A stretch of DNA of 64,000 nt from Daphnia pulex (taxonomy: Eukaryota; Arthropoda; Branchiopoda; Diplostraca; Daphniidae), in the NCBI RefSeq assembly GCF_021134715.1, contig NC_060021.1, positions 124,001 through 188,000 on the forward strand, read 5' to 3'. Both the position numbers and the translations under genes were made by a program. The notes under the pieces are model-generated. The model was not told the DNA's origin and made no database searches. It saw only the letters and a list, made by a program, of their open reading frames with translations. This document shows positions 1 through 64,000 of the stretch, piece by piece. The stretch's first letter is position 1, and every line of letters starts with the position of its first letter.

Positions 1-90
1 TCTTCCAAATCAAAGAAGTTGAAATCGGTATTTATAGTCACCAATATTACAAGGTTTTCATGTGATGTAACTCTTCCATTGTTTCCATAG

Positions 91-473
91 GACTTGCTGC
101 CGACGTGGGAACGTTGCAGCGCTTACCTAAAGTGATTGGATCAGATAGTTTGGTCCGCGAATTGGCCTACACGGCCCGAAAAATGTTTGCGGACGAAGCA
201 GCTCAAGCAGGTCTGGTGAGTCGAGTCTTGCCCGATAAAGACTCGCTGCTCAAAGCAGCTCTGGAGACGGCCAGCGCCATTGCCGGCAAATCACCGGTGG
301 CCATTCAAGGTAGCAAACATAATCTCAATTACGCCCGAGATCACTCGATCGAACAAGGACTGAGTTACATGGCCACATGGAACGCGGCGATGCTGCAATC
401 GGAAGACTTGCGCATCGCCGCCATGGCCGCCATGGATCGTAAAGGTCCTCCGCCAGTCTTTTCAAAGCTTTAA
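91..473 (+). CDS. ECH1: ECH1, delta(3,5)-delta(2,4)-dienoyl-CoA isomerase, last exon
   Basis: This is the final coding exon of a crotonase-fold enzyme that moves double bonds in dienoyl-CoA during beta-oxidation of unsaturated fatty acids. The exon begins after an AG acceptor at 89-90 and reads LAADVGTLQRLPKVIG. In the known ECH1 family the Asp of ADVGT is a catalytic acid. Family-typical stretches MADEA-like (here FADEAAQAGLVSRV), KSPVAIQGSK and SYMATWN follow. The last residues are FSKL; the terminal SKL is a type 1 peroxisomal targeting signal, as in vertebrate ECH1. The 5' exons lie outside the window. The gene runs tail-to-tail with the ACE gene, 155 bp away. Confidence 0.93.
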
Positions 474-627
474 ATTGTTAAAAAAACGAAATGTAATTTT
501 TTTAGTTCATATTTTAAAATTATACAGATATTATGGCTAATATTGATTGAATCAAAAACGAGAAAAAGCTATTTGATGCAATTAATTTTGTATTTAAAAA
601 TGTTCGGGTAAATGTGCCATTAATCTT

Positions 628-3237
628 TTAAAATCGAATGTTGCGCAACGAATGAAGCGTCTCTTCGAAAATGGGTGCCAGATATTTGGCCGCCTCTTTG
701 CTGATTAATGGAGACGATCCTTCTTTCTTGGTTTCGACAATTTTTTCGATTGGCGATTCGATTTTAGTTGCTGGAACGTCCCATCCAATGTATTCGCCAT
801 TCTTAGCATTCTCAGCTTCCAGCCACACTTTCAATGGCTCAAAGTAATTGAGCAGAGGAGTAGCAAGGACATCGCGCTGACCAGTCATGGCTTCCATGGC
901 GTCTTGCCAAGGCTTGGAGGCTCCTAATTGCAACATTGCCCTATTACCCCCCACCAAACAGACAAAAATTTATTTAGTCAGAAATTAACACACGAAATTT
1001 TGAATTTAAATACGCAAGAGCATCTCCAGCGGCGGTCGAGTTGTAGAAATCGCATTTGTAAAGTGGTCCAACATGGCCGGCAGCGGTGCAGAGTACTTCA
1101 TTGAATTGATATTGGAAGAAAGTGCGCATGAAATAGCGGATCATGTCGTAATTGTTGCAGACGTGGAAAATGGCCGTAATGTCCAGATCCTGGGCGGGAT
1201 CACGTCCCACAGGTGGCGCCACTCCTAGCACTCGAGCTCTACATTTTTGTTTTGATTATTAAATTATTTTAATTGCCAATTGTTCATTTTTTAAATACTT
1301 GTCGGCCCAGTATTGGGTGTTGAGTTCGGCTTCTGGGATGTCACCTCTGAACATGTTCCAGCGCCAAGTGTCTTGAGTCAAATGGAACGGCAAGGTCGAA
1401 ATGGTGTTTAACGCTTGGAAAAGTAAAAAGTTCATGTCCACATCTGGGAAAAGAATTATTTTGATGGGTTAATCGAAATTCATTTCATTTGCAGAGTTTT
1501 AATTAATCCACCTGGATCATCTGGAACGTTAAGTAGCCCAAGAGTGTTGAGATGTTTGGTGGTGGAGAAACTCATAGACATGAGCTCTCCGACAGCCTCG
1601 TGAAATCCATCGTTGGCTCCATCCCTGTCAAGTCATTGATAAGAAATGATTTTTATTTGACTTTTGTCTAGCCGTTTTTAAAATTATATAAGCTACAGGG
1701 ATCAGTCAACATGTCAAACGACGCAGTTTGCTTTATCTTCGATCAAACAAAGTCAACAAGGACACAAGGATATCTGATAAAAATGGTTTTTACCTGTAGT
1801 TGAGTGGCTGAAATGCATATTGCTGAAAAGGTAAAGAAAATATCCAAATTACGTCATATTCGGTAATTAAAAAATTAAATGTTTAATACCATAAAGTATT
1901 GAATGTGACCCAGTTCGTGATGGACAGTCTGGAAATCTTCAAAAACGACTCGAGCGCACATTCGAATCCTGAAATCCTTGGCGTCGTAGAAATCCCATGC
2001 CGTTGCGTGACAAGCGACTTCACGACCGTCTGTCGGTTTCTCCAACATGGACAAGTTCCAGAAAGTCTCGGGCACCGGCAGCAAACCCATGGAAGTGTAG
2101 AAGTCGTTTCCGGTGCGGAACATGCGTTCCACCGTGTAATTTTGACGGATCATTTCCGGCGAAGGATCAGTGGATGGTTTGTCGGGATAAGGAATGGCGA
2201 TGGGGTTCAAATTGACCCAGAAACGGCCCCACATGTCGCCCAAAAGATGGGCAGGTAGCGGTCCACGCAAGTCAATGTTATTGGCTCCGTAAGTGTTGTA
2301 GAGCTTTCGTCGGATGTAGGCGTGCAGTTGCTTGTACAGAGGCTCGACTTGGCTGTAAAGATCCTGGACGATCGTCTCCATTTCGGTGGTTTCGTATTTT
2401 TGACGCCATTGGTCTCCGTAGTCGTCGTAGCCGTTGAGCTGGGCCTGTTTGTTCGACAGTTCCACGTAACGCAAATAGAGCGGACGCAATTGGCGACCCA
2501 CTCCGTCGTGCCACGCTTGCCACGCCCACAAATGGTCGTCGTCATTGCCAATCTCGGCCATCAGCTCAGTCAATTCCGGTTCCAGATACATGCACTCGTT
2601 GAGTCCAGTCGACGGATTAGATCTACAAGCCTATTTCAAATTCAATTTGATTAGTTAAATGGGGACTTACAACCAAGAAAAATGGATCCTGTACCTGGTA
2701 ACTGCCGTAGATGCGGCCCATTTCACTGAGGATGTTGTACAATTCCTCCGACTCGGCATCATCTAAACTGACGGATTGCAGGTAAGAAAATTGACGTTTA
2801 GTATCTTCGCTAAAGTTGGTCGTGTCGAATGTCGAAGCATTGGCACTGGCTTGCGCGTAATAGGCTCCAGCCACTCCGCCAGCTTCAGCCTTTAATTATG
2901 CAAATTAATAGGTTAATAAAATGAATTCTCATTGAAAGAATTAGGAAATGCTTACAACGGCCATTGCGTTTTCATCGGTCAAATTGGTTTCGTAATTCCA
3001 AGATGCGAGAACGTATTGATTGAGAATTGGGCCGTATTCGGCGTCGTAGTGCTCTAGGAAAGCGATAGCTTCATCTTCATTTGTATTCAATCGCCTGATG
3101 TGAACGTGGAATGAATTTAATTTCAAAGGGAAATTTGTGTAAAATCAAATGACCGACTTACCCCTTGTGTTTGATGTTCAGAGCAAAGGCCGAAGAACAA
3201 AGAAAGGCAAGACAAAGGAAAAATTTAACGGATGCCA
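628..3237 (-). CDS. Angiotensin-converting enzyme-like M2 peptidyl-dipeptidase, secreted
   Basis: Zinc metallopeptidase of family M2 (ACE/AnCE), which removes C-terminal dipeptides from peptides. Nine exons can be joined with GT-AG borders: 3237-3162, 3095-2956, 2889-2695, 2630-1890, 1822-1794, 1624-1512, 1443-1299, 1238-1014, 940-628. The phases agree and give 658 aa. The protein opens with a hydrophobic signal peptide ([19 protein letters not shown]). The zinc motif HELGH lies near residue 376, and the third ligand is in GFHEAVGE, about 25 residues on. Other family blocks are [23 protein letters not shown] and ASKPWQDAM. There is one catalytic domain and no C-terminal membrane anchor, as in insect AnCE, so it is probably secreted. 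The 29-nt exon encodes QYAFQPLNY. In exon 3 a second possible donor further in would add eight residues (VQDPFFLV); the shorter form fits the family better. Confidence 0.93.
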
Positions 3238-4339
3238 TTTTGCGCCTCGATGAGCTCGCATCGACTACTGCAATGTCCAACCCAATTTGTTTGGCATTTT
3301 TGTTCCGTTTTTCAATTGACGACACGAGTCAACATTCGTAATCTCCACACAAAGATATCGGCCCTGATATTGATCGAGGGGCAAAGGACAATCCACAAAA
3401 AACCCAAGGTCTTTCACAGTCAAATGTTTCAACGAAAAACAAACGAGAATTAATTTTTAATCAACAATTGAATTCTACCCGCCAAACAAATGAAATTCAT
3501 ACAGCATTGCCAGCAACCCTTTTATTAAAACGGCGTATAATTATTGTGCCTCGCGCCTAGCGTCGCCAGTTTCCCTCCGGGACTTTTGGGGTTTAACTTA
3601 AATGAGGGAGTGTGCATAATACATTTTGGGGGGTTAGGGGTAAGGTTATATATAGGTTAAGTATTTTTTCGCGCAATGTAGGGTCGGTAGGGTGATTGCT
3701 TGGCGCTTATTATAGACATCATTTTGGGGTGTAACTGTAATCCAGGAGCACGCCTAAGTATTTTTTTTTTTCGGTTTACCTTTTGACCAGTTTCACAACT
3801 TGTATCATTTGGATCCCTATCATGTTGGAATTGAAGCCATTTAATGCACCTTTAGAAAGCCGGACTATCTAGGCAACAACTTTTGTTTTCTAATGAAGAG
3901 AGGGCAGAATTTTCTTCAACTCACTTATAGATTAGCGAAGTGTGATTTATGGATCAACTTAGTCGAGTAGCCTAGTGAATTTCTTACTGAAGCATTTTAA
4001 GTCGCATTCTAATTTATGCAACCAACTCCGCGGATTATCCTCCACGAATAACCAATTGCATTCGTCATCATTTATCTAAAATCATTTCTCATGACCAAAA
4101 TGTTAAGCTCTATGTACCGCTTTTCTATTCGAAACTCGGTGTCGTTGGATAGCTGTCACAAGCAGGGGTATGGAGAGAAATCGAACAAAGTTTTTATATA
4201 GCAAACCGCGATTGGTTGTATTAAATTTTAACTCTTAACACGTAGTTCTACAATGCCAGGAATGAGGGAGCAACGCAATGAAGTGAAGCCATGATTTTAA
4301 GACAATAAGACTAGTTTTATCATATGAATGCCCTCATTC
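3238..4339. other. Intergenic region upstream of ACE
   Basis: About 1.1 kb with no coding region I can support. It probably holds the ACE promoter and 5' UTR near 3240-3500. The stretch 3540-3780 is rich in G runs on the plus strand and lacks long open frames. No repeat or RNA gene was recognised. Confidence 0.5.
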
Positions 4340-4868
4340 CAGTTCGCAAAAACGCTGAAATAAGAACAATTTAGAGAAACTGAGTTTGTGTTTCATAACA
4401 GTATTTGACACGTTTAATCGCCTTTCTCCAGCGAGAAGCATTTTCATCATTCTCCAATGGCGGCATCTCTTCTTCGGCTTTGGCTTCCTCACCACCAGCA
4501 GGGACATCATCTTCATCGATACCCAAACCCAATTTCATCATGTGGTAGATGCGAGAAGCATGGACGTCTGGCTCTTCCAGGGAGAAACCAGATGACAGCA
4601 GAGAGGTTTCAAACAGCAACATGACCAAATCCTTGACGGCTTTGTCGTTCTTGTCAGCCTCTGCTTTGACGCGCAGGGCTTCGACGATGGGATGGTCGGA
4701 GTTGATTTCCAAGTGCTTCTTGGCGGCCATATAATCCATGGTGGAGGTATCCCTCAAAGCCTGAGCCTTCACTTCATGATACGCTCCATGTTGGCGGTCC
4801 AGCCGTACTGGGAGGTGACGATACAGCAGGGAGACTTGAAAATGACGACCATCTCGACTTTCTTGTCC
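4340..4868 (-). pseudogene. HSP90 C-terminal fragment (part of a split HSP90 pseudogene)
   Basis: Read on the minus strand, this gives the HSP90 C-terminal dimerisation region: [20 protein letters not shown], then [38 protein letters not shown] and [21 protein letters not shown] 5-nt duplication near 4770 (aag-tg-aag) breaks the frame between MERIMK and AQALRD. The acidic tail is short and the usual MEEVD end is not seen. HSP90 is a cytosolic ATP-dependent chaperone; this copy is not expected to make one. The matching N-terminal part lies at 6880-7734, separated by an IP3-receptor fragment in the same orientation. Confidence 0.85.
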
Positions 4869-4909
4869 GTTTCTTGTGGCAAAAATAAAAGAATTTCAAT
4901 ATGGAACAT

Positions 4910-6880
4910 GGAAAACTTACATGAAACTGAAATACCCGATGATGGAGAACATGAAGACTAGGATGAGAGCCAAAACGGTAGTGAGAACGATGGACCTGCC
5001 GTTTCGCGTCACTGAGCGGATGACGTTGAGCAGCGTCTCCTCGCGGTAGACAACGTCAAATAAAGGACGGAGAAGAAGAAGGGATGGGGGCTGAGTCCGA
5101 GGAAGCAAAAGATGAGGTGAACGACGTGGTAGACAATCTCCGTGTCCGTGCAGATTTGTCTGACGCTCCGCTGGAATGTCCCGGCGTTGGCCATGATGCT
5201 CAGCAGATGGACGCCCTTCAACACTACCGTGGCGGTGCCAAGGAGCATCAGTGTGGGTTGAGGGCCGGCTGAGCAAATAAGCCGGAGGATGACTGTCATG
5301 ACGAGAGTCCTAATAACCGACGGTTTGGGTAACGTGATGGCCACAGCGGCTGATAGGAGCATGACGGCCCAGATGAGACCTGAATTAATAAACGAAAAAG
5401 ATCGTTGAAAAGATGGAAATGGGAGTCACTGTTTAAAGGTGTGCAGACCTGAGAGGTGAGTGCGAGGATCAGGAGCCGGTCCGTCAGTGTCAAACGGGTA
5501 AAAGAAGGCGACAATCAAGTTGATAATTACGGACAAATTGAAGAGGATTTGACTCCAGATGGACATGTGCGAGCTGACCCAAAAGAGAAACGGCTGTCCG
5601 GGCAATTTCTTCTGCCATTTCATCTCGTCAAACATGTCGTCGACTCCTTCGAAGAAGGCGACCACTTTCGATCCCTGGTCGTCGCGCTCCGCCGTGTGGA
5701 AGACGCGCACTTTCGTTTCGTTGGTCAAATACTCGCACATTTCCGGAATGGGGAAGACAATCTGCTCCATCGTCCGGTCGTGACGGACAATTTATTTCGA
5801 TTTGCGCCGTGTGATTGGCGTAGTACTGCAGGGCCGCATCACCGCTGACTCCGTCCACTGGCGGCGGTTTCATCAGGGCGGCCAATTCTTTGTTGTGCTG
5901 CGCCAACTGGTGTCACAAAATGTAAATGTTGTGGCCGACTTCTTTGGGACTAGCCGCCTCTTCTCCACCGACCAAACTTTTCTGATAGGCTTAGCAGGCA
6001 ACGTCCACTAATTGGTGAGGATTCATGTTGTACAGGATCCTTTCCGCGTTCTCGCTGTCGCCACGACTCTCCATGACGGCCAGCAACAACTTGGAGGCGT
6101 TGTTTTTCAACTCCAAAACAAGATCCATTCTCCGTTGTCCTAAATAATTGATCAAATAATTATTAGAATCAAATGGAATGAAAGGAAATTGTTACCTAAT
6201 GGATTGATGTCGGTAAGAAGAAGAGCCGTGATGATGTCCAGTCCATTCGACTCGTGAGTGGCGATGCAGTTTTGGTTTTCGTGACAAGGTCCTTGGCAAT
6301 ATTCCGTCAATGTTTCCAGGGTTTGGTTGATGAGGGTGACGTTGTGCTCATTAATGTAGAGGCCGAGCAGACCCAGTTCGCCCGTCGTCGATCCGCAAAT
6401 GCAGTCGAGGAACATGAGTGTCTCTGACACTAAATTGTAACTGTTTTTGTTGGACTGGGCCCGCAAAAAGTTCTGCAGGTCTCGATTGTGATTCTCACAC
6501 AGCAACTGCAGGAAGCGGAAGACGGGCAGCATTACCAGAACCTTGGCGGACAACTTGGACTCCATGTCCGAATCAGTTGCCGTAGTTAACTTTAAGGGCG
6601 AATTAAATTTATTTTTGTAAGAATTTTAATATAATCACGAATTCAAGTTTTGTTGTACCGATTTGGGTTGTTGTTGTTGTCTCACCAAGTCCTCCAGCGT
6701 CGAGTTGACACTACTCAACGTCGTTGTAGTCGAATCATCCAGCCTGGAGCTGTTCCACGAGTCACTGTAAGGATCCATGCGCTTCCCTACAGTGACGTTA
6801 CCGTTTGAAGCTCTTGTGGACATCATGCGTTGATGTTTCATCTTCATGTCGTACGGGAAATGATCCTTCATTTCATGGAA
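4910..6880 (-). pseudogene. IP3 receptor (ITPR) C-terminal fragment, broken
   Basis: Minus-strand exons match the inositol 1,4,5-trisphosphate receptor, an ER calcium-release channel. Order: a regulatory-domain piece (about 6152-6565, [20 protein letters not shown]), [13 protein letters not shown] and [11 protein letters not shown], then LPGQPFLFWVSSHMSIWSQ with the first membrane segments, a further membrane block (about 5000-5380), and [19 protein letters not shown] with [13 protein letters not shown]. Introns are retained, so this is a DNA-level duplicate and not a retrocopy. It is broken: an in-frame TAA interrupts DVAC/AYQKS near 5993, the frame shifts near 5790 after QIEI, and again near 5070 between FFFSVL and FDVVY. 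The pore helix and C-terminal tail are absent. The functional gene must lie elsewhere. Confidence 0.85.
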
Positions 6881-7734
6881 ATGGACCTGGTCCGATACCA
6901 CTTCGACCTTTGGTTTCTCCTCGTTCTCATCCTTCTTTTCCTCCTCCTCAGCCTCATCGTCGCACTTCCTTGTCGCGCTACTTCTCAACCAATAGCTTGA
7001 TTGGGTAGCAAATGAACTGTGAGTTCTTCTTGACAACCTCCTTGACTTTCTTCTCCTCCAGGTATTCCATCGGATCTTCCTGTCAATAAAGAAAAAAACA
7101 GGCATGAGCATATTGGAAATTATGCCAATGAAGACAAAGAACATACCTACAAGTGGAGGACAATCTTGGTTCCTCTACCCATGGGTTCTCTGTGATTAGG
7201 CTTGATGGTGAAAGAACCACCAGCTGAAGATTCCCAAACATACTGCTCATCATCATTGTGCTAGGAATGAACTGTCACCTTATCGGCAACCAGGTAAGCA
7301 GAGTAGGAACCCACACCAAACTGACCAATCATGGAGATGTCAGCTCCGGCAGAGAGGCCTTCCATGAAAGCTTTAGTTCCAGACTTGGCAATAGTACCCA
7401 AGTTGTTAACCAAATCAGCCTTGATCATGCCGATACCACTAAAGAGAAACAGAACAGTCAAATTCGTGTTCAAATAGGAGGAACTAAATTTCTCAACTTA
7501 CGTATCCATGAGAGTGAGTCATTCTTGTTGGGGACAATCTTGATTTTAAGATCCTTGCCGCTGTCCAACTTGCTTCGGTCAGTCAGGGATTCATAATGGA
7601 TCTTGTCTAGGGCACATCTGAGCAGTTGGAGATCAACTATAGAAGGTGTTGATAATCAAGCTCATAAGCTGAGCAATCTTGGCCTGGAATGTCAAAGTCT
7701 CAGCTTCATCTCCCATTTGAACTTCTCCAGGCAT
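6880..7734 (-). pseudogene. HSP90 N-terminal and linker fragment (broken, introns retained)
   Basis: Starting at an ATG at 7734 just after an AG acceptor, the minus strand reads [20 protein letters not shown] and [13 protein letters not shown], the start of the HSP90 ATPase domain. About ten residues usually following (NKEIFLRELI in the family) are deleted. After an intron (7441-7503) come [40 protein letters not shown] and, past a lesion, [19 protein letters not shown] second intron (about 7083-7146) precedes [11 protein letters not shown] and the charged linker. Stops and frame breaks are scattered through it. Beyond the linker the reading runs into sequence that is not HSP90. The 5' UTR intron acceptor is kept. 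The same deletion is found in both arms of the giant transposon. Confidence 0.85.
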
Positions 7735-8071
7735 CTAAAAAGGGAAAGGAAAATATTTCAGTAAGAAATGTTTGTCAATTGTGGTAGATTGCACTCACAA
7801 ATTGAAATTCTACATACTATCTATGGACTTGAGGCATACCAAAAAATTTGTAAATAACCAATTTGTTTGTCTAAACCAGTAGTAAAACTGGTAAAACTTA
7901 CTTTGCTTTTAAACGTAAACAACAAACAAACCCGACGCTTTTCTGTTCACGTTGGGTGGGGATCTACATGTATACAAGGCCGCCGGGCAGTCGTAAAAAC
8001 TGCCACCAAATTCGCTTCTTGTTAGGCCTGCAAACTATAGCTTTTGGGTTGACACACATCAAGCCGGGAAA

Positions 8072-8495
8072 GTGAGCCCGTTCGACTTTGAATCGCTGTG
8101 TAAAAAATACAGCTATTAGTATATCTTCATGTGATCCATTTTGAAGCCCTTTCTTTGTTTAATCTCTTTCATACAAAAATTTTCGTGATAAGTAACACAT
8201 TTACGTAAATTTTGTATTAATGTTTAGTGTCGTTTTGAATTTGCAGTTTGAATTGCAGCGGTGGCGTTTCGAAACTGAGCCCCGTTTGACTTAGAATCGC
8301 TGTTTTAAAAAATGAATATATTATATCTTCGTAAAATGTGATCCATTTTAAAGAGATTTCTTTGTTCAATCTAATGCCTACAAAAATTTGCGTGATTGGT
8401 GTCACAATTACGTAAATTTAAGTGTCTAATTACTGCAATTGAATTTTGCAGTTTGAATTGCAGCGGTGGCGTGTCGAAACTGAGCCTCCTTCGAC
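8072..8495. repeat. Two tandem ~205-bp repeats upstream of the HSP90 pseudogene
   Basis: Two diverged direct copies begin near 8072 and 8277; a partial third start is seen near 8482 (each opens GAGCC...TCGACT/TTGACT...GAATC). Each unit contains GTGATCCATTTT, AATTACGTAAATT and ends TTGAATTGCAGCGGTGGCG. Part of the unit (GTGATCCATTTTAAAGAG to GCAATTGAATTTT) also occurs in the transposon arms at 22195-22310 and 31990-32105. No coding potential is seen. Confidence 0.75.
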
Positions 8496-8805
8496 TGTGA
8501 CTAGAATCCCTACGGGAAACTAAAATGGCCGCTAGAGGAATTCGGCCGGAGGGTATCCGATGACGCATTTTTGTTTATTGGGGCCTTTCACCATCACCTG
8601 TGCGTAGCAGTTGAATGAAAGTGGAGCCCCCAGCAGTGTGGCTGACAGGTAACAATTGTGACGCAGGCAGTTCGCCGAAATCTCTGCAATAGTCACACGG
8701 TCTAGATCAATTTTGATTTCGGACCCGTGTTCTTGTTTCGACAGAATTTGATGAGTTTTCCAGCCTAGAGGAATCAATAAAGTCCTAATCGGGGAAAATA
8801 ACAAA

Positions 8806-9876
8806 ATGGTTCTGGAAGATATGCGTGATCTGCTACTCGCTAGTGATTCGCCCGACCAACTCTTTAAACCCATTCGGACATTACCGATCGTCATCTTTTT
8901 GCTCGCCTCTGATGTAAGTTCTCTGTAAACTTTTCCTGTAAACTAATACACAAACAGTTATTCTGACTATCGTTATTGCAGGTTACTGTTCTTATCACGT
9001 CCTTCGTCCTGCCCCAGTATTACAACTCACTAGATTACGAAAGGCATCCCAGCCTCTATGCTACTCTACTCTACTTGCAAATTACTCTTTGGGTCTTGAC
9101 AGTTGTAGGTCATAAATAATTCATGAGCTCGGGAAAATGTGTCAAGTTCATTGTTTAATTTAGATTGCTGATCAGCTGATAACACGAAAACACCAGAAAT
9201 CTCAACTCAGCGGCTTTCTGGAATTCAATCGCAAGATTATGCCCTGCATGAGAGCTTTTCTCATCACAGTCACCAGCTGTAATTTCAGTTTCTCTTTTTT
9301 TAAAAACCTATGCATAACCAATTGTTTTCTTATTTCTAGGCAGCATTTTACTACTCATCACAGCTGCTGTTGCATGGGATTACTGTCCAAGAGATAAAGA
9401 AAAAACTTGTTCCCAATTTGTTCCCCTCACCCCAGCTCACTATGTTCAGATCATATTGAGCCTGCAAACATGCATACTTTTACCAGTGTGTCTGGCTTAT
9501 TCTGGTATACCATTCAGTAGAAATGACTCATGATTCTTTCGCATTAACCAATTGTTTTTTTAAATATTTAGTGAGGATACATCAGTTCAATGCCAGCCAT
9601 CCTCTACCCGACATTCTGGAAGGTCAAATGGTGTACTCCCTATCGAGGAGTCTTCCGGCTTTCGAAGACGTCGGCGTCAGGTATAGTTTCCACAGTCATG
9701 AAGCCTTAAAATCATGTATTCAAATTCTTGAAACTCTTAGAGAAACGACGGACGACACTTTACTGGAAAAACAAGCTGAAGCAATTCACTTTTTAAAGGA
9801 GCATAACGCTAGATTGAGTCGAAAAATTTTGTCGCTAACGGATCAGCTAGGCAGATACTCTGACGCAAACGTCTAA
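8806..9876 (+). CDS. TMEM192: TMEM192-like lysosomal membrane protein
   Basis: Five exons join in frame: 8806-8913, 8982-9104, 9164-9278, 9340-9504, 9572-9876, giving 271 aa, the same length as vertebrate TMEM192. Hydrophobic stretches PIVIFLLASDVTVLITSFVL, LYLQITLWVLTVV, ILLLITAAVAW and IILSLQTCILLPVCLAY give four membrane segments. After them comes the family tail: HPLPDILEGQMVYS and LEKQAEAIHFLKEHNARLS, matching the PDILEEE and EKQGDTIEYLKRHNA-type motifs of TMEM192. Vertebrate TMEM192 is a multi-pass protein of late endosomes and lysosomes that forms dimers; its biochemical job is not well defined. It ends 88 bp from the 3' end of the converging NuSAP-like gene. Confidence 0.85.
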
Positions 9877-9964
9877 AAATTGTTGTTCGTTTTCTTCTCC
9901 CGTTTAGTTTTTCATGTTACGATGTTGCATTTGCAATTCTAAGGTAAAAAAATCATAGAATTAA

Positions 9965-11664
9965 TTAAAGTTGATTTTTTGAGCTGTTTATTTTCAAATC
10001 CTTCTTACCGAAACGTCTGTTTATCCTGACACCTTTTAGGATCTGCTTACCAGCCATTGACAGCGTGGACGTGTTTACATCTCTCGACGCGTTCAGCATA
10101 GAAGCTTTTCTCTTGCCGCCTATAGAAGCTGCTGTCTTTGTCGTCACTGCTGGAATTTGGGATGCGTTATTATTTTGGAGGTTTTCTTTAACCGTGGCCA
10201 TCACTCGTTGTTTTCCGTTGACCACTTGACCCTTTGCCGTAAAAACGGGCTTTTGTAAACCTGTAAACGATGACGTGTAAATGAAATACATTATTGTGAT
10301 TTTTCGACTATTATTATACCTGATACAAAGTTGAATTTCATGTCTGGTTTGGCCGTCGGTGTTGCAATCGATTCGGTTGTTACGTCGGTTTTCACCTGCG
10401 GGGTCGACGGTTTAGTTTGAGCGTTGTTCAGAACCGACTTGGTGCGAACGGCTTTAGCGCTGGCGTTCATCGTGTCGGTCCTGGCGCGTTTCTTGTCCAC
10501 ATACTCGTCAACCGACTGCATTTTCAAGAAATGTTTCTGATGAATTTCGGCAAAATTGGGTGCAGCTTTGCGTTTGGCCATTTTCGGGATGTTGGAGGAG
10601 TTGTCGGTACTGGCTGCTGTAAATTGAACTCCCTTCTTGGCGCTGGCCGCTGGCGTCACTGCCACTTTTGCAGGAGTGTTCAAATTTGCAGATGGCTTAC
10701 GGCTCCTCACCGGGTGGCTTGATGTCCTCAGCAGTAAAGTCTTTTTTGCTACCAAGACGACTGGTGGGCTTGTAGGCTCTGGTAGAGAAGGAACGGCTAC
10801 AGTAGGTGTGCTTTTGGGTGTGATCGCAGCTTTCACTGATTGATCAGGTTCAACAACTTTGTCAGAACTTCTGGTTCTCCTAGCAGGTATCTTTTCAGCA
10901 ACATTTCCAGTGACATGCTGTTCACCAGCGCTTGCGGACTTTTTCAGCTTTCTCTTGGGAACTTTTGCAGCCACTGATTGAATCTCTGGTGACTTTTCAA
11001 TAGCATTATCCAATATTTGAACCTTACCCTCCACTGCTTTATTTTCAGGTTCTGATTCCTGGGTAACAGATTGCTCTTTTGCTTCAACACTTTTAATTTT
11101 CTTCACTTGTTTGGCAGGAACTTTCTCATTTTCAGACTCATTCGTTGATGATTCTTCCGTCAAATAAACCTTTTTTCTTCCCCTCAAGTTTTTGGGGATA
11201 GCCTTCTTAGGTTTTTCAATTGAAGGCAAATCTTTCTTTTTAGCATCATCGGAATCCTCGTCGACTGAAAATGTTGAGTTTAAAGTGTGTTCAACACACT
11301 CCTTCTTTGCCTTCTTGCTAACTGGCAATGCTTTTTGCTGTTCTTTTGACTTTTGGTTTCCACGTTTCCTGCCACGTCTTGGGATAGTTGGTTCTTGTAC
11401 AACTTCTGATTCCATTGTTGAATCATCTGTGGTCTCGTCAGTTGATATGAAATGATTGTCTGCAAGGAGGTTTTGGTGGTGTTGTAGTAGTTGCTCAATA
11501 AGAATTTCCTAGAAAAAAAAAACTCTCAATTTTACAGAGCTTGTAAATAAAGAAATATCAATGCTAACCTTGGACACACGGCCACGACGAGTGATGTTGA
11601 GCTTCTCTTTCGCCAGCTTTTCGATCTCCCTATAACTCATCGAATTCAACTCCTCAATCTTCAT
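9965..11664 (-). CDS. NuSAP-like (nucleolar and spindle-associated) protein
   Basis: Three exons: 11664-11569, 11508-10320, 10260-9965; the phases agree and give 526 aa. The N-terminus (ELNSMSYREIEKLAKEKLNI) is a SAP-type helix-extended-helix motif as in NuSAP1. A long middle rich in Lys, Ser and Pro follows, with basic patches such as RRGRKRGNQKSK. Then come KRKAAPNFAEIHQKHF and KMQSVDEYVDKKRAR, resembling the NuSAP block that precedes its microtubule-binding part, and a basic C-terminus (GVRINRRFGKKDLK). NuSAP binds microtubules and chromatin around the mitotic spindle. The start chosen is the first ATG of the frame, after a stop in the upstream leader. The gene call rests on motif order and is not certain. 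Its 5' part is duplicated at 13.6-14.1 kb. Confidence 0.68.
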
Positions 11665-11969
11665 TCTTTAAGCAATATTTTTGTTTACTTCACGACCTAA
11701 GTAGAAGAAGAATTACCGAAACCAACAGCAGTTTCCAACGTGTTTTGGCGTTTGAAAACTGAATAACAGAAACAGACGCTCCTAAGCATGGCCTACTATA
11801 GTCACGGCCCATCATCGTACGCTTCTGTGTGGGACCAATTTTGGGTTCCCTGCCCCTTCCCTGTTGCCATAGTACATAGCCAGAGGGTCGTAAGTATCGG
11901 TTTTTGTTCCACATTTCCGCAGATTCTGTGTCTGGCTTGCATAGTGCTATGGTCAGAGTCGACTGAAAG

Positions 11970-12045
11970 TAAGCAATTGACAGTCGAATGGTTAAAGCGG
12001 TAGATTCCCACTAAAGTGGTATTAGGTTCAAATCTATGCAAGTCA
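11970..12045 (+). other. tRNA-like module in the left foldback arm
   Basis: Contains a box A-like TGGTTAAAGCGG and a box B-like GGTTCAAATCT at tRNA-like spacing. The stems are poor (only about 4 bp in the T-arm), so it is not called a tRNA gene. A related copy lies on the opposite strand at 12318-12395. Confidence 0.5.
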
Positions 12046-12317
12046 GAATCAATTTTTCATAATTTTTCCTTGTTTTTTCTTTATTTTCAAAGCGAATTAG
12101 ATGGAATGCCTAGATTGTGAAAAAATGCGAGTTTTTTCACATTATTTTCAACAAAATCTGAATTTGCTTTTTTTTCTAAGTCCTTGCCAAAGAAAACAAA
12201 TTCAGATTTTGTTTTAAAAAATGTGAAAAAACTCGCATTTTTTACACAATCTAGGCATTCCATCTAATTTGCTTTAAAAATATAGAAAAAACAAGGAAAA
12301 ATTATGAAAATTGATTA

Positions 12318-12395
12318 TGACTTGCATAGATTTGAACCTATCACTTCTCTCGTGGGAATCCACCGCTATAGCCACTAGACTGTCAATCGCTTGCT
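12318..12395 (-). other. tRNA-like module in the right foldback arm
   Basis: On the minus strand it reads GTGGCTATAGCGGTGG as a box A-like block and ATAGGTTCAAATCTATG as a box B-like block. It is the diverged partner of the module at 11970-12045. It may be a remnant of a SINE-like or RNA polymerase III unit. Confidence 0.5.
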
Positions 12396-12584
12396 ATCGA
12401 TCGACTCTGACCATATCACTATGCAAGCCAGACACAGAATCTGCGGAAACGTGGAACAAAAACCGATACTTACGACCCTCTGGCTATGTACTATGGCAAC
12501 AGGAAAGGGGCAGGGAACCCAAAATTGGTCCCACACAGAAGCGTACGATGATGGGCCGTGACTATAGTAGGCCATGCTCCTAAG

Positions 12585-13297
12585 GAACTCGTATCTCTGG
12601 AGATTTGAAAACCCAACGCTGCCAGATAGTCTGAAATCGGAATTCAGCTTCAAAATTTCAATTTCAAATTTTAAAAAATAATCTAATTTTCTAATTTAAC
12701 ATATCAGAGATATCCATACCCCTGATTTTATTAAGCGACAAAGGACAAACGTCCATCAAATCTCAAATATTTAGTAATTGGACTAATGGCACAAATTTTT
12801 TACTTTTTATTTGCGGGTAAAATTTTAATTTTCTGATCGCCCACAAAGACCAGAACTATACCTAGAATAAGGATGGTTTCCGAATTTAAATAGAATAAAT
12901 TCAATAACGACGGCCAAAACGCATATTCGGACAAAAACAGATTCGAAATTTCTTTGTTCAACAATTTGGTACACGTAAGATACAAATCACAGACAGGCTC
13001 TTTCTAGGTTATTCCTTATCAACTTCCGGCAATTTGCCTGACGAAGTTCTTCCATTGAGTGACTCGAGGTAAATGGTACGTGAAAACATATTAACAGAAA
13101 GTGGTTGTAAGGATTTTTGAACGGGCATAGGCCATTGAAAAATGAAGACATTAGCAATTTAAGAAAATTATTTCCCACTTGACAAAGAGAACAGAGAGAC
13201 TTTTTTAGGTTATCCCATTTCAACTTCCAAAAAAATACTTTGCCTGGCGGAGGTATTGTTGAACGGGGATTTGAACTAATTTTTTCAGTCGACACAT
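12585..13297. other. Duplicated 5' flank and spacer between the NuSAP-like gene and its copy
   Basis: 12585-12860 resembles 14150-14370 (shared CTCTGGAGATT, GAATTCAGCTTCAAAATTTC and TTTATTAAGCGACAAA blocks), showing the duplication includes the promoter side. 12860-13297 is AT-rich with no supported gene. Confidence 0.6.
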
Positions 13298-14106
13298 TTA
13301 AGCATTACGCCCAAATTTTTCCAATTTGTGACATTTTTTATATTTCATTTTTCTCAATGCTTGAATTGAAAGCTGCAGTTGTTGGCGTAGCTGCTCCAGC
13401 TGCTGTTGTTCTTCCTGCAGTTGTTGTTGCTGTTGTTGCAGCTCCTCCATTCTCTGTTGGATTTGCTGCTTCTCCTGCTGCAGTTGTTGCAACTCCTCTC
13501 TCAATTGCTTTAGCTGCAGTAGTATCTCCTGCTTTCGCAATTGTTGCTCCTGCAGTTGTTGTTGTTGCTGCTGCTCCTGCAGTTGTTGTTGCTGCTGTTG
13601 TTTTTTCTCTAGCAGTTGATTCTGCTGCTGCTGGAACATTTGCTCGTCAACTGAAAATGTTGAGTTTAAAGCGTGGTCAGCAGACTCTTTTGCTTTCTTG
13701 CTAACAGGCAATGCCTTTTGCTCTTCTTTTGAATTTTGGTTTCCACATTTCCTGCCACATTTTGAGACAGTTGGTTCTTGTACAACTTCTGATTCCATAG
13801 TAGAATCATCTGTTGTCTCATCAGTTGATATGAAATGACTGTCTGAATGGAGATTCTGGGAGTGTTGAACCTCAATAAGAATTTCCTACAAAAAAATCAT
13901 TCGCTCAATTTTACAGAGTTTGAAAATAAAGAAATAGCGATGCTAACCTCGGACACACGGTCACGACGAGTGATGTTGGGCTTTTCCTTCGCCAGCTTTT
14001 CGATCTGTCTATAACTCATCGAATTCAACTCCTCAATCTTTATTCTTAAAGTGATGGGTCTGTTTACTTCGTGACCTGAAATAAAAACTGTAGCCAACAG
14101 TTCCAA
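13298..14106 (-). CDS. Chimeric NuSAP-N-terminus/polyglutamine coiled-coil gene
   Basis: Two exons (14106-13948 and 13885-13298) would give 248 aa. The first part repeats the NuSAP-like gene: ELNSMSYRQIEKLAKEKPNI, the same intron position, then STMESEVVQEPTVSKCGRK up to HALNSTFSVDEQ. There the similarity stops and about 120 residues rich in Gln, Leu and Glu begin (QLREELQQLQQEKQQIQQRM), a strong coiled coil, ending KLEKFGRNA. The parent start codon reads ATA here, so translation would have to use the upstream ATG at 14106 or an internal ATG (MSYRQ). It may be a young fusion gene or a decaying copy with an expanded CAG/CAA tract. The function is unknown; the SAP-like part could bind DNA. Confidence 0.5.
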
Positions 14107-14519
14107 CGTGTGTTTGTGTTTGAAAACGAATAACAGATGCTCCTAGGAACTACTAGTACCTCTGGAGATTAGAAAATCCGATGCTGCCATATAGTCTAAG
14201 ATAGGAATTCAGCTTCAAAATTTCAATTTCAAATTTTAAAAAATACTATTTTCTATCATTTTATTAAGCGACAAACGTCCATCTAAAAATCTTAAATATT
14301 TTTTTGAAAATAATATGAATTTTTTACTTTTTTATTCGCGGGTAAAATTTTCTGATCGCACACAAAGACTTGACCAGTGACGTCATTACGCAGTAGTTAA
14401 CAGACGACATTCAGAATTCTTTAAACAGCTTTGTTCAACGAATTTTTTTGCTCAAAATTTTCTCTCTTGTTGAAATCAAATTTTTTCACATTTTACGAAG
14501 TAACAATTTAGAATGAAGA
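14107..14519. other. Promoter-side spacer before APC11
   Basis: 14107-14370 is the duplicated flank of the NuSAP-like gene and holds the empty site of the 8-bp-TSD foldback element near 14140. 14370-14519 is unique AT-rich sequence, probably the APC11 promoter. Confidence 0.5.
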
Positions 14520-14978
14520 ATGAAAGTTAAAATTAAACGTAAGGTCTTTTGTTTTCTAGATGACTTTAAAGTTCTGTTTTCTCTGTTACATTTTTGTCTT
14601 GTGCCATTCAGCAATTAACCTCTCCCAAAAAAATGTTTTAAATAAAGTTGTTTGATTCAATCAATCTCTCTAGGTTGGGGTGGTGTGGCAATCTGGAAGT
14701 GGAACGGAGTAGCAGTTGATGATCAATGTAGCATTTGCAGACAGCCTTTTGATGGTTGTTGTACAGAGTGCAAGTTTCCTGGAGAGGACTGTCCCCTTGG
14801 TGGGTTAAAATCCAACATTCTAAATTATAAATTTTTTAACATTTTTTCATGTAATATTACAGTTTGGGGCCAATGTTCTCACTGCTTTCACATGCATTGC
14901 ATTATGAAGTGGCTCAATTCCCAGCAAGTTCATCAACTGTGCCCCATGTGCCGCCAGGAGTGGAAATTTAAAGAGTGA
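14520..14978 (+). CDS. ANAPC11: APC11, RING subunit of the anaphase-promoting complex
   Basis: Three exons (14520-14538, 14674-14799, 14863-14978) give 86 aa, close to the 84 aa of human APC11. The protein reads MKVKIKRWGGVAIWKWNG, then the RING-H2 pattern CSICRQPFDGCCTECKFPG, DCPLVWGQCSHCFHMHCIMK and CPMCRQEWKFKE. APC11 is the catalytic RING subunit of the APC/C ubiquitin ligase. It pairs with the APC2 cullin and an E2 enzyme to mark cyclin B and securin for destruction. All zinc-binding Cys and His residues of the family are present. The next coding region begins 13 nt after its stop. Confidence 0.97.
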
Positions 14979-14991
14979 AGTTTGTTAGAAA

Positions 14992-15601
14992 ATGTCTCTT
15001 CCAGGACTTCCTCCAGTGCCGAAAAATCTAACCCCCTATCTAGCCAGTCCACCAAAGCGTAAAATAAACAATAAACCATTTGCTAGAAGTAAATCTTTCT
15101 AATTTCTTTTTCTGATTGAATAGAAACTTCTAAGACTCCCACAGTCAACTCTGGTAAAGCGGTTCGACCTCTTCCCCGAACACCTCCTCGTGAACCTCCA
15201 CCTCCTCCACCCACTACTACTTCTCTCGGAAGAAAGCCTTCGACTCTTGACACGAAATTATCAATTCTTAAAAAGGAGATGGTAACCACAGACTAAAATT
15301 GATTTAAATTAAGCGGAAAATACTTAAAAATTCCTTGTCACAATAGGCTGGACTGAGGCAAGTAGATATGCAGTTGATGAATCAACTCTGGTCCCTTCAG
15401 CAGTCAATTCAGGATTTGAAATGTATGATGAGCGCGTCGGATTTATCACCCCAGTCGGCCGTCGATCCTTGGGAACTTAATCATCCACAAAACAACGAAG
15501 AATTTTACCGCAGTCCATATCGTTTGGGTGCGGTTAATGAAAACGACCACATTTCATCATCAACTTCCTCCATTTCGTCTGGTAGTGGCGAAAAACCGTG
15601 A
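14992..15601 (+). CDS. FAM89-like (leucine repeat adapter) protein
   Basis: Three exons (14992-15058, 15124-15281, 15347-15601) give 159 aa. The core LSILKKEMAGLRQVDMQ, LMNQLWSLQQSIQDLK matches the conserved [26 protein letters not shown] block of vertebrate FAM89A/B, a coiled-coil adapter. FAM89B (LRAP25) has been linked to LIMK1 and MRCK signalling to actin. The N-terminal half is Pro-rich (PREPPPPPPTTT), a possible SH3 or EVH1 ligand. The start lies 13 nt after the APC11 stop on the same strand, with no room for a separate promoter, so both may share one transcript. Confidence 0.72.
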
Positions 15602-15634
15602 TTTTTACCCTAAACGTGTAAGTGTAGTGGAACA

Positions 15635-15820
15635 ATGGAACGTCATTTGCCAGAATGGATGACTAAAACTAAAGTGAAAGAAACTAGTGATCGCAAGTCG
15701 TCGAGTGCTACTTCTTCGATTGCGATGGTGTCGGGGAAAGTGTGTGACCGAAGAATGGCATATTTGATGAGTCCGTTGGAACTGCAAATGATCGCCAAGG
15801 ATATCCTTGGCTTCAAGTGA
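15635..15820 (+). CDS. CYREN-like microprotein with Ku-binding motif
   Basis: A 61-aa single-exon frame beginning 33 nt after the FAM89-like stop. It opens MERHLPEWMTKTK; RHLPEWM fits the A-type Ku-binding motif (R-x-L-P-x-W-M/L) known from APLF and CYREN/MRI. The C-terminal half (CDRRMAYLMSPLELQMIAKD, then ILGFK) resembles the CYREN segment TVYCMNEAEIVDVALGIL. CYREN is a small regulator of non-homologous end joining that binds Ku70/80. The match is short and was seen by eye, so it stays an inference. It could instead be 3' UTR sequence of the upstream gene. A GTAAGT near 15618 could also act as a splice donor. Confidence 0.5.
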   Translation: MERHLPEWMTKTKVKETSDRKSSSATSSIAMVSGKVCDRRMAYLMSPLELQMIAKDILGFK

Positions 15821-16001
15821 AAATGTTTTATGCTAGTATGTTAAATTCCATTGATATTAATTCCAATCGGCCAATTTCTTTCTTTCTATTGTTGTGTAAT
15901 TCGTTTATTTCATTCCCATTGGGTTTCGGTGTATAGTATGGTCCCGTGTAACAGGTATGAATTGAAACAAAATAAAAAAATCTCTCAAGTGTCTTCAGTT
16001 G

Positions 16002-16710
16002 TTATTTGAGCAACTTTGAGTGAAGCCATTCTTCAGTTAGTTCTTCCAGTTCGCGAATTTCAAAGACTTTTGTTAATTCAGCCACTTTGACTAGTTCAAG
16101 TTTACTCCCAGCATACATCATTTGAAGCTCTGTTTTTGAATCTAACCAACACAAATAATCAAAACAAATGACATGGCACAGTGCTGGGTCTAATCTATGA
16201 TACCTTGTGGACTGCTGAAGATGAAGCACATAGGGTAAGATATTCTACCATCACCATGATCAAGCTTGAAACTGTAAACCAGAAAACGTGGCTGGTGTTC
16301 AGGTAGAGCCTCTCTCAGCTCATCCACATCAATATCCTAGAGATAAAATCAATATATTAGATAAAATAAGATAAGAAATTCAATTTTAAAATTGTCTAAA
16401 CAAATTTTTATTTAGACAAGCTATTACCTCCAGTTCTTCTTCTTTGAAAATCAACTGTTTTTCTCTGTCAACCTTCACTGTAAAATAAAGACACCAACAG
16501 ATATGATAAGTCTTCATAAAGTCTAAAAATACAAGTTCCTTTCTTACTTATAATGGCAGCATTGTTAGTCGCTTTCCTGAAGCGAAACTTTCTAAGATCA
16601 TCTTTCAGGGTAGAGTCAATATCACAGACACTGACATTTTGAGACTGTGCTTAGAAGACAAAGTGTCAAGAAATAAACAATGATGCAATTTTAAACCAAC
16701 ATATTACCAT
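16002..16710 (-). CDS. GMFB: Glia maturation factor (ADF-H domain)
   Basis: Five exons (16710-16708, 16644-16548, 16477-16428, 16336-16204, 16141-16002) give 140 aa, close to the 142 aa of human GMFB. The first coding exon is just the ATG. The protein reads [78 protein letters not shown] and [19 protein letters not shown]. This is the ADF-homology fold of GMF, which binds Arp2/3 and promotes debranching of actin networks. The symbol stands for the GMFB/GMFG orthologue, since arthropods usually have one. It converges on the APC11 cluster. Confidence 0.95.
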
Positions 16711-17240
16711 TTCAATAGACGGCTTTCGAACCCGATCCGCGATCAACGATTGACAAACTGTCCGAGTGGGGTGGTGTCTCCTAATAAGCTAGTTAGAGAA
16801 TGCTGCGTGCATGTTTAACGCCCAGTAAACGCACACGAGGGGCAAGCAAAATAAAGACTGCTTAAAGCCCAACAACTCATACCAAGAAAAAGAATACGAT
16901 TTCACAAGCGTGTTATCTCACCGGTTAGATCTATTGTCACGACATATGTCGTGGCGCGACGGTCAAAACTGTCTATTGTCACGACATCTGTCGTGGCAAT
17001 AAAGAGAAAATTGTCTATTGCCACGATACGCCTATACTTCCTCTCTAGTCCCTCATGTCGTGGCAATAACACGAATTTTGTCTATTGCCACGACATGCGT
17101 TTTCGTACTAAGTTCCACAGAAGATGTTTAGGAAAACTACTAAATAGGGTAAAACTAAATGTGCATAATTCCCGCATCATTTTTCTTGTCAATTATCCCG
17201 TGAAACTCAACCTTTGTTGTAATCTCCAAATAAAAAATTA

Positions 17241-17315
17241 CCCTCTCGACGGAGAATCGAACGCCATGCTATCGCATGGTGGCATTCATCGCTGACCATT
17301 CGGCTACCACTACTG
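17241..17315 (-). other. tRNA-like module inside the 9-bp-TSD foldback
   Basis: On the minus strand: GTGGTAGCCGAATGG as a box A-like block and GGCGTTCGATTCTCCG as a box B-like block, about 45 nt apart. It recalls type II tRNAs, but the T-arm pairs poorly. It is not called as a functional tRNA. Confidence 0.5.
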
Positions 17316-17345
17316 AAATATTCGTGTAAAAATTTTGAGATATAT

Positions 17346-17413
17346 AACCTAACCTAACCTAACCTAACCTAACCTAACCTAACCTAACCTAACCTAACCT
17401 AACCTAACCTAAC
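17346..17413. repeat. Interstitial TTAGG telomere-type repeat, ~13.6 units
   Basis: Sixty-eight bases of uninterrupted AACCT, the complement of the arthropod telomere repeat TTAGG. It lies in the loop of the foldback element and is not at a chromosome end, since normal genes flank it on both sides. Confidence 0.97.
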
Positions 17414-17789
17414 ATGCGTGAATGTCGAATTTAAAAAAAAATTATGTCGTGGCAATAGACAAATTTCGTGTTATTGCCACGACATGAGGGACTAGAGAGG
17501 AAGTATAGGCGTATCGTGGCGTGTCGTGGCAATAGACAATTTTCTCTTTATTGCCACGACAGATGTCGTGGCAATAGACAGTTTCGACCGTCGCGCCACG
17601 ACATCATGTCGTGGCAATAGATTTAACCTATCTCACCAACATGTCACTACAAATGTTAAAGCCATCTGGCGTTCGATTCCATCAACTATTCAAATGCAAG
17701 TTTAGATATTTGTATTTTTATACATCATTTTATAGTTTTAATTTGGATAATTTGGATGAAGGAAACACATGTTTACAAATAAATAAAAT

Positions 17790-18752
17790 TCACTCGTCCG
17801 GTATACCTTTTTCTTCCATCACCTTTTTCAATATCTGCTCCGTTTGCCAGTCCGTCCATGATTTGCTTTGTTTTTTACGATGCTTCTGCTGGTGTCTCTT
17901 TATTTTGTAATCGCTCTTGGTTTGGTAGGGGCAATGACCGCATTTGTGAATTTTGGGATGCTTACTTTTTTTGTGACGTTTAAGTTTAATTTTGTTTTGG
18001 GTTGAAAACCCACACTGTTCACACTTATACTTCCTTTCATGGATTTCTTTATGTCGTAAAAAACCAAGGCGGAATTCAAAATTTTTGTTACAAGTAGGAC
18101 AAATAAATCTGAATAAAAAAGTATTAATATTTAAAAATAGAAAAAAAATTTAAATACGAGTTGAATATTTACCCTTCACGATGATGCTCCTCTTTGTGAG
18201 CTTTTAATTCACTCCTAGAGAACAGTTGGTTACAGCACACGTGCTGGTAGCCAGGATTCAACCTCCTATACCCATACCTCCTTGATGTTGGGCCTGCCCC
18301 TAATCATGAATTTAAATGTTAATATAAGCTATGTTATTGTGTTTATTTAACTAAAAATCAATTTCTAAAAAGGAATTTTTCTTTCATTGGTGCATGAACT
18401 AGTTCCTGCTCCGAGGAAAGAAATTAAAACAGCACACTTGTTCTCAAATAAACACGATTACAAAAAAAATTATAAAAAATAATGTACGATGAATTCCGAG
18501 TTGAAATAAAAATAATAAAATCCGCTGATAACTTAAGTAATCTACTTTTATAAAGAATGTTTAGAAAAATCAGAGAAATACTAGTAAAATAATTATTTTA
18601 CAAATGAGCAAGTTGCTAGTGTTCAACGAGATTTCTTTATTTTCATAAAACAGACAACGCCGGAACTCACATGCTCTATCGATTTTCCAGAAGAAACAAT
18701 AATATGGTACTTGATAAATGTAGCTAAGAAAATTCCTACCTTTGCCCACCAT
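17790..18752 (-). CDS. Small C2H2 zinc-finger protein
   Basis: Three exons (18752-18740, 18299-18173, 18108-17790) join in frame to 152 aa. The first exon encodes only MVGK plus one base. Three good C2H2 fingers follow: FICPTCNKNFEFRLGFLRHK (EIH), YKCEQCGFSTQNKIKLKRHK (KSKH) and HKCGHCPYQTKSDYKIKRHQ (QKH). A degenerate finger before them (VCCNQLFSRSELKAHKEEHH) keeps the His pair but has adjacent Cys residues. The C-terminus is Lys-rich and then acidic. It is probably a nucleic-acid-binding protein; the target is unknown. The gene ends 162 bp from one transposon and starts 73 bp from the giant one. Confidence 0.72.
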
Positions 18753-18818
18753 GATGCTGAAACAATAACGATACTTCCATACACTCAAGAATCAAAGCCA
18801 ACTCGGTTTGAATTTGTT

Positions 18819-18824
18819 TGTTTA
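18819..18824. repeat. Target-site duplication TGTTTA, left
   Basis: Six bases directly before the left end of the giant element, repeated exactly at 35457-35462 directly after its right end. Confidence 0.8.
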
Positions 18825-18859
18825 TATGGAAGCCCAAAACCGCCACTGTTTTAATATAA

Positions 18860-19215
18860 TAATGTTTTTCAAAATATCATTATGTAAAACAGAAAAGAAT
18901 ATATAAAAAACAAATTCAATATAAAACTGAAAAAAGTGTTATATAAAAACCAAAAAGAGTGTAATATAAAAAAAAAAGTTGATATAAAAAGCAAAAAAAG
19001 TCAATATAAAACCCAAAAAAAAGTCAATATATATAAAAAAATATTCAATATATATATAAAAAAAATTCAATATAAAAACTGAAAATGTATTATATTAAAA
19101 GCAAAAAGAGTATAATATAAAAAACAAAAAGTTGATATAAAAAGCAAAAAAAAATCAATATAAAACCCCCCAAAAGTTCAATATATAATCCCAAAAAAGT
19201 TCAATATAAAAATGG
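18860..19215. repeat. Subterminal AT-rich motif array, left
   Basis: Many irregular copies of a motif like TCAATATAAAA(A), spaced about 15-30 bp, on the plus strand. The mirror array is at 35085-35430. Such subterminal repeats often bind transposase in other DNA transposons; that role is inferred here. Confidence 0.7.
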
Positions 19216-21463
19216 CAGCCACCTAGCGGTCAAAATAATTACTTCATGCCACATCTCCACCCCCTTTATAGCCAGTTTGAATGCAGCTTCTTCCGCGATA
19301 CGCGCTCAATTTGAGCGTATTATTTAATCCTATATTTAAAAAAGCGCAAGAAAGCGTAAGAAAAAAATGATGATTGCTACCCCGGATGGAATCGAGTGAC
19401 TATAGCCCACCCCAAACGACGACAGCATCAAACACCATTTCAATTCCTAATTTGTCGATTTCTTTTCATTCCCCCCTCACTTTTTTCCTCTCTCTCCTCT
19501 CATTTCGTGTTATTTTTATTTCTGGGTTCTTCTCGTATGCCTTCGAATTGATGGCTGAAGAACTTGCGCGTCATAATAAGATGAGCTCGACAATAGGGCA
19601 ACAACTGCTGCGCACGCTGTGACGGTGCGGAGAGATCAGATGGCAATCAGTTGATGTGTACGGGTCAAACATCTACTTTGACGTCCACTTCTTACGTGTG
19701 TTTATGTTTATATTCCCCATCGTGATGGAGACAAGAGTCTTTCGGAGAATGTTATCTATTCCCCCCCCCCTCTCTCATCTGTGATAGCGCCGCTCGTTTT
19801 TAATTAAAAAGAGAGAGACGATACCTTCATCATCACCGTAGCAAAAACATCCAAAACTGCGCTGTGTCTATCGATCGGATATAGGTATGGATCGCCCAAG
19901 ATATAATAGCGTTATAGGGGTATTTTACTTGATGGTTATGTCATATCGTATAGAGAGACGATTATTTCATCAACATGAAAATAAAGTTGGTGTTTTTTAA
20001 ATATTCATGGACGAAATTGAAAAAGAAAAATGAACGACTCGTAATATAACCGCGGTTATATAATGATCCTTAATCTTTTGACGATCATCATCATCTTCCC
20101 CCTAAAGTATTCATTTGTATATTTCGTGAGAGTGGATAAACAAAAGAAAACGACGCTGTTCTCTTTGTTGGTTGTTTTTTCAAATATTTATTTTGATCCC
20201 TCAATAGCAGATGAGATGGATGTCGTCATCCAGCAGCAACAGTCGGAAGTCGGAACAACCAATATAAGCGATTAAATTTGTCATATAGCCAATCTCTGTT
20301 TGATTTAATATGGCAGAGTGACTCTTGAGTCACAAAACATCAATGCATTTTCAATGAAATTCAGTCGGATGTCGGAGCTTACCGAGTTTGCCTATATATC
20401 TACGACTTCCAGTAGAATGCTTGACTTGTCTATATCTCTTCTTTTGTGATTCGGCGGCTTGTTTCTTATATATATATGTGAAATGTATATATTGTTCTTC
20501 CCCTCGTTCACCCTCAAGGGTCGATTTGATAAATTTTATTCCTCGGCGATCTATTTCTCTCTCTCGAAAAAACCACCGAATTTCCCTGTGTGATGTTTTG
20601 ACGAAATCAGCCGCCGAATCTTGTCGTGATGCCGGCTACCGTACATATCATATCATATAATAACACCCCTTGAAGTTATACTACATCTGTGTTATATTTA
20701 AGGCTCTTTTTTTTACTATTCTGTTTCTACCCCGCCTGCCATATACAAATTGTTTCATGCCAGCGCCTCAAAGGGTCTCGTCTATATCATATACGAAGGG
20801 AGGGTATACTTCATAGACCCAACAAATAAAAGTTGAAGAGGGTCGAAATCATAACCATGGAAAGAATAAGCTTAACATTTCTTATTCTCTGATGGCCATA
20901 GATTTTAGAGTAAGAAAATTGGAACGCCCGACTTTCGCTGTGGGGGTTGAAGGGAGATTCCATAAAACAAGGTCGAGGGGGTTATTATATTTATTATTGG
21001 ACGTGTATAGCGATAGGCATCGCGCAGTTGTACTCTGCTGGGCAGAGATCAGTTCGATGATGGCAATAATATAGCAGACAATTGAAAACCTTGTGTAGTA
21101 CAACAGCGCGGTTTATTATTATATGTCTAGGCCTATTGAAAGAGATGCTGTCGGCTATTATGTACACAGACAAATGGAGAGAATTGCGCAGGAGGATGGA
21201 GGAGAATAAGAGATCAAGGAGAAAATAAAGGCCTGGTTCGACTGTGGGTTCGACTGAAGGGGGAAAAATGGAACTACCAGGTGCTGTGCTCTTGTGAGAC
21301 AAGCTGTGTGGCCAGGGCTGCTGCTGCTGCTGGTGCTGGAGGGTTTTCTCATTTTCCCTTTTTGCTTGGTCATTGATGACACAGTGAGCTGCACTGTGCT
21401 GTGTGTGTGCTGGATTCTCTTTTTCAATCTCTTCTTCTTCTTTCTTTTTTTCTTTCTTTTCCG

Positions 21464-21908
21464 TAAGCAGAGTAGAAACCCACACCAAACTGACCAATCA
21501 TGGAGATGTCAGCTCCGGCAGAGAGGGCTTCCATGAAAGCTTTAGTTCCAGACTTGGCAATAGTACCCAAGTTTTTAACCAAATCAGCCTTGATCATGCC
21601 GATACCACTAAAGAAAAACAGAACAGTCAAATTTGTGTTCAAATAGGAGGAACTAAATTTCTCAACTTACATTTACATGAGAGTGAGACTACAGTCATCC
21701 TTGTTGGGGACAATCTTGATTTTAAGATCCTTACCGCTGTCCAACTTGCTTGGGTCAGTCAGGGATTCATAACGGATCTTGTCTAGGGCATTTGAGGAGT
21801 TGGAGATAAACTATAGAAGGTGTTGATAATCAAGCTCATAAGCTGAGCAATCTTGGCCTGGAATGTGAAAGTCTCAGTTTCGTCTTACATTTTAACTTCT
21901 CCAGGCAT
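21464..21908 (-). pseudogene. HSP90 5' fragment in the left arm
   Basis: From an ATG at 21908 the minus strand reads MPGEVKM, then a TAA, then [19 protein letters not shown] with INTFYS. It continues after the same ~ten-residue deletion as the copy at 7 kb, with an intron and then [20 protein letters not shown] and [13 protein letters not shown]. There it ends abruptly at a breakpoint near 21463. The 5' UTR intron and upstream sequence are also carried (to about 22315). The copy is broken by stops and deletions and cannot encode HSP90. Confidence 0.88.
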
Positions 21909-22779
21909 CTAAAAAGGAAAAGGAAAATATTTCAGTAAGAAATTTTTGTCAATTGCGGTAGATCACACTCAAAAATTGAAATTCTACATTTCTATGAACT
22001 TGAGGCATACCAAAAAATGTGTAAAATAACCAATTTGTTTGTCTAAACCATTATTATAACTTACTTTGCTTTTAAACGTAAACAAACAAACCGGACGCTT
22101 TACTGTTCACGTTGGGTGGGGATCTACATGTATACAAGGCCGTCGGGCACTCGTAAAAACGGCCACCAAATTCGCTTCTTGTTAGGCCTGCAAATGTGAT
22201 CCATTTTAAAGAGATTTATTTTTTAAATCTAATGCCTACAAAATTTTTGCGTGATTGGTGTCACAATTACGTAAATTTAAATGTCTAATTACTGCAATTG
22301 AATTTTTTACTAGAAGGGAAACAGTTCTTTTCAGGCCAGTGGCGCTAGTAGTATGCTTCCGATAAGCATAGCGCGCCACCGCTGCACAAACGCTTTAAAG
22401 CCAAATTCTGTTTCTCACATGTTCAGTCGCGTGGTCGCAGAGCACCAGAGAGGAGGTGCTGAATTTTTTTTTTTAAATTTCTTTTTCGTGTTTTTAGCTT
22501 TGGATACCAAATGGATTATTGTGAGCTCAAATGTGTTTTTTTTTTTTTATTGTGAAGTCGGATTTGGCTGAATTGTATGGGCTAGCTGGGGTAGTGCCCA
22601 TTTTTGAAATTTCTTTGTTTGTGTTTTTGCCCTGGATACCAAATGGATTATTGTGTGCTCTACTGTATTTTTTTTATTGTTAAGTCGGATTTTGCTGAAT
22701 GGTATGGGCACCGGCACCCAGATGCTGGGGTAGTGCCCATTTTTTAAATTTCTTTTCCGTTGAGACCTACCCCTTTTGT

Positions 22780-23260
22780 CAACTACAAATCATTGAGAAC
22801 ATTGCTGTTGTGTAGAGACTGCGAATAACCTTTGCGAACTGAAATTGGACTAATACTTTTAACAATTAGTACTGCGGACAAGATTTACAATTACAAAATA
22901 ACTGTTTGAAATTTTCTGTTGTATTTTGAAAGTTCATTAGGGACATTTTAATCTAATGTAAATAGAACTTCAACTTTTTACTATTAACATAGTACTGCGA
23001 ACAACTATTGCAGTTAGGTTAGGACTGCGAAAAACCTTTTTCAATTACTGCAACACTTTACGATTCCATTTCTACTGTGACTAACCTTTTACAATTGGTA
23101 TAGGATTTGGATACTTTTTACAATTCAATTTACACCACGTGCAACCTTTTACAATTAGATGGACTGAGAACAACTTTTAGCATTGCAAATAGGACTGCGA
23201 ACAACTTTTACCATTACAGCTTGTATTTTTCCCTTCTATTTTTTTGTTCATTAGGATATC
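22780..23260. repeat. Degenerate short tandem repeats in the left arm
   Basis: Repeated variants of ACTGCGAACAACTTTTACAATT with spacing of roughly 30-60 bp. The mirror is 31040-31520. No gene is seen. Confidence 0.6.
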
Positions 23261-23295
23261 CCGCCTTCAGTAAATCCATTTGACACTTCATTGCA

Positions 23296-23514
23296 ATGTC
23301 AACACACGCGAATCAACACCTTGCGCAGCCAGACAAGCCCGTCCGACCCGGTAGCGGCCGTCGAGCACCCCGCACTTCTTCCCTTTGCACCGCCACGTAT
23401 TTGGAGAAGCAGCAGCCTGCGTTCAAGATCGAGCCCGAGGAAAACAACAACGACCCTGTCAAAGTGATTATGGATGTTATTCCCAGCACTCCTGCGGTCC
23501 TGTCCGAAGTTTAA
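23296..23514 (+). CDS. Hypothetical 72-aa frame crossing the inner arm border
   Basis: The ATG lies inside the arm and the rest in the unique loop. The sequence MSTHANQHLAQPDKPVRPGS continues through Pro- and Arg-rich stretches to KVIMDVIPSTPAVLSEV. It is more GC-rich than its surroundings, which suggests a former coding exon. I do not recognise it. It could be a captured host exon or the 5' end of a lost gene. Confidence 0.3.
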   Translation: MSTHANQHLAQPDKPVRPGSGRRAPRTSSLCTATYLEKQQPAFKIEPEENNNDPVKVIMDVIPSTPAVLSEV

Positions 23515-23902
23515 AAAGTCCCTCTCGACTCGCCTGAATTTACTTACTGCCTCCCGCCCCACTTCCCTTTTGTTTTTCATTTAACTTGTCTCGTTTTTGA
23601 GAAATTTCGATCTTTTATTAAGTTTACAAGTCTTTCACGAAACAAACTTGCTTATCGCTTTTGGTTATGCTTTTCTTCTTACCAGAGATAACACTAGCAA
23701 ATTTATGGATATACCAGGGAGCTTTTTGGTAATTGTTCTAGTCTTCTACTAAAATCAATCCAGGGTGTATATGTGCGATGAAATTGTCTCTGCAGTGCCT
23801 TTCATACTTGTGAGTTGTTCTCATGGAATGGAATACAAAATACTCTGAGGAAATTTATTGTCTTTGCGCAGCAAGGGATCTGCATTTTATTTATCTGACT
23901 GT

Positions 23903-25472
23903 TTAGTAGTACATATTTATGTGACGACGCAAATGCCGCCTCATTTCGATGTAGCGGTCTCTAGCTACTGCAATCCTTGTTGATCCAGTTGCATAAATTT
24001 CTTGAAACTCATTATGATCCTCGTTGTTCAATACAATCCTGATGGGTGGAATTACTATTTGATTTCTTCTGTTTTCTCTTGGCAGGTGAATGTCTTCTAA
24101 CCGTGGAATTTCAATATCCTTTACATTCAAAACAGACGGTTAGGTATTCCTTGTCGTTACATTAGGCAACGAATTTTTAAACATTTACTTGTCTGAGTTC
24201 AGTAAATTCCCTTCCCTCGTTTGTTGCACGTTCTTGGAGTGCTATAGTTCCATCGATGAACATTTGTGTAGGTGTAGGACGGCCACGAAGGCGGTGAGCA
24301 TTCCAGTAACCAACAAATTCTTTTAAGTGTTCAGATATGACATTGTAGTACACAGTATGCAAGCAGTACATGTCATGCTCATCGTCGGCGTCTAGTAATC
24401 CCTCTTCTTCCATATCTCTGTACAAACAAGGCAAACATAATTTCAGGAATTAGTAGTAACTTAATTGTTATTACTTACGCAAATTCCCGTTCGAAAATTG
24501 ACACACATCCCATTCTGACATCGCGCCACATCCTTTCTACTCTTTGATTATGAACAGAGGAACCAGTCATGCAACTTCCTCTGTTAAGTCCCCGAGCTCG
24601 AAGCATAAATTCTCCTACTCCAACGTTTTCTCCTCCACGATCAGTCCTATTAATAAGATATGTAATTTGATTATTTTCCGTACTTTTCGTTACGTTTTAA
24701 TATGTTTTCATACCTGATTCTAGATGGCAACCCATATTCTTCAACTCCTGATAAAAATCCTTCTAGCACAGTTTTCGCTCTGTTATTTGAAGATACACGC
24801 ATAAAAAAAATTAAACGGGAGTATCCATCAATGCCTCCGTGAATGACGAAGCGCCACCTGGTGTGTCATTATTCGTAATGACTTATTAAATGCCCTAAGT
24901 TATCTTTAAGAATGGTTTAAGGTCTTACTTTCTGGAAATCTTATGGTTTCCATCAATGTGAACAATGGAGAGTGGTGCCCTTACACGATACACTCTCCTT
25001 GCAACTCTCCTTCTTTGGTTCCGAGGTCCAAATATTTCTGCAATAGTTTGGATTACAGTGGCTCTTCTCACTTGATGGCCCATTAATCGCAGCCTCACTG
25101 TTACTTGACGATATCCGATGTTGTTATTTTCACTAATAAGTCGGTGGATAATATTTTGGAGGTTCCGATAAGGGATTCTGCTGTATCTTCTTCTAACAGC
25201 TATTCCCATTCTTGACATCATCCTTTGCAATGTTCGGAGAGGAATACCCAGTCGTTCAGAAATTTGCCTGACATAGTATTGGTGATCTGTGTAAACAAAT
25301 AGACGATATATTGTGTTTTAAAAAGTGCTGTTTCCATATTGTAAATAAAACGACTAAACATATTGTACTTAGTAACTGCGAAATTCTTTCCCGTAAGTCT
25401 CCGTCGCCATTCACTACGAAAAAAATTTTAATAAATGTTTTTTTATTTCTATTTGTGAATATTTGACTTACT
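23903..25472 (-). CDS. DDE integrase-core transposase (IS3EU-like)
   Basis: Seven exons join in frame to 386 aa: 25472 (one base), 25413-25369, 25286-24929, 24857-24714, 24646-24479, 24417-24189, 24118-23903. The ATG is made by splicing, A at 25472 to TG at 25413. An N-terminal helix-turn-helix region ([37 protein letters not shown]) is followed by the rve-like core. First Asp in [15 protein letters not shown], then [14 protein letters not shown], second Asp in [15 protein letters not shown], and Glu in [17 protein letters not shown]. So all three catalytic acids are present. The tail ends [16 protein letters not shown]. This family of integrase-core proteins occurs in many animals. It lies in the loop of the giant inverted repeat and is the likely mobilising enzyme. 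No stop or frame break is seen. Confidence 0.82.
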
Positions 25473-25978
25473 TTTATATTTCTGAAGCTGTCACTTTGCA
25501 ACACGAATGATAGCTACAACATTTTGCTTCTCTGTTCTGACAGATAAATACCACAGATGCCAGCACTCTTCTTTCCCTTCCTCCTATTTTACCGATTATG
25601 TAATGCTTGTGCTGTCCTCTTCTAAAAAAATTGCGCTTTGTTCTCTACATTCTGCTTCCTGCAAACCGCTCGCACAGCCGCGTTAAACTGATTATTACCA
25701 TTTGCTGTAACCCACATAGCACACGTCGGAATTGAAGAGATCTGCCCGTCATCATAAACTTTGGCTAATGTAAATAAAATATCAAGGTCTGAAAATTGGT
25801 CATCTGGAATTAATCATAGCTAAAGTTATATATCTCCCTACATTAACAGATATTTAGAAATTATGTTTGATTTCCACATGTTTATTGACCAAGAGAAAAC
25901 CGGAGAAAACTCAAGTCAAGTGCGATGAATTTTTTAATAGCACATATACTCTGGCTGGTTGTTAACGTAAGCTACTCC
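25473..25978. other. Loop spacer between integrase and CCDC25 fragment
   Basis: Probably the integrase 5' UTR and promoter (25473-25700), then AT-rich sequence. No further gene or RNA was recognised. Confidence 0.4.
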
Positions 25979-26705
25979 CTACATGAAGTCATCAGGATCG
26001 TTTCCATCATCATCTTTGTTGGTCTTCAGGTTTGTTTGCTTCAGCAAACGGTCGTAGCTCCTAAACATGTAAAATTTAACATTTCTGTGTAAAAAAAATA
26101 TAACATCAAGGTCACCTTAGTTCAGCTTTATCCTTTATCGGTTTTCTTCTTCTCTCCCTTTTTTTCGTTCTTTACGGAGTCTTATCTTGTCGTCTCTTCA
26201 CAGTCTCTCTGTTGTCTTTCAAACATTATTAAGGTTTTTTCTCAACTTTGGTTATGTTGAGACGGTTTACAATTTCATTAATTATCTTCTCCACCCTAAT
26301 CTTGCGAACCTATAAAACATGGCTGTTAGCAAAGTGGAAAGGAACATATTAAGAAAGAAATTGTACATCTTTTTCTTTGAAAAATGCAACTTGTCCAACT
26401 TCCATACCAGGAGTATTTATCTAATTAGACCACAGGGTGAAAACAACATCGAAGTTGTTCATTTTATTCCTTTAGATGCTGTTTGCTTTAAATAACTGTG
26501 CTTCACCTTTCAAAGTTGCTGCTGGAATATCATCAATTACTTGGCCCTAGAAATCAGAATAGCAACAAAGCTGTATTTAAAATTGTGTTATTTGATTCAA
26601 TTAAAAACTTTACCTTGTTTATTTGTATGTACATATGGGCTGACGCTAGCTTGTCAACATGGAACCAAACATCTTCAGGCCATCCCCACTTTATCAACTC
26701 CTCAT
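25979..26705 (-). pseudogene. CCDC25 fragment, broken
   Basis: Minus-strand exons match coiled-coil domain-containing protein 25, reported as a membrane sensor of extracellular-trap DNA in vertebrates. Visible parts in order: [20 protein letters not shown] with [81 protein letters not shown]; and the end SYDRLLKQTNLKTNKDDDGN with DPDDFM. It is broken by stops after KANSI, after TLWSN and after KVEKKP, and the first exon (MVFYFTS in the family) is missing. Introns are retained, so it was captured or duplicated as DNA. Confidence 0.88.
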
Positions 26706-26821
26706 CTAGTTGTTATGAAAAGAAGAATATTCACCTATATGTATCAGAGGAAGAAGAGAGTCAGAAAAGCCTATACGAAAAGGAACTAAAAATCAATCTC
26801 CATGTACCACAATTTTTCATG

Positions 26822-28300
26822 TTATTTAAAATAACGGTTCAAATAAAAAGGGGTCACATTCAATGTCGCTAAAACGACCATTGAACGCGGAGCAGTGAAA
26901 TCAAGTGTATCCTTCACAATGGCTTCCAATTTCTGGGGATCGACTCCCATTTGAGCTCCCGTCACTCCCATTCCCGCAAAGAAATTGTTGATAGCTTCTG
27001 CTGGAAAGCCACGTCGACGGAGAGCAGTCAATGTGAATAAAAGAGGATCGTCCCAATCTACCGTGAAAAAAAGGAGATAACAACGCTTTATTAATTTCCT
27101 TAATCACAATGAATTCGTATTACCGTGAACAATGTTCTTGGTGAGAAGTGTAGCAATTTCTCGCTTGGACACCACAGTGTAGTACACATTCAAGCGACCA
27201 TACTCCCACTGGACTGGGCAGTAAATGTCCAGAGCATTACAAAGCCAGTAAAAAGCCGTCTAAAGCGGTCAAATTAAATAGATGGATGATAAAATTAGAA
27301 AAATAATTTTCTTAGGTAAATTACCTCGACTGAAACTCTTTTTTGCGCCTTTTTCGATACAATCACAGAGGCGATACAGATCAGTGAGTGTAATCGTAAG
27401 TAGGATAGATACACCATTGGTCTCCAGTACGGTGATGGGCAACATATTCGATTCGGTATGCCACCGGATCGAGTTTACCCTCTTCCAACGTCAATTTCAT
27501 TCTCATAGTAGCTGCACCTTCCCCAAACATGCCATTTTTCATATGCTAAAGGTGATGAATATCATTTAAAGGTTTCGTTTATAATCGCCAATCAATTTTT
27601 TTCTCTACTTCAAATAACTGAAGACTCTCTTCAATTGGGCGATCTCTCCAAGGAGAAGGAATTGGGTTGAATTCCTTCATTTCCCCAGCTTTTAGGTGAA
27701 AAACATGCGAGTCCTCTTTTAATGAGCAATTTGGCCCATTCGTAAAGCTGATGGAAATTGTCTGACGAGTGAGTAATTTGGTACGACTTGTATCCTAATC
27801 GATGCAGTATAGTTAATTCAAACCTTTAATTATGTGACACAAATGTAATTTATTACCTAGTCACTCCACCATATCTTTGATGCCAACAAAAAATTTCTCC
27901 TCCTCCTTTTCAGGATTGGTATAATTGTAACGTAGGAAGCACACTCCATCATTAGCAGCAGCGTAACCGAAATTGATGTTGATGGCTTTGGCATGCCCAA
28001 TATGGAGGATACCGTTAGGTTCAGGTGGGAATGTGGTTCTTACCCACAAACAAACAATAACAATATACTACATCTGCAAAATAGCTTAGAATAATTGAAT
28101 TACCTGGCCGCCAGTTTCTTTTAAATGTTGTTTCAGTAAATCCATAGTCTTGTCGTGGATGACATAGCCATCAGTTTTGAAATTTTCACCAGGCTTATGA
28201 AACTGAACCTTTTTCATCAGCTCAGTGATTGTACTTTCACTGTCTGAATACTGTTCTATGGGGAGAACAAATCGAAGTGTTAAATTTGGAACTGACACTA
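26822..28300 (-). pseudogene. Glutaminyl-tRNA synthetase (QARS) fragment, broken
   Basis: The minus strand shows QARS blocks in order: FHKPGENFKTDGYVIHDKTM with [32 protein letters not shown], including the HIGH signature of class I synthetases; SDNFHQLYEWAKLLIKRGLA; IPSPWRDRPIEESLQLFE in another frame; [20 protein letters not shown] and [38 protein letters not shown] with TVVSKREI; and [24 protein letters not shown] charges tRNA-Gln. The copy is broken by a frameshift after RGLAC and others, lacks the C-terminal anticodon-binding half and the N-terminus, and keeps its introns. It shares its strand with the CCDC25 fragment. Confidence 0.9.
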
Positions 28301-28667
28301 GCCATTTTCAATATTTTGGTTCTTTGTTTTTTCCCGTTCCTCTTGTTTTGAAAAGACGAACATGACTGCTGTCATGTACTCACCAAGCCACCGAAAGAAA
28401 ATAGTCAAATTAATCTAGAGATGGCAAAGAATAACGTTATGAGTATAGCTCAAAAATTAAATTAGCTATTTAAAAAAAAATAATAATGAGTAAGGTTACG
28501 TTCGTTTCAGTCTCGTTGTCGTAATTTATCCATTATTGCTATTCAAAATGACCACAATTAAACCATGATGCACCGCTGTATTTTTAGTATTACTTATACC
28601 CCTTAGACAATACTTCTCATTCTGTTTCATCAGTTTTCCGATAACTCACGATCCCACTTTCAAGAAA
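28301..28667. other. Spacer upstream of the RING gene
   Basis: AT-rich, no frame supported. It probably holds the RING-gene promoter. Confidence 0.4.
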
Positions 28668-30884
28668 ATGTCGGATAGAGCTCAAGAGGAGTTTAACACC
28701 TTAATTACTTGCCTGGTGTGCACAAACACTTTTAACGAGACTGAAAATTCGCCTCGTACTCTTCCATGTGGACACATATTTTGCCTGAATTGTCTTGAGG
28801 TAAAATGGAATTCATTAAAAAAGTTATTTTCTGTTGCAATCGAAATGTATGCTTGTGCTTGCAAAGGAGAATTCTAAAACACCTTTTTTTTTCAAATGTG
28901 CTATCACATTAATTTATATTACGAATATATTTTGTTAGTGGAAGAAATCGGTATAATAGGCGATATAGATGTTTTTCCAATCAAAAAGTAGTAGTCTAAT
29001 CTTTTATTCGACTACATTTTAGTTGGAATAACATCTATAATGCAATAATGAATACTGACCCCTAAATTGTGTAGATCGAATAAAAAATAATAAGTACCCA
29101 ATGTTCAATATTCCTTTAAAATTCGTTGAAAAATTTCCACTACTTGGATTTTTATTTATAGATAATTCTTCATTTTATTCCATTTCTGCGTAGAAATTAA
29201 GATGCAAGTAGTAGAAATATTTTAACATGTTTTAAGTAATATTCTACATTAATGAGGGTTCGGTATTTATATGTCGTTAATAATTTTTCGCCTTTTATTA
29301 GAGAATTTGTATTATAAATCATCTGGGGGGGAAGGAATTGACTTGCCCACTTTGCAAAAAGGATCATTCAATTACTTCTTCTATAAGAGAATCTACGTTG
29401 GAATCGTCTCAGACGTTGTACCTTGTGAAATTCCCAAGGGTGGTGGCACCCGCTGCTACAGACAGTAGTTATTTTTTCATTTATTTTATAACTCAAAATA
29501 ACAATACATTACATTTACAGCAGCAGTAAGACCATCAAATCTTAACATTGAGCAACCTATCCTGCGTCCCCCCCCCGTGGAGGATATAACCCCGCTACTC
29601 AATTACCCCACCCGTGGCCAATGTATGTTAATGGACGCTGAGCCTGGAGACCAAGCAATGCCATCTGTAGGGAGGGCCCGCGGTCATCTCGGTACAATAA
29701 GTGATTCGTCGAGGCTATCTCTACGTAGAACACGCGGACGAGGGGAACCATTTGCGGAACCTACGCCAAGTAACAAACAAATTCAACAATAACGGCACGG
29801 TCAATAAAATGAATTTTTTTTTTAGGATATTCTCCGTATTCTCGAGTGAATTTGTCGAGAAGGATGAATTCCCCACCATCGGCCAGAAAATCGAAGGCAC
29901 CTTCTTCAAGCCCGTCTCCACGTGCGGGATCACCAAATCCGGGACCGTTTAGACGATCCCTGTCACCTAGGCCAGGCCCATCTACCCGATCGACGTCCCC
30001 AAGACCAGGACCCTCTAGAAGATCGTGGTCGCCACCAAAAAAAAATTATGGGGGGGCGGAGAAATACTCTACTGTGAAGGAGGAACTACGTGGGAAAATG
30101 ACGAAGAAATCTGATAAGACAACTATTTCAAGTAATCAAATTTAACTAAAGTTTTCGCAATGCATACAGGGGAAATGTGGAAATTCTAATTCGTGCAAAA
30201 ATGTTTTTCATAGAGAAAAACGATAAGGAAACCAAGGATTTCTTCCTGTGCAACATCCGACACGATTTCTCTACCGACGAACCCTATTATGCCCCAGAAT
30301 TTTTTTATTGGGATACTCTGGAAGAAAACGGCCTCGGTTGGCGAAAAAATGTCGTTGTCAATTACTTAGACAACAAAGAAAGCGTACATGAAAAGCTGGT
30401 ACAGCTGTACCCACGTCTCCGTGAGTGCCAACAAAAATATTACATCTGTGTAACAAGGGGGGGACGAAGCCAAGAGTTAAGAATGGTTAATGTGGGCCCA
30501 GCTTCTGGAACAACTATTACTGTAATATTTTACACCCAATTTTTTTGCCTTTCAGCTGTTAATATCTATTTTCTTATGCTAGCAATTACCAAAAACCCTG
30601 TACCTCGTCCCCATGGTAAGGGATATCAGCGTGGAAGGCGTCGCGGAAGAAGTCCGCGAAGAAGATCTGAAATGTGAATACTGCAGGAACAACTTCACAA
30701 TGGCGGAGTGGGATGATCACTTGGAGGGGATATGTCGGCGAGATGGTCGGCAACAAAGCAATTACTTTTCTACTAACAAAAAAGAATTAAAAAACTTAAT
30801 TTTCGTTCTTCAGGTAGCAATAGAGAATCACAAAACAGGAATATAGACGAAGAATTTGAGGATTTGTGGGATGAAGAATACTAA
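28668..30884 (+). CDS. RING and C2HC zinc-finger protein of the transposon
   Basis: Probable exons: 28668-28799, 29302-29464, 29521-29769, 29826-30131, 30170-30521, 30593-30745, 30814-30884. The first two give a RING finger: CLVCTNTFNETENSPRTLPC, GHIFCLNCLE, then ELTCPLCKKDH, i.e. C3HC4 spacing. The third and fourth are basic and repetitive with an SPRPGPS(T/R)RS motif. The fifth encodes a globular part (FFLCNIRHDFSTDEPYYAPE). The sixth has CEYCRNNFTMAEWDDHLEGI C, a C2HC finger like ubiquitin-binding zinc fingers. The seventh ends FEDLWDEEY. The join from the fourth to the fifth exon does not keep frame with the obvious splice sites, and runs of A and G nearby could hide a one-base error. The RING suggests an E3 ubiquitin ligase. 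It faces away from the integrase. Confidence 0.62.
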
Positions 30885-32391
30885 AACATTTCTATAATGA
30901 AATAAAATAAACAGGCAGATAAATAAAATTGTGAATGCAAAAATTAGTCATTTCCTTATTAAAGAAGTGATCAAAAAATACTTAATAAAAAACTTTGTTG
31001 ACATTGCAATGAAGTGTCAAATGGATTTACTGAAGGCGGGATATCCTAATGAACAAAAAAATAGAAGGGAAAAATACAAGCTGTAATGGTAAAAGTTGTT
31101 CGCAGTCCTATTTGCAATGCTAAAAGTTGTTCTCAGTCCATCTAATTGTAAAAGGTTGCACGTGGTGTAAATTGAATTGTAAAAAGTATCCAAATCCTAT
31201 ACCAATTGTAAAAGGTTAGTCACAGTAGAAATGGAATCGTAAAGTGTTGCAGTAATTGAAAAAGGTTTTTCGCAGTCCTAACCTAACTGCAATAGTTGTT
31301 CGCAGTACTATGTTAATAGTAAAAAGTTGAAGTTCTATTTACATTAGATTAAAATGTCCCTAATGAACTTTCAAAATACAACAGAAAATTTCAAACAGTT
31401 ATTTTGTAATTGTAAATCTTGTCCGCAGTACTAATTGTTAAAAGTATTAGTCCAATTTCAGTTCGCAAAGGTTATTCGCAGTCTCTACACAACAGCAATG
31501 TTCTCAATGATTTGTAGTTGACAAAAGGGGTAGGTCTCAACGGAAAAGAAATTTAAAAAATGGGCACTACCCCAGCATCTGGGTGCCGGTGCCCATACCA
31601 TTCAGCAAAATCCGACTTAACAATAAAAAAAATACAGTAGAGCACACAATAATCCATTTGGTATCCAGGGCAAAAACACAAACAAAGAAATTTCAAAAAT
31701 GGGCACTACCCCAGCTAGCCCATACAATTCAGCCAAATCCGACTTCACAATAAAAAAAAAAAAACACATTTGAGCTCACAATAATCCATTTGGTATCCAA
31801 AGCTAAAAACACGAAAAAGAAATTTAAAAAAAAAAATTCAGCACCTCCTCTCTGGTGCTCTGCGACCACGCGACTGAACATGTGAGAAACAGAATTTGGC
31901 TTTAAAGCGTTTGTGCAGCGGTGGCGCGCTATGCTTATCGGAAGCATACTACTAGCGCCACTGGCCTGAAAAGAACTGTTTCCCTTCTAGTAAAAAATTC
32001 AATTGCAGTAATTAGACATTTAAATTTACGTAATTGTGACACCAATCACGCAAAAATTTTGTAGGCATTAGATTTAAAAAATAAATCTCTTTAAAATGGA
32101 TCACATTTGCAGGCCTAACAAGAAGCGAATTTGGTGGCCGTTTTTACGAGTGCCCGACGGCCTTGTATACATGTAGATCCCCACCCAACGTGAACAGTAA
32201 AGCGTCCGGTTTGTTTGTTTACGTTTAAAAGCAAAGTAAGTTATAATAATGGTTTAGACAAACAAATTGGTTATTTTACACATTTTTTGGTATGCCTCAA
32301 GTTCATAGAAATGTAGAATTTCAATTTTTGAGTGTGATCTACCGCAATTGACAAAAATTTCTTACTGAAATATTTTCCTTTTCCTTTTTAG

Positions 32392-32836
32392 ATGCCTGGA
32401 GAAGTTAAAATGTAAGACGAAACTGAGACTTTCACATTCCAGGCCAAGATTGCTCAGCTTATGAGCTTGATTATCAACACCTTCTATAGTTTATCTCCAA
32501 CTCCTCAAATGCCCTAGACAAGATCCGTTATGAATCCCTGACTGACCCAAGCAAGTTGGACAGCGGTAAGGATCTTAAAATCAAGATTGTCCCCAACAAG
32601 GATGACTGTAGTCTCACTCTCATGTAAATGTAAGTTGAGAAATTTAGTTCCTCCTATTTGAACACAAATTTGACTGTTCTGTTTTTCTTTAGTGGTATCG
32701 GCATGATCAAGGCTGATTTGGTTAAAAACTTGGGTACTATTGCCAAGTCTGGAACTAAAGCTTTCATGGAAGCCCTCTCTGCCGGAGCTGACATCTCCAT
32801 GATTGGTCAGTTTGGTGTGGGTTTCTACTCTGCTTA
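32392..32836 (+). pseudogene. HSP90 5' fragment in the right arm
   Basis: Mirror of 21464-21908, with the same stop after MPGEVKM, the same deletion after INTFYS, the retained intron, and the same breakpoint after FGVGFYSAY. Its identity to the left copy is part of the arm identity and is not independent evidence of capture. Confidence 0.88.
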
Positions 32837-35084
32837 CGGAAAAGAAAGAAAAAAAGAAAGAAGAAGAAGAGATTGAAAAAGAGAATCCAGCACACACACA
32901 GCACAGTGCAGCTCACTGTGTCATCAATGACCAAGCAAAAAGGGAAAATGAGAAAACCCTCCAGCACCAGCAGCAGCAGCAGCCCTGGCCACACAGCTTG
33001 TCTCACAAGAGCACAGCACCTGGTAGTTCCATTTTTCCCCCTTCAGTCGAACCCACAGTCGAACCAGGCCTTTATTTTCTCCTTGATCTCTTATTCTCCT
33101 CCATCCTCCTGCGCAATTCTCTCCATTTGTCTGTGTACATAATAGCCGACAGCATCTCTTTCAATAGGCCTAGACATATAATAATAAACCGCGCTGTTGT
33201 ACTACACAAGGTTTTCAATTGTCTGCTATATTATTGCCATCATCGAACTGATCTCTGCCCAGCAGAGTACAACTGCGCGATGCCTATCGCTATACACGTC
33301 CAATAATAAATATAATAACCCCCTCGACCTTGTTTTATGGAATCTCCCTTCAACCCCCACAGCGAAAGTCGGGCGTTCCAATTTTCTTACTCTAAAATCT
33401 ATGGCCATCAGAGAATAAGAAATGTTAAGCTTATTCTTTCCATGGTTATGATTTCGACCCTCTTCAACTTTTATTTGTTGGGTCTATGAAGTATACCCTC
33501 CCTTCGTATATGATATAGACGAGACCCTTTGAGGCGCTGGCATGAAACAATTTGTATATGGCAGGCGGGGTAGAAACAGAATAGTAAAAAAAAGAGCCTT
33601 AAATATAACACAGATGTAGTATAACTTCAAGGGGTGTTATTATATGATATGATATGTACGGTAGCCGGCATCACGACAAGATTCGGCGGCTGATTTCGTC
33701 AAAACATCACACAGGGAAATTCGGTGGTTTTTTCGAGAGAGAGAAATAGATCGCCGAGGAATAAAATTTATCAAATCGACCCTTGAGGGTGAACGAGGGG
33801 AAGAACAATATATACATTTCACATATATATATAAGAAACAAGCCGCCGAATCACAAAAGAAGAGATATAGACAAGTCAAGCATTCTACTGGAAGTCGTAG
33901 ATATATAGGCAAACTCGGTAAGCTCCGACATCCGACTGAATTTCATTGAAAATGCATTGATGTTTTGTGACTCAAGAGTCACTCTGCCATATTAAATCAA
34001 ACAGAGATTGGCTATATGACAAATTTAATCGCTTATATTGGTTGTTCCGACTTCCGACTGTTGCTGCTGGATGACGACATCCATCTCATCTGCTATTGAG
34101 GGATCAAAATAAATATTTGAAAAAACAACCAACAAAGAGAACAGCGTCGTTTTCTTTTGTTTATCCACTCTCACGAAATATACAAATGAATACTTTAGGG
34201 GGAAGATGATGATGATCGTCAAAAGATTAAGGATCATTATATAACCGCGGTTATATTACGAGTCGTTCATTTTTCTTTTTCAATTTCGTCCATGAATATT
34301 TAAAAAACACCAACTTTATTTTCATGTTGATGAAATAATCGTCTCTCTATACGATATGACATAACCATCAAGTAAAATACCCCTATAACGCTATTATATC
34401 TTGGGCGATCCATACCTATATCCGATCGATAGACACAGCGCAGTTTTGGATGTTTTTGCTACGGTGATGATGAAGGTATCGTCTCTCTCTTTTTAATTAA
34501 AAACGAGCGGCGCTATCACAGATGAGAGAGGGGGGGGGGAATAGATAACATTCTCCGAAAGACTCTTGTCTCCATCACGATGGGGAATATAAACATAAAC
34601 ACACGTAAGAAGTGGACGTCAAAGTAGATGTTTGACCCGTACACATCAACTGATTGCCATCTGATCTCTCCGCACCGTCACAGCGTGCGCAGCAGTTGTT
34701 GCCCTATTGTCGAGCTCATCTTATTATGACGCGCAAGTTCTTCAGCCATCAATTCGAAGGCATACGAGAAGAACCCAGAAATAAAAATAACACGAAATGA
34801 GAGGAGAGAGAGGAAAAAAGTGAGGGGGGAATGAAAAGAAATCGACAAATTAGGAATTGAAATGGTGTTTGATGCTGTCGTCGTTTGGGGTGGGCTATAG
34901 TCACTCGATTCCATCCGGGGTAGCAATCATCATTTTTTTCTTACGCTTTCTTGCGCTTTTTTAAATATAGGATTAAATAATACGCTCAAATTGAGCGCGT
35001 ATCGCGGAAGAAGCTGCATTCAAACTGGCTATAAAGGGGGTGGAGATGTGGCATGAAGTAATTATTTTGACCGCTAGGTGGCTG

Positions 35085-35430
35085 CCATTTTTATATTGAA
35101 CTTTTTTGGGATTATATATTGAACTTTTGGGGGGTTTTATATTGATTTTTTTTTGCTTTTTATATCAACTTTTTGTTTTTTATATTATACTCTTTTTGCT
35201 TTTAATATAATACATTTTCAGTTTTTATATTGAATTTTTTTTATATATATATTGAATATTTTTTTATATATATTGACTTTTTTTTGGGTTTTATATTGAC
35301 TTTTTTTGCTTTTTATATCAACTTTTTTTTTTATATTACACTCTTTTTGGTTTTTATGTAACACTTTTTTCAGTTTATTTATTCTTTTCTGTTTTATATA
35401 ATGATATTTTGAAAATCATTATTATATGGA
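35085..35430. repeat. Subterminal AT-rich motif array, right
   Basis: Mirror of 18860-19215: repeated TTTTATATTGA-type motifs. The outer part differs slightly from the left array. Confidence 0.7.
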
Positions 35431-35456
35431 AAAAGTGGCGGTTTTGGGCTTCCATA

Positions 35457-35462
35457 TGTTTA
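35457..35462. repeat. Target-site duplication TGTTTA, right
   Basis: Direct repeat of 18819-18824. Confidence 0.8.
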
Positions 35463-35490
35463 TTGTTGATTGAATCACTCACAGTTTCAC

Positions 35491-36232
35491 CACAGACTAA
35501 GAATAGAAAGACCACGATCGTCCCTATAGGGCTGAGAGGAACCGTCTTGGATCATGCTCGTGGCTCCCGCTGCGGCGCTGCGATCGATTTAGAGGAGACT
35601 TTTCGGTGAATTTTCCTTTATCCCTACTGATTAGAGTCTTCACACACCTTAATTTTAAAAATTGACTTTTTGTGCTAAGTTTTTACTTTTTACTTTGTTA
35701 TTTTGTTCGTGATTTCTTGATTATGTAATAAAAATTTCAAATAGATTGGTTTATTTATTTGTGCCTTAAAAAATTGGTTTTTTAGACACCCTTTCTCGCT
35801 TATTTTGTGACGAATAATAATGAATCGTGAAACGCTGGATTCTTGTGTCGTTTGGAATTCAGGATAATTTAGGCGCCAAATGAATAGTCTATTAGTCCAG
35901 CGTTTCACGATTCATTATTATTCGTCACAAAATAAGCGAGAAAGGGTGTCTAAAAAACCAATTTTTTAAGGCACAAATAAATAAACCAATCTATTTGAAA
36001 TTTTTATTACATAATCAAGAAATCACGAACAAAATAACAAAGTAAAAAGTAAAAACTTAGCACAAAAAGTCAATTTTTAAAATTAAGGTGTGTGAAGACT
36101 CTAATCAGTAGGGATAAAGGAAAATTCACCGAAAAGTCTCCTCTAAATCGATCGCAGCGCCGCAGCGGGAGCCACGAGCATGATCCTCATTGGCTGTATA
36201 GGAGAAAGTCGTCTTTCTATTCTTAGTCTGTG
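35491..36232. mobile_element. Foldback (MITE-like) element, 7-bp target duplication
   Basis: A 742-bp inverted repeat with arms of about 350 bp (35491-35839 and 35896-36232) around a 56-bp loop. The ends are CACAGACTAAGAATAG and its complement; GTTTCAC flanks both ends (35484-35490, 36233-36239). Near the outer ends the arms differ by substitutions and about 12 nt, while the inner ~290 bp look the same. No coding capacity. It sits 34 bp from the giant element. The family is not assigned. Confidence 0.82.
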
Positions 36233-36239
36233 GTTTCAC

Positions 36240-36567
36240 TTTCACTTGAATAGAATCTTGATTCTTGAATAATGTGTTTGTTGGGTTTCTGAATTGTAGT
36301 CTGCAATCTACAATCACGCACATTGCCAGATTGCAACAAATGAGTAAAATTGGTTACTTACAAAACAAAATGGAATACAATTAATAAAAATGTTACAAAT
36401 GATGGCCCATCGGTATCAATCAAAATACATTTAGCATGTTAGATTTTTAACAATCTTTCTTTATTTAACGTCGCCATTATGAAGAATTAAGAATTGCATA
36501 GCAAACAATTATGAAAGACACGGAGAATACCGAATCGGGAATAAGATTTTTCGAATTACAAAAATTG
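36240..36567. other. Spacer downstream of DCAF5
   Basis: Unique AT-rich sequence, probably the DCAF5 3' UTR in its last 150 bp. Nothing else seen. Confidence 0.45.
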
Positions 36568-38575
36568 TTAAGACGAAGAACTCGAGCTGTTGGTTCTCCT
36601 GCGGAACTGTCTCTTTCTGTTCTCCTGTAACGATCGAAACACTATTGGATCTTGATCCCTTTCTTGCGTTGGTCTTTCGACATCATCATCTTCTGACGAC
36701 GATGTCTTTAAGGTGAGTTTTACTGGAAAACAACGAGTGTACAACTGAGACGGCAGTTCTAATTTTGAGGACTCGTCCAAGTTGTTGAATTGAATTCCAC
36801 TAGGTCCAGCAACTGGTTCCTCGGCATCGGACGAGGAAGAACTTGACGGTGTGGAGACTGAGTCGATTTCAAACGATTCTTCATTTTCAGAACTCGCTGG
36901 AGAACTCGATTGCGAGGTACTGTATTCATTATCATCACCATGATCGGAATCGTCTTCCTCATCCTCATCATCTTCATCCTCTGAATCAGTTGTTTCTTCT
37001 TCTCCTGAACTGATCCAGGAGGAACGCTCCACTAAGAGATCGAAAAAGGCCAACATCTTTTTGTCTTCATCCGTCGTTCGGAAATTGGGGCTAGGAGCAA
37101 GAATCATCTAGGAAAAAAATTGTAAAAGAAATAATTACACGAGTCGAATGAAAATGACCAAATAAAAAGTAAACTAACGTTGCAATCTCTTGTTAATCGG
37201 CTCAACCGTTTCCGAGGTTTCGGGTCTTCCGCCGATGATCGGTCAAGGCCTCCTGATGATCCAGGGAAAGCAAACGGAGTCCAGATCTGTTAGAAATTTA
37301 GAAAAATACATTTAAAACCAAATCTTTATCGTAATTTAGGAGCTTAGATTACCTTAATCATTTTTTCTACTCCACACGAAGCCAATGAACAGGTGAGGGA
37401 ATTGTATCGGACATGATTGACTACGGAACGATGTCCTTTCAATACCATGTGTGCATTTTGAACAACGTGATTATCATCATCTTCACTTGTTGTAGGGATT
37501 CTCCAGATGTAAATATTGTGGTCATCCGAGCCTGAAATGGCGTACTCGTCCCTGTCGCCAGCAAAGCAACAGCTTTTCATAGTACAGGCGTTGTTGTAGT
37601 CTTCGGCACGTAGTTGAATTTCTCCTTCTCGGTAGAGGTAATAGATTTTAGGCGGTTCCCTTCTTCGTAGACAAAGGAGTCGGTCACCCAACGAGTTGAA
37701 TCGGACACTCATTGCTCCTTTCTCATTGGGATAACGGTGAAGGCACCTTGTTAATTAGAAAGTTAATACATTTCGCAAATAAATATAAAATGTTTCATGC
37801 AATACGTTAATGGATTACGTAGATCCCACAATTCTGGGCCGTCTTTGGCACTGGCGGAGGCCACAAGTCTTCCTTCAATTGGGTGAAACATGATTGAATG
37901 AAAAGGAGATCGCTTGGAAGCGAGGATTGTCTCTGCTGACACGCTGCATCGCATGTCAAAGACTCTTAATTTCCCATCGTCGCACGCTGTAGCAAAGATA
38001 TTTTGACTGCCAGGTTGCAAGGATATGCTGTACACAGGCTTTTCATGAAGGAAATAGTCAACAGGTTTGGCTCTAGAAAACAAACAGAATAATTATAGTA
38101 TTCTTCAGTGTTTTGTTGAATTAAAAACTTGCAATTTTGTGTCATGGATTATGGTCTGCAAATCATTTCCACCCGAAAATATCCTTTGATTGTCCTGACT
38201 AATGGCTAAACAAAATACATTTGAACCATGTTCAGCTTCCATGGTAATGGGTTTGCTCTTCTGGTGATTATTAAAGGCTTCTGAAATGGACCATAGCAAT
38301 ACTCTCCTATCATCACTCCCTGAATGAAAACAAACCATTAAAAAAGAATTCTATGAGGCGAAATTTTTTATTAAAAAACCAGAAACAAAGATGGTCCCGT
38401 CGTCTGAAAATTCTACGGCATTCACACAACCATAATGAGCAAGCAAATCCTTTTTGAACAAGGAACAAGACTTTTCACACCAGTCCGCAAATATACCATC
38501 ACTAATTTCACTACCTATCAAATTTCGAGTTACAAACCGATCAACGAGACTGTATTTTCTTTTAGACCGCAACAT
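36568..38575 (-). CDS. DCAF5: DCAF5, WD40 substrate receptor for CUL4-DDB1
   Basis: Six exons (38575-38380, 38319-38133, 38072-37806, 37746-37353, 37286-37179, 37107-36568) give 563 aa. WD40 blocks: DLLAHYGCVNAVEFSDDGTI, GSDDRRVLLWSISEA, FSGGNDLQTIIHDTK, IFATACDDGKLRVFDMR, RLVASASAKDGPELWDLRNP, AMSVRFNSLGDRLLCLRRR, TMKSCCFAGDRDEYAISGSD and VLKGHRSVVNHVRYN with IKIWTPF. Two WDxR-type dipeptides fit a DDB1-binding receptor. Human DCAF5 shares CTMKSCCFAGDRD and AMSVRFNSNGTQLLALRRR-like text. After the propeller comes an acidic Ser-rich tail, shorter than in vertebrates. The second intron appears to use a GC donor (TT/GCAAGT), which alone keeps the frame. The gene is head-to-head with the BUB1-type gene, 426 bp apart. 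Confidence 0.9.
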
Positions 38576-39001
38576 TTTCACACGTGTCTTTTAATTCAAT
38601 TTTAGACACAAAATCCGAATAAGAAATAAGATTTGAGAACCTAAACAGTTGCAGACGACTTAAAGCAAATTTGCGAATGCCAATTTTATTTTTCGGGGAT
38701 TTAAAACAACAATATTATTCTCGAATAATTTCATTAATTATATCTAAATTTTTCAAATAAATTTAATTTAAAAATAAACTGCTAAACAAATTATTCAAAT
38801 CATATTGACAAATTACACATTTGTTGGATACGGAATGGCAACGTGGGGAGTCCAAGCTTGATTCGAAATTTCTATTACATTTTCTGAAAGGAAAGCAACA
38901 GCTTTGGCGGTTATCTAGAGAAGTAGACAAAGTGTTTTAGTGTTCTGTCTCCCATGGACGTATTTTACTTGATAAGTTAGCTTTTTTTAATTGGACTGAA
39001 A
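38576..39001. promoter_or_regulatory. Shared promoter region of DCAF5 and the BUB1-type kinase
   Basis: 426 bp between two divergent start codons, so one short region must serve both. No specific factor site is claimed. Confidence 0.65.
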
Positions 39002-42000
39002 ATGGGAGACAATTACGAATGGGAACTCAGCAAAGAAAACATTCAGCCATTAAAGCATGGAAGAAATATCGGCAGCTTGTTGACAGCCCTAACCGTCGGT
39101 GAAGATCATGCCAAGCATCAACGAAATGAACAGCGAAAGTATTGACCTTTAAACACATTTACTAGTTTTCAGAAATTGTAATTTCATTGATTGTGTAGGG
39201 CTATGGAACTTGACATCATGGCTTATGATGGCTCAGATCCACTTGAACTGTGGAGCCGATACATCCAGTGGGTGGAAGAAAATTATCCACAGGGTGGCAA
39301 GGAGAGTGATTTGCAGATGGTGCTGGAACAGTGCCTTGAAAAGCTGAGAGACTCAACTCAATACCAGTCTGATCCTCGCTTACTCGAGATATATCTACGC
39401 TACTTGGATCTGACTGAGAACAATGCAGAATGGTACAACCAACTCTATGGTGCTGGCTATTTTCACAAATTGGCCAGTTTTTATATTCATTGGGCTGAGA
39501 CATTGGAGGCTTGTTCCAATTTTAAAGAAGGGACCCGAATCTACATGCTAGGTCTGCAAAATAAAGCAGAGCCTCTTATCAAACTGGAAGAAAATTTTAA
39601 ACATTATCAAGTATGCTTTCCAAAAATTTCATATTAGACTTTTCACTAATTAATTTCCTCTCACCATTTCAGGCTCGAGTGGCCAGTGCCCTTTTCAAAA
39701 CAATGACCAACCCTGTTCCCTTGGACGAGAACAATGAGCCAAGCCGTAACGCCTTCGGGGAATTGGAGACGGAAAGCAAAGCCCCAAGCATTCGTTCAGG
39801 AACAACTGTACGGAAATTTCAAAACAATCGTCTTTTACCACCAGCATCGACTGTTTCCAAAGGAAACAACAAGCCCATCTTTATTTTAGACGACGAAAAC
39901 AATCCTGGTGGTGGGACTCAATCAACGCTCATCAGTTCCAAAGTAGCTCTCCCCATTCAGTCGGTGATGAAGGCGGAAAATTCGCTCAAACCAACCAAAT
40001 GGACTGAAGCCCAGTCGGTAGTCAACGAAGTTGTTCCGGCTATTCCCGCTCAACCCAGCTTTCAGGTCACTCATTTTTAAATATCCATGTTTATTATTCC
40101 ATCTGCTTAAACATTTAATTCTATCTCAGGTTCATGTGGATGATGACATTCCATTGCCGTCTAGTCAGCGCAAAGCGACCGACGGTTTCAGTGGAGCGCT
40201 AAAGGACAAGTCGGCCGCGCCAACCAAATTGAACCCTCAGACGCTGTTTGAGCGTGAAAACCCCAAAGTCAAATTGATGTGCGATCTCAATAAGATCACG
40301 GTAGGCCACCGGGAATTCAGTTTTGAAGAGATTCGACGTCAGTGCTACGAGCGCTCCGGCCGTTATCCCACTGTAGCTGCAGCCCAAACGGAAACGCCAG
40401 TCACCCCAATCTCTTCCGCCGCGCTCCTGAACGTCCGGTCCAAAGAAAAGAGCTTGAAGAATCGAACACCATCCGATGTTTCTGCCATCACCCCAAAAGC
40501 TAAAACTCCCAAAATTGTTGCACCACCACCGCCGCTCAAACCCAACGAAAAATGGCATTGCGACATTGAGGCGTTGTACCCGGGGGGTCGGGAGTTGAGC
40601 TTTGAACAGTTGCGCGCTCAATATTACGCAGCCAGAGCAGTCCCTTCTAAACCGACTGTTACTCAATCGCCCGTACCAGAAGCCCCTCCAGTTGAAGTGC
40701 AAATCTCCGCATTGGCTTTGTCGGAGCAGAATCCTGCATTGCCATCTGATCCTATTCCTATTCTACCTTGTGAACCGAAGAAAGATGCACCTACTACACG
40801 CGAAATTTCGGTTCAAACTGATTTGTTTGGATTGGATTTTGATATCCAGTTGGTACCCCGTCGAAGAGTGGCTAGTCCACCCTGCAAGGTACCCTCACCT
40901 CGTCCAGTGGAACAAAACAGCCCAACTGGTGGGAGCGGATCCTCTCCAACTGTCAACACTAAACAAGCTCTTTCAAGTGTCAAGAGTTGGTTCAACGCCA
41001 GCGTTCTCCTGCCAGAACCGAAAACTGAGCCCAAACCGGCCAGAAAGTCCCTATTTTCTATTTTCAAAGATCCTTCGATGGTTGACGTCCCCGACGAAAG
41101 TGCTCCCGTCTCCAAATCTTCATTGCCGAAACCATTTGCCGTGTTCACCGAACCGGAGGAAGCGGCCATTCAACCCAAACGCTTCACCATTATGGATGAG
41201 AACGCTCCATTCGACCAAGAGAACGTCGTTTCTCACGCCCCGTCAGTGCCAAAGGTTCGCAAACCGCTGTCTGCCATTGTTTCCATCATGCCAACCTGTC
41301 AAGAGAATCCGATTCCGGAAGAGGACAATTTCAAAGAGAATGTCCCGCCTGCCTCTCACGTCCAGGAGCCTGTCGTCAAGAGACAACTGAGTGGCATCTT
41401 GGTCCCTTCTATCGACATCCCATGTGATCCTGCCGGTCTGGTGGAAGAAGACATGAACACGGAAGAGGAGGAGGAGCCAGGAGCCGTAGTCCAACCTCCT
41501 CATCCCTCGTCTGGTGTCAGTCGAGCTCTTTTTGCCGGAGACGAGGATGAACAGACACGCCATTATTGCGTCCAGTTAAATGACGATGTCGATTTCACCG
41601 TTCCTTCCGCCATGGCTTTTGCCAATAACCTTCGCATCCAGAGCACTCCGCTTCTGACTTCTCGACAGCAGCAACCTCTGGCAGCCGTAGAAGAAGCCAC
41701 TTTTAATTTGCCTCGAGGTCGAGCACTTCAGGCCAGCGCGGAATCTACTGGCATCGCAGTTTCAGTCGCTGCTCCGGCCGCTTCGTCTAGGACTTTGAGG
41801 GGATTGAGTCCCATCGATGAAAGATCTCGAGAATATTATTCCTCCTCCGGCAGCAGTGCTGGAACCACTGGATTGGCTCATCAAAGTCGCTTGAGTGTCG
41901 GCCGCAGCCTTCACTGTACCGATGTTGCCCGCATCTATCCGCCGCATTTCGATCCTTTTGATATGGATCACCGCAACACTCAACTCACTCAACTGGCCAT

Positions 42001-43236
42001 CCCACTTCACGAACGCAACGGGTTCTACCCCGTCAGCGGTCGGTTGCCGTGGTTGCGGAGCAATTCGAGCGTCCAGCTTGGCGGGAATCAGTACGTCATC
42101 AAGCAGCAAATAGGCCAAGGTGCTTATGCCAAAATCTACGAAGCCAACGAGGAAGGCCAGCGTCTTGTCCTCAAAGTCCAAGATTCCGACGGCATTTGGG
42201 AGTATTACATCACATCTGAATTACAGCGTCGATTGGCCGACTCACCAACCGTAATTTATTTCCATTTACTTAATTATTTTCCCTGTAATTACATTTTTAA
42301 AATCTTATTGCAGTCCGGCTCGGTGATGACGGTTAATTGCGGATATTTTTACGACAGCGGTAGTATTCTGGTCAACCAATACCTTCCCCATGGAACCTTG
42401 TTGGATCTCATTAATAGCTACAAATTAAAGGTAAACAATTTTAAATAAATTTGCATAAGAATAATGAAATAACCAACTTTTTTAAAAAAATATGAATAGA
42501 ACACAAGTATGCCGGAATCGCTCGTGTATCACTTTAGTTTGCAGTTGCTCTCTATTGTGAGTGATATGCACGAGTGTGGCATTCTGCATGCCGACATCAA
42601 GCCGGATAATATTTTACTGCAGAGTCCTTTGACGTCCATCCTTCACTCATCCGAGAATTGGACTGCCGAGGAAGTTTTAGCTCAAGATAAACGCACCCTG
42701 AAGCTCATCGATTTCGGTCGTAGCATCGATCTGGCTCTGTATTCCGACAGGACCGCTTTCATGCACGTCTTTCAAGATGACAAATGCCCAGAAATGAGGG
42801 ACGGCAAGCCGTGGAGTTACCAGGTTAAATTTTAGCCAAAATTTTTGTTAGTTCTACTTTGAACTTAATTTCATAACTTTTAATTTTCAGTTGGACTATT
42901 ATGGATTGGCCACCTCTATTTACACGATGCTGATGGGAGTCCACTGCAAAATAATTTACTCAGAAGCTCAGTGGAAAGTGCCCACCTTGAAACGGTAAAT
43001 TTTTTCCTTTGTTAATGTTGTGAAATGTTTATTGACAGTTGCACCGTTTTTTATCCAGTGGACATAATAGCGTTTGGCGCGATTTAACCACAACTTTGCT
43101 CAATGCCTCAGCGGGCTCAACCCTGGACTTGGAACAGTTCCGACACGCTCTGGCCACTCAATTGGTGTCTTCCATCAAGCCTCGCGAATTCAACGACAAG
43201 ATGCGTGAACTCGAGCGCTATCTCGTCCATAAATAA
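39002..43236 (+). CDS. BUB1/BUBR1 (MadBub-type) spindle checkpoint kinase
   Basis: Eight exons (39002-39138, 39199-39610, 39673-40065, 40130-42250, 42314-42430, 42500-42823, 42891-42994, 43059-43236) give 1261 aa. A KEN box sits at residues 11-13 (LSKENIQPLKHGRN), as in Mad3/BUBR1, followed by the Mad3/BUB1 TPR domain (about 45-165). A GLEBS-like Bub3-binding motif (DLNKITVGHREFSFEEIRRQ) is near 365, and a similar block (YPGGRELSFEQLRAQYY) near 460. A second KEN (DNFKENVPP) is near 715. The kinase domain (about 970 to the end) has GQGAYAKIYE, VLKV, HADIKPDN and LIDFGRSID, so the usual catalytic Lys, Asp and DFG are present. One protein thus has both BUBR1-type degron motifs and a BUB1-type kinase, suggesting a single-copy MadBub. 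It acts at kinetochores to delay anaphase through APC/C-Cdc20. Confidence 0.88.
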
Positions 43237-43453
43237 TGAAAAAGGTTTATTCACACTTTAATTCATGTTTGACGTCCTGCCCTTCTTATCATATGAAAAT
43301 GAACGCCTTGTTTCCTTCCCCATACCCTGCACTTGAATTATTTACCTATCGGAAAACAAATAAATCTGATTCCAATATACTAAATTTTTCAAATATTCAC
43401 ACAACAAACAAAAACGAATAACCCACAAAACAAGAAACAATTTTCAGATTCTT

Positions 43454-46400
43454 TCAAGCAGGATCAACAGGAGTAACGGCCTTTTTCTTCATTTCTGCTA
43501 TCCACTTGTGGATCTTTTCTCTCAGCTCATCATCGGGTAGTATGTCTTCCATAGTCAGAGGGGATCGGTTGAAAGGATCGCTTTGATCGCTCAGTAAATG
43601 TCTAGCGATGGTGGATCGATCGACGGTAACTCGTGACGAAGGGAGAATGACTGGATTCATCATAATGGACGACATGATGGGATCGAGGAACTCGTCCGGT
43701 GCGGAACTGATCAAATCTTCGTCCGAGGCTTTGGCGCTCGCAAGTTCAGACACTTTTTTAGCCACCAGCTGCAAGTCACCAATCAGGGCCCCTCGACCGA
43801 TCCTGCTGAGCACATCCTCAGCCAATCCAAACAGCTGAGGACTATACGAGCGTCCGTCTTGTGAAACGGCCGTGCAAAACACATCGACCGAGCTCAAATG
43901 GCAATAAATCTGACAAATGCATGAAACTAATTCGGCAGGATCGAACTCGTAATCACCAACGTCTTTGACCTATAAGAAAAAGAAAATTAGTCAGAATTTC
44001 AATTTTAAAAGAAGTTACGTTACCTTAAAGTCCCGTTTTTTAGGCCCCACCAAGTGCAAGAGAAAGTAGTTGAGCATTGAGGCTACCCTGTCGACCATTG
44101 TTGAATGGACAAAGACTCCCTTGATTTCTGTCGTCATCATTTCAAGAATGCGGATCGTTTCGCGACCCATCAAATTGTGGAACCTGGCCAGCATCGTTAT
44201 GTGCTGATAGGTGGCCTCCCTTTGATGGCGCTGGGGACCTGCTGGAACATTTGGCCACGAACCGTCTTCCCTCTGTTGTTGCTGCTCTTTCAGCTGGGCC
44301 ATGTACGACAGTCCTTCGTCCAGCAAATAAATGGCGTCGTTGATGAGGAGATTGACAAACTGAAGGAACAAGGGCGGTTGGGCGGCTTCCATGTTGGCTT
44401 CCGCTTCCGCTGCCAGCACCCTGGCCAAAAATAAATTCATTATGTTAATTGAATTATTGAAAAGGAGGTGGAATTACTTGAACTGTCGTTGATGAAGTTT
44501 CAAACTCCAGAGGAATTTCATGGCCGCGTACATGGGCCTCCTATAGTTGAATTTCTGCTCGAAAGCCACTCCTTGGCCAGTCATTTCAATACTAGCGAAA
44601 ACGTGAAGAAGAGTGCCGACAACATCGTTGGCACGGGGATGTTTCACGAAGAGAGCCGTCCTCGAACTGGGCGGAGCTGCATGGCCTCGATCCGGCGGCA
44701 TCAAACCGTCCAACATTTCAGCCATTCCGGCTCTCATGTGCGGATTTTTAAGCCTGTTTGGCGATCCCATGAAAACTACAATCAAAGTCAGCAAATCGTC
44801 CAGTTGGCCTCGATCCAGCGTGCCGGGAGAGAAGCGGTTGACAAAGACAACAAAGTCCATGACGTTGGACAAACAAAATTCTGGAATGCAAGTCAACAAT
44901 TCCGACGAGTGCTCCTTGTTTACGTCACAAGACGTCACGTTTGACGGATGGACACCCAACGCTGTACCACACAGCCACTTGGATGTGGCCATGATAAATT
45001 CGAACTGCATTTTCAACCATTCAGGTACTAACAAAACCGCCTGTAACAAAAATAAAGTCAGACCAACGACTATTTTAAATAAAGGTTCAATTTTTTCACC
45101 TTAAAACAAAGGTAGCTGGACATCATGACATCCATTCGTTCTTGGATTTGCTGGGCTACGGGAGTTTGGCCACTTTGTTCGGCGTCTTGGTAAGCTCTTT
45201 GAAGGCGATTGAAATTCTGGCTCATCTGCAGCATTTGACTGTGAACAGCTTTAGCGCCCAACTCCAGGGCCCGGTGGGTCATGTAAAACAGCTCAGTGGA
45301 AAATGAATAAGGAAGGCTTTTGGCTGCAGGTCGGTTCTCCTGCGTAATGAGGCACGTTTCCTTGTGCAGATCAGCAATGTGCACGCCATTGTCTTTGGTC
45401 TCTTTGGCGGTACAAAATGTCGCGTCAATTTTACTGAGACGATCGCAAGATTTCGGGTCGTCGGTAGAACAGAATGGCCGGCAGAGCTGAAGGAGCACAG
45501 CACCTAAATTGGTCATGAATCCGTCGGAAACGCAGTGGACCTGTGCTGTCATATCATGCTGGGCCCACATTTGCCCACGAGCCTTGTTTAACTCCAATAC
45601 TTGCCCTAGAAAATCAACAAAAGAAAATTATTTCCACCTTTTTTAAGTTTTTTATTAAAAGGTTAAAATTACCCAGCCATTTTCGGGTGAGATTTTGAAC
45701 TTCCGGTGAAGATTTAAACAAGTTATAGAATATTTTATAAACTTTGTCCATAATGCGCTCTGAGGCAGACCAAATGTTTCCTTCGGTGGTGGCGTGAACA
45801 CCGGGCGGTGATCTTGAAGGTCGGTCGAAAAAGTCTGAAGGCGTTCCTGGGACGCGTGGAATGCAGGAGCACAAGAAGAGGGAACCCAGTAGAGTTTGCT
45901 CGCATTGCTTCCCAACTTTGCCTATGATATTTTCATTCAAAATTGAAATAGAAACCATGTCTTTCGCCAGCGTCGGTTGTTTGCTCAAGACCATCATGGC
46001 GTCCAATTCACTTTGATTTCCCATTAGCAGGTGCATGTTGGTCAGCTTGGTTTTTAAGCTGGCAAATAAAGGTAAAAACACCTCTGTAACACCGGCAGGA
46101 TTTTCGGGTGCTAGAAGGTGTTGTACAAAACTGTCTAGAAATGTAGAGGTGTCTTCAGAGGAGAAGGCGAGCAGTTGAAGAAAATCTTCATGCAGATTTT
46201 GCTCAGGAAACAATTCTGGTTGAGAGAATGCCAAGTCCAGGTTGACAAAGATGGTTTTTCTTACATCATGAATCTCTGGCTCATCACCATGGGTAAGAGA
46301 GCGCTCATAACACTGGAATAGATAATTAACCAACGAATGCTGCAGTCCAACGGCATACTCGAGAACAGCTTGGTCCAGTGCTGTCTGATCGAAACATTCT

Positions 46401-46627
46401 TGATTTAAGGCTTTGGACAAGTCCTTCATATAGAATAATGTGGAATTTTTCATTTGCTGAGGTTTGAGTGTGAGCCTAAACACATTTTCAGCAAATTCAT
46501 TGAACCTGCCATTCTCTTGCTTAGGAATATTGTGACAATCTTGTCTTGGTGCATCTGAAACCGACGTTACGTTAGGGTTTCCAACTTCTTTGCTGAATAA
46601 TGCGAGGAAGGGATTGTTATCCGTCAT
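43454..46627 (-). CDS. UBE4A: UBE4A, U-box ubiquitin chain elongation factor (E4)
   Basis: Five exons (46627-45673, 45605-45100, 45040-44478, 44420-44024, 43969-43454) give 978 aa. The start [14 protein letters not shown] matches the family opening; an in-frame ATG further upstream exists but the leader it would add is not family-like. The middle is the Ufd2 core ([57 protein letters not shown]). The C-terminal U-box reads [39 protein letters not shown] and [46 protein letters not shown] is closer to UBE4A than UBE4B. The protein lengthens ubiquitin chains on substrates and works with the p97 segregase. It is tail-to-tail with the BUB1-type gene and head-to-head with CCT8. Confidence 0.93.
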
Positions 46628-47183
46628 TTTATACAGATTCTTGGTATTAGCGCCTGTTGCAATAACATTTGTTAAATTCCTTTCAAATACATAGGATTTT
46701 TCACAAGAAAATTTATACCGCAAATTTATCCAAGGTGTCTTAATATTTTTCAATTTGTGAAAATGATTAGCAATGCAAAAATATGTTTATTTTGTTTTCA
46801 TTGATGTGATCAGCTGACTGACGTTTCCCAGATGTCTTCTGCTACGGTTTTCTCGAAATTTCTATTTTTTTCTTGCCAGTCACGAAAAAATGTAAAAACA
46901 AATAAGAAGGTTAATGAAAAAATTATTTTAAATAATAATTTTCTGTTTCAAATTTAGATAATAATCTTGGACATGAATAAAATGTATATTTTTCTTGAAT
47001 TCTTTTTAAAAGCATGGGAAATCTGGTTGATTATTAGTCAACGTTGTTGAATCATACCATTCAGACGAAGCCATTGTCACCCGGTGTGAATCTGCACGTT
47101 GCTTCGACAGGGCAACTCCTTGATTCAACGTCTCTTTAATTATTTCCTTTAAATCAAGTCGCTGGAAACTTTAATTCTCAAAA
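46628..47183. promoter_or_regulatory. Shared promoter region of UBE4A and CCT8
   Basis: 556 bp between divergent start codons. AT-rich in the middle (46860-47030). No further gene. Confidence 0.6.
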
Positions 47184-49338
47184 ATGGCGATGCACGTACC
47201 TAAACCACCCGGTTTCCAGCAAATGATGAAAGAGGGCTCGCGGGTAAGAACAATTTATACACTTTACCGATTCAACTGACGTTTCTCGTGACTGGTCGTC
47301 TTGGTGATGCCCGACGTGTGTCAAAAAATGAGTTTTTGAACTTTGCTTTATTAAGCGATGGAAGGAAACATTTATGTTAGAATGCCTGACTATGGGAACT
47401 AAGTAAAGCTGATGGAATTTTTTCCCAGACATCTTTTCGTTTATTTTCGTAATAATCTTAATTTGGTAATGAAAAACCCTGAATTCTTCCCCACAGATGT
47501 TTCAAGGTCTAGAAGAGGCTGTCATCAGGAACATCAGTGCTTGTAAGCAGCTAGCAGAAACTGTGCAGACAGCTTATGGTCCCATTGGCATGAACAAAAT
47601 GGTTATCAATCACTTGGGAAAACTCTTTGTTACAAACGATGCAGCCACAATCATTAGGGAGCTTGACGTAAGAATATTTTTGGTTTCACAAAAGAATTTT
47701 TTTATAAAATACAATCTGGTTTAGGTGGAACATCCTGCTGCCAAGATGATGATTCTTGGTTCTCAAATGCAAGAACAAGAAGTTGGTGATGGAACAAATT
47801 TTGTCATCATCTTGGCTGGTGCCCTGCTGGAACAAGCTGAAGCTCTAATTCGTATGGGCCTGACTCCAAATGAAATCGCTGAAGGCTATGAGAAAGCTTT
47901 AGAAAAGGCCTTAGAAATTTTGCCTAATTTGGTGTGCCAGACTGTTGAGAATGTTCAAGATTCGGATGTCATTACAAAAGCCATTACAGCCGCTATCATG
48001 TCCAAGCAATATGGTAACGAGTCTTTCCTGACTCCGCTCATCACTGAAGCTTGTGGTACGTAAATGTAAAAGAATTATTCAACTTCAAATTGTAATGATT
48101 TATAAATTCTTAACGCAGTTTCAATCCTGCCGGACAAGAAAACGACATTCAACGTTGACAACGTGAGGGTTTCCAAAATCCTTGGTGGAAGCTTGTATCA
48201 ATCGCAGGTCGTACAAGGAATGGTTTTCAAGCGTCAAGTAGAAGGAGACATCACTAAAGCTGAGAAAGCCAAAATTGCCGTCTACACTTGCCCCATTGAC
48301 TCTGTCCAGACTGAGACCAAAGGAACAGTTTTGATCCAATCTTCCAAAGAGTTGATTGATTTCTCTCGTGGCGAGGAGAATATGCTGGAAAAAGAAATCG
48401 CTGCCATCGCAGCATCTGGCGTTAAAGTCATCGTCTCTGGTGGCAAGATTGGTGATCTCTGTCTGCATTACCTCAACAAATACGGTATTATGGGTGTCCG
48501 CCTCCAGTCCAAATTTGATCTTCGTCGACTATGCAAAGCCATCAACGCGACTGCCCTTCCACGTTTGGTAAATTAATCTTTTTAAATTCATTAAATTCAT
48601 TGAATTCATTCATCTCTTTTGATTCAAGACCCCTCCGTCGGCCGAGGAAGTTGGTTACGCTGATCACATCTACACTGATGAGTTTGGAGACACCGCAGTC
48701 GTCATCTTCCGTCAAGACGAGAAAGAGTCTCGCATCGCCACCATTATTGTTCGTGGTGCTACCGACAACTTCCTCGACGACATTGAGCGAGCGATTGATG
48801 ATGGAATCAACAACTTCAAGGTCTTGTCTAGAGACGGTCGACTTGTACCTGGAGCTGGAGCGGTGGAAGTCGAACTAGCCAGGCAAATTAACCAGTTTGC
48901 CGAAAAATGCCCTGGATTGGACCAGTACGCCATCCAAAGGTTCGCACAAGCTTTGGAAACTTTCCCACGGATCTTGTCTGATAACGCTGGACTCAAGACG
49001 ACCGAGACCGTAGCCGCTTTGTTGGCTGCCCACCAGGAAGGCAAAGCTACTACTGGCATCTGTGTCGACGTAAGTTTTCTTTCATCAATTTTTGACAATT
49101 TAAATCGCATTTCGATATGATAAATTGTATTGCTAATTGGTTCATTAAGGATCAAGGCGGTTTGATTGATGCTGTTGAATCCGGCGTGGTCGACCTGTTT
49201 GCGGCTAAATACTGGGGTATGAAGTACGCCACTGCGGCAGCTTGCACTGTTCTTCGTGTCGATCAAATCATCATGGCGAAGAGAGCAGGTGGTCCGAAAG
49301 CACGTGATGCTGGTGCACAAGACGCCGATGATGATTAA
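47184..49338 (+). CDS. CCT8: CCT8, theta subunit of the TRiC/CCT chaperonin
   Basis: Six exons (47184-47243, 47497-47667, 47725-48055, 48119-48567, 48629-49069, 49150-49338) give 546 aa, about the human length (548). Chaperonin signatures: AYGPIGMNKMVINHLGKLFV, TNDAATIIRELDVEHPAAKM, EVGDGTNFVIILAGALLEQA (GDGTN is the ATP-binding motif) and VPGAGAVEVELARQI (the GAG motif near the second hinge). One of eight related subunits of the cytosolic ring that folds actin and tubulin. The C-terminus is acidic (DAGAQDADDD). The first exon is just 20 codons, ending at a GT donor at 47244-47245. Confidence 0.97.
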
Positions 49339-49925
49339 ACATTGAGTGAACAAGAAGTTTCTTTTTCTTTCTCGCATTCGCTGAGTTCCACAGTTGCATT
49401 GGGAAAATGCTATCTCCTTAAACACACTAACTACATTTTTGTCCACAGCTTTTGTCCGCAAAATACATTCATCAAAACTAGTTTCAGGTTTTTTTTCAAT
49501 TATCGTGTTTGTTGGCTTAAGCAAATAAAAAAAAAAAATGCTGACTTGATTATTTGTTTTGAAATTTTAAAAACTTAATTTTTAATAATGTAAATTTGCA
49601 AGGTTGCAACGATATCAAAGTATAGAATCTCTACCACGATGAGCTCGATCTCAGCAGGACGTCAAAGTAAGTAGGCGACTTTGCATGGGTAATTTTTTGG
49701 ATTGGATCGTAATTTCAATATCGTTAAATAGAAAATGAAATTTAATCATAAGCAAGTTTAATGACATGATTAATACAATATATTTTTTTAAAATTAATGT
49801 TTCGCTTTGCGGCTACTCTACAAGAAACCATGGAAACCAAGCAGACAAAGGTTTAAGGCTTCATTTGAAATTTTCTTACAATAGCTAAGGACGGTTTTTT
49901 TTTTCAACACAATTATTTTTAAAAA
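49339..49925. other. CCT8 3' UTR and spacer
   Basis: AATAAA-like signal near 49525 followed by an AT-rich spacer and the likely promoter of the THAP gene. No other gene. Confidence 0.5.
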
Positions 49926-51021
49926 ATGCCAAATACATGCTGCGTTCCAATGTGCACTTCCGGTTATCGAAGAAAGGGAATTGTTACCGAAAAAATTGCA
50001 ATGTTCAGTACAAAAGACCCGAAAATGCAAAAGAAATGGATGAAATTCATTCCAAGGAAAAATTACGTAGTCAGTGCTAAGTCGCGGGTGTGTGCTCATC
50101 ATTTTTCAGAATGTGATATAATCAAAGGGTATTTCATGCATGTTGGAGGAGAAAAAATATTCCAGGAACATAAAAATTGGAGACTTAAACCTGAGGCAAT
50201 TCCAAAAATATTTCCAAGTTAGTATTGTTTATGTGTTATTACAATATCCACTTAAAAAAATTTAATTTGTTACTCTTTAAGATTGCCCGTCTCACATGAC
50301 TAAAGTCGAAAGCAGTGGAAGAAAAAAGAAACTGGATGATATCAAGGAACCTTTCTCTAAGGAAATTAAAGTTAGCATGCAGCCTGAAGGAAAAACAGTT
50401 ACTATTGTGACAACGACTGTAAGGCCTACAGATTTTACCGATTCTAATGAAAGTGAAGAAGCTGCAGATAGTGCTCAAGACATGCCACTAACACCTACTG
50501 AGCACATTGATTGGGAAACAGAAATTGGCAAACTTACATTTCCAAGTAATTGGTCGTATACCAAGCAAAACGACGAATTTCACATCTTCAAATTAGAGAA
50601 AGATCAGCAAGGAATATTAGAAGTTGAGAGATATTTGGAGTTGTGTAACGGAATCGTTTCCTATAAACTGAAAAAAGTGGTAGTCCCACAAAACAATGAA
50701 CTTTTGCCATCTTTAATAACATCGATTACTATGCTGAGAAATGTTATCAAAGTTTTTGATGAAATGAAAGTTTGTGGTGGAGTTACTGTTGATTCAAAAA
50801 ATGTCCTCGAGAAATTGAAACAGGTTGAATTTAACGAAGGTTATGAAGACAATGATGTGTGGCGTTCTTACTCTTGTAAGCGTTTACTACAACCTCCACC
50901 GTCTAAATTTCCAAACGCAAGAAAGTTCACTTCCTGCCAAGATTGCCGTTATTTCAAAATAACCCTCCGAAAGAAGATTTGGAACCTTAACCAACTAAAA
51001 TCATTGAAATCTTTAAAGTAA
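49926..51021 (+). CDS. THAP-domain protein
   Basis: Two exons (49926-50217, 50282-51021) give 343 aa. The N-terminus MPNTCCVPMCTSGYRRK, a Trp in KKWMKFIPRK, and VCAHHFSECDI fit the C2CH THAP zinc finger (C-x2-4-C, C-x2-H) with the AVPTIF-like basic end AIPKIF. THAP fingers bind DNA and are shared by host regulators and P-element-type transposases. No transposase catalytic domain follows; the rest is a mildly acidic region (SNESEEAADSAQDMPLTP) and a C-terminal globular part (DWETEIGKLTFPSNW, LLPSLITSITMLRNVIKVF). I do not recognise that part. It may be a host regulator or the 5' portion of a domesticated transposase. Confidence 0.78.
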
Positions 51022-51601
51022 ATAACCTTATTGAATAGTATTCTTTCTGTGTGACTGTGTGTGTGCAAGACTATTCCCGGATGCGATGCCATGTGTTGTG
51101 TATGAGTCGTAAATCTCGTTCTTATTTTGATTCCCTGCGCTTCAGCCATTTGTCCGTATATGCGCTGACCATTGATAAAGATTCAGAGAAAATGATTCAC
51201 TGTAAGTTTAAAAGTGAAACCAATTAAACGCTTTTATTCATGTCTAATCAAGTTAAACGATGTTGTTCAAGTCTAATCAATACACACAGTCAATTTCCCC
51301 CAAAAAGATTTTTCAAATTTCACGGACTACGGTAGATCTAGAACCCCTGGCGGCAGTTATATGATTCAACAGTTGTTTGTCTGCTAATGTCTTACATGCG
51401 CTTGCATGAGTTTTCCAAATAAAGTTTGTTTTCAATTCCAAATATCAATAGAAATTCTATTTTTCTCGGAAGTAAGTAAAATAACTTGATACGTGTGACA
51501 TATTGTGAAAATTTACGTACCTCACCAAATCTAGGCTCGAAATATTTCTCCGCCACACGTAGACTCTCCACTCACTGCGATTTTGTCTGCAACACAACAA
51601 G
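51022..51601. other. Spacer between THAP and BTB genes
   Basis: AT-rich spacer containing the THAP 3' UTR and the BTB promoter. Nothing else recognised. Confidence 0.45.
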
Positions 51602-52711
51602 ATGTCAGAGATCATTGTACAGGAAGTGAGACCTCGGTTGTTTCGCATAAATTGGGTGTTTAGTGAAGCTATGATTAAGGACATGGGAATGTACAAGGAG
51701 ACTTTTCAGTTACGTGGGTCCTATTCCGAACTAAGTTACACCATCAGTTGCCATCTTTCAAAATCTCCTGCTGAAGCATTGAAGTATAAATATGATATAA
51801 CTGTTCAGGAATTCAGAAGTGACAAGAACTCCAGTGATGTAAGTTGTAACATAAACTATTCGGTTCTTTATTGACTTACATTTAAAACATGATTTTTATT
51901 TAAGCAGGTGAAATCACCAGCAGAAATGTTGTCTTACGATTCATCTACCTGGACAAAAACAGTAGACAACCCTAAGCTTTCCCCAACATATGTTTGGGTA
52001 AGTAGTTCGAATCCCAGAGGCAAAGAATCGCTGTTGTTGAAGATGGCTGACAACTGGCAAGCTGTGAAATACTGCAAAAGTATGCGAGAATTCCTTACAA
52101 TTTGGATGGACTTCACAAATGCGACCATTGTTGAAAATCAAACGGCGTCCAACTCATTCAACGACATTTCTGAATTGTTTTTCAAACAAACGCTTTGTGA
52201 TGTGGCATTTCATTTCAGCAACGGCAAGACAATTGGTGCTCACGTCCTAATACTTTCGGCCGGTAGCCCCGTTTTTGCCTCAATGTTCCAGGCTAAATCG
52301 GGGCGGGAGTCACAGGCGCGCAAAGTGACCATCGAAGACATTGGAAGAAAAGTATTTCGCCAGTTCCTCATCTATCTCTACACCGGGAAAGCGCCGAAAC
52401 TCGAAAGAGAGAGCATGACGCAGTCGCTCTACGAAGCTGCCGAAAAATATAAAGTCGTGTCGCTTCAACGCGAATGTGTCCAGGCATTGCTGCAGAGACG
52501 ATTGAAAATCGAAAACGCCATCGACTTGTTGATTTGGTCTCATTCGAAAGCGATCACGAAACTCTTTGAGATCGCCATGAAATTTGTAACTGACAATTTT
52601 CGTGAGCTTTGTTACAAGTCGGAATGGTTGGAAGTCATCAAAAATCATCCGGAGTTGTGCCTGTTGGTAAACCAACGTGTTGCCGGCCCAGCCCCTATCA
52701 CAGTCGAGTGA
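51602..52711 (+). CDS. BTB/POZ protein of the SPOP/TDPOZ type
   Basis: Two exons (51602-51838, 51908-52711) give 346 aa. The N-terminal ~165 residues resemble a degenerate MATH-type substrate domain. The BTB domain (about 185-290) reads FNDISELFFKQTLCDVAFHF, SNGKTIGAHVLILSAGSPVF, ASMFQAKS and FRQFLIYLYTGKAPKL. A BACK-like helical part follows (YEAAEKYKVVSLQRECVQAL, IDLLIWSHSKAITKLFEIAM). Proteins of this build recruit substrates to Cullin-3 ubiquitin ligases. TDPOZ/SPOP-like genes are numerous in arthropods, so no orthologue name is given. Confidence 0.83.
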
Positions 52712-53439
52712 TGTTTCCATTCTATGAACAAGTACTCTGTGCTTTCAAAATCTTTTGTTTGACTCGTTTTAGTGAAAATTCGTTTCCATTCGATGCATTG
52801 GCTAATAATAAAATATGATACAGAAAAATTCGCAGACTTTAATGGATTTATATTTCGTTGATATACTATATAGTGGTTCAATGTAAACATCTTGCATTAG
52901 AAGTTGTTTAACTGTTCAAATTCTGGCGAAAACATCAGGTTAGTTATCTGTTCAATTTTTATCCCATGGTGTGCTGGAAAATGTAGTGAACTAGCTACTT
53001 TAGTGTCTCAGTGCTTCTAGCGAACACTGCGAAGAATTTATATTAATTCTTAATGCTTAACTTAAAGGATTTGACGTAATGTTTTTTTGCTGTTCAGTTT
53101 CGCCTAGCCTTAGTTCAGCGTTTGCATCAAGTCTCTTTATGTGACAGTTAGATGGCGCCACTTATTTGGGTCGGCCCGTCCCGTCATTTCTCAACCCGGG
53201 CTTTTAACTAGTGTTCTCATCGCCCGGGTTTCAACAGAGCCAGACTTATGACATCACGATCGTTGATTTGAAATTGAACTGGCTATGAGAAATGAGTAAA
53301 AAATGACATAAGATTTTGTAAATAATTTTTTTTTGTAACTTCTACTAGACTTGCTTGACTTGCAGTTTCCTATCTCGGGGCCAATCTCTCCGTGCTTTGT
53401 ACCCCATGCCCCTCCTGCACATTAACCTCCTTATAAGAT
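52712..53439. other. Spacer between the BTB gene and the LTR element
   Basis: Polyadenylation-like AATAAAAT near 52808 marks the BTB gene end. The rest has no supported gene. Confidence 0.5.
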
Positions 53440-53750
53440 TGTTAGGAATATTCCATTCCAACAGACGACGACGAGATCAGGGCGCCGCACAACAACACCG
53501 GCGCACCTACGCGACTATTGCCTTGGGGGCCCCCGATAGGTGGCCCCAAATTCAGTCGTTGGTCCCCAAATTCAGTCGTTGTTTCCCTACCCCCCTATTG
53601 TTTATTCCCCCCCAATTTACTGTACAATATTCAGTGTGTTAAAATAGACGAGAGGTAAAAGACACGGTTTTGTTCGTGTCTAATTTATTCAACTTGGAAA
53701 CTGTAAGTAAACGGCCCGACACGCCGAACATCCCTATTACATTTTCTACA
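53440..53750 (+). repeat. 5' LTR of the BEL/Pao element
   Basis: Starts TGTTAGGAATATTCC and ends CATTTTCTACA. Contains a short internal direct repeat (CCCCAAATTCAGTCGTTG twice). Confidence 0.95.
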
Positions 53751-54305
53751 TGGTCCTTCGAACGGTTTTTAACCCAGTGCATAACCGTGTCCTCCCTCTC
53801 AAATCACTCAAATCAACTCACTCAAAACTCAAAATTGTGAAGCCGGTTGGGGCTACACAATTCTAGACCCCCCAAACGTTTATCTTTGTTTCTTTCTTTT
53901 GTTGTTGGGTGGTTAAAATCTGCCCAAACTAAAACTACTAAATTGTAAAAACAAAAAAGACGTAGAAAAGGGGGGAACCTATGCCCAAAAATTCCATTTT
54001 TTTTCTTTCGACTTTTTTGTGCCTTTCGTTGTCGGGCTAGCCTGAGGGGGCGGCCATTGAACACGCCGTCCCAACCTCTGGCCCATAGATCGGCCTGGGC
54101 TAAACTACTGGGATTTCGTCTCCTCTTTTCATTGCACGTGTGTCCTCCCGTATCCATTCTTCGCTTGCTGATGGTATCGAGTCAGAAATAATCTTTCTCT
54201 TTCTCTCAACATTCACAGAGGAGCCGAAAGGTCTCCAAAACAACCAGCAAAATAGGAAAACGTTCGCAAAGGATCAAGCGGTTTTGGCTGCGCAAGGCGG
54301 GTCTG

Positions 54306-55091
54306 GTGCCAGCGTGGGTGGAACCGCCACCGCGTCCACCACCAAGGGAGTTGATCCCGCTTGAGCAGCTGCCAGCAGGTGCCCTAGCCCCTCAGTTGGC
54401 ACCGTTCTTGAATATTGCTAGGAGGTGCCTCAACGTGGAAGAACTAGCAGAGGCTCTCCGCCCGAGAGAATACGGCGACATACGCTACCGTAATCGACAG
54501 GAACCGGCCCCACAACCGGTTCCACCACCGGCTCAAGATTTACCGCCGGTCGTGATTGAAGAACCGGAAGCTGATCAGGAGCCGATCCAGGCACCTCCGC
54601 CCGACATTCAACAACGCCAAGTACGATATCGCGAGCAGCACGTTGGAAGGGGTCTACTTCGCCGAGTAGTCTTCCTTCCAGTGAGACAGGAGGAAGCAGC
54701 CGCTGCTGCAGCCCCAAACCAGCAGTCGGAAAGCGAGTCGGAGGAGGAAGCAGCCGCTGCTGCAGCCCCAAACCAGCAGTCGGAAAGCGAGTCGGAGGAG
54801 GAAGCAGCCGCTGCTGCAGCCTCAAACCAGCAACAAGGAAGTGAGTCGGAGGAGGACGAGATCCAGCTGTGCCACGAAAGCTCGTCAACGGACGACAGCT
54901 CGTCAGAAGAGTCAACAGACGAAGACAGGCGCCATTTTGAAAGAGAATTGGAGGCCAATCCGGATCTGAGAAGAGCGTACGAGAGGAGCGAAACAGCAAG
55001 GAGAGAGCGAGGCCGTTTCAACACCCGTCCGGGCCACCTCTACACAAGAAGAAATACCAGAGGAAGGGAGCAGAGGAACCCAACCAATTAA
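54306..55091 (+). CDS. Accessory acidic frame in the BEL/Pao leader
   Basis: A 261-aa frame rich in Pro, Glu, Ser and Ala, with three tandem copies of a block like EEAAAAAAPNQQSESESE. It lies between the primer-binding region and gag-pol on the same strand. Its function is not known; it does not look like an envelope, since no membrane segment is seen. Confidence 0.5.
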   Translation: MPAWVEPPPRPPPRELIPLEQLPAGALAPQLAPFLNIARRCLNVEELAEALRPREYGDIRYRNRQEPAPQPVPPPAQDLPPVVIEEPEADQEPIQAPPPDIQQRQVRYREQHVGRGLLRRVVFLPVRQEEAAAAAAPNQQSESESEEEAAAAAAPNQQSESESEEEAAAAAASNQQQGSESEEDEIQLCHESSSTDDSSSEESTDEDRRHFERELEANPDLRRAYERSETARRERGRFNTRPGHLYTRRNTRGREQRNPTN

Positions 55092-55244
55092 GTAAATCTA
55101 ATTGTATTCTTGAACATGGCGGCTCCAACCGCTAAATACAATTATTGAATGAGTATTCTCTGTCTATCTGTCCTTCCTTAAAAAAAAAAAAAAAACCCTC
55201 TTACATAGGATCCCGAGACATCGGTGCATCCAAACGAAAAAAAA

Positions 55245-55440
55245 AAAAACTATTTCTCTCTCACGCTCACTGTAGTGGCACGCCGCAAGGGGCGCCACCA
55301 ACAACAAAAAAAAAATTATTTCTCGCTCACGCTCAGTGTAGTGGCACGCCGCAAGGGGCGCCACCAAAAAAAAAAAAAACTTTATTTCCTCTCTCGCAAA
55401 GTGTAGTGGCACGCCGCAAGTGGCGCCACCAACAACAGAA
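55245..55440 (+). repeat. Three tandem ~75-bp repeats in the BEL/Pao leader
   Basis: Three copies of a unit centred on GTAGTGGCACGCCGCAAG and GGCGCCACCA, separated by A runs. Each has self-complementary GTGGC/GCCAC arms, so RNA hairpins are likely. Confidence 0.75.
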
Positions 55441-55733
55441 AAAAACCAGATTCACTTAATTGAGTCATCCAGCCCGGATTTTGCAGGAGCCTGGGTATTA
55501 CCCTAGCTCCAAATTTAAATCGATTCTTTTTCAGATACATCCAAGGGATTTCAAACAAAGTGGAAACAAAAAACGGAAACTCATCCGTTCCACGAAACCC
55601 CAAGGAAAACAGGAAAAGGAAACGGGCAAATCAGACGATAAGTGATCGAAAAAAAAAAAAAATTAAATTAATTCTCTATTTCATCTCCTTTTCCCCAGTC
55701 AACAGCTCTTGAAGAGCTACACAACCAGGAAGA

Positions 55734-58700
55734 ATGGTTCAGTCAATGAAAAACACAAGGTCAGCCACCAAAGGCCACATAACAAGAGCAATAACCCGGA
55801 TCAACGGATTTGCAAATCAAGTAATGGCCCAAGAAGATGTTAAAGAACTAGAAACCTTAGAAACAAGATTGAAAAGTCTCTTCGAAAGCTACCAAAGCGC
55901 AACAAAAGAAATCAAGGAGAAATTAATAGCGACCAAGGCCGCGCAGGAGGAGATTGATGGGGATCTGGACACCTTTCTCCAAGTTCAAGATGAAGTGTCT
56001 GGAGCAAGATCAATCATCAAGCAGAAGAAGCAAGAATGGTTGGACGACGTGAAAGAAAAGCAAGAGGCAAAGAAAGAAGAGGACAGAGACAAACGATTGT
56101 TAGCGCTCTTCCAACAACAGGCAACAAGCCAAGCAGCAAATCAAGCGGCAAATCAAGCAGCAAATCAAGCAACAAATCTAGCAACAAGTCAAGCACAGAT
56201 GGCGCAAATTATTGCCCAAATCATGGCGGCCATTCCGGCACCTCCCGCGCCAGTAATCAACGTGACGGCAGCACCAGCCCCAGCTTCAGCCGTACAGTCG
56301 ATACGATTGCCGCAGCGACAAATTAAGCACTTCAAAGGAGACGTACTGGAATGGACCCAATTCTGGGAATCCTTTAACGCAGCTGTCCACTCTTCATCTC
56401 TTTCAAACGTCCAAAAATTCGATTACCTCAAGGAATATCTTAAAGGTGAGGCGTACCTGTTGGTTAACAATCTTGAATTAACAGATGCGAATTACCAAGT
56501 CGCAATCGACGAACTGAAAAGGATGTACGGGAAGACGGACGTTCTAATCGACGCGCACATTGAGAAACTGGATGCCTTGCAGCCCGTAAAGGACGGGAAC
56601 GACGTTCCAGCTCTGAGGAGCTTCCAGCTGAATCTCCAATCGCACATTAGCGCGTTGGAAACGCTAGGAGTCCCCACAAGTTCCTTTGGCGGACTCCTCG
56701 GAGCAAGATTAATCAAATTAATTCCTACCAGGCTCCAACAAGAATGGGCAAAATCGCCAACAAACAAATCAACGGACATCGAGATGGTCATCAAATTCAT
56801 TGGAGATCAAATCGACGCGGCCGAAAGGTTCAACCGAATCAAAGGTGTGGAAAAGGAGAAATCGTCTCCAGCTCCTAAACAGCCCAAACCGGCAAATCCA
56901 CAGCCGGCAACAGCATCACAATTGGCAGTAGGAGCCAAAGCAAGTCCAGCTCCTCAGGTTAAATCCGCCTTAAAAAATAAAAACGTTAAATTTAACCCAA
57001 GTTGGATTGTGTGCGAAAGGCCCTGCATCTTCTGCAGCCAAATTCACTGGCCGACAAAATGTCCGAAAGGGCTGACGGAAAGGAAAAAGATAATCTTTGA
57101 TTTGAAAAGGTGCGTCAACTGTTTTGGAGACAAACACGCGCTGAAGGATTGCACATCCGCCCGGAACTGCAACAAGTGCGGAGGGAGGCACCACACCGCT
57201 CTCTGCGACAAAGGAGACGTCAGAGTCACCAATCCCACAACAGCAGCAATAATCGTGGCCAGCGATCCAACTTTGACAACCACAGCCTGTGCAAGCAGCT
57301 TTGGACAATTGATGCTGAAAACGGCAACAGTCATCATCAGCGGCCAAAACGGTAACGAAACAAGAGCGATTTTATTTGCAGACGACGGAAGTCATCGTTC
57401 TTGGGTGTTGAAATCACTCTCATCGCAACTTAACATGAAGACAGTAGCGGTGGAAAACATCAGCACAAGAGTGTTTAAGAAAAAGGAACCCAACAAGCCC
57501 GAAATGACAAAAAACGTCGAAATGCAAGTAAGGGGCACCTGGCAAGGAGCCCCAAAAGTTACACTAATGGCTTTAGAATCGGATCACATTTCAGATACCG
57601 GCCCGTACGTAGGATCCGAATTTGCAAACAGCCTCTGGATCCAAAACGAAAAATTGGCCGACGACAGATTCGAGATGGCACACACCGAAGATCAGCCAAT
57701 TGGAATTTTAGTCGGAATGGACCAGATGTTCCAGATCATGTCGAATGAAGCCGCCATACAGAGTCCATGCGGATTGCGCGCGTTTCAAACGAAACTCGGA
57801 AGAATGATTGCTGGACCATCTCAAGAAGCAAAATCGAAGACAGGAACTCAAGTAATCCAAAATTTAATTTTAACATCAAGTTACCCGATTCCACAGATTA
57901 CGTCAACATTCGCGACAAGTAGCCAAAAAAGAAAAATCCTTTCAACTCAAGCAAACAAAACTCCGATGGAAAAGGAGACTGGAACGGCCAGTCCCCAAAC
58001 TACGCCAATAGGAGCGTCATTCTCAGATGCCCCAATCGGATCCAGCGGAGAAGAAGATAGTAAATGGTTTGAGAAGGAAGAACAAGTTGCTGCTAATTTC
58101 GACCTTTCTCTTTTCTGGAAAATAGAAAATTTTGCGAACCTTGAAGGCGCTGATGCAGTGGAATCGGATGATCGCTTCGATTTCTTTGACGAAAAAATAA
58201 CGAGATGGCCAGATGGAAGATACTGTACACCGATCCCTTGGACAACTGACAAGTGGAGACTTCAGAAAAATCTCCCGTTGGCCACCGGAAGAGTGGAGAG
58301 CACAATAACAAGATTGAGAAAAAATCAAGGAGATTTGGTGAATTACCACGCAGAAATCCAAAAGCTCATCGACAGCAAATTCGTCGAGGAGGCGAACATG
58401 GACTACGAAGAGCTTCACACCTATCTCCCACATCATCCGATCTTCAGAGGCGACAAATCAACGACGAAAATCAGACCCGTCTTTGACGGAGCAGCAAAAA
58501 CGAAATTTGGACCAAGTCTGAACGACGTGTTGGAGACCGGACCAAATCTCAATCCCGATCTCCTATCAGTGCTATTACGCTTCAGAAAGTACGAGATTGC
58601 CTGGATCGCCGACATAGAAAAAGCCTTTCTAAACATCGCCCTGCAGCCGGAAGATGCTGAAGCAATCAGGTTTTTATGGCCCAGGGATCCAGCAGTGGCT

Positions 58701-61700
58701 GGATCGCCTCTTATTGCCTACAAGTGGAAGAGAGTGCCCTTTGGCCTTAGTTCTAGCCCCTTTCTCCTACGTGTTACAATTAACAAACATTTCAAATCAC
58801 TAAAGTCTCGTTTTCCAGAAACTATTCAACAGCTGGAAGAAAGTTTGTACGTTGACGATTACCTCGGCGGAGCAAACAATTTATCAATCGCCAAGAAAAG
58901 AGTCGATGAGACGGACGAGATCTTTAGTGACGCCCAACTCAACATGAGAAGCTGGGCAACCAACAACGAAGACCTCAAACAACACCTGAAGGAGAAAGGA
59001 CTGTCGAATCAAGTCGTAGGCCTACTCTCCCCAGCCTTGGACGGCCAACAGAAGGTGTTAGGAATCCGGTGGGACACCGGATCCGATTCGTTCAAATTCA
59101 ACCCAGCATCCATCATCCAAGCAGTAGAAGAAGTGGGATCGGAAATCACCAAAAGAAAGATACTCAGTATCTCGGCAAGGATTTTTGATCCAATTGGATT
59201 TTTATCTCCCACTGTACTTTTGTTAAAGATTATTTACCAGAAGCTCTGGGAAAAGGAGATAGGTTGGGACCAAGCAGCGCCAGCCGATATCCAAAAATCT
59301 TGGAAGATAGTGATGACTGGTCTCGCCGATTTCACCGAACTACAAATTCCACGATGGATCGGACTATCCGAAAAAGTCACTTCTCACGAAATACACGTCT
59401 TCGGAGACGCTTCTGAAGCAGCGTATGGAGCCGTAGCCTACGCCCGACTCCAAAAAGGACAAGAAGATCCACTCATCATCCTACTGGCCAGCAAAACGAG
59501 AGTTGCACCCCTACCTAAGAAAAAAGTAACTTTACCGCGTTTAGAACTGCTGAGCTCACTTTTAGCCGTACGTTTAGGTGAAGTCGTAAAAAATGCAATG
59601 CAAGTCCAGTATTGGAGAACTATCTACTGGTCAGACTCCTTGGTTGCACTAGGATGGATTAGAGGAGAGCCGAACAAATGGAAACCATTCGTCCGAAACC
59701 AAGTGGAGACGATACGAAAATTTTCACAACCCGAGTGGTGGAGACACTGTCCAGGTCTCCAAAATCCGGCCGATCTTGCCTCGCGGGGAGCGCCAGCGCC
59801 AACGCTGGTAACCTCAACTCTTTGGTGGAACGGCCCGATTTGGCTCAAAGGAGAAGAAACGGAATGGCCAGATTCTCCCAACGACCAAATTCCACAAACA
59901 ATCCAGTCCGAAATGGAATCGGAAGCTAGGAGTACGACGGTCAGCACAACAGCAGCCATCGCAATTCCAACAGCCTCCGTCGACTGGAATCTCGACAAAA
60001 TTTCCACCTGGAATCGACTGTTAAGACGTACAGCCTGGGTCTCACGATTCCTCAGCAGGAGTCAAAAGAAGCTCAGACCTCCCGGTCCAGAACGAATGGA
60101 GTCGATAAAGGCAATTGGACCAGATGGAAAAGGAAGTGGAAAAGTTATCCGGATTACAAGATTATCCAGAGAGGAGCTGGATGAAGCGGAACTAACGATC
60201 TACAGACAGCTCCAACGAGAGCGGTATCCTAAGGCGTTTGAATCGCTACAGTTAGACAACACAATCCAGCCCAAGGAGAAAATCGCTGCACTTTTTCCAA
60301 TCTGGGACGCCAGAGACCGTCTCGTTCGAATCCATGGGAGAGTATCACTTGCCCTAAGAGATAGAAACATCGATCCCCCAATTTTGCTTCCTGCATCACA
60401 TATAGTAATCACTTTCTTAATTACAGACAAACACGAGTCACTACTACATGCAGGAGCAAAAGTAACACTATCCGAGTTAAAAGAAAAATTCTGGATAGTT
60501 AAAGGACGACAGCAAGAACTAGCAGCCCCTCTTCCTTTAAACCGACTCAAACATGCGCAATCTTTTCACGTTACAGGAGTCGATTTCGCTGGACCACTGC
60601 TGTACAAACCAGCACAGCGAAGGAAGAAAAGGAAAGCTCCACCAAGCGTCCAGGATCCGACGCCAGCAGACGATCCAACTGAAGAGCGAATCGAGGAGCC
60701 ACCCGCTGAAGGAGACGCTCCAATCGAAGCTCTAATCGTAGGCGAAGAGGATTCAGTCGAAGAAGATGTCGAAATCCAAGACATCTTAATAACAACAACT
60801 AAAGCTAAGAAAACGAACCATCTTAAAAGTTATGTTTGTCTTTTTACGTGTGCAGTCACTCGAGCGGTTCACTTGGAACTACTACCCGATATGACGGCGC
60901 GTTCCTTCTTACTAGCCTTTCGAAAATTCGCAGCTAGACGAGGACCCGTCTCAGTGATGTATTCGGACAACGCGCAAACGTTCCGATGTGTCGACCGATT
61001 CCTGAGAACTATTCACGCCGATCCCATCATTCAAGACTTTCTCGCGTCCAGAAAAACCCTTTGGATATTTTCCGCCAGCCTAGCGCCATGGTGGGGAGGA
61101 TTCTGGGAACGGATGGTGAGGAGCGTCAAGGATCTGCTGCGACGCTCCAACGGTCGAGCCTGCCTTGACTACATGGAACTGGAAGCGAGTTTAGCAGAAA
61201 TCGAGAGCGTAATCAACGCCCGCCCACTCAGCTATATTGGGGAAGGAGCTGACGATCCACTTCCGATAACTCCTAACCAATTTCTAAACAACAGACGTTC
61301 TACTCGTGCCGATCCGGAGCCAGCCGTTAACTTGCTGGATCCTACATCGACCAGCATCGTACTACAAGAGATGGACAAGAACAGGAGGGAATATGTCGCT
61401 GACATCTGTGCTAGATTCGTCGACGATTATCTACTCCAACTAGACAACTTCCACTCCAAAGGAAAATCCGGAAGGAAGATCCGCCTAGGAGAAGTCGTTG
61501 TTATCCACGACGAACACTCCAAACGACTCATGTGGTCTACCGGAGTAGTGAAGGAACTGATTCCAAGCCGCGACGGACTCATCCGTTCTGTCATGCTCAA
61601 GATTCCAAATGGTAATTTAATTAATAGAGCCATTCAATGTCTTCACCCTATAGAGCTGCGAGAAGATCTCGCCGAAGACGTCGAAATTGGAAATCCGGAA

Positions 61701-61949
61701 CCGATCCAGGAGCCGGAAGAGGATCCAAATCCAACTCTGCCAGAACCAGAAATCGATCTCGCTATCGGAGACGCTATGCCAGCTCCCGAAGAACCGGAAG
61801 ACGTCGTCGAAGATGTCGAGCCGGATGCTACGGGCTCTGGTGGGGAGTGTGTTAGGAATATTCCATTCCAACAGACGACGACGAGATCAGGGCGCCGCAC
61901 AACAACACCGGCGCACCTACGCGACTATTGCCTTGGGGGCCCCCGATAG
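55734..61949 (+). CDS. BEL/Pao gag-pol polyprotein
   Basis: One 2071-aa frame. Gag-like region with coiled-coil start and a PF03564-type capsid block (RQIKHFKGDVLEWTQFWESF); zinc-knuckle region with Cys/His boxes near residues 430-490 (CVNCFGDKHALKDC, CNKCGGRHHTALC); aspartic-protease region following it; reverse transcriptase with the YVDDYLGG active-site box; RNase H (VFGDASEAAYGAVAYAR); integrase (HVTGVDFAGPLLYK, MYSDNAQTF and the region after it); and a C-terminal DUF5641-type end (LGEVVVIHDEHSKRLMW). This order is typical of BEL/Pao. The frame ends inside the 3' LTR. Confidence 0.93.
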   Translation: MVQSMKNTRSATKGHITRAITRINGFANQVMAQEDVKELETLETRLKSLFESYQSATKEIKEKLIATKAAQEEIDGDLDTFLQVQDEVSGARSIIKQKKQEWLDDVKEKQEAKKEEDRDKRLLALFQQQATSQAANQAANQAANQATNLATSQAQMAQIIAQIMAAIPAPPAPVINVTAAPAPASAVQSIRLPQRQIKHFKGDVLEWTQFWESFNAAVHSSSLSNVQKFDYLKEYLKGEAYLLVNNLELTDANYQVAIDELKRMYGKTDVLIDAHIEKLDALQPVKDGNDVPALRSFQLNLQSHISALETLGVPTSSFGGLLGARLIKLIPTRLQQEWAKSPTNKSTDIEMVIKFIGDQIDAAERFNRIKGVEKEKSSPAPKQPKPANPQPATASQLAVGAKASPAPQVKSALKNKNVKFNPSWIVCERPCIFCSQIHWPTKCPKGLTERKKIIFDLKRCVNCFGDKHALKDCTSARNCNKCGGRHHTALCDKGDVRVTNPTTAAIIVASDPTLTTTACASSFGQLMLKTATVIISGQNGNETRAILFADDGSHRSWVLKSLSSQLNMKTVAVENISTRVFKKKEPNKPEMTKNVEMQVRGTWQGAPKVTLMALESDHISDTGPYVGSEFANSLWIQNEKLADDRFEMAHTEDQPIGILVGMDQMFQIMSNEAAIQSPCGLRAFQTKLGRMIAGPSQEAKSKTGTQVIQNLILTSSYPIPQITSTFATSSQKRKILSTQANKTPMEKETGTASPQTTPIGASFSDAPIGSSGEEDSKWFEKEEQVAANFDLSLFWKIENFANLEGADAVESDDRFDFFDEKITRWPDGRYCTPIPWTTDKWRLQKNLPLATGRVESTITRLRKNQGDLVNYHAEIQKLIDSKFVEEANMDYEELHTYLPHHPIFRGDKSTTKIRPVFDGAAKTKFGPSLNDVLETGPNLNPDLLSVLLRFRKYEIAWIADIEKAFLNIALQPEDAEAIRFLWPRDPAVAGSPLIAYKWKRVPFGLSSSPFLLRVTINKHFKSLKSRFPETIQQLEESLYVDDYLGGANNLSIAKKRVDETDEIFSDAQLNMRSWATNNEDLKQHLKEKGLSNQVVGLLSPALDGQQKVLGIRWDTGSDSFKFNPASIIQAVEEVGSEITKRKILSISARIFDPIGFLSPTVLLLKIIYQKLWEKEIGWDQAAPADIQKSWKIVMTGLADFTELQIPRWIGLSEKVTSHEIHVFGDASEAAYGAVAYARLQKGQEDPLIILLASKTRVAPLPKKKVTLPRLELLSSLLAVRLGEVVKNAMQVQYWRTIYWSDSLVALGWIRGEPNKWKPFVRNQVETIRKFSQPEWWRHCPGLQNPADLASRGAPAPTLVTSTLWWNGPIWLKGEETEWPDSPNDQIPQTIQSEMESEARSTTVSTTAAIAIPTASVDWNLDKISTWNRLLRRTAWVSRFLSRSQKKLRPPGPERMESIKAIGPDGKGSGKVIRITRLSREELDEAELTIYRQLQRERYPKAFESLQLDNTIQPKEKIAALFPIWDARDRLVRIHGRVSLALRDRNIDPPILLPASHIVITFLITDKHESLLHAGAKVTLSELKEKFWIVKGRQQELAAPLPLNRLKHAQSFHVTGVDFAGPLLYKPAQRRKKRKAPPSVQDPTPADDPTEERIEEPPAEGDAPIEALIVGEEDSVEEDVEIQDILITTTKAKKTNHLKSYVCLFTCAVTRAVHLELLPDMTARSFLLAFRKFAARRGPVSVMYSDNAQTFRCVDRFLRTIHADPIIQDFLASRKTLWIFSASLAPWWGGFWERMVRSVKDLLRRSNGRACLDYMELEASLAEIESVINARPLSYIGEGADDPLPITPNQFLNNRRSTRADPEPAVNLLDPTSTSIVLQEMDKNRREYVADICARFVDDYLLQLDNFHSKGKSGRKIRLGEVVVIHDEHSKRLMWSTGVVKELIPSRDGLIRSVMLKIPNGNLINRAIQCLHPIELREDLAEDVEIGNPEPIQEPEEDPNPTLPEPEIDLAIGDAMPAPEEPEDVVEDVEPDATGSGGECVRNIPFQQTTTRSGRRTTTPAHLRDYCLGGPR

Positions 61950-62160
61950 GTGGCCCCAAATTCAGTCGTTGGTCCCCAAATTCAGTCGTTGTTTCCCTAC
62001 CCCCCTATTGTTTATTCCCCCCCAATTTACTGTACAATATTCAGTGTGTTAAAATAGACGAGAGGTAAAAGACACGGTTTTGTTCGTGTCTAATTTATTC
62101 AACTTGGAAACTGTAAGTAAACGGCCCGACACGCCGAACATCCCTATTACATTTTCTACA
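61850..62160 (+). repeat. 3' LTR of the BEL/Pao element
   Basis: Matches 53440-53750 throughout by eye. The gag-pol frame ends about 100 bp inside it. Confidence 0.95.
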
Positions 62161-62860
62161 AAGATCTTGTCACGTCATCGTCACGTGTAGCAAAATTTAA
62201 ATTACGTGAAAATAACCTACGAAAATAAACAAGTTGGACGGCAACAGGCTTATCATTCACGGTGAGTAGTTGCAAAGCAAGTTTGACCCGTTTGTGAGCA
62301 GGTCGAGCAGCCGAAAAACAAAACAAATTTGTAGTAAACACTCATTTAAATAAATTGCGCAACGCTGTCTTATTATGGAAAAGTCAGACAGACGAATAAT
62401 AAAGTGGACGAGTCCTCTCCCTGTCCATTACAAGGCTGAAAATAAAAGCTCTGATAGAAGGGCCGCTTAGCAACTCGCACGAGGGAGAAAAGCCGGAGAG
62501 ATTTTTCCGTACACGCGCAAGGAATTCCCAAGAAGCGAAACGTGATCCTCCTTAATTGTTTACTGCTTCTTAGTCAGGTATTATAAATTGAATAGGTCCT
62601 TTAGTCCTTGGTCGTTTGCGTCATGAGACGTCCGAAAAACAAACAACAACGTTTTGCCGCTGGCGAGGTTTTGTGTTACGTGCCTGCGGTGGCATCGGCA
62701 CTAAGAAGACTAGAGTCTTTATTACTTTCATGCTATGCACAATTCTAGCTCAGTTGTGTTTGCCTAGCAACATAGATAAGATCACTCTGGTGAGTGGTAG
62801 AAGTCTTGGTATTCTTTTAACTTGCAAGTTGCATTTGTTTTCTTAGGGTTTACCTTCACA
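62161..62860. promoter_or_regulatory. Pyruvate carboxylase 5' region
   Basis: Sequence between the LTR element and the pyruvate carboxylase start. An AG acceptor at 62845-62846 just before the coding exon points to a 5' UTR intron. Short upstream ATG frames (for example from 62622) are probably 5' leader. Confidence 0.5.
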
Positions 62861-64000
62861 ATGCTGGGAGCTTGTGTATCGAGATGGGGCCTCACTGGCT
62901 TGCCCCTGCGTCTTCTGAACAGCAAAACGTGCTGCCCCACCACACAGCTCTACCAATCGCAGGCCAATTATTCACCCAACAAATGCAAAGATGTGGAATA
63001 CAAACCCATCAGATCAGTCCTGGTGGCCAATAGAGGTATATCTGACATTTTATTGTTCAATTTGTCCTTTTTATCAATGCCTTTTATCGAAACAGGTGAA
63101 ATTGCCATCAGAGTGTTTCGTGCTTGCAGCGAGCTAGGCATTCGTTCTGTGGCCATCTACTCAGAGCAGGACAAAATGCAAGTGCACAGGCAAAAGGCAG
63201 ATGAATCTTACCTGGTTGGCAAAGGTCTGGCTCCAGTTGCTGCGTATCTTTCCATTCCGGAAATCATCCGTGTCGCCAAAGAAAACCGAGTCGACGCCAT
63301 CCACCCTGGCTACGGTTTCCTCTCCGAGCGAGCAGATTTCGCACAAGCTTGCGTCGACAGTGGCATCCGTTTTATTGGCCCGTCTCCTCGCGTTGTCCAC
63401 CAAATGGGCGACAAAGTAGCTGCAAGGCAGGCGGCCATCGAAGCCAATGTCCCAATCGTCCCTGGAACTCCAGGTATTCACTTTTCTTTCTTTAATTGTG
63501 CACTGATTTCTGACTTGATTTTCATTTATCACAGGCCCAGTAACGACAACCGAAGAAGCAGTCAACTTTTGCCGAGAATATGGTCTGCCCGTCATCTTCA
63601 AAGCCGCTTACGGTGGTGGCGGCCGCGGTATGCGTGTCGTGCGTAAAATGGAAGAAGTGGAGGAGCTCTTCCAGAGGGCCACATCCGAAGCCCTGGCCGC
63701 TTTCGGCAACGGGGCCATGTTCATCGAGAAGTTTGTCGAGAGACCCAGGCACATTGAAGTGCAGATTCTTGGCGACCGAGCCGGAAACGTTGTCCATCTT
63801 TTCGAACGCGATTGCTCGGTCCAGCGCCGTCACCAGAAGGTGGTGGAAATCGCCCCAGCACCTAATCTCGACCCGGCTGTTCGCGAGCGTATGACCATCG
63901 ATGCCGTTCGACTTTGCCAGCACGTCGGTTACGAAAATGCCGGAACGGTCGAATTTCTGGTTGACGAAGCTGGCCGTCATTACTTTATCGAAGTTAACGC
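62861..64000 (+). CDS. PC: Pyruvate carboxylase, N-terminal exons (cut by window end)
   Basis: Exons 62861-63035, 63096-63473 and 63535 onward. The first ~45 residues ([20 protein letters not shown]) lack acids and are rich in Arg and Leu, a likely mitochondrial targeting peptide. The biotin carboxylase domain follows: [60 protein letters not shown], then the Gly-rich ATP-binding loop [16 protein letters not shown] and [20 protein letters not shown], and FIEVN at the end of the window. GYGFLSE and the Gly-rich loop are signature motifs. The enzyme makes oxaloacetate from pyruvate in mitochondria. It resembles other biotin carboxylases too, but [19 protein letters not shown] and the leader best fit PC. 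Confidence 0.93.

Follow-up and report, generated by a model that had tools for sequence, protein, structure and literature searches.

A stretch of 16,632 bp in the genome of Daphnia pulex, at positions 18825-35456 of the window (the whole 64,000-nucleotide stretch that was analysed), has the build of a giant DNA transposon and is flanked at both ends by TGTTTA. The data, which consist of one assembled D. pulex haplotype, are explained with a probability of about 0.8 by the insertion of a large IS3EU-type transposon that would be moved by its own transposase, would have its two long inverted arms kept alike by copying from one to the other, and would have picked up stretches of host genes. To our knowledge, it has not been settled what causes DNA transposons to have very long arms and what keeps such arms alike. 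The usual examples are Foldback and Galileo; here the long arms occur in another superfamily and are longer than in either of those. As a putative animal IS3EU element with an open transposase frame plus host-gene DNA, the copy in the window may show how such transposons grow and remain symmetrical.

Ends, target site and related copies

The termini of the element are TATGGAAGCC at 18825 and GGCTTCCATA at 35456, with TGTTTA immediately outside each of them (18819-18824 on the left and 35457-35462 on the right), just as the preliminary description had stated. Two random 6-mers taken from the 64-kb window agree with a frequency of 0.000375, which, together with the exact fit outside matching termini, makes a duplication by chance unlikely. 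No empty site was found in its own genome (one haplotype), where the joined flanks matched, apart from the two sides of the insertion itself, just two partial stretches, 35 and 41 bp long. Three other origins were weighed and set aside. One is an inverted repeat that arose by chance; another is an artefact of one sequencing read doubling back, given that the flanks differ and that another copy has its own duplication; and the third is an endogenous virus, as no viral family was among the Pfam matches of the chosen pieces.

The genome-wide search for the terminus that the preliminary description had called for yielded 28 matches in D. pulex, two of which are the window copy's own; 22 of the 28 were read. 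Seven copies with two ends were found, and an exact 6-bp duplication surrounds three of these: the window copy, the 13,253-bp copy at C10:7756414-7769666 (E2; duplication TACGTT, arms of 4.84 kb that are 99.26% identical) and the 2.3-kb copy at C8:13291082-13293425 (AGTTGA). An exact duplication is absent at two others (C11:4759812 and C8:7056820), and it could not be assessed in the remaining two, one having a damaged left end and the other lying between flanks that form an inverted repeat of their own. Arms of more than 4 kb were found in no more than two complete copies; a third copy, on contig C6, is incomplete. The small copies of the family have arms of about 0.3-1 kb that are 82-94% alike.

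Superfamily assignment

IS3EU elements usually have 6-bp duplications and TA..TA termini (PMC10045372), and their ends have been described as TAYGG..CCRTA (PMC12730594). Ends of this type, TATGG..CCATA, are present on both sides of the window copy, E2, C8:13291082 and C11:4759812, and the ends of C8:7056820 carry one point change each. Since these ends and the 6-bp duplications TGTTTA, TACGTT and AGTTGA, seen at three of the seven two-ended copies, fit the published criteria, the element was filed as IS3EU, in agreement with the earlier reading. Membership of another integrase-type group, such as GingerRoot or IS481EU, seems improbable. GingerRoot belongs to the same lineage as IS3EU, and its elements also have 6-bp duplications and mostly TA..TA ends (PMC10045372). 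However, the TAYGG..CCRTA ends fit the description of IS3EU (PMC12730594), the duplications of IS481EU measure about 4, 15 or 25 bp (PMC10045372), and IS3EU has been reported from D. pulex itself, with 0.05% of an assembly in a published table (PMC8594854). Kilobase arms are not reported for IS3EU in the literature covered here, which is a part only.

Transposase gene

The transposase gene lies in the loop on the minus strand (23903-25286) and has five exons (25286-24929, 24857-24714, 24646-24479, 24417-24189 and 24118-23903), which encode 370 amino acids without a stop and match the Pfam family rva_4 (E=5.3e-68). The catalytic residues D111, D169 and E204 are all present, with the spacing D-57-D-34-E (DD34E). 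The integrase-like DDE gene of the loop had been called intact; this holds for the core, which is open and has the triad, but an N-terminal exon was not found. The pattern expected of IS3EU is a DDE integrase-type transposase that lacks an HHCC zinc finger upstream; in the core recovered here, no HHCC-type Pfam match was obtained and a weak helix-turn-helix match (HTH_23, E=0.029) stayed below the cut-off. A search of solved structures with the transposase profile gave no match at E<=0.01. In a tree of the window protein and 18 others, chosen among 120 of 2,386 database matches and including no named IS3EU proteins, the transposase falls into a group with six further Daphnia proteins (99/97).

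When a 117-residue piece of the transposase was searched against the genome, the window accounted for the top two of 34 rows (97% and 96%). The other rows are 37-72% identical, except for one 25-residue row at 88% in a decayed copy on C8. E2 has no open transposase frame, and the sole open frame among the family copies that were read is that of the window copy, so that this transposase may drive the other copies in trans. It would bind the outermost 20-25 bp, which are conserved, and probably also the 22-bp subterminal repeats described below, excise the element and join it to a target cut with a 6-bp stagger.

Inverted arms and captured host genes

The inverted arms of about 4.4 kb in the preliminary description were recovered by self-comparison: blastn aligns 18824-23304 with 35457-30996 over 4,481 columns at 99.44% identity, with 6 mismatches and 3 gaps. 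The left arm thus spans 18825-23304 and the right arm, its reverse complement, 30996-35456 (blastn and MAFFT). Alignment by MAFFT gives seven substitutions and one 19-bp gap, and the inner edge, at position 4480, is ragged. Apart from this edge, all differences are confined to the outer 118 bp, and the following 4,362 bp (arm positions 119-4480) are identical.

Near its outer end each arm contains a tandem array, detected by Tandem Repeats Finder. On the left (18885-19212) it comprises some 12-13 copies, 65-72% alike, of a 22-23-bp A-rich unit, and the array of 22-23-bp units in the right arm lies at 35088-35376; the units are candidate transposase-binding sites. Further inward, the segment 19287-21462 stands in the place of segment 440-3493 of the E2 arm. 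Some 2.1 kb of the window segment consists of a repeat with three other locations on contig C5. This 2.2-kb segment is found in both arms of the window copy (right-arm counterpart 32838-35013, calculated from the left-arm coordinates and the 19-bp offset) and is lacking in the arms of E2. Another dispersed repeat, with 10 further long copies at 91-94% identity, lies by the border of arm and loop (23310-23865); its left edge is that of the query, and the repeat may begin further left.

The presence of other repeats in the arms, and the existence of short two-ended copies of 2.3-3.2 kb, would suit a composite in which two smaller elements face each other, enclose unrelated DNA and are moved as a unit by their outer ends. 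Such an arrangement is highly improbable, as the whole window holds only two termini (at up to 5 mismatches in 20), both at the outermost ends, and the transposase is located in the loop rather than in each arm.

The extra genes that had been claimed for the element are present, with the refinement that some of them are captured fragments of host genes. A fragment of the glutaminyl-tRNA synthetase gene QARS (26852-28318, minus strand) has kept its introns and is 92% identical in DNA to C10:1804809-1806284, where the exon/intron spacing of the host gene is equal to that of the captured fragment. In the left arm, directly inward of the 2.2-kb segment, lies a fragment from the N-terminal side of HSP90 (21463-22306, minus strand, its extent in DNA set by the alignment with the window's second HSP90-like stretch). 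Its translated pieces match solved HSP90 chains with a best E-value of 2.8e-44, and a Pfam match was absent for these left-arm pieces. The same stretch is present in the right arm on the plus strand (31994-32837, calculated in the same way as for the 2.2-kb segment).

The loop also contains a RING-finger gene on the plus strand (28668-30881), with exons at 28668-28799, 29302-29464, 29521-29769, 29826-30131 and 30170-30485 and additional coding sequence around 30583-30762 and 30804-30881; exons 4 and 5 do not join in phase. Codon comparison with the older copy on C8, in which the RING-finger gene also adjoins transposase sequence, gave dN/dS values of 0.71 (exons 1-2), 0.89 (exon 3) and 0.31 (exon 5, first 120 bases), which carry little weight since the C8 copy has stops and has lost a zinc ligand. 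A search of a large protein database with the RING protein gave 4,562 candidates, none of them at E<=0.001. The gene may have travelled with the family for a long time or may have been captured from the host.

Proposed copying between the arms

In a shared inner stretch of 1.3 kb the two arms of the window copy differ at 0 of 1320 positions and those of E2 at 3 of 1321, whereas the window copy and E2 differ from each other at 28-29 of 1303-1323. Of the 30 variable sites in this stretch, 27 split copy from copy, three are private and none groups left against right arms. The contrast is weaker in the outer 0.45 kb, where the arms of the window copy differ at 7 of 451 positions and the copies at 13-22 of 437-459; eight of the 17 variable sites split copy from copy and nine are private. 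E2 and the copy on C6 differ at just 10-11 of 1320-1322 positions of the inner stretch. As the arms agree better within than between copies, as all substitutions between the arms of the window copy lie in their outer 118 bp, and as each copy has its own arm content on both sides, the comparison points to arm-to-arm copying, by which the arms appear to be kept alike. The process would be gene conversion between inverted repeats, or repair of the gap left after excision with the other arm as template, and the same kind of repair would have acquired the QARS and HSP90 stretches as genomic DNA, in the case of QARS with its introns.

It is rather improbable that the transposon is real and the identity of its arms an effect of assembly or polishing, by which one consensus was written into both and the true arms differ more. 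The differences in the window copy are found only in the outer 118 bp, beside unique flank and within about one short-read length, and a false appearance of identity could result from polishing with short reads. Nevertheless, the arms of E2 differ in their interior (positions 2915, 4535, 4723 and 4738), and the window copy has no arm differences beside its unique loop, which makes polishing less likely. Furthermore, the window copy and E2 have different arm contents, and both arms of each hold that copy's own.

The near-identity of the long arms, and the short, less similar arms of the small copies, by which not every member of the family is long-armed, would also fit a recent inverted duplication of one end, separately in each copy and with no ongoing copying. 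We consider such a foldback event unlikely. An outer 0.46 kb and the inner stretch (1.3-1.8 kb) are common to the arms of both long copies, which is easier to obtain from one long-armed ancestor, and the diverged outer 118 bp of the window copy (the seven substitutions and the 19-bp gap) beside an identical remainder is not produced by a single duplication.

We raise with little confidence an extension of the copying explanation, in which arm-to-arm copying belongs to the way of life of this family. With each cycle of excision and repair one arm would serve to write the other anew, any host fragment or other repeat that enters one arm would soon be present in both, and the transcript of the resulting inverted-repeat gene could fold into long double-stranded RNA directed against host genes such as HSP90 or the element itself. 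Since the arms of the window copy and E2 differ between the copies and match within each, arm conversion is measurable; D. pulex is a laboratory animal, and mutation-accumulation lines of it exist (PMC2884549).

Comparison with known elements

The element shares with IS3EU and GingerRoot the TATGG..CCATA ends, the 6-bp target duplications and an integrase-type DDE transposase. In fungal TET-carrying IS3EU elements a second gene is opposite in orientation to the transposase gene, with the acquired gene between them (PMC12730594); similarly, the RING-finger gene and the transposase gene are divergent here, with the captured QARS fragment in between. Unlike the fungal elements, the window copy contains host-gene fragments and has a RING-finger gene where those have an alpha-kinase, and its arms and those of E2 measure 4.4-4.8 kb, against terminal inverted repeats of >30 bp in fungi (upper figure not given; PMC12730594).

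With Foldback and Galileo of Drosophila the element has in common that its inverted arms are very long and contain tandem repeats. The arms of Galileo reach 1.2 kb (PMC2775673) and hold several transposase-binding sites (PMC3688188). Galileo, however, has a P-type THAP transposase, 7-bp duplications and shorter arms, as opposed to the rva_4 core and 6-bp duplications found here, so that the resemblance to a foldback element is one of build, not of descent.

Host-gene sequence between transposon ends, here QARS and HSP90, is also found in the Pack-TYPE and Pack-MULE elements of plants (PMC8903248; PMC6431247). Those are described as non-autonomous, whereas the window copy has an open transposase frame and carries HSP90 in both arms. 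Finally, Teratorn, the piggyBac-herpesvirus element of fish, differs in its size of 41-182 kb, its piggyBac-like transposase and its herpesvirus genes.

Ends, transposase and family assignment

The transposon at window positions 18825-35456 spans 16,632 bp, starts with TATGGAAGCC, finishes with GGCTTCCATA and is directly flanked by two copies of TGTTTA (18819-18824 and 35457-35462), whereas two random 6-mers from the window agree with a frequency of only 0.000375. Its inverted arms (18825-23304 and 30996-35456) are 99.44% identical over 4,481 aligned columns, which confirms the long arms and the exact duplication reported in the preliminary description. No empty site was found in the searched genome, a single haplotype of 13 contigs and 133,188,837 bases in which the window is C5:124001-188000. 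About 90 bp beyond the right end lies a near-perfect palindrome of ~640 bp (35549-36186, 94.9% self-complementary).

The transposase is encoded on the minus strand of the loop between the arms (exons 25286-24929, 24857-24714, 24646-24479, 24417-24189 and 24118-23903). The gene had been described as intact: the joined exons indeed give 370 amino acids without a stop, with D, D and E spaced by 57 and 34 residues, but its first exon was not found. The product matches the Pfam integrase core rva_4 (5.3e-68), and in an alignment of 19 proteins all share D169 and E204, while at least 90% have D111. Of 4,876 candidates in a protein database search, 2,386 reached E<=0.001, and the top four came from Daphnia. 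In a tree with 18 proteins hand-picked from the best 120 of these matches, the window protein groups with six Daphnia proteins (99/97). When a 117-residue piece was compared with the genome, the two best of 34 matches lay in the window (97% and 96%); the others were 37-72% identical, except for a 25-residue match (88%) in a decayed older copy on contig C8.

IS3EU elements usually have 6-bp duplications and TA..TA ends (PMC10045372), the ends being TAYGG..CCRTA in rust fungi (PMC12730594), and a table in PMC8594854 attributes to them 0.05% of a D. pulex assembly and 0.00 of D. magna. Duplication length and termini agree with these descriptions and with the earlier IS3EU reading; judged by these sequence features, the element is probably a member of this known kind.

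Further copies in the genome

The first 101 bp of the element have 28 matches in the genome, two of which are its own ends. Among the 22 matches examined, seven pairs of facing termini define two-ended copies, and three of the seven have exact 6-bp duplications: the window copy, a second large copy termed E2 (C10:7756414-7769666; 13,253 bp; TACGTT) and a short copy (C8:13291082-13293425; 2,344 bp; AGTTGA). The sought-after copies with different duplications thus exist. The copies at C11:4759812-4762181 and C8:7056820-7060057 lack an exact 6-bp duplication, a 3-kb copy adjoining E2 has a damaged left end, and at C8:3101885-3113583 the duplication is unreadable because the flanks are themselves inverted repeats. 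The short copies have arms of ~0.3-1 kb with 82-94% identity.

An older copy, 72-97% identical in aligned pieces, lies at C8:20128 onward and has RING and transposase sequence in the window order; the match to glutaminyl-tRNA synthetase (QARS) is absent from its examined part. Parts of this copy lie within C8:19100-31384 and C8:39162-39459; its transposase stretch picks up again after ~8.7 kb, as though an insertion had separated the two parts.

Proposed copying between the arms

The E2 arms measure 4.84 kb and are 99.26% identical. Over the ~1.3 kb common to all four arms, the left-right comparison gives 0/1320 differing sites for the window copy and 3/1321 for E2, whereas the two copies differ from each other at 28-29/1303-1323 sites. 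Among the 30 variable sites, 27 distinguish the copies, three are private and none separates left from right. The contrast is weaker in the outer 0.45 kb (7/451 and 3/447 within the window copy and E2, respectively; 13-22/437-459 between them), where eight of 17 variable sites separate the copies, nine are private and again none separates left from right. An incomplete third copy on contig C6 is near E2 (10-11/1320-1322) and 24 sites from the window copy.

Differences in content follow the same pattern. Arm positions 463-2638 of the window copy, which include a 2.1-kb repeat that has three more occurrences on C5, correspond in position to ~3 kb of E2 with part of an HSP90 gene, and each version is present in both arms of its own copy. 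The simplest account of these sequence patterns is copying between arms, which may proceed by inverted-repeat gene conversion or by gap repair after excision.

All seven substitutions and the sole gap (19 bp) between the window-copy arms fall at arm positions 24-118; positions 119-4480 are identical, as far as the ragged inner edge. For seven of seven substitutions in the outer zone, uniform scatter gives a probability of ~9e-12. Assembly polishing could mimic such perfect identity, the 118-bp zone of differences being about as long as a short read, but the E2 arms differ internally (four of their eight substitutions are in the outer 533 bp), which makes polishing a less likely explanation. 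Beside the border of left arm and loop lies a dispersed repeat (23310-23865, possibly beginning further left) with 10 other long copies.

Proposed working of the element

The sequences directly show the termini with their duplications, an open reading frame for the transposase, further members of the family, the patterns in the arms and pieces of host genes. We propose that the window transposase may move the element by cut-and-paste and help transposase-less copies in trans. It might bind the subterminal 22-bp array, by analogy with Galileo (PMC3688188), while the arms would be rewritten by copying and host DNA captured through repair. The window-copy arms are more than three times as long as the 1.2 kb quoted for Galileo in PMC2775673. 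Notable in this IS3EU-type element are the very long arms with evidence of arm copying, as well as host-gene cargo alongside an open transposase frame.

Host-gene fragments and the RING gene

The QARS piece (26852-28318) encodes parts of the synthetase (PF00749 and PF04557). Apart from itself, it matches the genome over this length at a single place, C10:1804809-1806284 (92% identity). The exon/intron spacing is alike, and the piece looks like a captured fragment of genomic DNA. Capture probably predates the separation of the window copy, E2 and the C6 copy, since the latter two, which have no transposase, retain ~220-230 bp of it.

The RING gene (28668-30881, plus strand) encodes a C3HC4 RING upon joining of exons 1 and 2; one later exon joint is out of phase, so the gene may not be intact. 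No relatives of the protein were found in a large protein database. At the DNA level, several relatives (73-74% identity) are located at C12:3437287-3469328 and C12:3688580, although none of the matches listed in the genome search with the transposase is on C12.

The HSP90 piece in the window-copy arms has no Pfam match, but matches solved HSP90 chains (best E 2.8e-44); for the E2 pieces the values are 1.4e-60 for solved chains and 2.3e-80 for PF00183. Elsewhere in the window, HSP90-like fragments (3583-4691, 6901-8034 and 8334-8447) are 91-94% identical to the E2 arm, and positions 6152-6622 between them match inositol trisphosphate receptors (E 1.8e-65); by its sequence matches, the region 3583-8447 appears as another mosaic of host-gene pieces. 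The arm HSP90 stretch recurs at 81-94% identity over 630-770 bp at at least 16 further loci, one inside the window, and over 310-395 bp at at least 10 more; putative HSP90-like loci include C10:58542, C9:6906765 and C2:12663050-12673497.
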